From NCBI GenBank assembly GCA_964019415.1, contig OZ025873.1:2668982-2732981 (forward strand): 64,000 bases of DNA, in the 5' to 3' direction. The DNA comes from Ianthella basta. Lineage: Eukaryota; Porifera; Demospongiae; Verongiida; Ianthellidae. Positions 1 to 64,000 of this stretch are shown one piece after another. The position numbers and the translations under genes are program-made. The stretch's first letter is position 1, and each line of letters starts with the position of its first letter. The notes beneath the pieces are model-generated. The model was not told where the DNA came from. It did not search any database and was given only the letters and a program-made list of their open reading frames with translations.

Positions 1-247
1 TACAGCACACTGTTAACCCCACCATGTACAACCATGTGTAACATATCAAGGATCATAACTGCAGCTATAACCATCCTCTATAGGTGACTACGGTGACAGG
101 GAGTCCGTGTGACATGGTGCGTCACCTGCAATGCTCACAAGCAAAAAACACTCACCAGTTACAGCAACTGGCAGAGTAGTAGGGGTGGTCATAGGTCCTG
201 TGAAGAAATGGAGTGAGCATATTACAGTATGTGTGTGTGTGCGTGCA

Positions 248-303
<56 letters not shown>

Positions 304-2058
304 CGCGTGCGACACATATTTACAGTACAATTCTAGTAGCAGTCCAGTACATATTACCATGACTATGACTACAGGGGCGTAGCCAGGAATTTTATAAGGG
401 GGCTTTCTGTTTACTAGGCCTAATTACTTCAGCTTTACTACCTTTATCGGCTGCACAGAAAGGGGAAATTGTGACTCAATCTGCCGACATCCATTGTCAC
501 AGTATAGCACCAGCCTCAACCACTTCGAACAAAATCAGTGGTGTGTGTGTGTGTGTGTGTAACACATAACTGCAGTATAATTCTAGCTGCGGTCCTGTGC
601 ATATTACAATGACTACGTATGTCCAGGTATATTGCACAGTCCCCACAGTCACACTGCATGACTTTGCACAGAAGCACCACACACACATGTACCACACACC
701 TCCAGTTTAACCAGGCATACAGCACAACGTTACCCAACTGTGCACAAACCATGTGTAACATATGAGGGTTATAACCATGTACTGTACAGCTACTATGTGT
801 ATGTAGTACCATCTCCAAAAGGTGACTACAGTGACAGGACATACATATATAGCGATATTTGTAGTGATGCCCACCCCTGGAGGGCTCGAAAAGCATAATA
901 AAACAACAACACACTCACCAGTTTTAGCAGCTGGCGGGGAAGGAGGGGTTGACTGACGTCGAACATGTTCTGTGAAGAAAGGAGTGCATGATCATGTTAC
1001 AGTATGTACAGTATGTGGGTATAGGTAGGTTAAGACATTGAACAATTTTTCCTTGTACCAGGTAGCCAGGTCAAACAAGTGTGTATGCAATCCTCAATCA
1101 AGAAGAAGAAGCAGGTCAAACGGCCACCCATGCATAACGGATGGGCTCAGGCCTGCCATTTCCTCCATGAAGATTGTTATGAAATGCCACCACACATTTG
1201 TAGGTCAAGGAGAGCCACCTGGAGGGGGTGGTAAGGTGACGGACGGCCTATACTGCCCTTTTATACTTAAACCCTCATTTTTCGTTCACAGTCACACTGT
1301 AAATTGTCACAACCGCTTCCATTCAATTACACTTGCTAGCTCAATACAACCAATGACCCTTGCTCTCTCAACCTGTACTGACTGGAATCTACTCCACTAT
1401 TACATTACTACTTGTTGCTGCAGTATGCAGTTAGCACTAGGCTCGCTGAGGCACCCCACTAAAAATAGGTGCTCCTGCTACTTGCACACATTGTAACCAC
1501 TACCACAGGTTGCAAGGGAGTCAGCACCAACACAGCACAAGTTGAAGGGGGATGCAACCAAAGCATGGCTTACAAATCAGTTTTCCTTGGGCACTGTCAT
1601 GGTACAAATAGAGCCCAGCATTAATAGCCCAGTTCACAGGACGTGTAAGCCAGGACACCATAGAAGATGGAGTAGAGTAGATTTATGACATTATGACCGA
1701 TCAATGTTACTGCCAATTCAAATGGAATAGGATGTGGTAGACCAGACCTTTACTAGGGCATGGTACATAATTCTGCTACATGTGAAAATGGTGTTATGCA
1801 CCTCTAAAATGCAGCAATTCCACCAGCACACAGACTCACCACGGGTGCGTGCACAGAGCTCGAGTTTCATCATGTCACTGGAGGGTGACAGCGGGCAGAT
1901 TTGCACTGACACCATCTACAGTATTGGAAAGAAGCAATTAAAAGGCAAACAAATGTCTATTTTGTGCACTGTCACTGTGACTTTTCTGTGATACTACACA
2001 TACCTTCTCCAAATCATCATCCTTCTGAAACCAAATCTCCTGCAGTGGAGTTGTGTGT
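1..2058 (-). pseudogene. Truncated segmental copy of the 3' half of the ROCO-CARD-like gene
   Basis: This stretch is closely similar to 17.68-20.56 kb in the same orientation. Read on the minus strand it keeps the last bases of the big ROCO-like exon (about 1995-2058, ending abruptly where similarity stops), the next exon (about 1840-1915, frame reading VSVQICPLSPSSD), a 51-nt mini-exon at 919-969 (frame EHVRRQSTPPSP) and a further 42-nt mini-exon-like unit at 156-197 (frame GPMTTPTTLPVAVTG). Both mini-exons have AG before and GTGAGT after and are phase 1-1. Similarity to the CARD exon stops near position 445, so the GTPase-COR body and the CARD are both missing. It is most likely a non-functional duplicate, but it could be the 3' part of a gene that continues outside the window. 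Confidence 0.7.
229..310. repeat. (GT)n / (GC)n microsatellite
   Basis: An almost pure GT dinucleotide run that passes into GC at its right end. A shorter GT run lies at 540-560. Confidence 0.95.
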
Positions 2059-3189
2059 GGGGGGATTGGCATGCATACTAGTGCACGCCAATCTTTTCAG
2101 CACAAAACACGCATACACACACATCAGTACACACAACTGCAGTCAGCTCACACACCTGAACACACACACACACCAGCATACACACCATACATCCTGAACC
2201 GTCACACACACACACAGACCTACACGCACACGCATCAAAACTACAATTGAGACCAGGTATCGAGATCGACAGCTCGTGGCGCTTTTGTTCGTACGTGGGT
2301 CCAAAGCTGGCTGCACTAGCTTTTAGCATAGCATAGCTGGTTTTAGTAGGACCCTGCTCCTGCAACGCGAGACTAGAGTGTGCTAGCTAAATGGCCGTCT
2401 GGTTGCCGGATCAATAGTCATGGCGAACTTTATAATCGAGGGATCGTGCCAAGATCACGCGCGCTATAGCTGGAGAATACAATCACTATCATAGGCGTAG
2501 GAAGCAGGGGGCACATTCAGAAGTCTCCTTGAGATTGTGCCACCCTGATCCCTAAAGTAAAGTCTCTGCCCAGCCCTATTCCTCAGTTAGGGACCTACTC
2601 TATATTCAGTATCTACAGTTGTGTCAGTCATTGACTATGCCCTTAATCAGCTTCGTTTGCCTTACTTGCCTTAGATTACATTCCAGTAGACAGCAGCGGT
2701 GGCCATTTTCTTTCAACCCATAATTTTATGCAAACTTAGATCACATGAGATTCGTGTGCCTCCCGCCCGGCCCCCCAATCTAATCTGCATTCCTATGCCC
2801 CTGATTATGCATTGTGAGGATAGGACCGAGTATCTATGCTGTGAGTTATCACGTAGCTAGACGGGTTTCCATGTCGCTCTAGCTAGCTTTAATAATTATA
2901 TGTAACCATAGGTCACTATTGTGCAGCCGACAATACCTGCTTGACTTGTTTCACAGTGTACAGTCAATTCAGAATGGTTGGCCAACATGGCAAATGGTTG
3001 AATGGCCAAATGGCGTGACGTTACTATTAGTTTTGCTGCTGCCATTGCATCATATCTATTGTCCAGTATTGCCATTTGCTATGAATTCACCCCTTATTTG
3101 CCATTTACCTTGGACAGCCATTCTGAATTTGACTGTACTGTCATGATCACTTTTGCTGTGTGTGTGTATGTACCTTTAACAGGAGGAAG

Positions 3190-6100
3190 ATGGAAAAGTC
3201 ATACGACTACCATATTAATCTCGTTGTCCTTGGTGATACTGGTGTGGGGAGGACATGCCTTGTTGAGCGGTTTACAACGGACACCTTCACAATTGTTACG
3301 ACACCTACTATTGGTAAGATGACTTGGCCCCATTCTACACAATACATGATGTGCTATGGTACGTGGCAGAAAAAGTTAGCATGCAACAGGTGTAGTATGA
3401 ATACGGGTACGGGCTTACCTATTTACAATTATGGGCGTACCTACGTAGTTACCGTGTAAGCTCTAATTTTTGCGGGACTTTATTTTTGCGAATTCACAAA
3501 GCCATCAGCATACGTGAAATATATTCTTGCGAATATTTTGTGCTTACAGTTCCGGTACTTAAATACATTGCAAATACTACCAATATAAATATTCTGGTGA
3601 CCATTCGTGAAACTAAAATTGAGACTTACTCTTCCAAGCGGCGATTTGCGAAATTTTTGTCCCGCGAAAATTAGAGCTTACACGGTACAACTAGCTTACG
3701 GTTTTATTTATTTACAGTACAGGTGTGTTGATTACAGGTACAGGCGTAGTATGTACAGATACAGGTGTAGTACTCATGGGTAAGAGGGTACTGTGTATCA
3801 TTCCTTATTACAAGAAATAATAAAAATTTTCAACAAAAATAGCAAGGATGTAGGTATGGCACAAAAAGTACAGAAACAAGTAAAGGCTGTTACACAGTGG
3901 AGCATTAGCCATGGTCCCTACATGCAAGAATGCCGCACCTTATAGTCCTACACCCTTGAATGTAGGGACGATGGTTAATGCTCCACTGTGTAACAGCCTT
4001 TACTTGTTTCTGTACTTTTTTTGCCATACCTACATCCTTGCTATTTTGTTGAAAATTTTTATTATTTCTAGTTTTAGTCTATCGAGCTAAGACCTCTTTC
4101 GCATTTTCACGTAACCGGAAGTAACGGGCAAGGAAAGGCGAAAGAGGGTCTAGCAGAGGTCATTAATATTCATAATAAGATCTTTCGCACTTCGCAAGCA
4201 ACACGCACCACAGTCTGGTTTGCTAGACCGTCCCACCCAGGTAAACCGGCTACGATTGCTCTGCAGTGTAGCGAGTCTGTGCAAACAGTCAGTTAGCACA
4301 GTTAGGAACTGAGGATGGCCAAACCACTGAACTCTGTATGCGCTGTCTGCAAGTTGGCCATTCCTAAAGCAATTAAGTATCGCTTGCAGCGCGAGTTTTC
4401 CCAAGGAGGCAGCCCGACCAAGTTGTACCATCAGCTGAGAGGAGTTGCTGGAACTGAGTTGTCTGCAAGTCTGGGATCCAACTTCTTGTGCTTGTCATGC
4501 CGGGGTAAGCTTCTAGCGGTTGCGAATCAGAAGAAACGCTACAAAGAGTCAAGGAACTTCTTCGCAAGCTGCAGTACGTCTCTGCTCCCTCTCCGATGAG
4601 AGTAAGCCCTCAGAGATTGACTAGTCGCTCGCAGAAACGACCTCTGTTGTCTCAGGCTAAAAATGGAGTCTCCCCCTTTGCCAAAAGACAAGCTTCTGGT
4701 TCAGGGAGCACCAAAGAGCCATCAGCGACGCCTGTTTCTCGCCGCGAGTTATTTCCAGGAGGTTCAAGAATCCCTGTGTGCTCTACCATTTCGCGAGCAG
4801 CTCGAAGAAACACTGGGTGACTTGAGATAGCGTTCATCCACAAAGTGAAGAGCGCCACCATTACTGCTCGCTGCAACAAAACCGTCCGTGTTTAACTAAC
4901 GTAGAGGTGTCGACGAGGTGCCACTACTAGTTGGATGCAGCTAGTTGATCTGATTGGTCAATCGGCTATGAATATTAATGACCTCTGCTAGACCCTCTTT
5001 CACCTTTCCCTGCCCGTTACTTCTGGTTACGCAAAAACGCGAAAGAGGTCTAGCTCAATAGACTATTCTAGTTTCTATACTTTTTATGGTGTGCAAGCTG
5101 CACATGCTAAATGCCACTAGAGGACATCCATGCACGTTACAGTATAGGACCTTATTTCTGTAATCCTGGAGCTCGAGGTGTCAGCTATCTCCTAGCTTCC
5201 GCGCCAGCCCACCTAAGAGTTTAGAAACAGTGAACGGAAGTTAGCCGAGTACTAGTTAAAAATGGCGGGTCCACGGATGACCTTTTGAAACGACGCGCAA
5301 GCTAACTTTGGCCTAAGCCCTTGTCTCGTATACACCTGAAACGGCCTCCTGACGGTGTTGGCTAGCTTTTGGACAGAAAATGAAGGAACAGTAGGCGGAA
5401 AACTGCCGTTCTTCAACATCATCATAAAATGGCGTCTTGCGCGTAGTAACGCCTCCCGAAAGACTCGGTAACCCCAGCGTGTGAACAATACGCTTTCGGA
5501 GCCTATACTTCGAAAGAATACAGCTCGGTTAATTTTTAGTAGTTTTGTGTTCGAATTAGTTCGATAGCTAATTCTGTTCGTCAGTTACAGCTGGTGAAGA
5601 AGAATATGAAGAAGAAGAAGAATATGAAGACGAAAATGGATGTTTTTGAGTGTCATTTTTTCGCCGACAGACCACGTTCGCTTGCCTTCCAGGTCAGTTT
5701 AGTGTATGAATATTTCGTATTTAGCCCTACGAAGCCTCGTTTTGGCAGTTTTCGCCGCTTTTCGCGATTTCGTCCCTATACCAATGTAAGGTAAAGGGGG
5801 GTAATTCCGTAATGTATTGAGTTCAATGCCATAGAAAATGACGACGTAAGAAGCTACAGTCGTCCAATCTTGACTGGCAGAGCAACAACTTGTGTGGAAT
5901 ATCTGTACCTATTACGAGCCTACAACTCTTCCTCGTTCAAGTGCAGGACCTAGAAGTGTGTCGCCAATTGGAGTGGGGGTAATTCCGTAATTTCAGCAAA
6001 TTTTCAAAGCACACGAAGATAACTCTGGGAAGTGAAGCTGTGTTGAAGCTATTGCATGTTGTCAAGTAAGCCTCGTGTATTGGCTGCACGACAGTAGCAC

Positions 6101-8808
6101 CGATGTTCGCTATTGATGGAATGCGACTGAAACTTAGAGCATTGTCTATCACCTAAGATTAAGCCGCTTGCAAAAATTCATATACGGATTTCGGCGCATG
6201 CCCATCAGGCCCACAGAGGAGGCTGGTACTTGTGGTTAGCACTGGAGTGGCAGTGCTATAGTCACAGTTGATCGACGATGTATTGCAGGACTTCGCCCTT
6301 TCCCTTCATTCCAGCGAAGTGGATTGCGGAATTACCCCTATTACGGAATTACCCCCGTTTGCCTTATTGTGAATTCGAAACACCCTGTACCATCCCTACA
6401 TAGAGAGTACTATCGTACTCTGATATTTTATGTCAGTCTGTGAAGCTCTAACTAAGGCGAAGGCTGTGTGGTACGTGCAGTAGAGCAGAGAATCTTCTGT
6501 GATGAGGCAACGTCACTGGGACAATGAAATTTCAAATGTGGCAACTTTTTACAACTGCCTCACTTTCTGCATAGTAAGAGCTCTGTACAGACTAGTTGCT
6601 CAATGGGTAGCCATACTCGGAAACAACAATGGATTTTATATAGGAAACGAGGTTAGGGAACCTGTTCTTTAGTATTAGTTCTTAATACAGCCTTTATCTA
6701 GTGGATCGGGCCTCTAGCCAAATGTATAGCTTCTTTGGCTATGTGTACGTAGTACATGTACTCTCACCTGCTTCCTCCTGAACCAAAGATTCTAGCAGGA
6801 ATACCAGCAGTTGGGACTTCATTTACAACCTGTATGGTCCACATGTACACAGATTATCTACTGCACCAGTAGGACCACCTGTACGGGCATTCTAATCTGC
6901 TAATACAGGTGTACCAATTAACTTTTACATGCGAATGTACATGCGTAGTACGTTAACTTTTTTCTGCTACGTACCGTGTGTTAACATTGTGTGTTAGGGT
7001 CAAATATAGTTTTCCGACTGGTCTGGACTGGACCAATACATTAGATACAGTGGGTTAGGCTTAGAGTTAAGGGTAGGATACACATGCTCGTAAAGGAGTT
7101 ACCTTGTTTTGCCCCAGCTTCTCATCATATACACATTTTTGATGGAGTTGCTGTACTAACTTGACAGTATGAACAATGATAGTACTTGCTACAAAAGATG
7201 TTTCAATGATCAATGAAACAAGCTAAATACAAAGTGCCAACACTCACTAGATCTCTTACAACACTGCTACAGGTGCAATGGGTCCATCCCAAAATGACCA
7301 TGCACACAGGATAGGGGAGGGTACACAGGAAAATACAAGACAGGCACTTATCTGCAACACGTACAAAATACCCCTTAATTACCGCAGTTGCATACAGTTG
7401 CCTGTTTTGTCAGCTGGATTGCTACTAAGCTAGATCTAGCTAGTCTACAGTAGATAGTAGCTATTAGAAATATTTGAAATGGAAGTGTATTGCCATAGCT
7501 TAATGATGACTGGAACCCTAACCCCAACTGACCTGCCCTATCTAATGTATTGGCCTGGCCGGTGTGCATGGTCCAACAATTATACGCAGCCTGTGGTAGT
7601 GCTAGTGTATGAATGCATACACATACCTATGTATTGAGAGTGAACCCATGCAGGACGTCTGATGTAGGTGGTGAATTTCCTTTACAACACCTATCTGCTA
7701 TACTTTCCCTCTGTGCTCAATAAGGTGTAATTTGCAATATTTAATGTATTCTTTGTCCATGTGGCTGCATGTCTGTAGGTGCTGACTATAGAACACCCAT
7801 AGTGCAGATTGATGACAGGACAGTCCAGCTTTATATATGGTTAGTGCCCATTATAGACACTGCATTACAACTGTCAATAGTGGAAGAGATTATACACACA
7901 CACAGCAGATAACCACACTGTCTCTCTTCACGGCTGTTTGTTTGACTATAGTACATAGTAGGCTATAGCACTTCTGTTATAAGCTAGCTCCTCACCAGTA
8001 ACTGCACTCTACCATGCTGTGCAGGTGACTAGCTGCTGTTGATTGCTTTCATTGTAGGGAGGCAACTGGACAAGAGAGACTTCGCAGGATGAGTCTTTCT
8101 TATGTATCGAGGGCCAAGGTGAGCTGGTGGGTTTGCACAGACAGACTAACACACAGTCAGGTTTGTTCCATTCTGCTATCGTATACCTTGTTTACTCTTT
8201 GATGCATGGTAGGGGATTATACTGGTGTATGATGTCACAAGGAGCAGGTCATTTGGGAATATCCATGAATGGTACAGTGACATTAAGAAGGTGAGCAATC
8301 TTGCACAAGAGGTTTTGATAGAAGCACTTGTGACCATCAAGCTATGACCTGGTTACCTTATATGTGTATTAAAGCAGACTTACTCAAATATCACAAGGTT
8401 TCTAGGATGTAGTTCTTCATTTTGACATCTTTAGGACTGTTGCTGTTAGAGTTAGTGTTTATCTGTAGTTGATGGACATGGTTTTTTTTTCTACCCTTAT
8501 TGTATTATATTATCACCCAATGTATAGGTTTCTAGCAAAGGTTTATCTTGTCCGGTATGTTGTCTACCAATCCTTCCTCTCATTGCTCATTCCCCTCACT
8601 GCTCAGCATGCACAACCAGACATGAAGTTGATGATCCTCGGTAACAAGTGTGACCTTGAGGAGTCACGGGTGGTTACCGAGCAGGAGGGACGGATCCTAG
8701 CAGCTAAGTATGGGGCAGAGTTCTTTGAGACAAGTGCAAAGTCTGGTCAGAATGTGGCAGAGGCTATTGTTGCATTGGCCAAGAAGATTATAGACCAGAT
8801 GAGCATAG
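3190..8808 (+). CDS. Rab-like part of the fusion gene (exons 1-5)
   Basis: The five exons have lengths 124, 61, 61, 78 and 202 nt. The first four match exactly the exon lengths of the Rab array at 46-64 kb, so they share one origin. The start ATG at 3190 gives MEKSYDYHINLVVLGDTG. The switch I threonine (TPTIG) is kept; the P-loop Lys is replaced by Arg and DTAGQE is replaced by EATGQE. G4 (NKCDL) and G5 (SAKSG) are canonical. The closest known group by motif is Rab8/Rab10/Rab1. Intron 1 (3314-7778) is expanded by at least four transposable elements. Confidence 0.75.
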
Positions 8809-11800
8809 GTGAGTTATGGGGCTGGGACTGTACCACTGATGATTAAGACAGGTAGGTAAGGGTCCTCTAAGTAGAGGCATGCACCCAATAGAGGTAGAGG
8901 TGCCTGTGTGTCAGTTGTACAGCATTACAGATATTGCACTCTAATCTCGGTTTCCTTCATTAGTTAGCCCTGTCTCGTACCATGCATTGCCTTAGCAAGT
9001 TGATGTGTTGTGTCAGGAGGCATAATATACTAAACATGTTGTGCACTGTACTGTGGTGTCACTCTTCCTCAATCTGTCTTCTCTACAGAGGAGAGAGAAG
9101 AGAAAGAGGAGCAACGAAGTAAGTACTTGATGTATTGTCTTAGCAAGTTGGTGTGTTGTGTCATGTTGCATATTTGTATGGTATACACAATCATGTTGTA
9201 TTCTGTTCTGCATGTGTGTCACTCTTCCTCAATCTGTTTTCTGTGCAGAGAAGAGAGAGAAGCAAGAGAAGAAACGAAGTAAGTGCTTGATGCATTGTCC
9301 TAGCAAGTTGGTGTGTTGTGTCATGTGGCATATTAAATACACAGTCATGTTGTATTCTGTTTTGCATGTGTGTCACTCTTCCTCAATCTGTTTTCTGTGC
9401 AGAGAAGAGAGAGAAGCAAGATAAGAAACGAAGTAAGTGCTTGATGCATTGTCCTAGCAAGTTGGTGTGTTGTGTCATTTAGCATATTAAATACACAATC
9501 ATGTTGTATTCTGTTTTGCATGTGTGTCACTCTTCCTCAATCTGTTTTCTGTGCAGAGGAGAGAAAAGAGCAAGAGAAGCAACGAAGTAAGTGCGTAATG
9601 CATTGTCTTAGCAAGTTGGTGTGTTGTGTCATGTGGCCTATTTGTATGGTATACACAATCATGTTGTATTCTGTTTTGCATGTGTGTCACTCTTCCTCAA
9701 TCTGTTTTCTGTGCAGAGGAGAGAGAGAAGCAAGAGAAGAAACAAAGTAAGTGCTTGATGCATTGTCTTAGCAAGTTGGTGTGTAGTGTCATGTGGCCTA
9801 TTTGTATGGTATACACAATCATGTTGTCTTCTGTTCTGCATGTGTGTCACTTTTCCTCAATCTGTTTTCTGTGCAGAGGAGAGAGAGAAGCAACGAAGTG
9901 AGCACTTGTTGCCCCTAACCAAGGTTTTTACCTACCATTAGTGGCAAGTTGGTTTATCGTTGAACATACTGTGTACATGCCATCTTACAGTGTAGTGACA
10001 GGGAACCTTCTCCCTAGTCTGCATGTAGGTATGCTTCATTCTACACCACCAGTCAATAAGAATACACGTTTATAGCTCAAGGGGTTCTCCCCAATTGCAA
10101 CAATTCACCACATTCCCTAGCTATGCTCTAGTATTGCACATTACATTTTCTGCTTCTCTTAGAGTTTGAGTGGCGACAGGCATACAGTGAATCCCTCAGA
10201 CAGCATGGCTCAGTGTCAGTGGAGATCACACAATGCATCCTTGTTGGTCCCCCAGCAACTGGGAAGTCCACTCTGAAGCATTTCCTGGTGCATAATGCAC
10301 CTAAAGCCATCCAGACAAGCACGGCTGTGATGGACACACCTGAAGTAGTCCGCTATTCATCTGAGCAGTATGCAGTGGATGGAGGCACTTGTGTATGGCA
10401 GTCGGTTGAAGATGATGTCATGGGAAAATCTTTGTATGAATGTATTGCCAGCAAGGCATACAATGTGGGCCCAGAACTACCCCAAGAACATGGTGCTGCA
10501 TCTCACACAGATACAAAGAATACCCTACTTCAACGTGTTTCAGCACTGTTTCAAAGATTGAAGAAGCGCATCGGCGTGGGCATCGTAGCTACAAAGAAAA
10601 GCAGTGGCAGTGAGGTTGGCCATGGCAGTGAAGGTGTTGCTGATATGCTATATGCCATGAGAGAGAGATCTGGAGGTATTGAGCTGAGAGATGCCTCTTT
10701 CATCCATCTCCTCGACACTGGTGGCCAGCCATCTTTCCAGGATGCCCTCCCCCTCCTACTGGTTAGCCCCTGTACATACATCCAAGTATTCAATGCAGCC
10801 CATGACCTGGATCAGCCCGTCCCCATCACATACCGCCCAGATGAGCACACAGAGGAGGTCCTCTCAGCCAGTGCAGAGACTGGATGGGAAATGATGCTGC
10901 GTTCATTCTCCGGTATGCAGACCATGGCCCATAAGTGCTCCAAAGAGCTGGCCCAATTTCAGATGGAGGGAAGCCAATTACCGCAGTTCCGAATATTCAT
11001 GTTGGGCACACACAAGGATCAGCTGATCAAGGAAGGCAGGCATGAGGAAGCTGTCCAAAACATCAGTGAGCGCCTGAGTGAGTTGGAAGGAAAGCCATAT
11101 TATCATTGCATTAAGAGGGATCCAAATGGGCAGCCATTTTATCTGCTCAACAGTACTACAGATGAAGAAGGAGCCTACGTCAACAGGCTTCGTAGAAACC
11201 TCTCCAGTTCACAGGCCTCGTTCAAGCTTGCAGTCCCACTGAGGTGGTACGCCTGCAAACAGTACACTCACAACACTGCACAAAAATTCTTTCTGTTCGA
11301 AGACCTGAAGGCCATCTGCCTGAAGCACCAGTTCATTGATCCAAATGGTGCAAAGGAGCAGTTCCATTCCCTCCTGAAGCTGTTTTCACTCTTCGGCTTC
11401 TACGTCTTCTTCGAGCTGAAAGATGTCCCAGATGAGGCCAATTACATCTGCACCGACAAAGGGATATTCCTGAAGGAGGTATCAAAATTGCTTGCTGTGC
11501 AATTTCTTCAAGCCCCAAAATGCCATGCTGTGGATGTCTTCAAGCAACATGGCATCATCTCCAGCAACATGGAGGTCTTTGAGGAGCTAGGAATCATAGA
11601 AGAGGTGGAGCGAAGTTGGTTTCTTGCAGCTCTGCAGCATGTCGGGCTGTTGGCACGCTATGCATCACCCACCAAGCACTCCTCCTCCTACTTCATGCCA
11701 GCAGCCCTCCCTCAAGGGAAAACAAAGCTTCCAGACTGCAGCACTATGGCTTCTCTCTGTGTCACCTTCGAGTTCCATTCCCCTGACAGCCCCTTGGTCT

Positions 11801-13411
11801 ACACAGACCTCCCCCGAGGGATCTTTTGTCGACTTGCAGTGGAGCTCAGTAATGGTCCATGGACACCCATTCCAAAGGAAAGCGATCGCACCACTGTCAA
11901 ATTCTACTCAGAGGAGTTTGAGCTGTACCTCGCAGAAGCACCAGGATTCATCAGCCTCACTCCCGTCTTGGTGGAAGAGTTGGAAGGAAAGAACCCACTA
12001 GCAGAATTGCACAAGCTGTGCAGACGCATGTATGACACACTTCATAAGAGCATTGTTGTGTCAGCTGAGGGCGTGCTAGGGGACCAATTTTGCCAAACAG
12101 CCACGACTGTTTATGGGGTGGAATGTTACTGCAGAAAGGTGCCCCATCTGGCCACCCCAGTATCAGCAAAGGTGCGGACCCTGATCTGCCAAGCCACAAA
12201 GGAACGGCAGAGATGCCTAAGTCGGCAGCGAATTTGGTTCGTTCCAGTGGAAAGTACTAAGGTGAGAGGCTGAAATCAGTTTCAGTTAATAATACAGGGT
12301 GGAAAGAGAGGGGAGACCTGTGCCCCACTACATACATGGCACTTTGTCTGTTAAACCCTGGCAGAGCTAACTGCAGATTGTGTGACCATTCATGATTGTT
12401 CCTATGCATGGCCTCTATAGCCAACTAGCTTAGACTAAGTCTTCATTCCTTGTGGTTATGCATCATACATATCATTAAATGAGATGCCCCTCTTTGTGTA
12501 CTGTAGCTTGTGCAGGTAGACGGTGGCAACATGTGGGTCATGGAGGAGACTGGCTATCCCTCGAGTGACCCACCTCAAATGGGGCACCTGCAGCAGAAAG
12601 TACACGCTCAGCAGTCCCCCGCATGCTCTTTAGAGAGAACTTCTATGTCACTGAGAACAACTGGTACGTTGTTGTCCAGTCTGGGTGTGTGTGAGAAAGG
12701 GGACTCATACAGCTACGTATGTACATACAGTACCTGTCTGGTGTTGAGGGGACCATAACTAAGTTTCTTTACTTGTTAAGGAACCCTCTGTGTGTTGTAA
12801 TAGCATACTACATTGTCAAGTGATTGTGCTCACAGTGGACACGTTTCAGAAGTGTAGTCTTGCATTCCAAAGCTTGTGTGTGAGATGTGTCGGATGGTGA
12901 GCATGATTATGTGGTTGGGAATGTGGGTTAATATCATGTACATCTATACAGCATATTCCATTCCTTTACTTACAACCTCCACACCAGCAGATTCACCCCA
13001 GAGTGAGATGCTGACAGGCAATGGTGCTAATGACACCATCTTGTCACAGAATGTGTATGGTGAGTTAATCTGTTCATGTCAGTTGTGAGGAATGTGAATG
13101 TGAAGAGTCTTCGTGTCATTGCAGATCATCAAGAGCATCTCGTGCTCTTCAGAGTACATGTGAGCAGAACAGCTGCAGCCAAGGGGAGAGCCATTCTGGA
13201 AGGGGTGGGGCTTGACACAGCCACAATCGACACATGTTTCGAGGATCATCCTCAGCATGTAGTGGAAGTTGTACAAGCTGGACTGAAGACATGGTGTGGT
13301 GGCCAAGGAAACCAACCTCCCACCTGGGATGTGCTTCTCAGGGCAATGGAGTATGCTGAGGTCCCACAGCAGCACATTCAAGATCTAAAGACAGACCTTG
13401 GCCTTCACTGA
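3190..13411 (+). CDS. Rab-like GTPase / ROCO-like GTPase-COR / death-domain fusion protein
   Basis: Fifteen proposed exons: 3190-3313, 7779-7839, 8058-8118, 8213-8290, 8607-8808, mini-exons 9089-9118, 9249-9278, 9403-9432, 9557-9586, 9717-9746, 9877-9897, then 10163-12261, 12507-12663, 12991-13059, 13125-13411. Every border has AG/GT and all phases join, giving about 1102 residues. Residues 1-175 are a Rab fold, 176-232 a Lys/Glu/Arg-rich linker, about 261-515 a second GTPase (GPPATGKST, DTGGQP, GTHKD), followed by a COR-like region and a Cys-containing C-terminal part. The last about 95 residues are a death domain. In the Rab part the P-loop Lys is Arg (GDTGVGRT) and the G3 box reads EATGQE, while NKCD and SAK are intact, so nucleotide hydrolysis may be weak. 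Unlike its Rab paralogues, exon 5 ends in phase 1 and no LQS-stop exon follows, which supports the fusion. The alternative is two adjacent genes. Likely a cytoplasmic signalling scaffold; this role is inferred. Confidence 0.68.
3450..3687. mobile_element. MITE with terminal inverted repeats, TA target site
   Basis: The ends TACCGTGTAAGCTCTAAT and its reverse complement face each other, and the element is bounded by TA on both sides, as for Tc1/mariner-derived MITEs. It is about 238 bp with no coding capacity. A decayed relative appears near 40.05-40.16 kb. Confidence 0.8.
3812..4069. mobile_element. Long palindromic element (arms about 115 bp)
   Basis: The two halves are near-perfect reverse complements around a short centre near 3930-3955; the outer ends read AGAAATAATAAAAATTTT and its complement. 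It has no open frame and is probably a foldback or MITE-type element. A second element is inserted at its right edge. Confidence 0.8.
4075..5065. mobile_element. Non-autonomous DNA transposon, about 98-bp TIRs, 9-bp target duplication
   Basis: Terminal inverted repeats at 4075-4173 and 4967-5065 begin TAGTCTAT. The 9-bp sequence TTCTAGTTT flanks both ends (4066-4074 and 5066-5074). Long TIRs with a 9-bp duplication are typical of Mutator-like elements. The element sits at the right border of the palindrome at 3812-4069. No transposase is seen; it holds a small Cys-rich open frame. Confidence 0.82.
4315..4599 (+). CDS. Small cysteine-rich protein inside the 4075-5065 transposon
   Basis: An open frame of 94 codons beginning MAKPLNSVCAVCKLAIPK. 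It holds two C-x2-C pairs (CAVC near residue 9 and CLSC near residue 61), a spacing that could bind one zinc ion, with basic residues between, as in DNA-binding domains of transposon proteins. I do not recognise the family. It may be the N-terminal remnant of the transposase; the reading frame shifts near 4600, where a further basic stretch continues in another frame. Confidence 0.4.
   Translation: MAKPLNSVCAVCKLAIPKAIKYRLQREFSQGGSPTKLYHQLRGVAGTELSASLGSNFLCLSCRGKLLAVANQKKRYKESRNFFASCSTSLLPLR
5787..6366. mobile_element. MITE, TAAGGTAAA termini
   Basis: Starts TAAGGTAAAGGGGGGTAATT and ends with an imperfect reverse complement, with TA at both ends. The motif GGGGGTAATTCCGTAAT occurs again internally near 5970. 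A relative with the same first nine bases lies at 60536-61128 in a Rab intron. Confidence 0.65.
6367..7778 (+). other. Remaining part of intron 1 of the fusion gene
   Basis: No coding exon, RNA gene or clear repeat seen in this stretch. It ends in the acceptor TCTGTAG before exon 2. Confidence 0.5.
9065..9897 (+). repeat. Six tandem copies of a roughly 155-bp unit, each carrying one mini-exon
   Basis: Each unit holds the intron text GTGTGTCACTCTTCCTCAAT, a polypyrimidine-AG acceptor, a mini-exon of 30 nt (21 nt in the last copy) and GTAAGT or GTGAGC. Mini-exons lie at 9089-9118, 9249-9278, 9403-9432, 9557-9586, 9717-9746 and 9877-9897. All are phase 1-1 and encode charged decapeptides such as KEREKQEKKR. 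Copy number or exon skipping can change linker length by ten residues without breaking the frame. Confidence 0.82.
10163..12261 (+). CDS. ROCO-like GTPase-COR exon of the fusion gene
   Basis: One 2099-nt exon, phase 1 in and phase 0 out. It begins in frame after the last mini-exon with KFEWRQAYSESLRQHG and soon reaches a full P-loop (GPPATGKST). A G3 box reads DTGGQPSFQ and a G4-like box reads LGTHKDQ. A COR-like segment with conserved Trp and hydrophobic pattern follows (from about AVPLRWYACKQY to FMPAALPQ). The end holds Cys/His residues (YGVECYCRKVPH) before WFVPV. The same order occurs in the two other ROCO-like genes of the window. Confidence 0.85.
12507..13059 (+). CDS. Two linker exons between COR region and death domain
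   Basis: Exons 12507-12663 (157 nt, phase 0 to 1) and 12991-13059 (69 nt, phase 1-1). They encode a polar, Gln/Ser-rich linker with no recognised domain. Borders: CTGTAG before the first, GTACGT after it, CAGCAG before the second and GTGAGT after it. Confidence 0.6.
13125..13411 (+). CDS. Death-domain terminal exon of the fusion gene
   Basis: 287 nt, phase 1 in, ending at TGA 13409-13411. The 95 residues show the six-helix pattern of a death domain: ILEGVGLDTATIDTC, a mid-domain VVQAGLKTW, then PPTWDVLLRAMEYAEVPQQH. Such domains oligomerise with others of their kind in cell-death and NF-kB type signalling. Being C-terminal to a GTPase-COR unit is a known arrangement for invertebrate ROCO-like proteins. 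Confidence 0.75.
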
Positions 13412-14107
13412 AGGTATGTTAAGTTTGCCATTTAGTCTGTTGTTGGCAGTGACTGCATTGGGATACCATATGGCCAGAATATTGGTGCGTGAATATTTTT
13501 GGAAAATTTGGCAATCGAGCGCAGAATGGCCACATTTAAAATTTGAGCCAGTGTCGTTAATTACAAATTGTATAATTAGTTCATTAGTTGTGAAACATGC
13601 TCAGCAGCCCTGCATGGTTGAACCATTCTCAGCAGCACACTTGCCAGTCTGTGCCCACTAATCTGGAGTGTAGCTTGTTATACTTCCATTCTATTTGGTG
13701 ATTGACTCATTCCTGTTGGTATTGTCAAATTTCATGCAATGCTTCACTTCTTCATTCGCTGCCTTTAGGCCGTATTCATTAACGATGCGGATTTGCGGTT
13801 GTGCTTTCCACTACCCCCTTTCGTCAGGTACTTCAGCAAAGCCATACAATCCGCTGTGTAAGCTAGCTACATAGCATACTGTGCAAGTTTGCACAGAAGA
13901 AGAGACACTACCCATAATGAAGGGCTCTACAAACATAGCTGCCTGTTCGTTTGTTAGCCAGATGTGGCTTAACTACGTATGCCTAACTGCCTGTACGATG
14001 GTGTCATTGCTACTGACTCAAGGCAGCAGATGGCATAGGTAACTTAATGTATTACAGCAGATACTCAGGGAGGTGTGAGTTTCTGATTATGACATTATAC
14101 CTCTGAC

Positions 14108-14520
14108 CCCCCCACACACTGCACGCACACCGTACAGATGCACACACACAGCGCACACACCACACACACACCACACGCACTGTGCACACACACCACATGC
14201 ACACACACACCACACACACTGCACACACACCACACACACGCATGCACGCACACACCACACACATTGAACACACACACACACACAACACACACATGCACAC
14301 ACACACACACCACACACCGCACACACACACACAAATACGCACGCACACACCACACACCGCACACACACACACAAACACGCACACACACCATACACATGCA
14401 TACACACATATGTACACACACACACACACCACACACTGCGCACACACCACACACATGCACATGCACACACACATGCACGCACACACAACACACACCATAC
14501 ACACACCGCACACACACCAC

Positions 14521-14551
<31 letters not shown>

Positions 14552-14585
14552 CACACACACACTCACGCATGCACACCGCACACAG
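14108..14585. repeat. Long interrupted (AC)n microsatellite
   Basis: About 475 bp of CA/CACA units with interspersed GCAC, CATGCA and CACC variants. The open frames it creates on both strands (Thr-His or Val-Cys repeats) are artefacts of the repeat. Confidence 0.95.
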
Positions 14586-16235
14586 AAGGCATCCCTGAAA
14601 CTCGGTGCATTGTCTACTAACAGGAGGGATGGGTGCATGGTTTAGACAGGTGGCAGTTATGTACCATGGCCATTTGTCATGGTCTCTCTGAGCATTCCTT
14701 GCATTCACTGAGCTCCACCAGAAGAGTGTCTTAGTGCATAACATTGTCATGACAGGTCTGACCGGTGGCTCCACTGATTAGAGTCCTTGTCTTTGCTGTT
14801 TGCAGGCCACACAATGTCCTCAAGCCCACTACTGTCACCCTGGGCAGGGGGCTGGGCAAGACTCTACCAGATTCAACTAGTCAGTTGGAGATTGAGCTAA
14901 CAGCACATTTCTTTTCTAATGTGATTGTTGTATGTTGCATGCTAGCATGATGTCACGGCGTTGTATCCACACTATCTACATGCATTACTATATATTGTAC
15001 GTATTGTGTGTTTACCATTATTGTTTACAGTTTGTTTACAATTGTTGAGAATATAGTGATTTCTCTCATATTATTCAGGAACTTCACTATTAGTGGTATT
15101 AATTTTAATTGTGATTCTTTGTTAGAAGTGTGTATATTAGTTGGTGGCTGAATGGCCATAGTGTGTAATTTGATTGTGTGAGAAAGTACATTTATACACA
15201 TTAAATTATGTCTTGCATGTGCTGGGAGGATGCCATTTAATGGTTGTATGGTCCATGGTGTGTTTATTTGCATAGAGTGCAAAAGGCCTGCATGAGGAGG
15301 GCCTTAATGTGATCTTGCAAGTAGTCACTGGTTGGCGTGTTGCGTGGGTGGAAGTGGCTGTCCATACATGGGCAGTGTGGGCCCTAGCTGGGCCAAATGG
15401 TATAATTGGACTGTTCATTTCAAGTAATTATTGTGCATGCAAGTCACCCGGCCAGCTAGAGCCAGCTACAGTGTACGTACATATAGAGTTTCATTATTAC
15501 TATTACATATAATTATACATACATAATATTATTTCTATAATTATAGGTAAGTTAGCTGCCTAGGTTGCATGAGAGAGAGTATGCAGTCTACATAATTATA
15601 CATAGATATGTGTGTGTGCATGCAGTGAGTCTGTGCATGTGAGTGTGTGTGTGTGTGCATGTGTGTTTGTGTGTGTGTGTGTTGTGTGCGTCTAGCATGT
15701 GAGTATGTATAAGGTTGTCACATGTACCTGTGATCATGTCCTCCTACTTCTTGTAGCAACAAGTCAATCAGGTAAATAACAATGTTTGGAACTACACATG
15801 GTAAGGAAAGAAGAGGGGAAGGGTAAAATGGCAGTGAACCAGACCAGCACTTGCAACCTCCTTTGGCTGACCATTTAGCAGCCAGGTCGCTGGTCACCGC
15901 CAACAGCCACTGATCCATTCCCTCCTCATATACCGATGTGGGCGGGCTCTATCCAGAGCTTCCTTTGAAACTCTCACGCTGGGCACTGACTAATCAGTGA
16001 CACCGGAAATGCTAAATTTAGATGGTTACCAAACGTTGTCTTTCATTTGTGTCACAACGGTACATAGACCATCTTAATAAGCAATCAGGCCTCCCCCTCT
16101 TACTAAAAGGAATTCCAGGAGTACAACAACAACACATACAAACCTCTTCCATGCATCCACAGGGTGTTGATTGTGATATACTGGCATGTCAGCCAGACCC
16201 ACACAAGCAGCCCTTTGTGTTGTGTAAGCTGATTA

Positions 16236-16600
16236 CATGACCCTAGCTGACTCCACTATAATTCCTCACCTTCTCATAACAGACCCACCTGAAGGGGTGA
16301 AGCCCCAGGCAGGTCAGTGAGGGGGGAACCCACGGTCACTTTTGTAGCTTTGGAGTAATGTTTATGGTTGCCATAATATCTAATGCGATGATTCATTCTT
16401 CCATACAACACTCACTTTGTGGGCCACTGAATGTTGGCAGACAGTACACTCTACTATCCACTAATTGACACTCAGCTACAATGGTAAGCAGCACTGATAC
16501 ATTAGTACATGCACATGCACACAAAACATCACATTGTGACACAAGTGTGTGCCACCTACATATGTATGTATATACACAGCACACAGTGAACCATACATAC
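16236..16600. repeat. Dispersed repeat, copy 1
   Basis: Shares AATTCCTCACCTTCTCA and GGGTGAAGCCCCAG, and the following few hundred bases with decay, with 44464-44780. Both copies are non-coding; the family is not recognised. Confidence 0.6.
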
Positions 16601-16955
16601 ATGCATACTGATATGCTGTTCTAGAATCATGTGACGCCATGTGATGCGTTTCTTCAAAGCCACAGGGAAGATGTTATTCTGACTGCATGGCTATTGCATG
16701 AGCTATTCCACATTTGTGTGTTCCCAGAAGCATTCCTATAATATTGGCACAGTTAAGTGATTGAGAGAACTGCCCCTGTGCCATAATTGGTGCCTTCCAT
16801 GTTGAAGGTCTAGCATAAGTGAGGGTCAAGAGTTCACTATATGTACACACTGCCTCTGACTTAATTGTGCCCAAATATGGTGTTAGTGGAATCTCCCCAT
16901 AAATATCCCACCTCCAAAGGAGAGGCCTCAGTCTTCCTTCACCTTAATCTGGCCC

Positions 16956-17013
16956 GCTAGCCCCTACTTCAGGCCCTCGATTGCACAATTGGGGGCTGGA
17001 AGTAGGGGCTAGC
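16956..17013. repeat. Short hairpin
   Basis: GCTAGCCCCTACTTC and its reverse complement separated by about 28 bp that also partly pair. Confidence 0.6.
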
Positions 17014-17390
17014 AGTCCAGACTACCTTTACCTGCAATCACAGACTACAGCACCCATTCTGCCACATACAATACAACAGTGATAACTCATAAATAACAAC
17101 AAGTATAGCTATGCATGCTGAAAGGTACATCTCAAGATCACAACATATTAATGTGTCTGTATGTAAATAATATAATGTATACACTTTACAGTATACAAAG
17201 TCAGTATAGAATTAATGTACAAAAGTCACTACAACTCGACAAAAGTAAATCAATTAGCCTGTTGGCCAAATCTCAGCATAAGAACTGGCCAGGTCAGCTC
17301 ACGTAGATTGACCTGTGGTTAGTAGAACACACAGGGCCATGTTGTTCACAGACACACTAAGTCACACACAAGCATGTATGAACGCACACA

Positions 17391-17683
17391 CTACGTACAC
17401 ATACCAGCTAGCATGCTCTTCATGTCTTCACCCAATTCTGCCATCTTTGGGTTGCCTTGCACAGCCATGATGATGTCACACACCTTCTTCAAGGCTCTCT
17501 CAGTACACGTTCTAACCAAGTGATCATGAAGGATCTCATTCTTCAATTTCTGGCTAGACTCTTGCCTAATTGCTTCCACAGTACCATCTGCAATGATATT
17601 CTTATCTTTAAGACCATACACAATGGCATCAGCATTCAAATCTCTAATGAATTGGTCCCGAAATTTGCCAAGAACCTGTTCGG
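17391..17683 (-). CDS. CARD-like terminal exon
   Basis: After the acceptor TCTGCAG the frame reads AEQVLGKFRDQFIRDLNADA and continues about 97 residues to a stop (SMLAGMCT). The spacing of hydrophobic residues and the pattern IVYGLKDKNIIADGTVEAI with later LKKVCDIIMAVQ resemble a caspase-recruitment domain. A possible donor (GGTATGT) at 17404 would remove the last four residues if a further exon exists. Confidence 0.55.
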
Positions 17684-20600
17684 CTGCAGAGAAAAGTGAG
17701 GATTGTAACACAATCTGCCAACATCCATTGTTAGTGTATAAATTGTCCCCACAGTCATGCCTGTGACTACAGTGACAGGGCATACATGTATAATGATATT
17801 TGTAGTGATGCCCACCCCTGGAGGGCTCAAATAGCATAATAAAACAACAACACACTCACCAGTTGTAGCAGCTGGTGGGGAAGGAGGGGTTGACTGACGT
17901 CGAACATGTTCTGTGAAGAAAGGAGTGCATGAACATGATACAGTATGTACAGTATGTGGGTATAGGTAGGTTAACACATTGAACAATTTTTCCTTGTACC
18001 AGGTAGCAAGGTCGAACAGGTGTGTATGCAATCCTCAACCAAGAAGAAGAAGCAGGTCAAACAGCCACCCATGCATAGCAGATGAGCTCAGGCCTGCCAT
18101 TTCCTCCATGAAGATTGTTATGAAATGCCACCACACATTTGTAGGTCAAGGAGAACCACCCGGAGGGGGTGGTAAGGTGACGGACGGCCTATACTGCTCT
18201 TTTATACTTAAACTCTCATTTTTCATTTACAGTCACACTGCAAATTGTCACAACTGCTTCCATTCAATTACACTTGCTAGCTCAATACAACCAATGACCC
18301 TTGCTCTCTCAACCTGTACTGACTGGAATCTACTTCATTATTACATTACTACTTGTTGCTGCTGTATGCAGTTAGCACTAGGCTCGCTGAGGCACCCCAC
18401 TAGAAATAGGTGCTCCTGCTACTTGCTAGTCTGACCTGCTGCGACCGTCCCAACAAGCGCCCGGGGGGTGGGTTAAGGGAGGGACGGTCTAGCGGCAATA
18501 GCGATTAGTTAACACCTGTTCGGCCAATCAGATGCGAGTACTGCGAATCGCGGCAATGATATTCATGACTTGTGGTTCGGTCCTTTGGCATTGGCGACTT
18601 CGTAGCAGATGATGGATCTTCAGCATTGATGGTCTGGTGAGGTGTGGCTGGCTCTCTACTCCACTTTGAGGCGGTCGTAGCTACAGTTTCGTCCCTGAAA
18701 AACATACCTGAATCGTGGAAATCTCTCCTCCGAGCTTCCTTCCGAGCCAACAGATCTTCCTCTGCTTTCTGTATGGCCATAAGTCACCAATAACAGGCCT
18801 TGCAGTGGTGTGCCTTTTCAAGCTCGCTCCAAGGGACGCTCACAATGGCTACTAGAGTTCGCCCGTTGCTGGTAAACACATGTTCCCTCAAGAATCAGTA
18901 CGATGCTCCACTCGAGAGGGGAACTTTACAAATTCGACAAAAGTCGTCCAATCTCGGCATAGGAGTCTAGGAGTCTGAATCTCGAGGGAAGAAACTGGAT
19001 TGCACCGGGCTCTAAAGACAATGTCACCGTTCTCGGCATGCATGTACACGTACGTAGCGCTAATTGATATAACAGTGGTGTCAAGGTGTTAACTAATTGC
19101 TATTGCTGCTAGACCGTCCCTTCCCTTCCACGCCTGTAGGCGTTTACGTGGGACGGTCTAGCAAGCCTAACTAGCTACTTGCACACATTGTAACCACTAC
19201 CACAAGGGAGTCAGCACCAGCACAGCACAAGTTGAAGGAGGATGCAACCAAAGCATGGCTTACAAATCAGTGGGCAGTGTCACAGTGCATAGTAGTCACA
19301 GTCAGTGCTCAGCATTAATAGCCCAGTTCACAGGATGCGTAAACCAGGACACCATAGCGATATTTGTAGTGATGCCCACCTCTGGAGGGCTCAAATAACA
19401 TAATAAAACAACAACACACTCACCAGTTTTCGCAGCTAGTGGGGAAGGAGGGGTTGACTGACGTCGAACATGTTCTGTGAAGAAAGGAGTGCATGATCAT
19501 GATACAGTATGTACAGTATGTGGGTATAGGTAGGTTAGGGCATAGAACAATTTTTACTTGGTACCTGGTAGCCAGCTCGAACATGTTTGTATGCAATCCT
19601 CAACCAAGAAGAAGTTGGTCAAACGACCACCCATAGCGGATGAACTCAGGCCTGTGATTTCCTCAAGATTGTCATGAAATGCCACCACACATTTGTAGGT
19701 CAAGGAGAACCACCCGAAGGGGGTGGTAAGGTGACGGACGGCCTATACTGCTCTTTTATACTTAAACTCTCGTTTTCCGTTCCCAGTCACACTGCAAATT
19801 GTGAAAACCGCTTCCATTCAATTACACTTGCTAGTTCAATACAACCAATGACCCTTGCTCTCTCAACCTGTACTGACTGGAATCCATTCCACTTGTCTAT
19901 TGCATTACTACTTGTTGCCACAGTATGTAGTTAGCACTAGACTCGCTGAGGCACCCCACTAAAGGTAGGCACTCCTGCTACTAGCACACATTGTAACCAC
20001 TACTGCAAGTTGCAAGGGAGTCAGCACCAGCACAGCACAAGTTGAAGGGGGATGCAACCAAAGCATGGCTTACAAATCAGTTTTCCTTGGGCATTGTCAT
20101 AGGGCATAGTAGTCACAGTCAGTGCCTAGCATTAATAGCCCAATTCACAGGACGTGTAAACCAGGACACCATAGAAGATGGAGTAAAGTAGATTTATGAC
20201 ATTATGACCGATCAATGTTACTGCCAATTCAAATGGAATAGGATGTGGTTGACCGGACCTTTACTAGGGCATGGTACATAATACTGCTACATGTGAAAGT
20301 GGTGTTATGCATCTCTAAAATGCAGCACGTCCACCAACACACAGACTCACCACGGGCCCGTGCACAGAGCTCGAGTTTCATCATGTCACTGGAGGGTGAC
20401 AGTGGGCAGGTTTGCACTGACACCATCTACGGTATTAGAAAAAAGCAATTAAAAGGCAAACAAATGTCTATTTTGTGCACTGTCACTGTGACCCTTCTGT
20501 GATACTACACATACCTTCTCCAAATCATCCTTCTTCCGAAACCAAATCTCCTGCAGTGGAGTTGCGCGCTGGGCACAGTTAGAGCACTCCAAGACAGGAT

Positions 20601-22100
20601 GGCGCTTCCCATCCTTATATGCGGCAAAGGTCTTCACGGCGGGGGCATCCTTCTTTCCACATGTGTGGTAAAACCCATAGCGAATACTGGTTTCGGCCAA
20701 TTTCAGACGACGTAGGATGATGTCTGCGGACCTGACCACGTTTTTATTTATTCTAATGCATGCACTCTGTAGGTCTTCTATCTTCTCCTCATCAGGTATG
20801 GGCTCCCAGCTATCAACCTCCAATTCCTGAATGCCAATCTCGATGCAGAAATCTTGCTCAACTAAATGGATTCGAGTGGTGTTGTTCTTGATTCGCACAT
20901 AATGCTGCTCCATAACCATGATCTCATACTGTCGGTCCTCTGACAGAAACTCGGTTACAAAAACCGCAAAGAAAAATGATGGCAACAAGTATTCGGGTTC
21001 CACTGAAAACTGGTTTGAACCCTTGAAGGTCATCAGGAGTGGGGGAACGCTGTACTCAGCAGGCGGTGGGCTATTAGGAGTACCAGCCTTCAGGCCAATG
21101 ACAAAAACAAAATCGGACTGCACCTTAACCACGAGACCCAAGTCAATGCAGATGCGCTGGAACCACTGTTTATGATTTGCACCAGAGTCAATGGATGCAT
21201 CTGTACGTGAGAAGAGGTCGTGGATGGTGGTACGCTCTCGTTTTTCTTTGAGCTCGAGGACCACATCAAAGAGCCTGCACAGGTACTGGGGCTGCACCAG
21301 GACAACCTTATCAGCTTCTTCACCTTCCTTCACGGAGTGGTAAAAGATGAAGCCATAATTGTGCAGGAACTTCAGGAACGCATCAAATTTTAGGCCGGCT
21401 ATGTCATCATTGGGTGATATAGCAGCCATTTTGGCTTTGAGATCATCGTACAGAATGCATGGAACATTTTTGAGCTCCTCCTGTAGCTTGTGGTGGTACC
21501 TTATCCACCTGCGGACCTCAAACCCATGCCTAGAGCAGCAGCTTTGAATCTCACGCGAAAGATCAGTGCCACTCACAGACAAATCCTCTCCGTTAACCGC
21601 CCAGAATGGCTCGTCACCGACTGGCTTACTGATCAGCCCGTTATAGGGCATCTTCTCCAGCCTCTCCTTCAGCTCCTGGGTGAACTTGCTTCTATCATTG
21701 GCTTCATCAGCATGCATGCCCACTAGAAACACCACTGGCATCTCGTTTCCGCTCTCACGACGATATGACGAGAGGGTGTATACATTCTTCATCACATTGT
21801 GAATCATACCGAGGGACTGCTTCGCAGCGCTGGAGCGCAGATCAAAGGCAACAAGATAGATGCAGAAAATAGGTGTCACTAGCATTGGCAGATGGTATAG
21901 CTGCTGGTTTGGGACATCGATGTCCAGCAACACGTGGGAGGTGTCAGCTTCATCCCATTCACTTATTGTGTGTAGGGCTTGTCGTTTTGGTGATGTCACG
22001 CTGAAACAGTTTACCCATCTATCCCACTTCTCTGGTGAGGATGGTACAGTCTCAGGCTTTAATGTGCGGATAGTAACACATTTCGTTACTTTCATTTGGG
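17391..22100 (-). CDS. ROCO-like protein with degenerate GTPase and C-terminal CARD-like domain
   Basis: Proposed minus-strand exons: 22100-20515 (1586 nt, phase 1 to 0), 20426-20351 (76 nt, phase 0 to 1), mini-exon 19474-19424 (51 nt, 1-1), mini-exon 17910-17860 (51 nt, 1-1), and 17683-17391 ending in a stop. The big exon begins QMKVTKCVTIRTLKPET, where the paralogues have a GPP-x3-GK-[ST/T] P-loop; here it is absent. G3 reads DIDVPNQQ instead of DTGGQ and G4 reads GMHADE. The COR-like region (WIRYHHKLQEELKNV onward) and a C-terminal C-x2-C region before EIWF are kept. The final exon is a CARD-like fold. The start is uncertain: ATG at 22095, or a 10-nt first exon at 24779-24770. Probably a pseudo-GTPase scaffold. 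Confidence 0.65.
18427..19173. mobile_element. DNA transposon insertion, 9-bp target duplication, empty site visible in a paralogous copy
   Basis: The 9-bp GCTACTTGC occurs on both sides (18418-18426 and 19174-19182). The duplicate at 1466-1485 reads straight through one copy of this 9-mer without the insert, which proves an insertion. The ends begin TAGT and share GACCGTCCC; longer inner parts (TTAACACC... with its complement) also pair imperfectly. Ends and duplication length match the element at 4075-5065, so one Mutator-like family is likely. Confidence 0.85.
18505..18780 (-). CDS. Small open frame within the 18427-19173 transposon
   Basis: 91 codons starting MAIQKAEEDLLARKEARRRD; charged and without a recognised domain. 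It could be a remnant of an element-encoded protein, or chance. Confidence 0.2.
   Translation of the reverse strand: MAIQKAEEDLLARKEARRRDFHDSGMFFRDETVATTASKWSREPATPHQTINAEDPSSATKSPMPKDRTTSHEYHCRDSQYSHLIGRTGVN
20515..22100 (-). CDS. Degenerate GTPase-COR exon
   Basis: The 528-codon body of the ROCO-CARD gene. Acceptor ATGCAG at its 5' end, donor GTATGT after KKDDLEK. Aligned by eye with the exon at 10163-12261 and with 25322-27960, it lacks about 100 residues around the P-loop. COR and the C-terminal zinc-like part (CSNCAQRATPLQEIWF) are complete. Confidence 0.82.
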
Positions 22101-24769
22101 CTGCATGTTACGAAACACAAATACAAAGGATAAAAGTGATATACGTACAATCTCATGCACTGAAGCTCACATTACGTAGACTAACAAGAAAGCCTGAATA
22201 CAGGCCAGTTGTGGTGCAATGGATGCCACGAGTTGAGTGCCAGCAAGAATAGCAATAAAGTAGACACAGCTGCACAAGGACCATACGAGAAGTTGAACAA
22301 AGTGTAATGGAGAGTGCAGTTGGTGCAGGTATAATCTGACATCACCGCAATGTGATATATGTTGTTTCTGTGGAGTTACTTAGCAATCACGCATACTTGG
22401 GTCCATGCACAAGGAAATTAGAATGTAGAGTGAATTCCACAGAAAAAAGGGGCGTTAGCTACATGTGCTGTATACATGTGGTGTATAGTAATGAGTTACT
22501 ATTACTTGTTCCTATGCTTTTCACTGGAGATTCTTAAAAGCCTTCAAATTTTAAAAGAAACATGTAATACACTAGTACGTACATTAGGGAATACACACTA
22601 GACTCAATAGCTGACATGGTCCCGATCGAAGGGTTCAGCAGCTGCAGTTTCAAAGCATACAGCTGCAGCTGCCGAATCATACGTCACAAATGAAGAGTAC
22701 CCTGTTTTGTACTGTTAATTATAATCATGAAGTGTACTGTGCTATATACAGGTCGATGGTGGCCCTGCGTGAAGGTCCATTGTGGGAACACTTCCTGTAT
22801 ATATTGTCTTGAATGCTGGCAATATTCCAGTCGGCTGCACTGTCAGCAGTTAATTGGGGGTAGCAGGCAAGAAGCTCTGTGCTCCAATGGCTGTAGCTTA
22901 TATAAAGCTGACCTTAAACTCTCATACTACCTCTCTCGCTATGGAGGTGCAATGTACACATCTACACTTGCAACAGATGATGTTGGATGTGTACACACAT
23001 GAGTCGATGTTCAGTAGGCCTTTTAACAGTCTCCCAATTTGTTGGCTTTCCAAACCTGTCTCGCAATACTGTAATTCATCTTCTATATCACTACAGTACA
23101 TTGGCCCAACCATAGAGCAGCCACAACAACTGCTCAGTGACAACTGCTCAACCCATATATGCATGGCATGTGCAAACTGTAAACTGAGAGGCCCTGGAAG
23201 TGCATGTGTGGGGGGAGGGGACAAAGGAGTGGTCTAGACAATTTGCACATGATTTGCAACCAATGAATGAAGCTTAATGTCCTGAAAAGATATGCTACAG
23301 CCAAGAACTTCGGTAATAATATTCATAGTCTAAGAGTGCAATTGCATAGAACCTAAGAATTGTATAGCCGACACCAGAGTTCTTCAACTTTCTTGCCATC
23401 ACCTCAACTCAATAGAGTATGTCCAGCCACCTCAAAGGTATGGTGAAGTGGGGAAATTTGGACTATCATTTCAACATAGCAACTATTTTTACATTGCAAT
23501 GTGCATAAACATGGCTCATACATGGAAGACAAAGTTACTGTCTTAAAGCGTATGCACTCCAGTACGCCAACCCATACGTAAGTAGCTATAAGAATGTACA
23601 CCCAGTCTGTGCACAGGCCTGTATGTAACCCGTTGTACAGCACACTCCCCACAAGGAAAATATTATGTATGTGAAAGCGTCCATTGCAAGAATGACTACC
23701 TAGCCCTTTGATAGTCATCATGCTGGCACGCTTCCACCATTTTAATGGCATCATTTGTAAGGCGTGGTCCAGGCCCATACATCAGTCATGAGGGTTAACA
23801 TATTTCAGACTTACTCTGGCTTCCTACCTGTTCCCGCCCATCAGCCAGCCAAATCAGTCAAGACAGAGGTAGCTATATTACCCAACACGAATTAACCATG
23901 CGTGCTTAAAATCTGCTTCAGTTCAAGCACGTTGTCCTGCCCATTACTCTTAGCAAAGCTGCTTGCATTGTAATGAATGCCCTAGTTTACTTCACACAAT
24001 CCCACGATAAATTTGTTATGTGCCGTGGCATAGGCTATTGATGTTACTTCCAACACTACATATAGTGTTCATTGACAAATAACCCATCAGGTTAGCAGGA
24101 AGCCAATTTTCGTAGCCCTAAACGATGGCAATTTTGTGAACAGTGCAATCACAGTTGGCCTGAAATAAGCGAAGCGACGAAGAAGAAAAGCTGGAAGCTT
24201 TTATCATGAACCCTTTCCTGGGACTTGTCCATGTAGCGAGAAAACGGGCAACTATGAACATGTACCACTGGGCGTGACGTCTTCGGCCACTTCCGGCTTT
24301 GGCCATGTCACATCTGAGCCGCCTACTCAACGGGCTGTTAGAAGGGGCGCTGTGCAACCGCGCAGCGCCTGTTCTACCGCGTCTAACACCATCTCAGGTA
24401 TCTTTTAGAAGGCGTCTCCCGCAAAATAGACGTTCTACAGCAATATATGCTGACAAGTGGATACGACAAAGAACGCAGTGAAACACTCTGCAAAAGACGT
24501 CAACGTCCTTCAGGACAAGCTCCAAACCCCTTCCTATCGGCACAAACTCTTACTGCACATGTTAACACACTCATCGCCATACAAACGAGTACATCACTCT
24601 CGATATTAACCACCAAAGTCAAGCTATTTCCCCCCAGTACTGCGGCATAGCCATATACAACGAAAGCACCAAAACTGCACGAAGCAACCAGCTCAACATG
24701 TGCGCATATGACCAACAACATATATATGATCGATGATCAATGATAACAACTTTATTTAACTTAACATAC
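22101..24769. other. Stretch without a supported coding exon
   Basis: No domain-bearing frame seen. On the plus strand a short frame at 24305-24397 begins MSHLSRLLNGLLEGALCNRA, is Arg-rich, and ends at a possible donor (CAGGTATCT). It might be the first exon of a mitochondrial-type protein, but no following exon was found before the opposing gene at 25.3 kb. Confidence 0.4.
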
Positions 24770-24779
24770 CTTGGGCCAT
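24770..24779 (-). CDS. Candidate first exon of the ROCO-CARD gene
   Basis: ATGGCCCAAG followed by GTATGTTAAG gives M-A-Q and ends in phase 1, which is the phase required by the acceptor at 22100. It would produce MAQAQMKVTKC. A ten-base exon could arise by chance, so this is only a candidate. Confidence 0.25.
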
Positions 24780-25321
24780 CTCTTTGCGATCACGGCCGAA
24801 CACCGTCTGATCTCTCCAGTCAGTGTTCTGCTTTCCGTATACCCACCAATGTACATATACGGCTGACGACGGAAGAATCCAAGTGATCGATGGTAATTAC
24901 GTTAACCACTTCCAGCCCTAGTCTGGCTCGCTAGACTATATTCCAGCTGCATGCGCATGCACATGCATCTCTCTACAAGAGCCTCTTATGCGTCACGTAC
25001 ATATACCACATTAACGGGGCTGGCACAAGAGAAAATATAATTATAGTGGTGCTGCAATAAATCGTAAGCAGTACATACTAATCCTATAAAATTACAGTTA
25101 TTATTCTGCTATAATTTATTAATAATTGGGTGATTATGCATATAACATCTGCATCATGTCATGTAAAAGTATACGATGCCACACATGCATGCATATACAA
25201 AAGCAACATTAGGATGTATATATATCGCGGTTGCACCATGCACCAATTATTATGCATGGTGCCACGCATGCATGCATACAAAGTAAGTACATGATTTGTG
25301 CAGGTCCAGCTCTATAGAGCA

Positions 25322-27960
25322 CTACTTAAACCACTCAAATTGTCCACGCACTACCTTCTGTTCTTCCAATGTCTTGAGACATTGTCCCCAGAATCTACGA
25401 CCCGCTAGTCGAAATGCAGCAATGTGTGAATCATCACCGGGATGTATCTTACATGGAAACCCCCACACCAATGATGTTTTCAATACCTCAGTGGAGCCGC
25501 TGTAGATGTTGGTGAATACATTGCCGATGCTCTCATGTATTCCCTCCTTGACTGTACGCAGCTGGCCAGTCTTGGTTAGTTCTTGCACAGATTCCTCTGA
25601 ATCCAATCTGACTTCAATACACGATTTTTGTTCTATCAAGTGCACCCTTCCTGTGAATCCCTCGTGTGTGAAGGCAACATGAGTGCGTCCAAATGGGATC
25701 ACAGTCCAGCCTAACCCGGTCACCAGCTCACTGATCAAACAGCAATACAGAGAGCTGGGTAGGTAACACACCTTCATGACTGTCTGTGACACCACTGTGA
25801 TGAAGACTGGGGCAGCACTTCCAGGAATCTCCATTGATTGAGTTGTCTCTGGCAAGGCAGCTGGGACCACATAACTGTCCAAATCACTCAACCTTGCAAC
25901 AATTCTAAGGTCTGACAGTATCAAGAGAATCTGGTCAATGTGTTGGTGGCCAATGGATCTGTTCTGACAACGTGCCTTGATACTCTCTACAGTCTTGTCC
26001 ACTTCCTCTCTGACATGGAGCAAATCTCCCTTCCTTTCGGAATCACCCAGCAGTGCCTCCGCAGTACTCACTAGGAAGTGAACCTGTCTACCTATAAACA
26101 GCCGTCTTTTGGCTTCCAAAGTTGCAGCATCCTGGCTTTCTTCAGGGTCTAACTTGTATTTCTCTGCCAGATCCTTCATTCTTTGGCGTAGCAACTCAAG
26201 TACCACTTCAGCAGGCTCCTGGTGTAGCTTTGCCATAGTCTCCTCTACTTCCTGCAGCACTTCCTCCAAGTTTTGCTGCATGCTTCTATCGTTGTCTTCC
26301 ATTCTTTGTAAAACACTGCTCTTTTTCACAATCCTTCCTCCTGGCTCCAGTTTCTGTTGCTGAATTTCACCTTCACTCACATCATCCTCACCATGCCTGA
26401 CCTCAGTGGTGGCACCTTGGGCTTGGTGTAGGTCCTCATTGATTTCCTCCCTTGCAGCCATCAGGAAGTCTGAGGTAGCTGAAAAGAGGTAATCTGGGTC
26501 TATGAACACCAGGCTGTCCTCCTTTCTGCAGCCACTGGGCACCTTGTGGTAGAAGAGGCTCAATATGTGGAACAGCCATAGCAAGGTGTCTAGGTCTTCA
26601 CTGGGCGACTCTTCCTTGACATAGCCTCTTTTACGGGCCTCCTCCAGCAGCTTTGAATACTTGCAGCAGCGCACTTCCATGCCATCCATGACCACCTTCA
26701 GCAGCATCCAAGACAGAGGTACCTTCACAGACATCTCCATGGATTTGTCCTGGACCTTCAACCGAAGGGTGGAGATGTACTTCTTGTCCTCTTCTTCCTG
26801 CTCCATACCCGCCAGGGTGTTGTCCACAGCCCAGAATGACCGACCTTCAGTGTCATATTGAACAAACTGGCGATAAGATTTGTCGCCAATCTCCTCCTCA
26901 ATCATCCCATCTACAGCCTTCAGAAATTGCTCGTCTCCTGCAGGTATACAGTCCTTATGTGTGCCCACAATGAAGATTTTGGGTGCTTCTGGGTGGAATT
27001 GCAGATGATCCTTGGCCTGAGGGGGATTCATCCCAAATGCACAGATGCTCTCCAGCGGGTGCTGGATGACTGCACTCCTGAAGTATTCAAGCTGCTTCTG
27101 GCCATTCATCTGGGAGAAGTCCTTTAGACTGAACACCACTAAGTACACGCTTGGTGTGGTGATGAGGACAGGGTGGATCTCGTGATAGATGACTTGTCCC
27201 CCTGTGTCAATAAAGTGGATGAGCTGAGTTTCACCAAGGACCTTTCCCTTCCTGTCCTTCAGAAATTCATTCAGGGCTTCACTGCTGCATGCACTAGCCA
27301 AGGCTTGCACACCTTGCATAAGTGTTCCAGTTTTCAGATCACTGGCTGAGGTATTAGTGGGCATGACTGAGGGTGGGGAACCATGGTGTGTGGGCGAGTG
27401 GAGGGCTCCATCATGTATGGCTGTGGGTGGGGCTCCGACTGTGGTTGTGGCTAGGTTCCCATTGACCGTGGTTGTGGCTGGGTTCCCATCAAGTGTGGTT
27501 GTAGCCTGGTTTCCATTGAGTGTGGGTGGGGATAGGGTAGAATCGTATGTGGTTGTGGGCGGGCTTTCATCGAGTGTGGCTGTGGGCGTGGCTTCACCAG
27601 ATGTGTCTCTGGGTGGGGAACCAAGTGTGGGGCTAGGCGGAGTAACATCAATTGTTGGGATGGTGATAACAGCCCTGATCACTTTCCCGCGCTGCTCCTC
27701 TTCTGAGACCAATTTCCAGAGATCTTCAGCTCCTCCCACCTTTTGCCCCACACACTCCACCCACTCCGGTGCCTCCATGACATCTGTGCTGACTGTCCCC
27801 CCCTTCACGTCCCACTTCTGTCCAGTGAGGAGGTGTTTGAGACAGGTCTTGCCTTTGCGGGGAGGGCCAATTGTCGTACACTTTGTGATCTTCAGGGTGA
27901 CAGTGGCCTGGTTACGAACCACGACAGCATAGCGTTCTTCAAAGGTATGTAAGTCTTCAC
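25322..27960 (-). CDS. ROCO-like GTPase-COR exon with coiled-coil insertion
   Basis: 2639 nt open to a stop, 879 codons plus split first codon. It opens GEDLHTFEERYAVVVRNQ and has a full P-loop (GPPRKGKT), a G3 box (DTGGQVIYHE) and G4 (VGTHKD). Between P-loop and G3 lies a Pro/Thr-rich tract of about 100 residues encoded by a decaying repeat. After the COR-like part (VPLSWMLLKVVMDGME) there is a Glu/Gln-rich stretch of about 120 residues (EEVLQEVEETMAKLHQEPAE) that looks like a coiled coil and is absent from the two paralogues. It ends FEWFK. Likely an active GTP-binding switch in a large cytosolic scaffold. Confidence 0.85.
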
Positions 27961-30900
27961 CTGTACAAGAAACAGAAACAATCATTGAAATTTGGTCTCA
28001 AGTAATAAGCTATACATATGTTCAGAAACATGCACAGAGCACATACACAGAACTCGCACATGTATACTTGGCTCCAGCCAGCTTATCTAAACGTTTCTGT
28101 AGGCTTGTGATGACTTCTAATGTCATACACATGGTAGTGCAGAGATTCAGTGCCATTGACTGCTAAGTCTCATCTCAGAAGTCATAACAGCAAACGTTGG
28201 TAGGAGTGCATAATGAGTAAAAAACGAAAGGAGGTTTACTCATTATGCGCTCCTGACATTAGTTAAACTACCTAATTTGCAATGTTTCATGAAAAACGTT
28301 TTCGGTGCACTCATGATGTCAGTTGGTGCTCAGAATAAATAAAGTGCTTACATGGAAGTTCATTGAGGTTAATTGGCAGGGATAAAAAATTCCTGAACCA
28401 TATTTATATCCTATCAAAAATTATTAGGCTATCAGCCTGCAGTGCTGATGTTACAGCTTGCGAGCCCATGACAGGGAACAGCATTGACATCATGGTGACT
28501 GTGCACATGCTTGATTCTCCTCACTGGTCTAAGAGTAGCCTCGTACCCAGGCCTTCAATAACAAGTAAAGGTCTGGTATGCACTGTTCACGCACACACAA
28601 AATTATTAACCAACTTTTGGTTAATATAGAATATTCCAGTGTCTTCTGTGTCACAAACGAGTACGAAAGATGACAAAATTACATACGCTTTGATATCTAG
28701 ACTAAACTTCTGCACAGTCCGCAAACTCTGCATAGTGCCTCTAGCCAATTTCGAAGCCATTGCTTTGGCCATACAATGCTTACTTGCAGTGCGTGTAAAT
28801 CTCGTATCCAGACTTTTGCCGCCTGGGAGAAATGACTCAAAGGCCTGGGTATGAGGCTAGGGTGCACATAGCCTTGTACCCAGGCCTTCAAAAGGCCGGG
28901 GAAAAGGGAAGTTTCGTTTCATATCTTCCCCGGCGGTTTGCAGCTGCAATGGCCTGGGTACAAGTTACGAGGCACTAGAGTTTGCGACGCACAATATATA
29001 TTGACGTTATTTTACGTCACATCCACATTACTATTATGCACACAAACAGTGCATACTAGGCCTTCATTTTTTATTGAAGGCCTGGGTACAAGGCTAGTCT
29101 GAGAGTTGTGTAAAAATTGGTTTCTTTAGATTGTCATGGTGAGACACCTGTGATGAGACTTCCAGCGGCAGCAACCCCATGCACCACAAGGTCAATCTCT
29201 GACGTGGCTCTTGTGGGCTCAACTAAATGTACACATTGTAGGACTGGAGCAGTGGAGCTGGTTCCGTTTCTTATCATATAACTTGCAGTCACCTGGCAAG
29301 CACTTTGATCTATGTTTAATCTGCCCTTAAACAGCTGCTGTCATGCTGACGCATAAATGGTATGTGTGCCAGGCACCCATATGGATAAGGATGCTCATCT
29401 TTCTTACCCCCTTGCTTGCAGCCCCCTCCAACCTGAAGACCACCAGAGATACCCACACAGACATATTACAGCACTGTAAGCGTAGGTAATCAGTGGTGTA
29501 ATAATGTATCTATATATTAATGTGCTAGTTCGACCGTCCGTCCGACCGAGTAGATTAACACTTCTCCCGCAGCGTGCGTGCGTGCGATCCACGTGAAACT
29601 CCGGATTATTACGGGGCGACATACGGAGAGTGTCATAAGGGGGTAGACTGAAGAGGAGTCGCTGGGCCCGAGGAGAGGGCTGCAAGAATTCCCTCCTTTA
29701 GGGAATTAGACGCCATGTTTTTCGCTGGCTACACTACAGGCAATGAAGGAGCGCCAGTTGCGTAGAAGCCCGCAGAAGGCGGGCTCCTTTGTGACGCGCT
29801 ACACTAGAGGCAATGAAGGAGAGCCGTAGTGTAGAAGCCCACAGAAGGCTGTCTCTTCCATATTATAATGTGAAAAGGAGAAGACAAAAGGGAAGGGAGA
29901 GGGAGGCAGAGAGGAGCAGGAGGAGGAGGGAGGAGCAGCAAGATGCTGACAGGGAGAGGGAGGCAGAGAGGGGAAGGAGGAGGGAGGCGCAGCAAGAAGC
30001 TGACAGGGAGAGGGAGGCAGAGAGGGGCAGGAGGAGGAGGGAGTAGCAGCAAGATGCTGACAGGGAGAGGGAGGCAGAGAGGAGCAGGAGGAGGAGGAAG
30101 GAGCAGCAAGATGCTGACCAGAGAGGGACAAGTGCAAGGGTGAGGCAGCAACAGAGAAGAGCTATTATACCAGCTGTTACTGGGAGTGGCAGAGTCTACC
30201 TGGGGCCCATGACTACAGTGTGTCACCATTGGAAACACCATCATAGAAGTGCTGTGGGAGGAGCACTGTCGTGGGATCACTGTCGTTGGAGGGCCGTCGC
30301 CACTGTGTGGCGGGTACTCGCTAGTGAACTATAATTTCTACAGTACTAAACTTTCACACTTTCACCACATCACACAGCGAACAGTGGTGTAATAATCATC
30401 TCTGTGGTGACTACTTCTATTGCCACATAGAACCCCCCAATTAGCATACCAAATGCCACAGAGGAAATAGGCTGAAGGCAAAGGATCATACAAAAAGGGG
30501 CAAGCAGTACACACAGAGAGGAGTGGCACAGAATGGTGGCATTCCTTTGCTATAGCCAGTCTGTCTCTTCACACAGCCCATAAATGTTTTGTTCATGGCT
30601 TAACATAATGCGAAACATGTTGAACACATACATCCCCAAAATAAAAACATGAAACCAAAAAATCATCAATCAGCAAATGTTTAGTAAATTTAAAATTTAT
30701 GTTCCATTCGGTATGATGTGACCTAGCTAGGCCTCTAATAATTCAGCCGGCAGGCAGGGTTGATACACTATTGCTAGGCTAGTGAGGTACACACATGTAC
30801 GTACCTGAAACATTACACAAACACATTGATGAGCTGAACTACATGCAGTTCATGTGTGGACACTAAATAGACACTAACCCATGTCAGTGTCTTCAGGGTC

Positions 30901-33900
30901 ATCTTCCACATCACCAGGCTGTGCTACAGTCTTTCTCAGTGCCTCCATAATTTTTGGTACAGCTGAAAAACCCTCTTTCTCCATTACATTCAAGATGAAC
31001 TCCCAAGAGCGCTGATAGCTGCCTGTGCCAGGAGCATCGTGCAACCACTCCTTGAACATGGTAGAACAGCAGTTATCCTCTCTCATAAAGCCTTCAATTT
31101 CCTGTAAACGGTCAGGGGTAACTCCCAACTGAATACCCAAAAGCTTCCACTGGAAAAGCACCTCAGGCACCACCAGATCAGAGACCTCTTTCATGGTGGG
31201 GCGCCTTGAGAGAAAAGCATCATCTGCGCAGAGGAGAAGTAATGACAGCATTTGGTATGCATCTAGCTTTGATTATTCTCAACTGGTCAGTCACTGCCTC
31301 CCAAACGACAGCACATACCCCCCACACACAAATACCCTATGCACCCAAATCATATACCGTGCTGATCCTGTTCCAATGGTACGTTTTTTGGAAAGGCCGA
31401 CAGTAGAGCTCCTTCACAAATCAGCTAGGGTGCTTTCCGTTTTCACACCAACTTCGTAGAAGCTGGTATATTTATGAAGGCGCATGTGCTGGAGTGTCAG
31501 CCTGCTCAGAGAAGCAGCACACATTTCAACTAGCTAGAAACCATGCTTCAGAATTGCAATTCATTCCTGACGGAGTTACACTTCACAGTAGTCATCCTGT
31601 GAAATCATCGTCTGTAAAAATGCTCGAAATCTTGACAAAACAAGCATGTATGACAACTCACTGGGAACCCAATTGCATATCCTCTCTAGCATCTTTCAAG
31701 CAATAGGAAATGGTGACGCAGTGCGGATTGTACAAAGCTACAAGTTGGAACTGTCTTTATGGGAGTGTTTCAGCTCTATTGATATTTTTCATATTTTCTG
31801 AAGGTTCACTAGTGCAAAGAATATATTTATGTACTATTCAAGACATTCTGAGAGGTGACCCTAGACTCGATACCTACCTTGAAAGGTAAAAATTGCCAGT
31901 ATTTGGTTAATGTTAATTTTTGCATGAACTTTACTGTAGCTACTTAGCATTGACCTTGGTTGGGTACCCTATTTTTCTACAAGATACAACAAATAGCACA
32001 TATCTTATCTTAGTTGGCTACTGACTACTAATAGGGGACACGACTAGGATCTACTGTACTAACACAAGCTAGCAGTCTGGGTCTATGTCAAAATTACCTG
32101 AAAGGAATCTGGCTTCTTTCTTAAATCCATGTTTTCTCATAATTTCTGCAGACTTATTCATTATTCCAAGAGTCTTCTTACTCTGAACTCTAGCCAAACC
32201 ATTGATGTCACTCAGCCACCTACATTCTTCAATGGTGATCAGGTGAGCTCGCTGTAGCTCAAAAAAGACTACAGAAGAACAGAGAGAAGGGCCAGGCAGG
32301 CACACATAAGATTGAGAATACAACTACGTCAAACACAAGCTCATACACGTCTCATCTGCCAATTTCCCACAATTGTCAACAGAGCTGTATAGTACATAGA
32401 CAGTAATATATTCTGATGATAAAACATGCATTTCTGGAGAAAGGTGTCGGGATTCATACCATCAATTAACAATGTAGCATAAACTGTAAAAGTAGAAATG
32501 GCTCGATCAAGTGTACACACATGCCACTTCTACAGAACAATTTAATGGGTAGTTGCATGCACTGAGCTTTCCCACACTAAAGACAGTTAGGCAAAGCTTA
32601 GCATGTTGCACTATCTGTGTTCTTTGCTGGTCCTGTTACTTGTCCACAGTAGAGGTGAAAATCTGTGAGCAGCCATTTTAGCAGCAGATCGAACTGTCTG
32701 GAATTTTGGGAGAGATTTATAGCATCGCAATGGCCCATGTACCAGATGCTGTCCCAGTACGGATTACCCAGTGTCCGCATTTCAAGGGGAAATCTATATT
32801 GCCAGTATAGGACATGAAGTGAGACTTCTCAGCTGGCTCGGGCATCAGAAAGGGTTGGTTCTCTAATACCAGCTTCACAACAGGGTTGAAAACCTTGCCG
32901 ACGTTTCGACCAAATGCTTCACCCTGAAGAAGACCAGAGCATCTGGTCGAAACGTCGGCAAGGTTTTCAACCCTGTTGTGAAGCTGGTATTAGAGAACCA
33001 ACCCTTTCAGTATAGGACATATCATCGAGACATCTATTAGTGTCCACACAATCGAGGTGTCGCTTTTCAGGGGTGCCGACTAGGCAGGGTTCCACTGTAT
33101 ACTTCTTGCATACCATAGGAAAAGGAAGTAGGGCCTGCATGGTCCACTTACCAGCAAGTACTCTGAACTCTTTCCGAAATTTAAACCCAGATCTCTGTAA
33201 AATGTACTCAGTTCTGGTGACTACTTCAGCTGGTTTGCGAATCAGTACTTCAAGAAGACAAGTGGGGTCCAACAAAATCCTGCAACCTGCACTTGTGCCC
33301 AGGCCTGATCGTCCTAGCTCAGAAATAACTGGAGAGAGGAGAAGGGGAATAGTCACACATTAGAATGTGCACAATATGGACCACAACACCATATACAAGA
33401 ACTCGTCAAGCATCCCTCAGCAGTGAGGGAGGCTCAAACAGATTGAACTAGCATCGTTTCGATGAATTACATATTGGTGTTCAGCAACGCCATCAACAGT
33501 GCTGCTATTATACTAATTTAAATCCATTCTCATGTACAATAATACAAAGGTGTCCTCATGACATGTTAGTATCAAACATTTGTAACTGGGAACGTGGGAA
33601 GCCTTTAGCCAGAAGGCACTTCTCCAAGGCACCCACAGTACAGTACATACAACATAACACACACACACACAGTGGGCCAGTGTTCTCCCCAGAACATAAG
33701 GGTACAGTTGACCAACAGTCATCTGAGGAGCGGCTAGTGGATAGTTGGGATAGGGTGGCACTTTCGCGTGCACAGTGCATTAGCCGAATGCAGGAAGAGC
33801 ATTGTGACACAGTGTGTATGCATGCAAACGCTATTGCCCACACCACATGACTAGTGGCACTGTGCCTTTCAAGGAGGGTACAGTGCCATGTTTACAGCCT

Positions 33901-36900
33901 CAAGGAGGAATATACTTAAGGGAGCAAGAAGGCTTCTGTACCCTTCAAAACAGCCCGGCGAGAACACTGCAGTGAGCAGTGTTTTGTCAGCTTAAAAGCT
34001 GAACTGAATATTCACCACAGATGGTGAGTCTTGTTTTTGTTCAAACAGCACTAATCATTACAACTTAGCTCCAATCTACAAAGTTATAACATTTACCAAG
34101 TGAGGCCTTGATTTGGTTACCTGAAATAAATTTGGACTCATCCACCAAACCATGTTTCTTCAGAATGTATTTAGCAGCCGACTTGCCACTCAAAACTCTG
34201 ATCACATCATCAAGGCCATGTAGCATCTTGCACTCTTCACTAGTGACCAGGTTAGCTCGCTGTAGCTCAGCAAGGACTGAGGGTGGGTAGGAGAGAAAGG
34301 ACAAAGAAAATATGAACAAGATATAAGCAAAACACACACCACTACCACACAGTGCAAGTTGCAATATGTGCATGCAGTATATGCGCCAGTGCTACTAGGA
34401 AGAAGACCACCAGCACAAGTTGCACCACAGGTGCAAGCAGAGTGTTATGCACTATGTACATGTAACACATGCAACCACACAAACCTCAGGAATGAGGAGT
34501 GCTCGCAATAGATGTGAAATATCAGCAACTCCAAGGTAAACAAGCAAGAATTGAGAACAAACACAAAGGGAAGAGATGCCACACCAATGTTACAAGATTG
34601 TCACAGTAAATTGACTCAGATCAGAGACTCCTATGTCAAATGCACAACAATCATGAATGTCTCGTAATGTCTGTTGTAAAGGAGTCTCCACTGCACAACA
34701 TACATACTGTACACAGTGTACACAGTGTAGATAGTGTACATAATGTACACAGGCCAACAGATGGAAAGGCAATTCAGTTTACCTGCAAGGAATCTGGACT
34801 CTTCCTCAAATCCCTGAAATCTGCTCAGAACATCAGCAGTTTGGGACAGGACTTGAGGAGACTTGCCACACTGAATGCTAACTAGATCACAGTGGTCATT
34901 CAGCCTCTCCCTTTCATCACTAGTGATCATGTCAGCTTGTCCTAGCTCAGCAAGAACTGGAAGAGGAGAAAGGAGAGAAAGAGAAGTACAACTTAGATGG
35001 ATCAGAATGTGTAACCCACACCCCCTTTCACGCAGTACCGAGATCTGGATTAATCCGGGTTTGGCATTCACACAGGCACGTCAACCTGGATCAAACCAGG
35101 GATACAGATCTGGGTGTACAGCAGATCGTGATCTGTTTTCAAAGTCCTGTATTACAATACCGGTATCACTAGCCCCGTTTCCAGGCCGTCTTAATTGGTG
35201 TGGGGGCCCACGCACTAATTAACGCAGACGGCCTGGGAACGAGGCTACTGTGTCATGGTGAGGCACAAGGAAATGGCTGGGACAGGAAAAACGTGACAAC
35301 AATCCAATCGTGCTTAATCGCATATGATGTGATCGCCTGGTCCTGGAACATTGTAAAATTAGGCAAAGTGCCACTGGTAGCCTCAGATGACTGTGTCATA
35401 CATAGCTACCTAGTATCAAATTTACTTGGTGGGTTGAGATGAGAGGTTCTACCAACCACGTACGTACCTATCGCACATTAATTTAAGTTGATAGAAATTG
35501 CTATTATTGAGATACAACTTTGGTTAGCAGGTAGCATAGTAGCACATCGGTATGGATAGATGGCTTCTTTATCCAGGGAGGTCTCCACGTTAGCACCCAC
35601 ATTTGTGGTCACAGGTTGGAGTTAATTTCAACAAATTACTTGTTGTGGCTTGCAGCACCTATTTGACGTCCAGGGCTTTGACAGTATACTGTAGGCAGCG
35701 TCCACAGACAGAGTGCGCATGAGCATTATCATAATGGTTCAAGCAGATGTGTCACAGCCCTTCACGCAGGAGAACTCAACTGCCACTAAGGACGTAGCAA
35801 TTTGCTATCCAATCAGCTGGCATCAATACACACTAATCTGCTGACCTGTCAGTATCTCTGGATTAAGAGCATTAGGTACTTGGGTGCTTCACACCCACAA
35901 AATTCACAGACTATATCCAGGATATGCCACTTAGTTGACATTCTATTGTAGCTATTACTAGAGCATGATAAAACGGGCCACTACCAGAGGCTTTAAGTCG
36001 ATTTACCGTAGAGGAGTTGGGACTTTTTCTCCAATCCAAACCTGCTCAGAACATCAGCAGTTCTGGCCATCAATGCAGGAGACTTGACACGCTGAACTCT
36101 AACCACATCACAGACATCATTTAGCATCTCCTCTTCTTTAGCAGCTAGGTGCGCTTGCTGTAGTTCATCAATAAGTACACTGCCTAAGAGAGGGTAAGGT
36201 GAGAGGGCACTCATACACAAGAGGTACAGACCAGGACAAAGTGAACCATTGAAAAGCATAACATATATACGCAAACAGTCAAAGTATTGGTCTGTCTACC
36301 TAAAACGTCTCTGAACTCCTTCTCAAATCCATATCTTTCAAGAACTTCCACAGTTTTGACCAGTATTTCTGGAGTTTTGCTTCTCTGAATTCTAACCACA
36401 TCTGCAAAGCCATGAATGTCTTTCATCTCTTCACTAGTGAACAGGTTAGTTTGTTGCAGGTCAGGGAACACTGCATGGACTGAGAGTGGAAAGTAGGGAT
36501 AGGCAACACACATTATACATACTACCATACACAAGTTTCAGGGAAGACTTGATTGAGCAAATCATGCAACAGAAGGGTACACGTTCAAGACGTTTTGACC
36601 TTGAGGGTCTTTGTCAGCTAAATGACTTTGTCAGTCATTCAGCTGATGAAGACCGTAAAGGTTGGAACAGACCCTTCTGTTATGTGATTTGCTCAATCAA
36701 GCCTTCCTGTTCATCCATGGATGATGCAACAATGAGCCTCTACAGCATCATAGGATACAGCACAAAAACATTAAGAGTGAGTGGCTCGGGGAGGAAAATA
36801 GTCTCGCCCCCAGCCCACTTCCTGTTGCCATTTCATTGGCCTAAAAGATGGTCTGGTGACTCTTTGGTCGACTTCTTGGGTGAATCGGAAGTCGATTCCA

Positions 36901-38705
36901 GCAGGAATTACTGCTGGCCAATCGGATTGCAGAATAGCCTAATTGTTGCATACCTACGACTGCCAGAGTCTGCGGTGAAGATGGAAGGAAGTGTCCCTAT
37001 CCCTAGATTGAACACAAGCGTAGCCTCGGCAGTGGTGTTACTTGGAGGCTTTGCACAGCTAGGTTACCAAAGTCCCACAGGAGATTGAGAGGAAGCGATC
37101 TTTGAGTTCTTAAAGGAACACAACATCTTCGTTTCTCTCCAACGGGAGTGGGCAAATTGCTGTGTTACGCCGGTCTGCTGTTAATTTTCGACAACCTTTA
37201 TAAGACTCTGCAACCTTCATCCTTGCAGTGGAAAAAGATAAGTAGGTCTAGAAAGACAGGCCATCATCACTGACCATGTACGTACCAACCCAGACAACCA
37301 GGATACGTACTTATAAAGCGAACAAACCTGGCTGCAGATGGGCTAGCTTGCTAGACTGCTCACTTGATGCAGTTTCAAAAGTGCTCTAACCCAGGGGCTT
37401 TAGAGCTATATATAGCAGACTTCCAGATATTAAACCTAGGCTCCATTGCACAATGCAACATGTGTGAAAGGACAAGAATCTACATCTGTTTACGTACCTG
37501 AAATTATTTCAGACTCCATTTTAAATCCATATTTCTGCAGAACCTTGGCAGTTTTGACCATCACTTCAGGAGACTGGCTTCTCTGTAGTCTAACCACATC
37601 ATTGACATTATTCGGCCTCTCTCCCTCTGCAGTGGTTACATGTAGCTCAGCAACAACTGCTTGGACTGCGAGAAGAGAGGAAGGACAGCAAAGCATCACA
37701 AATCAGCATACAGCACACATAAGACGTCACCACCATGTGGCGTGACCAGAAATACAGAACTGATACAAGGACAGTTTAGTTAGCTGTCACTTGCATGCTA
37801 TGAACAGTTTAATCCGCAACAACAAACAACAGAATCCAGCACATCCGCAACATGACTTCCAAAACATCAAGATTATTCTATGACCATCCCAGAACAAGTA
37901 TTTCGCTTGGTATGAACCACAATTGCTATTTTGCTATATACTCCCTCACACAGTTGTCTTTGGCACATAAATGTTGATTTTGCTTGCTAGGAGACACACT
38001 TGTCAGTGCAGTATGCTCTCGTTCATATACTTCTCTTAAAATTGGCTGTTCTTTGTGTCTACTTGTGATTTCACCACTCCCTGCCTACGGTTGCGCCATC
38101 ATGTCGATTTAGCAGATACTTTAGCTGAAATATGGCGTGCAGTCAAACATGGGGGTTTGTTAGTCAATATCATGACTGACAGACATAGTGAGACACTGTT
38201 CCTTCACACATAGGCATAATGTCGCACCATGCATGCATGCACGTTTGGAAACACTCATCGATTTTGGAGATCCACTTACTCATCGCTGCCAACATCAAGT
38301 GCACCTCCAATTCAGGAAAGACCATGCATGCATGCATATGTGCATCTGGTTTTTACACCACCTATATGAGAGGGCTTGTTTCACTCGGCCCAGTAGCAAA
38401 AGCATGTTTCATTGGTTTCGTAGCTCTGAATAGAGGAGTATTCCCACAGTGCATATTGGAAACTGTGTGAAAGTAGCTACTGGCTCCACTGTACAATGCA
38501 AACTGTTAAGTGGGTGAGGTTATGGGCTGTGTACCTTTAAGGAAATTTGAGTCATCATCGAGTCCGTTCTTCTTCAGAATGTCAGCAGTTCTGGCCATCA
38601 CATTAGGCGATTTTTCACTCTGAATACAAACCACAGCACTAATGTCTCTCAGACGTATGCCTTCTGCACTAGTGATGAGGTCAGCTTCTCGTAGCTCATC
38701 AAGAA
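25322..38705 (-). CDS. Proposed multi-module death-fold ROCO-like gene (eight module exons, death domain, GTPase-COR)
   Basis: From 5' to 3' on the minus strand: module exons 38705-38535, 37656-37498, 36470-36300, 36183-36007, 34956-34783, 34276-34121, 33328-33152, 32268-32098; death-domain exon 31223-30879; and exon 27960-25322 with the stop. All ten internal junctions are phase 1, so any combination keeps the frame. Together about 1447 residues are visible. The start exon is not identified; a candidate lies near 39.0-39.2 kb. No exon is proposed in 27.96-30.88 kb, where interspersed repeats lie. The joining into one gene is inferred from strand, order and phase; the module array could also be a separate gene. 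Confidence 0.55.
27357..27660 (-). repeat. In-frame minisatellite in the ROCO-like exon
   Basis: Roughly 30-bp units on the minus strand encode variations of NGNxATTTV / DGNPATTT / PPTATxDG. The unit is a multiple of three, so length can vary without a frameshift. Confidence 0.7.
28850..29100. repeat. Family of palindromic repeats with CCTGGGTACAAGG ends
   Basis: Several head-to-head copies of GGCCTGGGTACAAGG occur here, one pair forming a tight hairpin at 29058-29096. A related hairpin with GGCCTGGGAACGAGGC lies at 35170-35246. Confidence 0.65.
29878..30130 (+). repeat. Purine-rich minisatellite, unit about 60 bp, four copies
   Basis: Units read GCTGACAGGGAGAGGGAGGC followed by AG/GGA-rich text. 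One frame encodes Arg/Glu repeats (DADREREAERSRRRR) with a single in-frame TAG near 30044 in the third unit. Arg/Glu-rich repeats of this sort occur in transposon-encoded proteins, but no partner domain is visible. Confidence 0.75.
30879..31223 (-). CDS. Death-domain exon
   Basis: 345 nt, phase 1-1, acceptor GCGCAG and donor GGTTAGT. It encodes DDAFLSRRPTMKEVSDLVVP and continues with a death-domain pattern: QWKLLGIQLGVTPDRLQEIE, FKEWLHDAPG, SWEFILNVMEKEGFSAVPKI. An acidic tail DVEDDPEDTDM leads into the GTPase-COR exon. The W-x2-LG-x2-LGV-x6-I pattern is classic for this fold. Confidence 0.75.
32098..32268 (-). CDS. Repeated module exon 8
   Basis: 171 nt, phase 1-1. Frame: VFFELQRAHLITIEECRWLS to FLSG. 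Shows the module pattern (E-L-x2-A-x-LIT-x2-E near the start, a central basic turn, then G-F-x3-E-x2-FL-x-G). Confidence 0.7.
32848..33008. repeat. Perfect palindrome with 65-bp arms and hammerhead-like centre
   Basis: Arms 32848-32912 and 32944-33008 are exact reverse complements. The loop region reads CTGAAGAAGACCAG, then CTGGTCGAAACGTC, resembling the CUGAUGA / stem II / GAAAC order of a hammerhead ribozyme with one core change. Confidence 0.85.
33152..33328 (-). CDS. Repeated module exon 7
   Basis: 177 nt, phase 1-1. Frame starts VISELGRSGLGTSAGCRILL and ends FRVLAG. The most divergent of the eight modules; the LIT-SEE motif is changed to LGTSAG. Confidence 0.65.
34121..34276 (-). CDS. 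Repeated module exon 6
   Basis: 156 nt, phase 1-1. Frame starts VLAELQRANLVTSEECKMLH and ends ESKFISG. Five codons shorter than most because the middle (KSPEVMxRTADVL) is shortened. Confidence 0.7.
34783..34956 (-). CDS. Repeated module exon 5
   Basis: 174 nt, phase 1-1. Frame starts VLAELGQADMITSDERERLN, has KSPQVLSQTADVLSRF in the middle and ends ESRFLAG. Confidence 0.7.
35170..35246. repeat. Hairpin with CCAGGCCGTCTTAATT arms
   Basis: GTTTCCAGGCCGTCTTAATT and an imperfect reverse complement; related by its ends to the palindromes at 28.5-29.1 kb. Confidence 0.65.
36007..36183 (-). CDS. Repeated module exon 4
   Basis: 177 nt, phase 1-1 when the acceptor TCTTAG is used. Frame starts GSVLIDELQQAHLAAKEEEM and has KSPALMARTADVLSRF. 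It lies only about 115 bp from module 3, the tightest spacing in the array. Confidence 0.68.
36300..36470 (-). CDS. Repeated module exon 3
   Basis: 171 nt, phase 1-1. Frame starts VFPDLQQTNLFTSEEMKDIH, has KTPEILVKTVEVLERYGFEK and ends FRDVLG. Confidence 0.7.
36539..36709. repeat. Imperfect palindrome related in design to 32848-33008
   Basis: Arms of about 80 bp pair imperfectly. The centre contains CTGATGAAGACC and, on the other arm, GACCTTGAGGGTC next to GACGTTTTG, again like a hammerhead core with changes. It lies just upstream (minus-strand sense) of module 3. Confidence 0.7.
37498..37656 (-). CDS. Repeated module exon 2
   Basis: 159 nt, phase 1-1. Frame starts VVAELHVTTAEGERPNNVND, has SPEVMVKTAKVLQKYGF and ends ESEIISG. 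It is four codons shorter than the 57-codon form, with the loss at the LIT-SEE stretch. Confidence 0.65.
38535..38705 (-). CDS. Repeated module exon 1 (most 5')
   Basis: 171 nt, phase 1-1. Frame starts VLDELREADLITSAEGIRLR, has KSPNVMARTADILKKNG and ends DSNFLKG. An exon that supplies a start codon and ends in phase 1 must lie upstream; none is certain. Confidence 0.68.
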
Positions 38706-39027
38706 CTGGAGTATAGAAGGAAGAGGGAGGACAATCACATCTTAGCGTACACAAGACAGGGGAACATTACCACACACAAACACCTCAGGAGTGAGGGGTG
38801 CTCATAGATGTGAGCGGCTAGCAAACCAAGGGAGAACAAATAGAATATGAGGAGGGACACACACTACATCACACACAGATAATGAGGAAAAAGAGATGAC
38901 ACAATAGAGCGTATTTTTCCTCCTCCTCTTCCTTCGTGATTAGCTGTGAAGCTGCAGTAGCAGATAATCAGTGAACGATTCCGTGTCCAGACCAACGCAT
39001 TTTGTAGGAACTGCAGGAATGCAAAAG

Positions 39028-39240
39028 CTACTGTGAGGGACCTGGTCCCCCCACGTTGACATGTAGTGGCTGCAAGAGGAGGTCTAAAACGTCACCCCCA
39101 AGTTCTACAGGGACGTTCAAAGCAGCAGTGCTGAGCAGTTCTTCCAGTAGCTGGTCTGCCATGGCCTTGTGAGCCTGCCCATTCCATTCAAAGTAAACGC
39201 CCACACCCACGTTGTGTAAGATGGTTATTGAATTTGGTAT
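39028..39240 (-). CDS. Possible exon of unknown assignment
   Basis: An open stretch on the minus strand reads TILHNVGVGVYFEWNGQAHK, then ADQLLEELLSTAALNVPVEL, to a stop near 39028. The first part is faintly like the end of a filamin repeat and a weak phase-1 donor (CCAGGTCCC) exists, so it could belong to the filamin-like gene or supply a start for the module array. No acceptor is clear, because a palindrome overlaps its upstream edge. Confidence 0.25.
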   Translation of the reverse strand: MPNSITILHNVGVGVYFEWNGQAHKAMADQLLEELLSTAALNVPVELGGDVLDLLLQPLHVNVGGPGPSQ

Positions 39241-39290
39241 CAGTTGAGATGCGATGTATCACATCTCAACTGATACCAAATTCAATAACC
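39223..39290. repeat. Perfect hairpin, 29-bp arms
   Basis: GGTTATTGAATTTGGTATCA and continuing nine bases, then a 10-bp loop and the exact reverse complement. Confidence 0.85.
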
Positions 39291-39603
39291 TATACATACT
39301 TTCTGGAATCCACCCATTGCTAGCCGCAGCTAAAGTAGCTGGCACTAGAGCCACTGAAGGTGAGTGCAGCACATTATGCTTGCCAGGCACCATTCCACCA
39401 TCTCCGCTCACTGTTGAGCTGATGTAGATATGCAGGGTGCATGGATTACATTACAGACTGCTGCGGTACTGACATGCAAACACTGCCACACACCTCGCAC
39501 ACCAAGAGCTCAATGGTCTTACCTTTGTCAATTGGCGCCATCCAGGCTGTCATGCTAAACAGTTTGCCAATCCACCAAGATCCTTTCCTCAAAGTCCGTT
39601 CAC

Positions 39604-43384
<3,781 letters not shown>

Positions 43385-46124
43385 CTTGGTCTTGCTGCCC
43401 GCTAGCTATATACAGGTATAGAAGGATAGTGAACAGAATGAAGCACAAGACAGCTAGGGCTGTAAGCATACCTAGGAGAAGTACACTTCAAGTCAGTTCA
43501 CTATGCAAGTCGCAGTTGACAGCTGCATCAAATGAGCTAAGCAATCTGTTTAATATGTAGCTATGTATGACAAGACTATTCCTGACTCCTTCGCAGCTCT
43601 CAAACAGTACTTACACGTCTGCAGTCCTACCATCATGACACGCCTACATTCTACAGCTTTACTGTACACTAACACTACTCTAGGATCCCATGAACGCCAT
43701 TTACACATATCTGTCGGCCGTGGACATAACCCAAGGAAAAACAGAAGGAGCATGCAAGAAAATCCTCTTCAACAGGTTTCCTACAGAACATGTGGCAGTC
43801 GAAAGACAAGAAGTGGTTTAAAGTGCTGATTTCGTGCATTTTACTGCTATCATACGTTGGTGCCCACATAGATAGTAAAAACCACATGATGGTTTTTGCT
43901 ATCTATGGTGCCCATGATATCTTAGTCAGCTATCTGCATACCTAGGATGTGCCCATCAGACTGACCCAACGGCGTTAAAGTCGCCACAAGAGTCCGCAAT
44001 CCGGGGTACACTCAGTTGCGGAGACGCTCGAGTGGGCCACACGCCTCGCGTCCTCTCCTATCCGCCTAGCACTGTCTGATAGCCAGCTACTCACTACTCA
44101 TACGCACTACGGAAAAGCGTGTAGGGAGCCATTTATAATCCCGCTACAGCTGAACAGTAGAAACATTTGGATGTATACGAGTGCGCACAGAATAGTGACG
44201 GTGTAAGTACATTGAAAAGGATGCTATGAAGGATTCTTCTACCGCTCACCTTCGAGATCTCCTGGGAGGAGTCTACGCGACTAGACAGAAACACTACTGC
44301 CTATGAATTTCATTATAATTCAATGAATGTTATTAAAACGGACATTGCGATTATATACATAAACTGTGCATAACAGATTATGTATATTATTATGCACTAA
44401 GACTTACTATAATGTTGTTATATAGGTTGTGTGTTAATATAAATACTTGCCCTCTGCTGTTTACATGACCCTGATTCCACTGTAATTCCTCACCTTCTCA
44501 GACTACCCTCCTGAAAGGGTGAAGCCCCAGTACTGTCAGTTTGTAAGAGGGCAAGCCATAGTCATTTCTGGTTCATCTGGCAATGGTATTTCACATACAT
44601 CTCAAAATAAGCCAGTCTCTTTGTAGGTCATTGAATGTCAGCAGCAGCAGACACATTTTGCCATTTACTAGTAGCTACATTTACAATTTTCTGCAGCATG
44701 GCACAATATTATAACAGTATATACACATGCACACAATTACTGCACCCAGCACAAGTGTATGTCAGCCACACAACACACAGATGTACATTGACATTTGCAC
44801 ACACAATCGATTTCTTGGTTGATCATAGGGTAGTGGTGGAACAGTGCATGGAAATGGCATACAATGCACTTATCTAGTGCTTCTTGTAACTGCGAGTACT
44901 TACCACAGTTATAGCTACATGAAAGGAACGAAGAGTGGTCAGACTAGCTTCAGGGATGTTTAGCAGCTATAGCTAGCCTACTTGTATGTGGTGTGACCCT
45001 AACACCACAATATGGGAACCTGCAAAGATTCCTGAGGTTTTATCTTTCATGAAATAGTAAGGATTCAATGGCATGTTCTATGGTATCACCCCTGTTGGCA
45101 GGCCCATCCTTTCAACACTCAAACCACAACCTATAGCCTACTAGTCTAGCTTGCTAGACACACTCAGTGAACACCCAACCCACGCCCAGAGGCACATAGA
45201 CAGGACCCTCCAGGGGATGTCCTTCCTTTCCCCACCTCATGCAGGATGCATGCATGGGGTGATCTAGAGCATGCAGCCCAAACTTGTAGCTGGTTTACCT
45301 GTTCCACTCATCACAGACCTATGAGATTGCAGGTATGCTCTTATATATCATATACAAGGCATGGCTACATGATTACATAATTATACTGTAATATCATGCA
45401 ACAGTTGTCTTATATCCTCAATGTACTTGTACACATTCTTTGCATAACTCATGCATACATGGGTGCCTTGGTCAACACTCCATGGATCCATTTCACCAGC
45501 GCATCCTGTACTGTAGCTGCTTGCTCCTCAATAAGGGGATAGCTGAGGGACTCGTAATAATATGCTGTTATTATGGGACCAATCTTCCTATGTATACGCA
45601 GCTTGTTCTATCATCATATATACCATGGAAAACCAACAAGCTACACTGCCAATTATTAACATTAGTCTCATACTCCAGGTTTGAGGAGATGTGCACTGCT
45701 ACTGTACATGTGCCAGAAGTTAGTATTGCAACGTGTGCATGTGTACTATACAAAATGAATGTGTCCTTGAAATCTGCAGAAACGGGTTGGATGAGACTTG
45801 CAACATATTGTCTCAAATATTGCCAGTGATCAAAATGGTGAGCATCATGTCTCAGGAAACCCAGAGTAGTGGTATCCACTATACACAGCCAGCACAGGAA
45901 CAGACACCATTTTATTAGTGTGCAAGGTGCTAAGTCAAATGTGAGATACCCATGAAACACTATGAGCACTCAGTGGCAGAGCTAAATTGGAGGAACAATG
46001 ATCAGTGCCAACAAAGTTGAAACTATTCCATATTGTGTTTCTGTTGTAAGTTAGTTCCTCACCAGTAGCTGCTCTGTGCTGAGTTGTGCAGGTGGCTAAG
46101 CTGCTGTGGTCACTTACATTGTAG
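43385..46124. other. Intergenic stretch without a supported gene
   Basis: A small hairpin (TAGATAGTAAAAACCA and complement) lies at 43870-43910, and the dispersed repeat copy 2 at 44464-44780. The segment 45840-46120 is nearly the same as 58015-58280, so it is a former intron of the Rab unit. Confidence 0.6.
44464..44780. repeat. Dispersed repeat, copy 2
   Basis: Counterpart of 16236-16600 in the same orientation, with the same TTCCTCACCTTCTCA and GGGTGAAGCCCCAG landmarks. Confidence 0.6.
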
Positions 46125-46806
46125 GGATACAGCTGGACATGAGAGATTCAGGGAAGTTATCGCCACCATCTTCAAGGATGCCATGGTGAGCTGGTGGGTC
46201 TGCACACACAGACAGACACACACTCTTACATATTCCAGTGTGCTACCGTCTCCCTTACTCATTTGATGCATGTTATAGGGGTTTGTATTGGTGTATGATG
46301 TCACAAACGAAGTGTCTTTTGGAAATATCTGTCATTAGATCAGTAACATTAAGAGGGTGAGTAGTCTTGCACAATTAGGAGAATTGATCTAGAAATACTC
46401 ATGATCACTGTATATGTCAAACTGAATCCCTGATATCATAAAGTTACCATGGCAACAAGTTATATGCACCACATTCAGCTATGATGCCCTCTGACCCTCC
46501 TGCTCTATTCAACTCATCCACCTCACTGCTCAGCATGGTTCACTAGGTGTGGAGGTGATGATCCTCGGCAACAAGTGTGACCTCGAGGAGTCACGGGTGG
46601 TTACTGAGCAGAAGGGACGGATCCTAGCAGCTGAGTATGGGGCAGAGTTCTTTGAGACAAGTGCAAAGTCTGGTCAGAATGTGGAAGAGGCCATCTTGAC
46701 ATTGGCATTCCACAGATCCTCCCTCCTTGACCACTTCTACAGCTTCAGAGGTAGCTGCCTGAGTGGAAGGCAGGCTCCCTCAACTGGGAATCACTCAGGA
46801 CAATGA
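46125..46806 (+). pseudogene. Rab-like array copy 1, 5'-truncated pseudogene
   Basis: Exon 3 (46125-46185, DTAGHERFREVIATIFKDAM), exon 4 (46279-46356, with an in-frame TAG after NICH) and exon 5 (from 46534, [16 protein letters not shown]) are present. Exons 1 and 2 are not found upstream. Exon 5 runs without a donor straight into text resembling the last exon (HFYSFRG). The G3 glutamine is His. Together these show a dead copy, although exon 5 remains nearly identical to the active copies. Confidence 0.82.
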
Positions 46807-47389
46807 ACATTTGTGCTTGTGTGATGTATGGAATTTAATTTGACCTTGCATGCTGTGTGTGTATGTGTGGTAGCAGATTCATTCATGTTCACATTTAGCA
46901 CACAATCCTATCCACACTGCATGTGGCACAGACAGGAATGTTGTAGCTAGTAGCTGGGACAGTAAGGTGGCACTGTCCAGCTGTGTGGTGTGGTGTGGTG
47001 TTGTGTGGTGGTGCAGGGAAGACTGTAAAGCAAATCTTAATTCTCCCCCAGTGTCTGAGATTTCTGGTGAGTTATCAAATCTTTGTTTCTATCATACAAG
47101 TGTTTGTGTCTTGTGCGCTATAGTGCACAGGCTGTTGTCCCCCAGGGTACAACAAGCACTCATTCCAGACCACACCCGTGTGCGCTTGGCAGTATTGTAA
47201 TTTGTGCGAGGCTGGGAGCAATTAAAGGGTAATAATTATTATGATGAAATGTCCAGTGCTGACCGCCCTTGTGAGGCGCTTACCGAGGCGCTTACTGGGA
47301 CATCTAGGTAGACAAATGGTCTAGGGAGCTAGACTACATTCAGGAAGTAGTGGAGCTAAGGTAGGCGCTAGTCCCAAGAAGCTAAGCCA

Positions 47390-47455
47390 ATCTCTTCAGA
47401 GCCAGAGAATCGACATCTCTGTTAGTAAGCCTTAGCTACTGCATTGAGGAAGAAA
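47390..47455 (+). promoter_or_regulatory. Conserved 5' leader of array copy 2
   Basis: The run ending GTTAGTAAGCCTTAGCTACT then GCATTGAGGAAGAAA before the ATG recurs almost base for base at 53955-54018 before copy 4. The end GAAGAAA/GGAAGAAA before ATGGC is shared by all array copies, so leader and start context were duplicated with the genes. Confidence 0.45.
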
Positions 47456-48152
47456 ATGGCACAACCCTACGACTATCTTTTCAAGCTGGTTTTCATTGGC
47501 GACAGCAGAGTGGGGAAGTCGTGCCTTTTACAGCGGTTTATAGATGACACCTTCAACTCGGGCATTATCTCGTCTCTTGGTAAGGCGGCCAGGTCCCATT
47601 CCACATGTGCTTGTGATGTCAATCGCGAGTGTGTTCAGATGCGCTGCGCATATGCATATCAGGACTTGAGGTCACGAGCCCAGTAGCTCTGGCTTATTTA
47701 ATCTGCCTCTGCTCTGGTGTGTGTGTGTGGGGGGGGGGGGGGGGCGGATGGAGAACTGAAGTACAGCTCTTCCATACGAGATCACGTGAAGTGTGCCAGC
47801 TTAGCTAGCAATTTGTGTAAAGCAAACCCCACAGCACCGATCGTGATCTTGCACACGTTGTGATTTAATACTGTACTGTGAAGGAACCAGTGAAACTAAC
47901 TTGTCCCTGTCCTATGCGTCCATTACTGCATAGGTGTTGATTTCTCAATTCGTACAGTGACGGTTGATGGCAAGAATGTCAAGCTCCAGCTTTGGTCAGT
48001 GTCCATTATTACCTAGAGACACTTTATTACATCTGTCAGTGAAACAGATTGTGCACACGTATTTGTACTACCATTGCCAGAATTGGCTACATGGGCCCCA
48101 TTGGGGGATGAGCCAACAGGAGGCAACAGGATTGGCAATCTTGTTGGCAGTG

Positions 48153-48221
<69 letters not shown>

Positions 48222-49127
48222 GAAAGCTGAACAGTTTCTCCAGTGCTGTTCAAACTCTAACAGCACACCATAACTTAGTGAGTGGTTATGAATTGGAGGA
48301 GCATTGATCACTGTCACCAAAATATTCCATGATCTTGATCTGTAACTGTTATAAGCTAGCTCCTTCCACCAGTAACTGCACTTTGCCATGCTGTGCAGGT
48401 GGCTAAGCTGCCATTGATTACTTTCATTGTAGGGATACAGCTGGACAGGAGAGATTCAGGCAAATTACCTCTGCTTACTACAGGGGAGCCGCAGTGAGCT
48501 GATGGGCGTACACAGACAGACAGACAGACACACAGTAGTGCAAATCCTGGTCTGCTACTATATATCTCATGCTTCCTCATTTGATACATACTAGGGTATT
48601 GTGTTGGTGTATGATATCACAAATGAAGAGTCTTTTAAGAATGTCCATGGTTGGTACAGTGACATTAAGGAGGTAAGTGATTATATACACAACCATGACA
48701 AATTCACCACAATCAACTTTAGATTTGTTGTCCTACAATCCTCCTGCTCTCCTCAACTCATTCCCCTCACTGCTTAGTATGGTCAACAGGATGTGGAGGT
48801 GATGATCCTCGGTAACAAGTGTGACCTCGAGGAGTCACGGGTGGTTACCGAGCAGAAGGGACGGATCCTAGCAGCTGAGTATGAGGCAGGGTTCTTTGAG
48901 ACAAGTGCAAAGTCTGGTCAGAATGTGGAAGAGGCCATCTTGACATTGGCAAGGGCTATCAAAGACAAGATGGACAAGAAAGATGTGAGTAGGAAGGTGG
49001 ATGGAGGGTGTAATCTGGTGCATTTAGTAGAGGACCAGCCACATTATACAGATATTGTGTTACATCTGAACTTCCCTCAACCTTCATCCCTCCCTCCCCC
49101 CGACCATGTCTACAGCTGCAGAGCTAA
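47456..49127 (+). CDS. Rab-like small GTPase, array copy 2
   Basis: Exons 47456-47579, 47934-47994, 48433-48493, 48595-48672, 48778-48984 and 49116-49127; phases 1, 0 (split W), 0, 0, 0 join to a 180-residue protein, [20 protein letters not shown] to DKKDLQS. P-loop [18 protein letters not shown] and SAK are intact; switch I reads IISSLG, so the invariant Thr is Ser. Sequence is nearest to the Rab8/Rab10/Rab1 group. It is shorter than ordinary Rabs (200-220 residues) and has no C-terminal cysteine for geranylgeranyl, so stable membrane anchoring by prenylation is not expected. The leader just before the ATG is almost identical to that of copy 4 at 54.0 kb. Confidence 0.8.
47720..47748. repeat. 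GT run with poly-G in Rab intron 1
   Basis: GTGTGTGTGT followed by about 16 G. Similar GT plus poly-G runs recur in intron 1 of copies at 54960-54986, 57390-57421 and 61283-61305. Confidence 0.85.
48157..48218. repeat. (AC)n microsatellite in Rab intron 2
   Basis: About 30 AC units at a position also occupied by AC runs in copies 3, 4 and 5. Confidence 0.95.
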
Positions 49128-50000
49128 GTAGCCCAAGTAGTGGGCAGGCACCCTAAGCTGTGAATCATTCAAGAAATGAAAATGAATTGTATTCATGTGG
49201 TGCATGGAGTTTGGGTTTGTATGCTGCATGTGTGTGTGGGGGGGGGGGGGAGAGCATCAGATGCTGTCATGTGTGTGTGGGGGGGGGGAGGGGGAGCATC
49301 AGATGCTGTCATGTGTGTGTGTGGGGGGGGGGGGGAAGATCAATGCTGTCATGGTTTGCATGTACATCAAGATTTTTTTTCCAAGTGCGTATTGAGGACG
49401 CAAGAATGTTGTAGTACAACATTAAAGTGGGTGCTATTGAGCGTGCTGTGTGATGTGGTGTGGTGCGCAGTACAAGGCCACGGACTGCAATGCTGAGGAA
49501 CAACTAAGGCTAGAAGCAAATATGACATCCCTGTGTGATCATTATTTTATTGACTGCAGTTTGTGAAAGTATTTTGTAGAGATATCCTCGTTCATGGTAG
49601 ATATTTGCGAATTACACTGTACATGTGTCATGGAGCATGTGCATTTAACGTTGTTTGTCCCACGTGTGTTTGGCACACTAGTGCAGGCTGTAGAGGACAC
49701 GGCGCCTGCTGTCTCATGCGGACAATTATTTACGTGAGACTACAGTCTAACGTGCTAGTCCCTATTTTTTGCATGTCGCGCGGGCGATAATTTTTCTTCA
49801 GCCCCCGCATTGAGACTAGAAGCTTAAGAGGAGGAGAAAAGGAAGAGAAGCACGGGTCACGCAAAGCTAGGAGCCAAACCCAGAGCAAGAGTACGATTAC
49901 TTGGTAAGGCAAACTGAACTTATACTGCCATGTACAAAACGCGTGCAAATAAGGTTCACCGTGTCCATAGGTCTATGCTGTGTCCTCTGGCAGGAAGAAA
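49128..50000. other. Spacer between array copies 2 and 3
   Basis: Contains three TGTGTGTGGGGGGGG blocks with GAGCATCAGATGCTGTCATG spacers at 49230-49345, a small tandem repeat. No gene seen. Confidence 0.6.
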
Positions 50001-50658
50001 ATGGCGCAGCCCTACGACTATCTTGTCAAGCTCCTACTCATTGGCGACAGCAGAGTGGGGAAGTCGGGGCTTTTATTCCGCTACGCAGAGGACACCTTCA
50101 GCGAGGCCTTCATCCCTACTATTGGTAAGGCGACCTGGCCCCATTCCACAGTGCGTTGTGACGTAGTGCCTGCAGGTGTGCTGCAATTGGTGGATAGTTT
50201 GTCCTCTACGCGACCCCACGAGTAGTTGCTTATAAGATCGCGAAATGTGACCGCTCAATACAGTGAAACCTGTCTAAGATAATCACTTTATATCAAAGGC
50301 AGCCACCTTAAGCTTTCTAGAACAGACAGCCCTCCCTGGCCCCAAATAGTGCATAAACATAGCACATAGCAGTCTACGGCCACCTATCGAAATATAAAGA
50401 CTATATTAGACAGGTTTCACTGTAGTAAGCTGTACCTCTGTAGCCACACTTGTCCTTTTGCTATTACTGTACTGTACGAATGATGAACCAATTGCAACGC
50501 CTGCTACATATGTTGTTCTGGTCACCTTGTGTCTGTAGGTGTTGATTACAAGGTTCGTACAATATCACTTGATGGCAAGGATGTCAAGCTCCAGATTTGG
50601 TCAGTGTCCCAGACAAACTGTGTTACATCTGTCGGCAGTGGGACACAATTGTGCACTC

Positions 50659-50730
<72 letters not shown>

Positions 50731-52501
50731 TTCTGTTCAAACCCTTCCCAACTCACTGATCAGAGCTCAAAGGGTGGAGCAATGATCACCACCACCAAAC
50801 TGTTCCGTGTTATATTATTGTAGTAAGCCAGCTCCTCACCAGTAGCTGCGCTCTGCTGTGCACTAAGCTGCTGTTAATGATCCTCTTTCATTGTAGGGAT
50901 ACAGCTGGACAGGAGAGATTCAAGCAAATTACCACTGCTTACTACCGGGGAGCCTCGGTAAGCTGGTTGGTATGCACAGACATACAGACAGTAGTACATA
51001 CACACCATATGGCCAGAAACTTTTGACAAGAAATTTGGTGGATTGCACAAATTATGGCATTTGGCAGATTTTACCTCTCAGCAGTTGTGCATGCCTATGC
51101 TATAATGGTCTTATGCATGCATGCTTCATGCTAGAATGGTGTTATGTAAACTGGCAATATTGGTTGATTACTCTCAAACTTCTAATCTGCCGAAATAGAT
51201 CCCAGCCAAAATATCTGGCCAAATAGTATTCCAGTGTGCTACTGTATACTGGTCAGGCGTCGCTTGACCCCTCCCACTGGGGGGAAGGGTCAGGTACAGT
51301 CGGCCTGCGATCCCCAGGAAGTTGGGGATAGCAGACCAGACTAGGCTGTTGCTAGTTTTTGCTCTGGAATGCAATTATTGCACCTGGAATGCCTTCGTGT
51401 GTGTCGCACCAAGAGTACATATTCTATCCGCACATGTGCTGTGATGAATAGTTAATTCAAGGTGTAAGTGATCTGCCCTGTAATCTGATTGGAGTGCAGC
51501 TATGTAGATTTACGTGATGGTACCTGACCCTTTCCCCTTGTGAGGAGGGGTCAAGTAACGCTTGACTATCTCAAGGGTGTAGCCAGGAATCTGGGAGGGG
51601 GGATTCTATTGCCAAGGATGCACACCGTATGACTCGTATGATGTCACGAATAAATGGTCGCCAACGGACGGGTGGGGTCTGGTACATAAACGTTTACCGT
51701 TAAATGAGACACTGGCTGCTTGCTAGCACGTGTCCCAGACTTCTAGCTACCTATATGCACTTAATTCATGACCACAGTCAGGAGGAAGGGGGGTTTGTCC
51801 GAACCTTGTATCTGTACACCTTGCTTCCTAATTTGATGCATTCTAGGGGATTATGGTGGTGTATGATATCACTAATGAAGAGTCATTTGGGAATGTTCAT
51901 CAATCGTTCGGTGACATTAAAAAGGTGAGCAATATTGCATAATTGAGAGGAATTAATAGAAGTACTTGTGACCATCTAGCTACGTATGTGACATGGTCAT
52001 CTTTTATATACAAATGGATTGCATGGTACAAGGTTGCCATAGTAACAGGTTTAATCACCACTTTCAGTCATCTTTGTTGTCCTCCAATCCTTTCTCCTGC
52101 TCTCCTCAACTCGTCCCCCTCACTACTCAGCATGCACAACCAGACGTGGAGGTGATGATCCTAGGTAACAAGTGTGACCTTGAGGAGTCACGGGTGGTTA
52201 CTGAGCAGAAGGGACGGATCCTAGCAGCTGAATATGGGGCAGAATTCTTTGAGACAAGTGCAAAGTCTGGTCAGAATGTGGAAGAGGCCATCTTGACATT
52301 GGCAAGGGCTATCAAAGACAAGATGGACAAGAAAGATGTGAGTAGGAAGGTGGATGGAGGGTGTACTGAGGAGGTTGGATGGAGGAAGTAGTCCAATGTG
52401 TTTTGGTAGATAACCAGCCACATTATACAGAGGTTGTGTTACATCTGAACTTCCCTCAGCCTCTTTCTCTTATCTTGGCCACTTCACAGCTTCAGAGCTA
52501 G
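50001..52501 (+). CDS. Rab-like small GTPase, array copy 3
   Basis: Exons 50001-50124, 50539-50599, 50897-50957, 51847-51924, 52131-52337 and 52490-52501. 180 residues, [20 protein letters not shown] to DKKDLQS. All GTP motifs are canonical: GDSRVGKS, switch I Thr (IPTIG), [19 protein letters not shown]. This is the copy most likely to cycle normally between GDP and GTP. There is no prenylation cysteine. Intron 3 is enlarged by an inverted-repeat element, intron 1 by a small MITE and intron 2 by an AC microsatellite. Confidence 0.83.
50259..50424. mobile_element. Small MITE, CAGTGAAACCTGTCTAA ends, TA target site
   Basis: Inverted ends CAGTGAAACCTGTCTAA and its complement, flanked by TA. Located in intron 1 of array copy 3. 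Confidence 0.78.
50660..50730. repeat. (AC)n microsatellite in Rab intron 2
   Basis: About 35 AC units in array copy 3. Confidence 0.95.
51251..51566. mobile_element. Inverted-repeat element in intron 3 of array copy 3
   Basis: Left GGTCAGGCGTCGCTTGACCC and right arm GGGTCAAGTAACGCTTGAC with further pairing (GGAAGGGTCAGGTAC / GTACCTGACCCTTTCC). Non-coding and absent from the other copies, so inserted after duplication. Confidence 0.7.
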
Positions 52502-52950
52502 CAGCCCGAGTGGAAGGCAGGCTACCTCAACTGTGAATCACTCAAGACAATGAACACTTGTGCTTGTGTGATGTATGGAATTTAATTTGACCTTGCATGC
52601 TGTGTGTGTATGTGTGTGGTAGCAGATTCATTCATGTTCACGTTTAGCACACAATCCTATCCACACTGCATGTGATACAAACATGAACATTGTAGCTAGT
52701 AGCTGGGACAGTAAGGTAGCACTGACCAGCTGTGTGGTGTGGTGTGGTATGGTGTGGTGTGGTCGTGCAGGGATGACTGTGAAACAAATCTTAATTCTCC
52801 CCCAGTGTCTGAGATTTCTGGTGAGTTATCAAATCATTAATTCTATCATACAAGTGTTTGTGTCTTGTGCTATAGAGCATGAGCTGTTGTCCCAGTGTGT
52901 ATGTGACAGTCTATAAGCACTCACTGCTGACCACACCCACGTGCACTTTA

Positions 52951-53023
52951 GCCTCAAACCCAGACCCATTCTGCAATTTTCCCCTCCCAATTATAAATGG
53001 CGGAATGGGTCTGGGTTTGAGAC
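52951..53023. repeat. Hairpin, CTCAAACCCAGACCCATTC arms
   Basis: GCCTCAAACCCAGACCCATT and its near-exact reverse complement with a loop of about 30 bp. Confidence 0.8.
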
Positions 53024-53204
53024 TATGTGCACTTGGCAGTATTGTAATTTGTGCGAGGTTGGGAGCAATTAAAGGGCAATTATGATGAAATATATCCATA
53101 TTTCTTTCAAGGAAATTGAAGCAGTAGTCTGACCATGACCGTCGACGCGTCCCTGTGAGGCACTTATTGAGGTGCTTACTGGGACTGTCATGCAAAAATG
53201 GGTC

Positions 53205-53405
53205 CTGGCTAAAACCGGTTCTCTGGACTACTTTAGGCTGCCAAAACTGGTCCCCCCGGACTACTTTTGACTGCCAAATTCAGTCCCCCGGACTACTTTG
53301 GCTGCCAAAACCGGTTCCCTGGACTACTTTTGGCTGCCAAAACCAGTCCCCCCAGACTACTTTTGGCTGCTAATAGTGGTCCTACCTTGCCAAAAGTGGT
53401 CCTAG
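53205..53405. repeat. Minisatellite, about 36-bp unit, five to six copies
   Basis: Units vary on GGACTACTTTTGGCTGCCAA followed by AACCGGTCCCCC. Copies diverge toward the right end. Confidence 0.85.
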
Positions 53406-54018
53406 GTCAGGTTTTAGGCAAGCATCTTTCACTATACCAGGCCACATACTAGGGCAGATCGAGAAACTTTTATGACTGGTTTCCAACACATGAAGGTATA
53501 GCTATAAGGAAGCATAGACATTATAAGACTGATACACGCAAATACTAGCCAGAGGTGATCTGACCAGTTTCTGGAAACCTTGGAAACACCCCTGGATCCG
53601 CCCTTGACATAAAACACTCAGTAATCCTGCTGGTGGTCTTTTTGATACCCGCATGGCCAGCAGTGAGATCGATGTGGCCGGCTTTCAGGAACTTAACCTG
53701 CTACTCCCTTGCTTGAATATAGCGCAGCTTAATCACCTATGGAAGGAAAGAAGGATCGACTGGAGTATAAGGAATTGTCCATTAATTTTACATAACAATT
53801 TGCTGGCAAACTATTTGAGAAATAAATTTGCGCGTCCGAATGCCGAATAGAGGCCCAGGCCGGCCTCTATTTATACGGACATATACGGTATTCAGGAGGG
53901 GGAGTGGAGCTAAAGTATGTAGGCGCTAGTTGCACGAAGCTAAGAACCGATCTTTAAGTCAGAGCCGGAGAATCGATATCTCTGTTAGTAAGCCTTAGCT
54001 ACTGCATTGAGGAAGAAA

Positions 54019-55458
54019 ATGGCACAACCCTACGACTATCTTTTCAAGCTGGTTTTCATTGGCGACAGCAGAGTGGGGAAGTCGTGCCTATTACAGCGGT
54101 TTACAGATGACACCTTCAGCGAAGTCATCATCTCGTGTCTTGGTAAGGCGGCCAGGTCCCATTCCACATGTGCTTGTGATGTCAATCGCGAGTGTGTTCC
54201 CAGATGCGCTGCGCATATGCATATCAGGACTTGAGGTCGAGCCCAGGACAGGGGCGGATCCAGGATTTTGTTGGGGGGGGGGGGGGAGGGGGGGGGCACA
54301 AGGAAATTTTTCTCTGCTCATTTACAATCGCCACCCTGCGTGTAAATAACTAATCTAAGTGTACAGCTACTCTATTTTGCATTTTTGCATCAGCATACAT
54401 TTTACTACTACTGTATATTAAGTGCAAGTGAATACAGCTAATGCCGACAGATATGTCGGTTCTCAGAGTTCTATCTAGGATGCAATTTTTGGGGGTAAGC
54501 CGTAGTTCGCGGACATCGAGATGCTAGGGGTGTGTGGTGGCATGCTCCCCAGGAAAATTTGCATTTTAGGCCTACTGAGATGAATTGTGATGCAATCTGC
54601 GAGAAGCAAATCACATTTCTGAAACAATGTATTCAGACTCTTTAATCTTTCTCAGCAACATTCATTTCATTGATAGCTCTATACAAGTTAGGCTAATTTT
54701 GGTGTATTGGACTACTATACAATCACAGCAGGCAGGTTCATTGTAAGAATAACTGCGCCAATAACTGATGATTCATAACTTTATCTATGCCCCAGATTCT
54801 GTTTAATGCAATTTTATGCTGTTAAAATCTCAGTGTCTAGGCCAAGGGGGGGGGTCACAGGACCCCAGGACCCGCCTCCTAGATCCGCCCATGAAGGACC
54901 TCTGGCTTCAAGCCAGAGCAGAGGCAGATTAAATGATTTAATCTGCCTCTGCTCTGGTGTGTGTGTGTGGGGGGGGGGGGGGGGGGATGGAGGATGACGT
55001 ACAGCTCTTCCATACAAGATCACAAAGTGTGCCAGCTTAGCTAGCAATTTGTGTAAAGAAAACCCCACAGCACTGAACTTGCACATGTGATTACTGTACT
55101 GTGAAGGAACGAGTGAAACTATAAGTTGTCCCTGTCCTATGTGTCCATTACTGCATAGGTATTGATTTCAAGATTCGTACAGTGATGGTTGATGGCAAGA
55201 ATGTCAAGCTCCAGCTTTGGTCAGTGTCCATTATTACCTAGAGACACTTTATTACATCTGTCAGTGAAACAGATTGTGCACACATATTTGTACTACCATT
55301 GCCAGAATTAGCTACATGGCCCCATTGGGGGATGAGCCAACAGGAGGCAACAGGATTGGCAATCCTATTGCATGGCAGTGGGGACACTTGCCTCATCTCT
55401 CCGGCTGCATTGCCCCCTTGATGCAGTAATGGTGCTTATCTAGACCCACGTGCGCGCG

Positions 55459-55509
<51 letters not shown>

Positions 55510-56550
55510 TGGAAAGCTGAACAGTTTCTCCAGTGCTGTTCAAACTCTAACAGCACACCACAACTTAGTGAGTGGTTATGAATTGGAGGAGCATTGATTA
55601 CTGTCACCAAAATATTCCATGATCTTGATCTGTAACTGTTATAAGCTAGCTCCTTCCACCAGTAACTGCACTTTGCCATGCTGTGCAGGTGGCTAAGCTG
55701 CCATTGATTACTTTCATTGTAGGGATACAGCTGGACAGGAGAGATTCAGGCAAATTTCCTCTGCTTACTACAGGGGAGCTGCAGTGAGCTGATGGGCGTA
55801 CACAGACAGACAGACAGGCAGACAGACACACAGTAGTACAAATTCTGGTCTGCTAGTGTATATCTCGTGCTTCCTCATTTGATGCATGCTAGGGTATTGT
55901 GTTGGTGTATGATATCACAAATGAAGAGTCTTTTAAGAATGTCCATGGTTGGTACAGTGACATTAAGGAGGTAAGTGATTATACATGACTGTGACAAGTA
56001 CTCATCATCATGTAGCTGGTCACCTTAGATATACAAGTGGAATACCATATATGGTAATACATGGTACCACAAGGTTGCCACAGTAACAGGTTGTAACAGG
56101 TTATATTCACCACAATCAACTTTAGATGTGTTGTCCTCCAATCCTCCTGCTCTCCTCAACTCATTCCCCTCACTACTCAGCATGCTCGACCAGACGTGGA
56201 GGTGATGATCCTCGGTAACAAGTGTGACCTCGAGGAGTCACAGGTGGTTACCGAGCAGAAGGGACGGATCCTAGCAGCTGAGTATGGGGCAGAGTTCTTT
56301 GAGACAAGTGCAAAATCTGGTCAGAATGTTCAAGAGGCCATCTTGACATTGACAAGAGCTATCAAAGACAAGATGGACAAGAAAGATGTGAGTAGGAAGG
56401 TGGATGGAGGGTGTAATGAGGAGTTTGGGTGGAGGAAGTCATCCAATGTGTTTGGTAGGTAACCAGCCACATTATACAGAGGTTGTGTTGCATCTGAACT
56501 TCCCTCAGCCTCTTTCTCTCATCTTGGCCACTTCACAGCTTCAGAGCTAG
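54019..56550 (+). CDS. Rab-like small GTPase, array copy 4
   Basis: Exons 54019-54142, 55159-55219, 55723-55783, 55893-55970, 56181-56387 and 56539-56550. 180 residues, [20 protein letters not shown] to DKKDLQS. P-loop, DTAGQE, NKCD and SAK are intact, but switch I reads IISCLG, so the Mg-binding Thr is Cys. It is the closest relative of copy 2 in leader, exon 1, intron 2 and exon 3. Intron 1 is longer by about 600 bp. No C-terminal cysteine. Confidence 0.8.
55450..55507. repeat. (GC)n(AC)n microsatellite in Rab intron 2
   Basis: A short GC run passing into about 20 AC units in array copy 4. Confidence 0.95.
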
Positions 56551-57002
56551 CAACCACAATGGAAGGCAGGCTACCTCAACTGTGAATCAGCCAAGACGAT
56601 GAACACTTGTGCTTGAGTGGTGCATGGAATTTACAAATTTGACTTTGCATGCTGTGTGCATATGACATCAATAGCAGATTCAGTCTTGATCATGACACGT
56701 GTGAGATCAATGTCCTTATCCAACTAGCTATGTGTGGTACTGTAACAGGCAGGATATTGCAGTATGACATCAGAGTGGGCACTGTCCAGTGTGCTGTGTG
56801 GTGTGGTAGTACATGCATGGACCGTGAAATTGAATGAGTTTGAGGGACATAGTTAAAAGCACATGTTAACTCTAATTTCTCCAGTGCCTGAGATTTTTGT
56901 GGCAAAATGTAGCTAATCATAGTTTGTATCATCATTATGCGTATGGGCCAACTTAGCTACTGTCTCGAGGGGCGGTCCAGCCGTGTCCTATATAGGAAGA
57001 AA

Positions 57003-59694
<2,692 letters not shown>

Positions 59695-60391
59695 CAACCG
59701 AAGATGTCAGGCTCCCTCATTTATGAATCTGCCAAGACAATGGACACTTGTGCTAGAGTGGTGCATGGAATGTACACATTTGATTTAGCATGCTGTGTAT
59801 AGATGATATTGAGATCAGATTCAGTCAATTAGCTAGTACAAGGCCTTATCCAACTATATGAATGTGGTACAGACAAAATTAAAATGCTGTAATAGGACAT
59901 TGGAGAGTGGGCACGTGCACTGTCCAGTGTGCTGTGTGCTGTGGTGTGGTGTGGTGTGGTGTGGCAGTACATGGATTGTGAATTGAAAGGGTTTGAAAGG
60001 CAAATCTTAATTTTAATTTCTCCAGTGTCTGAGATTTTACGCAGCAATTCCTATGTTAAATCATACAAATTAAAGTGTTGTGTATTGTGCTGTGGTGCAT
60101 GGGCTGCTGTCCCAGCTGCAGTGTGTGTTCTGTACGACTCCAGACTAAACTCGCGTTCAGTGCAAAAATTGTAATTTTGCGAAGATGGGGGGAGATAAAA
60201 TTGAGGATAAAAAGCAGGAGGAGTGGAGGAGCTTAAGGAAGCAGTGGAAAGTGAAGGAAAGCGCCGTTCGTACGAAACTAAAAATCAGTCTCTTCAAAGC
60301 CATAGAATGGATATATCCGGTGGTAATCATTAATAGCTACCGCCTATATATCAGTATGCTTAGTGAGTCCCGTCCTTGCTTGAGGAAGAAA
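59695..60391. other. Spacer and leader between array copies 5 and 6
   Basis: Repeats the 3' spacer seen after other copies (TGTGGTGTGGTGTGGTG, TTAATTTCTCCAGTG). From ATG 60185 the frame is open into exon 1 of copy 6 (MGGDKIEDKKQEEWRSLRKQ...), so a 69-residue N-terminal extension is possible there. Confidence 0.5.
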
Positions 60392-62782
60392 ATGGCGGAA
60401 GCTTTCGACTATGTTTACAAGTTGGTTTTCATTGGCGAAAGCACAGTGGGGAAGTCGGCCCTTTTACTGCGGTTTGCAGAGGACACCTTCAACGAAGCCA
60501 TTAACTCGGGCGTTGGTAAGGCCCCACTTCACACATAAGGTAAAACGGGGTAACTTGAAACAAAATTTACTTTTCTGTGTCTCGTACCCAGACAAATTAA
60601 GTTGGATCGCCGAAAACGTGTTGACACATGAGGTTAACCCTCCCCAGTCACAAGACAGTAAACAGACTTGGATTTCGCTCGCCCTTCTAGGCGTACGGGC
60701 AATGCAATTGCAGCCATGTGGAAAAATTAATGGCGGATGGGAGGTGGCTAACTTGGAACAGTTGTACGTTAGGACAAGCTACGATGCCGCAATATTGAAT
60801 GAAGGGCGATCAGTTGTAGGCCGATCATCGGCCACCACACGAAGAGGTTCAGTACCAGATTCGGAGCTTTCAGTAGCTTGGTGGCTTGGAAGAATCTGTT
60901 TACGATATTATATTTCATGTTTGTCGCATTTGAAGACGCGAGTGGAGGACTCCGCTGAAGCCAGAATCCCAGGCAGCACAGGTCAGAAAGGGCACTAGGT
61001 TGCCTTCAACAACGACCAAACTAAGTGTTTCTAGAAGTGCCCGTTCCGCTGCTACAAGGTACGTTCCAAGTTACCCTAGGCCTGCATTCCAAGTTGCCCC
61101 GCCCCTATATATGCCCCGCCTTACCTTATTATTGAGCTCGAGCCCATGACCTCTGACTTAACCTGCCTCTGCTCTGATGTGGTCTGGATGGTGAATTTCG
61201 CATAATTGAGCCAACACAAGCATCTTTTAAGTACCCGCCTTACTCTTATGTAGCAGAACTAAAGACATGTGTGCTTCTGTATGTGTGTGTGTGGGGGGGG
61301 GGGGAGGTGGACTGAAGGAACTCTTCTATACAAGATCACGGAATGTGCTTGCTTAGTGATTAGTGTACAGACCAATACGTAGTACTGATCTTGCACTCTT
61401 TCCCTGTCCTATGTGTCCATAGGTGTTGATTTCAGGGCTCGTACAGTGACGCTTGATGACAAGAATGTCAAGCTCCAGCTTTGGTCAGTATCCATTACAG
61501 ACAACCTGTAATACAACTGTCAGTAGTGGAACAGATTGTGTACATGCACTTGTATATACTACCACTGCCCAAATTGGCTACATGGCCCTGTACATGAGCC
61601 AGCAGGAGGCAACAAGGCTGGTGGCCCCATTGGCAGTAAGGGCACCAGCTCTCATCTCTCCAGCTTCATGGCTCCCTTGGTGCGTAGTGATACTCATCCA
61701 GATCTGTGGGCTTGCGAGGCACCTACATGCACACACATACATAGTAGAATACTGCACAGTTTCTCCAGTGCTGTTGAAACTCAAGCACACCACAACTTAG
61801 TGAGTAGCTAGATTGGAGATAAAATGGAGGAGTAATGATCTCAAAGCCATCAAAGCTACCAAACTATTCCACACAACACAGTGTGTTACTGTTGTAAGCT
61901 AGCCAGCTCCTCGCTTAGTAGCTGCACTCTGCCATGCTGTGGAGGTGGCTAGGCTACTGTTAATGATCTCTTTCATTGCAGGGATACAGCTCTAGAAGAG
62001 AAATATATAAGACTTGCCGCACCATACTACAAGAGAGCCAGGGTGAGCTGCATGCTGACAGACTGATACACATAGTAGTATAAATTCTGGTCTGCTACTG
62101 TATATCTCATTTCATACATACTAGGGTATTGTGTTGGTGTGTGATATCACAAATAAAGAGTCATTTGGGAATGTCCATGAATGGTACAGTGAAGTTATGA
62201 AGGTGAGCGATTATGCACATGCAATCAATGACATGACAAATTGATGTATAGAAGAATTCAACATCATCCAGCTATGGGACCTGCATGGCTATATGCTGCG
62301 TGGTGCCACAAGGCTTTCACGGCAATGGTTATATTCACCACACTCAGATTGTTGTCCTCCTATCCCTCCTGCTCTATTCTCTGTTTAACTCATCCCCCTC
62401 ACTACTCAGCATGCTCGACCAGACGTGGAGTGGATGATCCTCGGTAACAAGTGTGACCTCGAGGAGTCACGGGTGGTTACCGAGCAGAAGGGACGGATCC
62501 TAGCAGCTGAGTATGGGGCAGAGTTCTTTGAGACAAGTGCAAAGTCTGGTCAGAACGTGGAAGAGGCCATCTTGACATTGGCAAGGGTTATCAAAGACAA
62601 TATGGACAAAAAGATATGTGAGTAGGAAGGTGGATGGAGAGTGTAATGAGGAGGTTGGGTGGAGGAAGTCATCCAATGCATTTAGTAGAGAACCAGCCAC
62701 ATTATACAGAAGTTATGTTACATCTGAACCTAATTTCTCAACCTCCTCCTTCACTTCTACAGCTTCAGAGCTAGAAACCTGA
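60392..62782 (+). CDS. Rab-like protein with degenerate GTPase motifs, array copy 6
   Basis: Exons 60392-60515, 61423-61483, 61982-62042, 62125-62202, 62410-62617 and 62763-62782. P-loop GESTVGKS is present, but switch I reads NSGVG (Thr lost) and G3 reads DTALEE (both the glycine and the catalytic glutamine lost), so hydrolysis is not expected. NKCD and SAK are perfect. A one-base insertion at the end of exon 5 shifts the tail: splicing gives ...KKISSELET, reading through gives ...KKICE. An AATAAA at 62822-62827 lies 40 bases after the stop, where the other copies have AATGAA. Either a pseudo-GTPase or a decaying copy. Confidence 0.62.
60536..61128. mobile_element. MITE, TAAGGTAAA termini, in intron 1 of array copy 6
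   Basis: Begins TAAGGTAAAACGGGGTAACT and ends with GCCTTACCTTA, with TA at both borders. It shares the first nine bases with 5787-6366 and has an open frame of no recognised content. Confidence 0.62.
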
Positions 62783-62984
62783 GTGGAAGGCTAGCTCCCT
62801 CAACTGTGAATCATTCAAGACAATAAACATTGTGTTTAAATGAGTGGTGCATGAAGTTTAATTTGACTTTTTATGCTGTGTGTGCGACCCCGCAGCATCA
62901 CAACTTTGATTATACGATATAGCTCACTCATCTGTTATCTGACTCGCGAGTCCCCGCGCGTGCACTGTGTCCTTCTGGAAGAAA

Positions 62985-64000
62985 ATGGCGAAAACTTACG
63001 ACTATCTTTTCAACCTGATTTTCGTTGGCGACAGCAGAGTGGGGAAGTCAGGCCTTTTACAGCGGTTTGAAGAGAACACCTTCAGCGAGGCCTTCACCCT
63101 TACTATTGGTAAGGCTACCTGGCCCCATTTCACATTTGTAACAAATACAGCTAGCTAGCTAGCTAACCGGGCCATTTGTGTGCGTGTCCACAGATTCGTA
63201 CAGTGACGCTTGATGGCAAGAATGTCAAGCTCCAGCTTTGGTGAGTATCCATTATACAGACACCCTGTAATACAACTGTCAGTAGTGGAACAGATAGTGT
63301 GCTCGCAGCACTGTCTCTCTCCACTGCTGTTTTCAACAGTAGAACCTCACAACTCAGTGAATGGAGTTGAAATGAAAAGGAGGACTAACCACTGTTAAAT
63401 GCCATCAAACTGTTTTATTTCACATGTTGTGTTTCTGTTGTAAGCTAGCTCCTCGCTACACTCTGCCATGCTGTGCAGGTGGCTAAGTGGCTGTTTATAA
63501 TCACTTAACATTACAGGGATACTTGTGGACACGAGAGATTCAGGGAGATGGTCGCTGCTTACTTCAAGGCAGCCACGGTAGGCTGGAGGGCCTGCACAGA
63601 CAGACACACAGTAATGTGTGCTACTGTCTCCCTTATTCATTTGATGCATACTAGGGGACTGTGTTTGTGTACGATATCACAAATGAAGAGTCTTTCAGGA
63701 GTTTCCATCGATGGAGCAGTGACATTGAGAAGGTGAGCAGTCTTGCACAGGAGGAGTTGAAAGAAGTACTTGTGAAGCTATGTGACAAGACTACTTCATG
63801 ATTTTGGAGCAGAACATCACAATGTCCCCGTTGTCTACCAATCGAATTTCCTGCTCTGTTCAACTCATCCCCCTGCACTGCTCAGCATGGTCCACCAGGT
63901 GTGGAGCTGATGATCCTCGGTAACAAGTGTGACCTCGAGGAGTCACGGGTGGTTACTGAGCAGAAGGGACGGATCCTAGCGGCTGAGTATGGGGCAGAGT
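62985..64000 (+). pseudogene. Rab-like array copy 7, likely broken, cut by the window end
   Basis: Exon 1 62985-63108 (MAKTYDYLFNLIFVGDSRVG), exon 3 63517-63577 (DTCGHERFREMVAAYFKAAT), exon 4 63655-63732 and exon 5 from 63886 to the window end are clear. Exon 2 starts at the acceptor CACAG at 63193 but lacks the first 14 bases of the usual 61, which breaks the frame between exons 1 and 3. Intron 1 is also very short (85 bp), consistent with one deletion that removed intron and exon sequence. The G3 box is DTCGHE, so the catalytic Gln is His. Confidence 0.7.

Follow-up and report, generated by a model that had tools for sequence, protein, structure and literature searches.

A candidate Rab–ROCO–death gene in three tandem copies and the rapid divergence of its Rab-like domain

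The window, that is, the whole stretch of 64,000 nucleotides analysed here, accommodates at positions 3190–13411 one predicted gene model of 15 exons and 1099 residues. All 14 introns of this model are GT-AG, and the frame remains open to the end with no inner stop. The predicted protein begins with a Rab8-like domain, continues through a charged linker into a Roc-COR-like unit and finishes with a death domain. Its exons are as follows.

3190–3313, plus strand: Rab exon 1, with the start codon, the P-loop GDTGVGRT (Lys to Arg) and alpha1
7779–7839, plus strand: Rab exon 2, end of switch I and interswitch
8058–8118, plus strand: Rab exon 3, switch II (EATGQE in place of DTAGQE) and alpha2; of all exons, the one that diverges most between the three copies
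8213–8290, plus strand: Rab exon 4, beta4 to alpha3
8607–8808, plus strand: Rab exon 5, NKCD and ETSAK motifs; phase 1 at its end
9089–9118, plus strand: mini-exon 1, 30 nt, charged linker
9249–9278, plus strand: mini-exon 2, 30 nt
9403–9432, plus strand: mini-exon 3, 30 nt
9557–9586, plus strand: mini-exon 4, 30 nt
9717–9746, plus strand: mini-exon 5, 30 nt
9877–9897, plus strand: mini-exon 6, 21 nt, a length common to all three copies
10163–12261, plus strand: ROCO-like exon, Roc GTPase (GPPATGKST, DTGGQ, THKD) and then a COR-like region
12516–12663, plus strand: linker exon after the ROCO unit
12991–13059, plus strand: linker exon preceding the death domain
13125–13411, plus strand: death-domain exon, with the stop TGA at 13409–13411

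This open GT-AG model confirms the original prediction that five Rab exons, six mini-exons and the ROCO-like exon follow one another on one strand with the frame kept. The mini-exons (30, 30, 30, 30, 30 and 21 nt) are frame-neutral and code for a charged K/E/R/Q linker. They sit in a tandem array of units of about 154–160 bp (9056–9893, 91% matches), and duplication of these units accounts for their regular spacing. A whole-genome search with the repeat unit returned full matches at the three cassette loci described below only (6+2+1 places), along with four additional partial matches of 35–44 bases elsewhere on the contig. The latter correspond to the intron end and acceptor of the unit and lie 4–14 kb upstream, on the same strand, of other ROCO exons of C6; none of the listed Rab-like matches falls at these four places. 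Alignment revealed mini-exons of constant length, with 0 gap cells versus 36 in their introns. No Rab-type stop exon was found between 8809 and 10163, with up to two mismatches allowed.

Two more copies of the cassette, referred to as the 87% and 83% copies, are located just upstream on the same contig. Both display the order five Rab exons, mini-exon(s), ROCO exon and the next two exons, with the same phases and splice sites and GT-AG at every junction. The number of mini-exons across the cassettes is six, two and one, each of 30 or 21 nt and all multiples of 3. The death exon is seen in two of the three copies (window and 87% copy), that of the 83% copy being out of sight because the sequence past exon 14 reads N. 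As read from the sequence, a predicted Rab–ROCO–death cassette is present in three tandem copies, of which 3190–13411 is one, and chance adjacency of Rab and ROCO was rejected on the grounds that the arrangement is kept in all three. Sharing of order, phases and junctions by the three cassettes argues strongly for one gene, and we regard it as highly probable that the Rab, mini-exon, ROCO and death exons are joined in this manner.

The Rab part matched Pfam Ras over residues 11–170 (3.4e-52, 176.7 bits), with Rab8A as its best solved relative (6.7e-48), and conforms by sequence to the Ras-superfamily fold of Rab GTPases. None of the three fused copies retains the intact nucleotide-cycle motifs of such GTPases. 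The lesions consist, in the window, of the P-loop GDTGVGRT (K to R) together with EATGQE, in the 87% copy of a shortened P-loop and DTPGQE, and in the third cassette copy of DTPRQE; they differ copy by copy, with at least one motif changed in each. The notion of two different GTPases in one chain holds for the presence of two GTPase-like units, but may mislead functionally, since all three fused Rabs are altered in one or more nucleotide-cycle motifs. C-terminal prenylation cysteines are absent, the Rab end continuing into the charged linker in 3/3 copies, and neither of the two protein ends seen carries a cysteine motif (window and 87% copy: ..DLGLH). In a Rab tree, the fused Rabs formed their own clade (100/100), with nearest relatives unresolved and 9 of 14 inner branches open.

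A group of further Rabs, A to F, forms the neighbouring array. Rabs A–D have a phase 0 end (..DKKD) followed by a short stop exon, LQS in the first three and LQN in D. The proposed difference between fused and array Rabs thus stands for the phase 1 end of the fused exon 5 versus phase 0 in A–D, and the combination of phase 0 with an LQS-stop exon holds for three of the six array Rabs (A, B and C). Rab E seems to have one extra base preceding its donor, and Rab F runs past the window edge.

Assignment of the ROCO and death parts rests on relatives, because the window's own exons have no Pfam match. Pfam Roc was detected in 64 of 68 homologues at E ≤0.1 (best 4.1e-5); the window's ROCO exon gave no Pfam match at E 0.1, and scanning of the whole model yielded only sub-cut-off P-loop matches there. 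This exon nevertheless keeps GPPATGKST, DTGGQ and THKD, the motifs of a Roc domain as found in ROCO proteins. COR-A and COR-B were each matched, weakly, in 1/68 homologues. In the related ORF 20449–22107, which matches profile A1 at 93.7%, COR-A reached E 0.0012, under its cut-off. The stretch following Roc in profile A5 matched 4wnr_A, which we take to be an archaeal Roco, at E 0.0027; profile A1 alone did not reach it. Searches of PDB returned nothing below 0.07 with profile A1 (built from 67 of 120 listed homologues), no matches with the ROCO exon alone and nothing below 1.8 with ORF 20449–22107; NCBIfam gave nothing above cut-off. As for the death domain, a profile of 26 rows (window plus 25 genome paralogues) matched CRADD at 3.3e-5 and FADD at 0.09 among solved structures. 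Pfam Death was present in 10 of the 26 death-exon paralogues (best 4e-7), with no match at E 1 in the window's own exon. Alignments A2 and A3 took 18 and 25 death-exon loci, and those left out include L049 and L071, whose rows bear a stop.

In sequence comparisons among the three cassettes, the Rab part diverges faster than the non-coding flanks, and the ROCO exon is conserved. Rab exons 1–4 were less alike than both flanks in 11 of 12 exon/pair comparisons, with non-synonymous differences of 19–27% versus 6–8% in the flanks (Fisher p 5.5e-6 to 1.8e-13) and a dN amounting to 2.3–3.5 times the flank divergence; the pair of window and 83% copy alone was not significant (Fisher 0.24, bootstrap 0.17). 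A three-taxon codon model, run on three copies only and liable to violation by gene conversion between them, rendered an omega of 3.40 for Rab exons 1–4 (p 1.7e-4), a split chosen after data inspection, and of 2.02 for the whole Rab (p 0.0064). Omega was 0.80 (n.s.) for Rab exon 5 and 0.56 for the ROCO exon (p 5.3e-6), the latter evidencing purifying selection. Variable residues concentrate in switch I (9/12) and switch II-alpha2 (17/21) versus the interswitch (5/16), in segments likewise delimited after inspection. As a control, standalone array Rabs, including Rab F with its exon 2 acceptor modelled as GT, yielded omega significantly above 1 in 0/20 triples. Import of exons by gene conversion from a distant Rab is disfavoured, dS in exons 1–4 being 0.06–0.155 versus 0.67–0.93 from fused to array Rabs. 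Between the two death exons seen, dN was 0.089 and dS 0.079, and this exon is therefore not visibly conserved.

The Rab + ROCO-like + death chain had been put forward as an undescribed architecture. The co-duplicated copies support the chain (death exon in 2/3), but its novelty is only partly right, as Civiero et al. 2014 (PMC4104024) describe three Trichoplax proteins in which a Ras-like domain lies N-terminal of ROC and remark on two GTPase domains within one protein. Among the titles and opening lines of abstracts covered, we found no description of a Rab-type domain together with ROCO and death domains, and neither COR nor Death appeared among the precomputed domains of six matches from 499 candidate proteins. 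Compared by description only, Trichoplax adhaerens shares the Ras-like domain before ROC and an expansion of the ROCO family in which CARD and death domains also occur, whereas its proteins are termed Ras-like rather than Rab, and that description reports no degenerate motifs, selection or mini-exon linkers, nor whether a death domain belongs to the three proteins (PMC4104024). DAPK1-type ROCO proteins of animals (kinase, Roc-COR, death) likewise have a death domain behind Roc-COR, with a kinase in place of the Rab-like domain of the window cassette; a Pfam scan of the 3190–13411 model found no kinase domain, and hence none of the DAPK-type N-terminal sort. Large Rabs such as RASEF/Rab45 and Rab44 carry their Rab domain C-terminally in a long multidomain protein; the window protein is likewise long and multidomain, with its Rab at the N-terminus, followed by ROCO and death. 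What is new here is the mode of Rab evolution, to all appearance diversifying and most so in the switch regions.

Other ROCO exons of the genome are preceded by different modules. Among six examined, candidate kinase, CARD and ankyrin frames each occur upstream of one; the candidate kinase and CARD exons have phase-1 donors, and the candidate ankyrin exon has phase-0 donors only. A phase-1-compatible AG is present at 30/30 ROCO exons, a raw count set against no chance level. Given these upstream exons, Rab would be one among several N-terminal modules that can be exchanged on a ROCO-death chassis. A reasonable though tentative reading is that the locus encodes a ROCO-death sensor family with a pseudo-Rab as variable recognition surface. 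The protein would act as an intracellular sensor whose Rab-like domain may no longer cycle or anchor to membranes, instead displaying a diversifying Rab switch surface as bait for Rab-binding or Rab-modifying proteins, for example, factors of engulfed microbes. Engagement could be relayed through the linker, presumably rod-like and helical judging from its composition, to the Roc-COR unit, which, with its GTPase motifs intact, might act as a nucleotide-dependent switch of dimerisation or conformation. This would cluster the C-terminal death domains, to which CRADD/FADD-like adaptors would then be drawn to elicit death or inflammatory signalling.

Roc-COR could instead serve as a nucleotide-dependent dimerisation device, with the Ras-like domain as effector-binding signalling output. 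Civiero et al. proposed this, in the description given there, for the Trichoplax proteins with a Ras-like domain before ROC (PMC4104024). The comparative conservation of Rab exon 5, with its NKCD/NRCD and ETSA motifs, fits such an output, and change in the switch regions could mirror shifting effector choice. It is nonetheless unlikely here: the P-loop or DTAGQE is altered differently in 3/3 copies, which is unexpected for an active switch, a death domain is already available as output, and omega exceeds 1 in switch segments, to our knowledge an unusual value for an effector interface. Quite unlikely too is that the Rab part targets the ROCO protein to a compartment or to Rab effectors, as a covalent version of Rab29–LRRK2 or Rab8/10–LRRK2, considering that the Rab end enters the linker, that the two protein ends seen have no cysteine motif and that the gene model contains no kinase domain. 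At the position of the switch II Thr of Rab8A that by its numbering we take to be phosphorylated by LRRK2, the three copies carry Arg, Thr and Gly, and the idea of an LRRK2-type phosphosite is not supported. What speaks for targeting is that Rab8A, the nearest solved relative of this Rab, belongs to the group with which LRRK2 cooperates in mammals (PMC6337361).

We also consider it improbable that the locus holds two adjacent genes, namely a Rab gene that has lost its stop exon or has it elsewhere, next to a ROCO-death gene driven by a promoter of its own, with the mini-exons ROCO-side or spliced otherwise. A tandem repeat would copy the mini-exon splice sites regardless, the partial unit matches on C6, upstream of ROCO exons and with no Rab listed, hint at an origin of the mini-exon on the ROCO side, intron retention past Rab exon 5 would yield a short Rab, and the next Rab genes are separate. 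Yet order, phase 1 and splice sites are preserved across the three co-duplicated cassettes, the alternative stop exon was not found in the interval searched, and the mini-exons, unlike their introns, are constant in length. Decay of the Rab part as a relaxed passenger with no recognition role is very improbable; loss of motifs and the shortened P-loop of the 87% copy would agree with it, but relaxation moves dN to the neutral rate, not to severalfold the flank divergence, and Rab exon frames and splice sites are intact in 3/3 copies.

More speculatively than the sensor reading itself, the bait-bearing ROCO-death protein may be an animal counterpart of plant integrated decoys: a catalytically crippled, fast-diversifying Rab mimic as bait on a modular receptor, whose modules (Rab, kinase, CARD, perhaps ankyrin) would be swapped via a shared phase-1 junction and whose bait-chassis spacing would be tuned by 30-nt mini-exon copy number. 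Within the gene model, a host-target-like domain of Rab8 type precedes ROCO-death, and diversifying selection on it was detected across the three copies. As outlined in PMC4246468, PMC5067614 and PMC8294853, plant NLRs with integrated decoys likewise house a host copy resembling a pathogen target, with adaptive change on it, a bait role that is putative here; the difference lies in the ROCO-death chassis and in the animal host. Brown algal LRR-ROCO candidate immune receptors (PMC11378527) share an expanded ROCO family, a diversifying N-terminal recognition part and tandem-multiplied small exons, but have an LRR recognition part, no Rab and a simple LRR-ROC-COR layout, whereas the multiplied exons of the window cassette code for linker. 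If true, the GTPase-COR core of LRRK2 and DAPK1 would also underlie a family of intracellular receptors in an animal that senses attack on vesicle traffic by means of a Rab imitation and signals via its death domain. Rab8-like and ROCO proteins, which in mammals cooperate in trans, would here be linked covalently. It would provide a concrete, testable case for the role of ROCO expansions in simple animals and for whether animals, like plants, use integrated decoys.

Genome-wide, 81 Rab exon-5-like matches were recorded, and the 3 that have a ROCO exon at most 3 kb downstream all belong to this cluster, which does not support Rab-ROCO as a general feature of the ROCO family. A '1032-aa Rab frame' on C5 proved to be an artefact of a run of N. 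Upstream of the C10 ROCO exon lie two candidate Ras frames, together with a stretch of CCCH-like appearance on visual inspection, for which Pfam gave no match. The ROCO exon at C11:7007039 has a Rab-like match 5 kb ahead of it, at C11:7001687; the last exon of this match hits a stop if unspliced, and no mini-exon-like unit or CARD was found between the two. The CARD exon is seen only before the other C11 copy, at 7021577, where Rab-like exons lie further upstream, one of them with a stop.

Base-by-base reconstruction of the exons of the fused gene (3190-13411, plus strand) yielded a 15-exon model with GT-AG at every intron, in which 3300 nt encode 1099 residues and a stop, bearing out the in-frame Rab, mini-exon and ROCO-like junctions of the original prediction. 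Rab exons 1-5 finish in phase 1, and this phase is retained through six mini-exons (30, 30, 30, 30, 30 and 21 nt) to the 2099-nt ROCO-like exon, which starts in phase 1; two short exons, then a 287-nt exon, complete the reading frame. The mini-exons encode E, R, K, Q and D only and sit within a tandem array (unit ~154-160 bp, 91% matches). Intron 1 of the fused Rab carries a stretch with self-complementary ends (4080-5060) that looks like an inserted mobile element.

A scan of the whole model placed Pfam Ras across 160 positions of its first 175 residues (3.4e-52), and Rab8A was the best solved-structure match of the Rab part (6.7e-48). The ROCO exon alone retrieved no PDB match; it had 372 relatives at E <= 0.001 among 8000 candidates scored, and its own genome (209 Mb, 96 contigs; the window is C6:2668982-2732981) matches it in at least 80 places. 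In an alignment of 68 members, that is, the window's and 67 of the best 120 relatives, Pfam Roc was detected at E <= 0.1 in 64 (best 4.1e-5), COR-A and COR-B weakly in one each, and the window's own member gave no match at this threshold. Its GTPase motifs are intact. Two further frames of the window belong here:
20449-22107, minus strand, ROCO-like reading frame
25322-27997, minus strand, ROCO-like reading frame
Profile comparison joined the latter to the family at 99.8% and the former at 93.7%, through its post-Roc part; COR-A in the former (0.0012) was below the Pfam cut-off. A profile including both frames matched 4wnr_A, an archaeal Roco structure, directly after the Roc part (E 0.0027). 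The last, or death, exon has at least 150 scored relatives in the genome. Its 26-row profile matched the CRADD death domain (3.3e-5), a match that was weak (0.1) with only 19 close rows; Pfam Death was found in 10 of the 26 rows (best 4e-7), the window's own exon giving no match in that scan.

Two extra cassette copies lie directly upstream of the window, par87 and par83, named by their ROCO identity. Both run, in the order of the window copy, from five Rab exons through one or more mini-exons and the ROCO exon to the two exons behind it, stop-free and with GT-AG throughout. In par87 the death exon follows too, and the frame ends after 1057 residues; in par83, everything read past exon 14 is N (C6 ~2663982-2668980, just upstream of the window), which hides the death exon. 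Mini-exons (30 or 21 nt) number six in the window and two and one in the upstream copies. The cassette was copied as a unit, its reading frame outlasting changes in linker length. Short of RNA, this shared arrangement is the strongest evidence for a single gene, the rival reading being two genes. Six array-type short stop exons follow neighbouring Rab exons, and none was found between Rab exon 5 and the ROCO exon. Non-coding sequence around the ROCO exon 3' end (12262-12515) is 99% identical in the window and par87 copies (113/114, 119/120). Their Rab halves differ much more, so that the 3' half may have undergone gene conversion. A donor-like GTATGT two bases past the stop codon in both copies (window 13412-13420) perhaps opens a 3' untranslated intron.

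A whole-genome search with the mini-exon repeat unit returned full occurrences only at the three cassette loci; elsewhere on C6 the unit matched partially at four places, over 35-44 bases that cover the intron end and acceptor:
C6 8135659, minus strand, partial mini-exon unit match
C6 8182886, minus strand, partial mini-exon unit match
C6 8406189, minus strand, partial mini-exon unit match
C6 8406900, minus strand, partial mini-exon unit match
ROCO exons at C6 8.13-8.41 Mb lie 4-14 kb downstream of these matches on the same strand, a hint that the mini-exon may derive from the ROCO side.

We compared the three available cassettes pairwise with their 120-bp non-coding flanks (introns; the 5' side for exon 1). 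Of the 12 exon/pair comparisons for Rab exons 1-4, 11 showed the exon to be less similar than both its flanks, with exon 3 (switch II) at 64-72% identity between flanks of 90-98%. For exons 1-4 pooled, non-synonymous differences per site were 0.266, 0.186 and 0.215, against flank differences of 0.081, 0.082 and 0.062 (Fisher p 1.8e-13, 5.5e-6 and 1.3e-11). The excess over synonymous sites was significant in two pairs (0.017, 0.0012) and not between the window copy and par83 (0.24). The five 30-nt mini-exons show the same inversion (85.3% mutual likeness vs 94.2% for their introns), with 0 gap cells vs 36. Under a three-taxon codon model, exons 1-4 had omega 3.40 (p 1.7e-4), the whole Rab 2.02 (p 0.0064), exon 5 0.80 (n.s.) and the ROCO exon 0.56 (p 5.3e-6). 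With segments chosen after the data were seen, omega was 4.83 for switch I plus switch II to alpha3 (p 3.8e-4) and 2.27 for the remainder of exons 1-4 (p 0.11). Among the six standalone array Rabs, omega significantly exceeded 1 in 0 of 20 triples (median 0.92; the exon 2 acceptor of Rab F is doubtful). Variable residues, within limits that we drew from general Rab topology, amount to 9/12 in switch I, 17/21 in switch II-alpha2, 15/26 in beta4-alpha3, 4/8 in the P-loop, 5/16 in the interswitch and 19/67 in exon 5. Conservation of the ROCO and death part is demonstrated for the ROCO exon and not for the death exon, because dN is 0.089 and dS 0.079 in the two copies seen.

The cassettes combine a constant order of parts, a conserved ROCO exon, a diversifying and degenerate Rab and a linker of variable length. 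In the proposed mechanism, the Rab part would offer a surface for recognition or as bait, with the linker as a stiff spacer, Roc-COR as the switch and the death domain as the output. Legionella and Salmonella proteins are described as modifying Rabs, in one case at switch II, so that Rab imitation would be a sensible bait for a putative ligand. A relaxed remnant would be a rival, less likely reading of the Rab part. Its motifs are GDTGVGRT and EATGQE in the window copy, a P-loop shorter by one residue and DTPGQE in par87, GDCDVGKT and DTPRQE in par83. Judging from small-GTPase work, these changes probably hamper nucleotide binding or hydrolysis; they speak against an output role, a rival that Civiero 2014 (PMC4104024) proposes for the Ras-like part in Trichoplax. 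Against a localisation role, a further rival, stand the Rab end, which continues into the linker in all three copies, and the absence of a prenylation site from both protein C-termini seen (window, par87).

That Trichoplax account describes at least 17 ROCO genes, with CARD and death among their further domains; in three of the genes a Ras-like domain lies N-terminal of ROC. According to a Roco review (PMC6337361), the death domain belongs to the DAPK1 group; brown algal ROCOs are reported to have a recognition part with diversifying selection and exon shuffling (PMC11378527), the sponge Amphimedon large death-fold expansions, and bacteria COR proteins with LRRs (both PMC8195603). The available text of a Dysidea avara NLR paper (PMC12909245) lacks the whole words ROC and Rab and names the COR domain once, in a legend. 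Among the matches listed from the open-licence literature, no description of Rab, ROCO and death domain together was found. When proteins of ~604-1923 residues were searched with the Rab part, 6 of 499 candidates matched, none listed with COR-A, COR-B or Death; the search depends on shared exact words and would miss distant relatives.

Inspection upstream of six other ROCO exons of the genome revealed the following:
C6:7539804, kinase exons
C11:7021577, CARD exon (Pfam 4.4e-5, at cut-off)
C5:2124363, ankyrin repeats
C10:2491369, two single-exon Ras frames and a CCCH-like stretch (by eye; no Pfam match)
C11:7007039, Rab-like exons as nearest recognisable, 5 kb off, with no CARD or mini-exon-like unit found in between
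C6:8249545, no frame striking in an inspection by eye
An AG occurs at a phase-1-compatible position in 30 of 30 ROCO exons (L009-L038, hand-read with no chance level; the set includes the window's exon and some near-identical members). Donors are in phase 1 for the kinase and CARD exons and, as far as seen, all in phase 0 for the ankyrin exon. Kinase, CARD and ankyrin are candidate N-terminal modules of the family, which may be spliced to ROCO.

The two C11 ROCO exons lie in a big Ras/Rab-like exon array (~6.90-7.21 Mb), their last 4.4 kb being 99.9% identical. In the window, 46113-63999 holds an array of Rab8-like genes, A-F and one partial, with strongly conserved exon 5 and varied exons 1-4. 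Their ends, where seen, lack prenylation cysteines (e.g., DKKD-LQS), and Rabs E and F have altered switch II motifs. In Rab E, a single additional base seems to precede the exon 5 donor (62410-62620), which would alter the phase.
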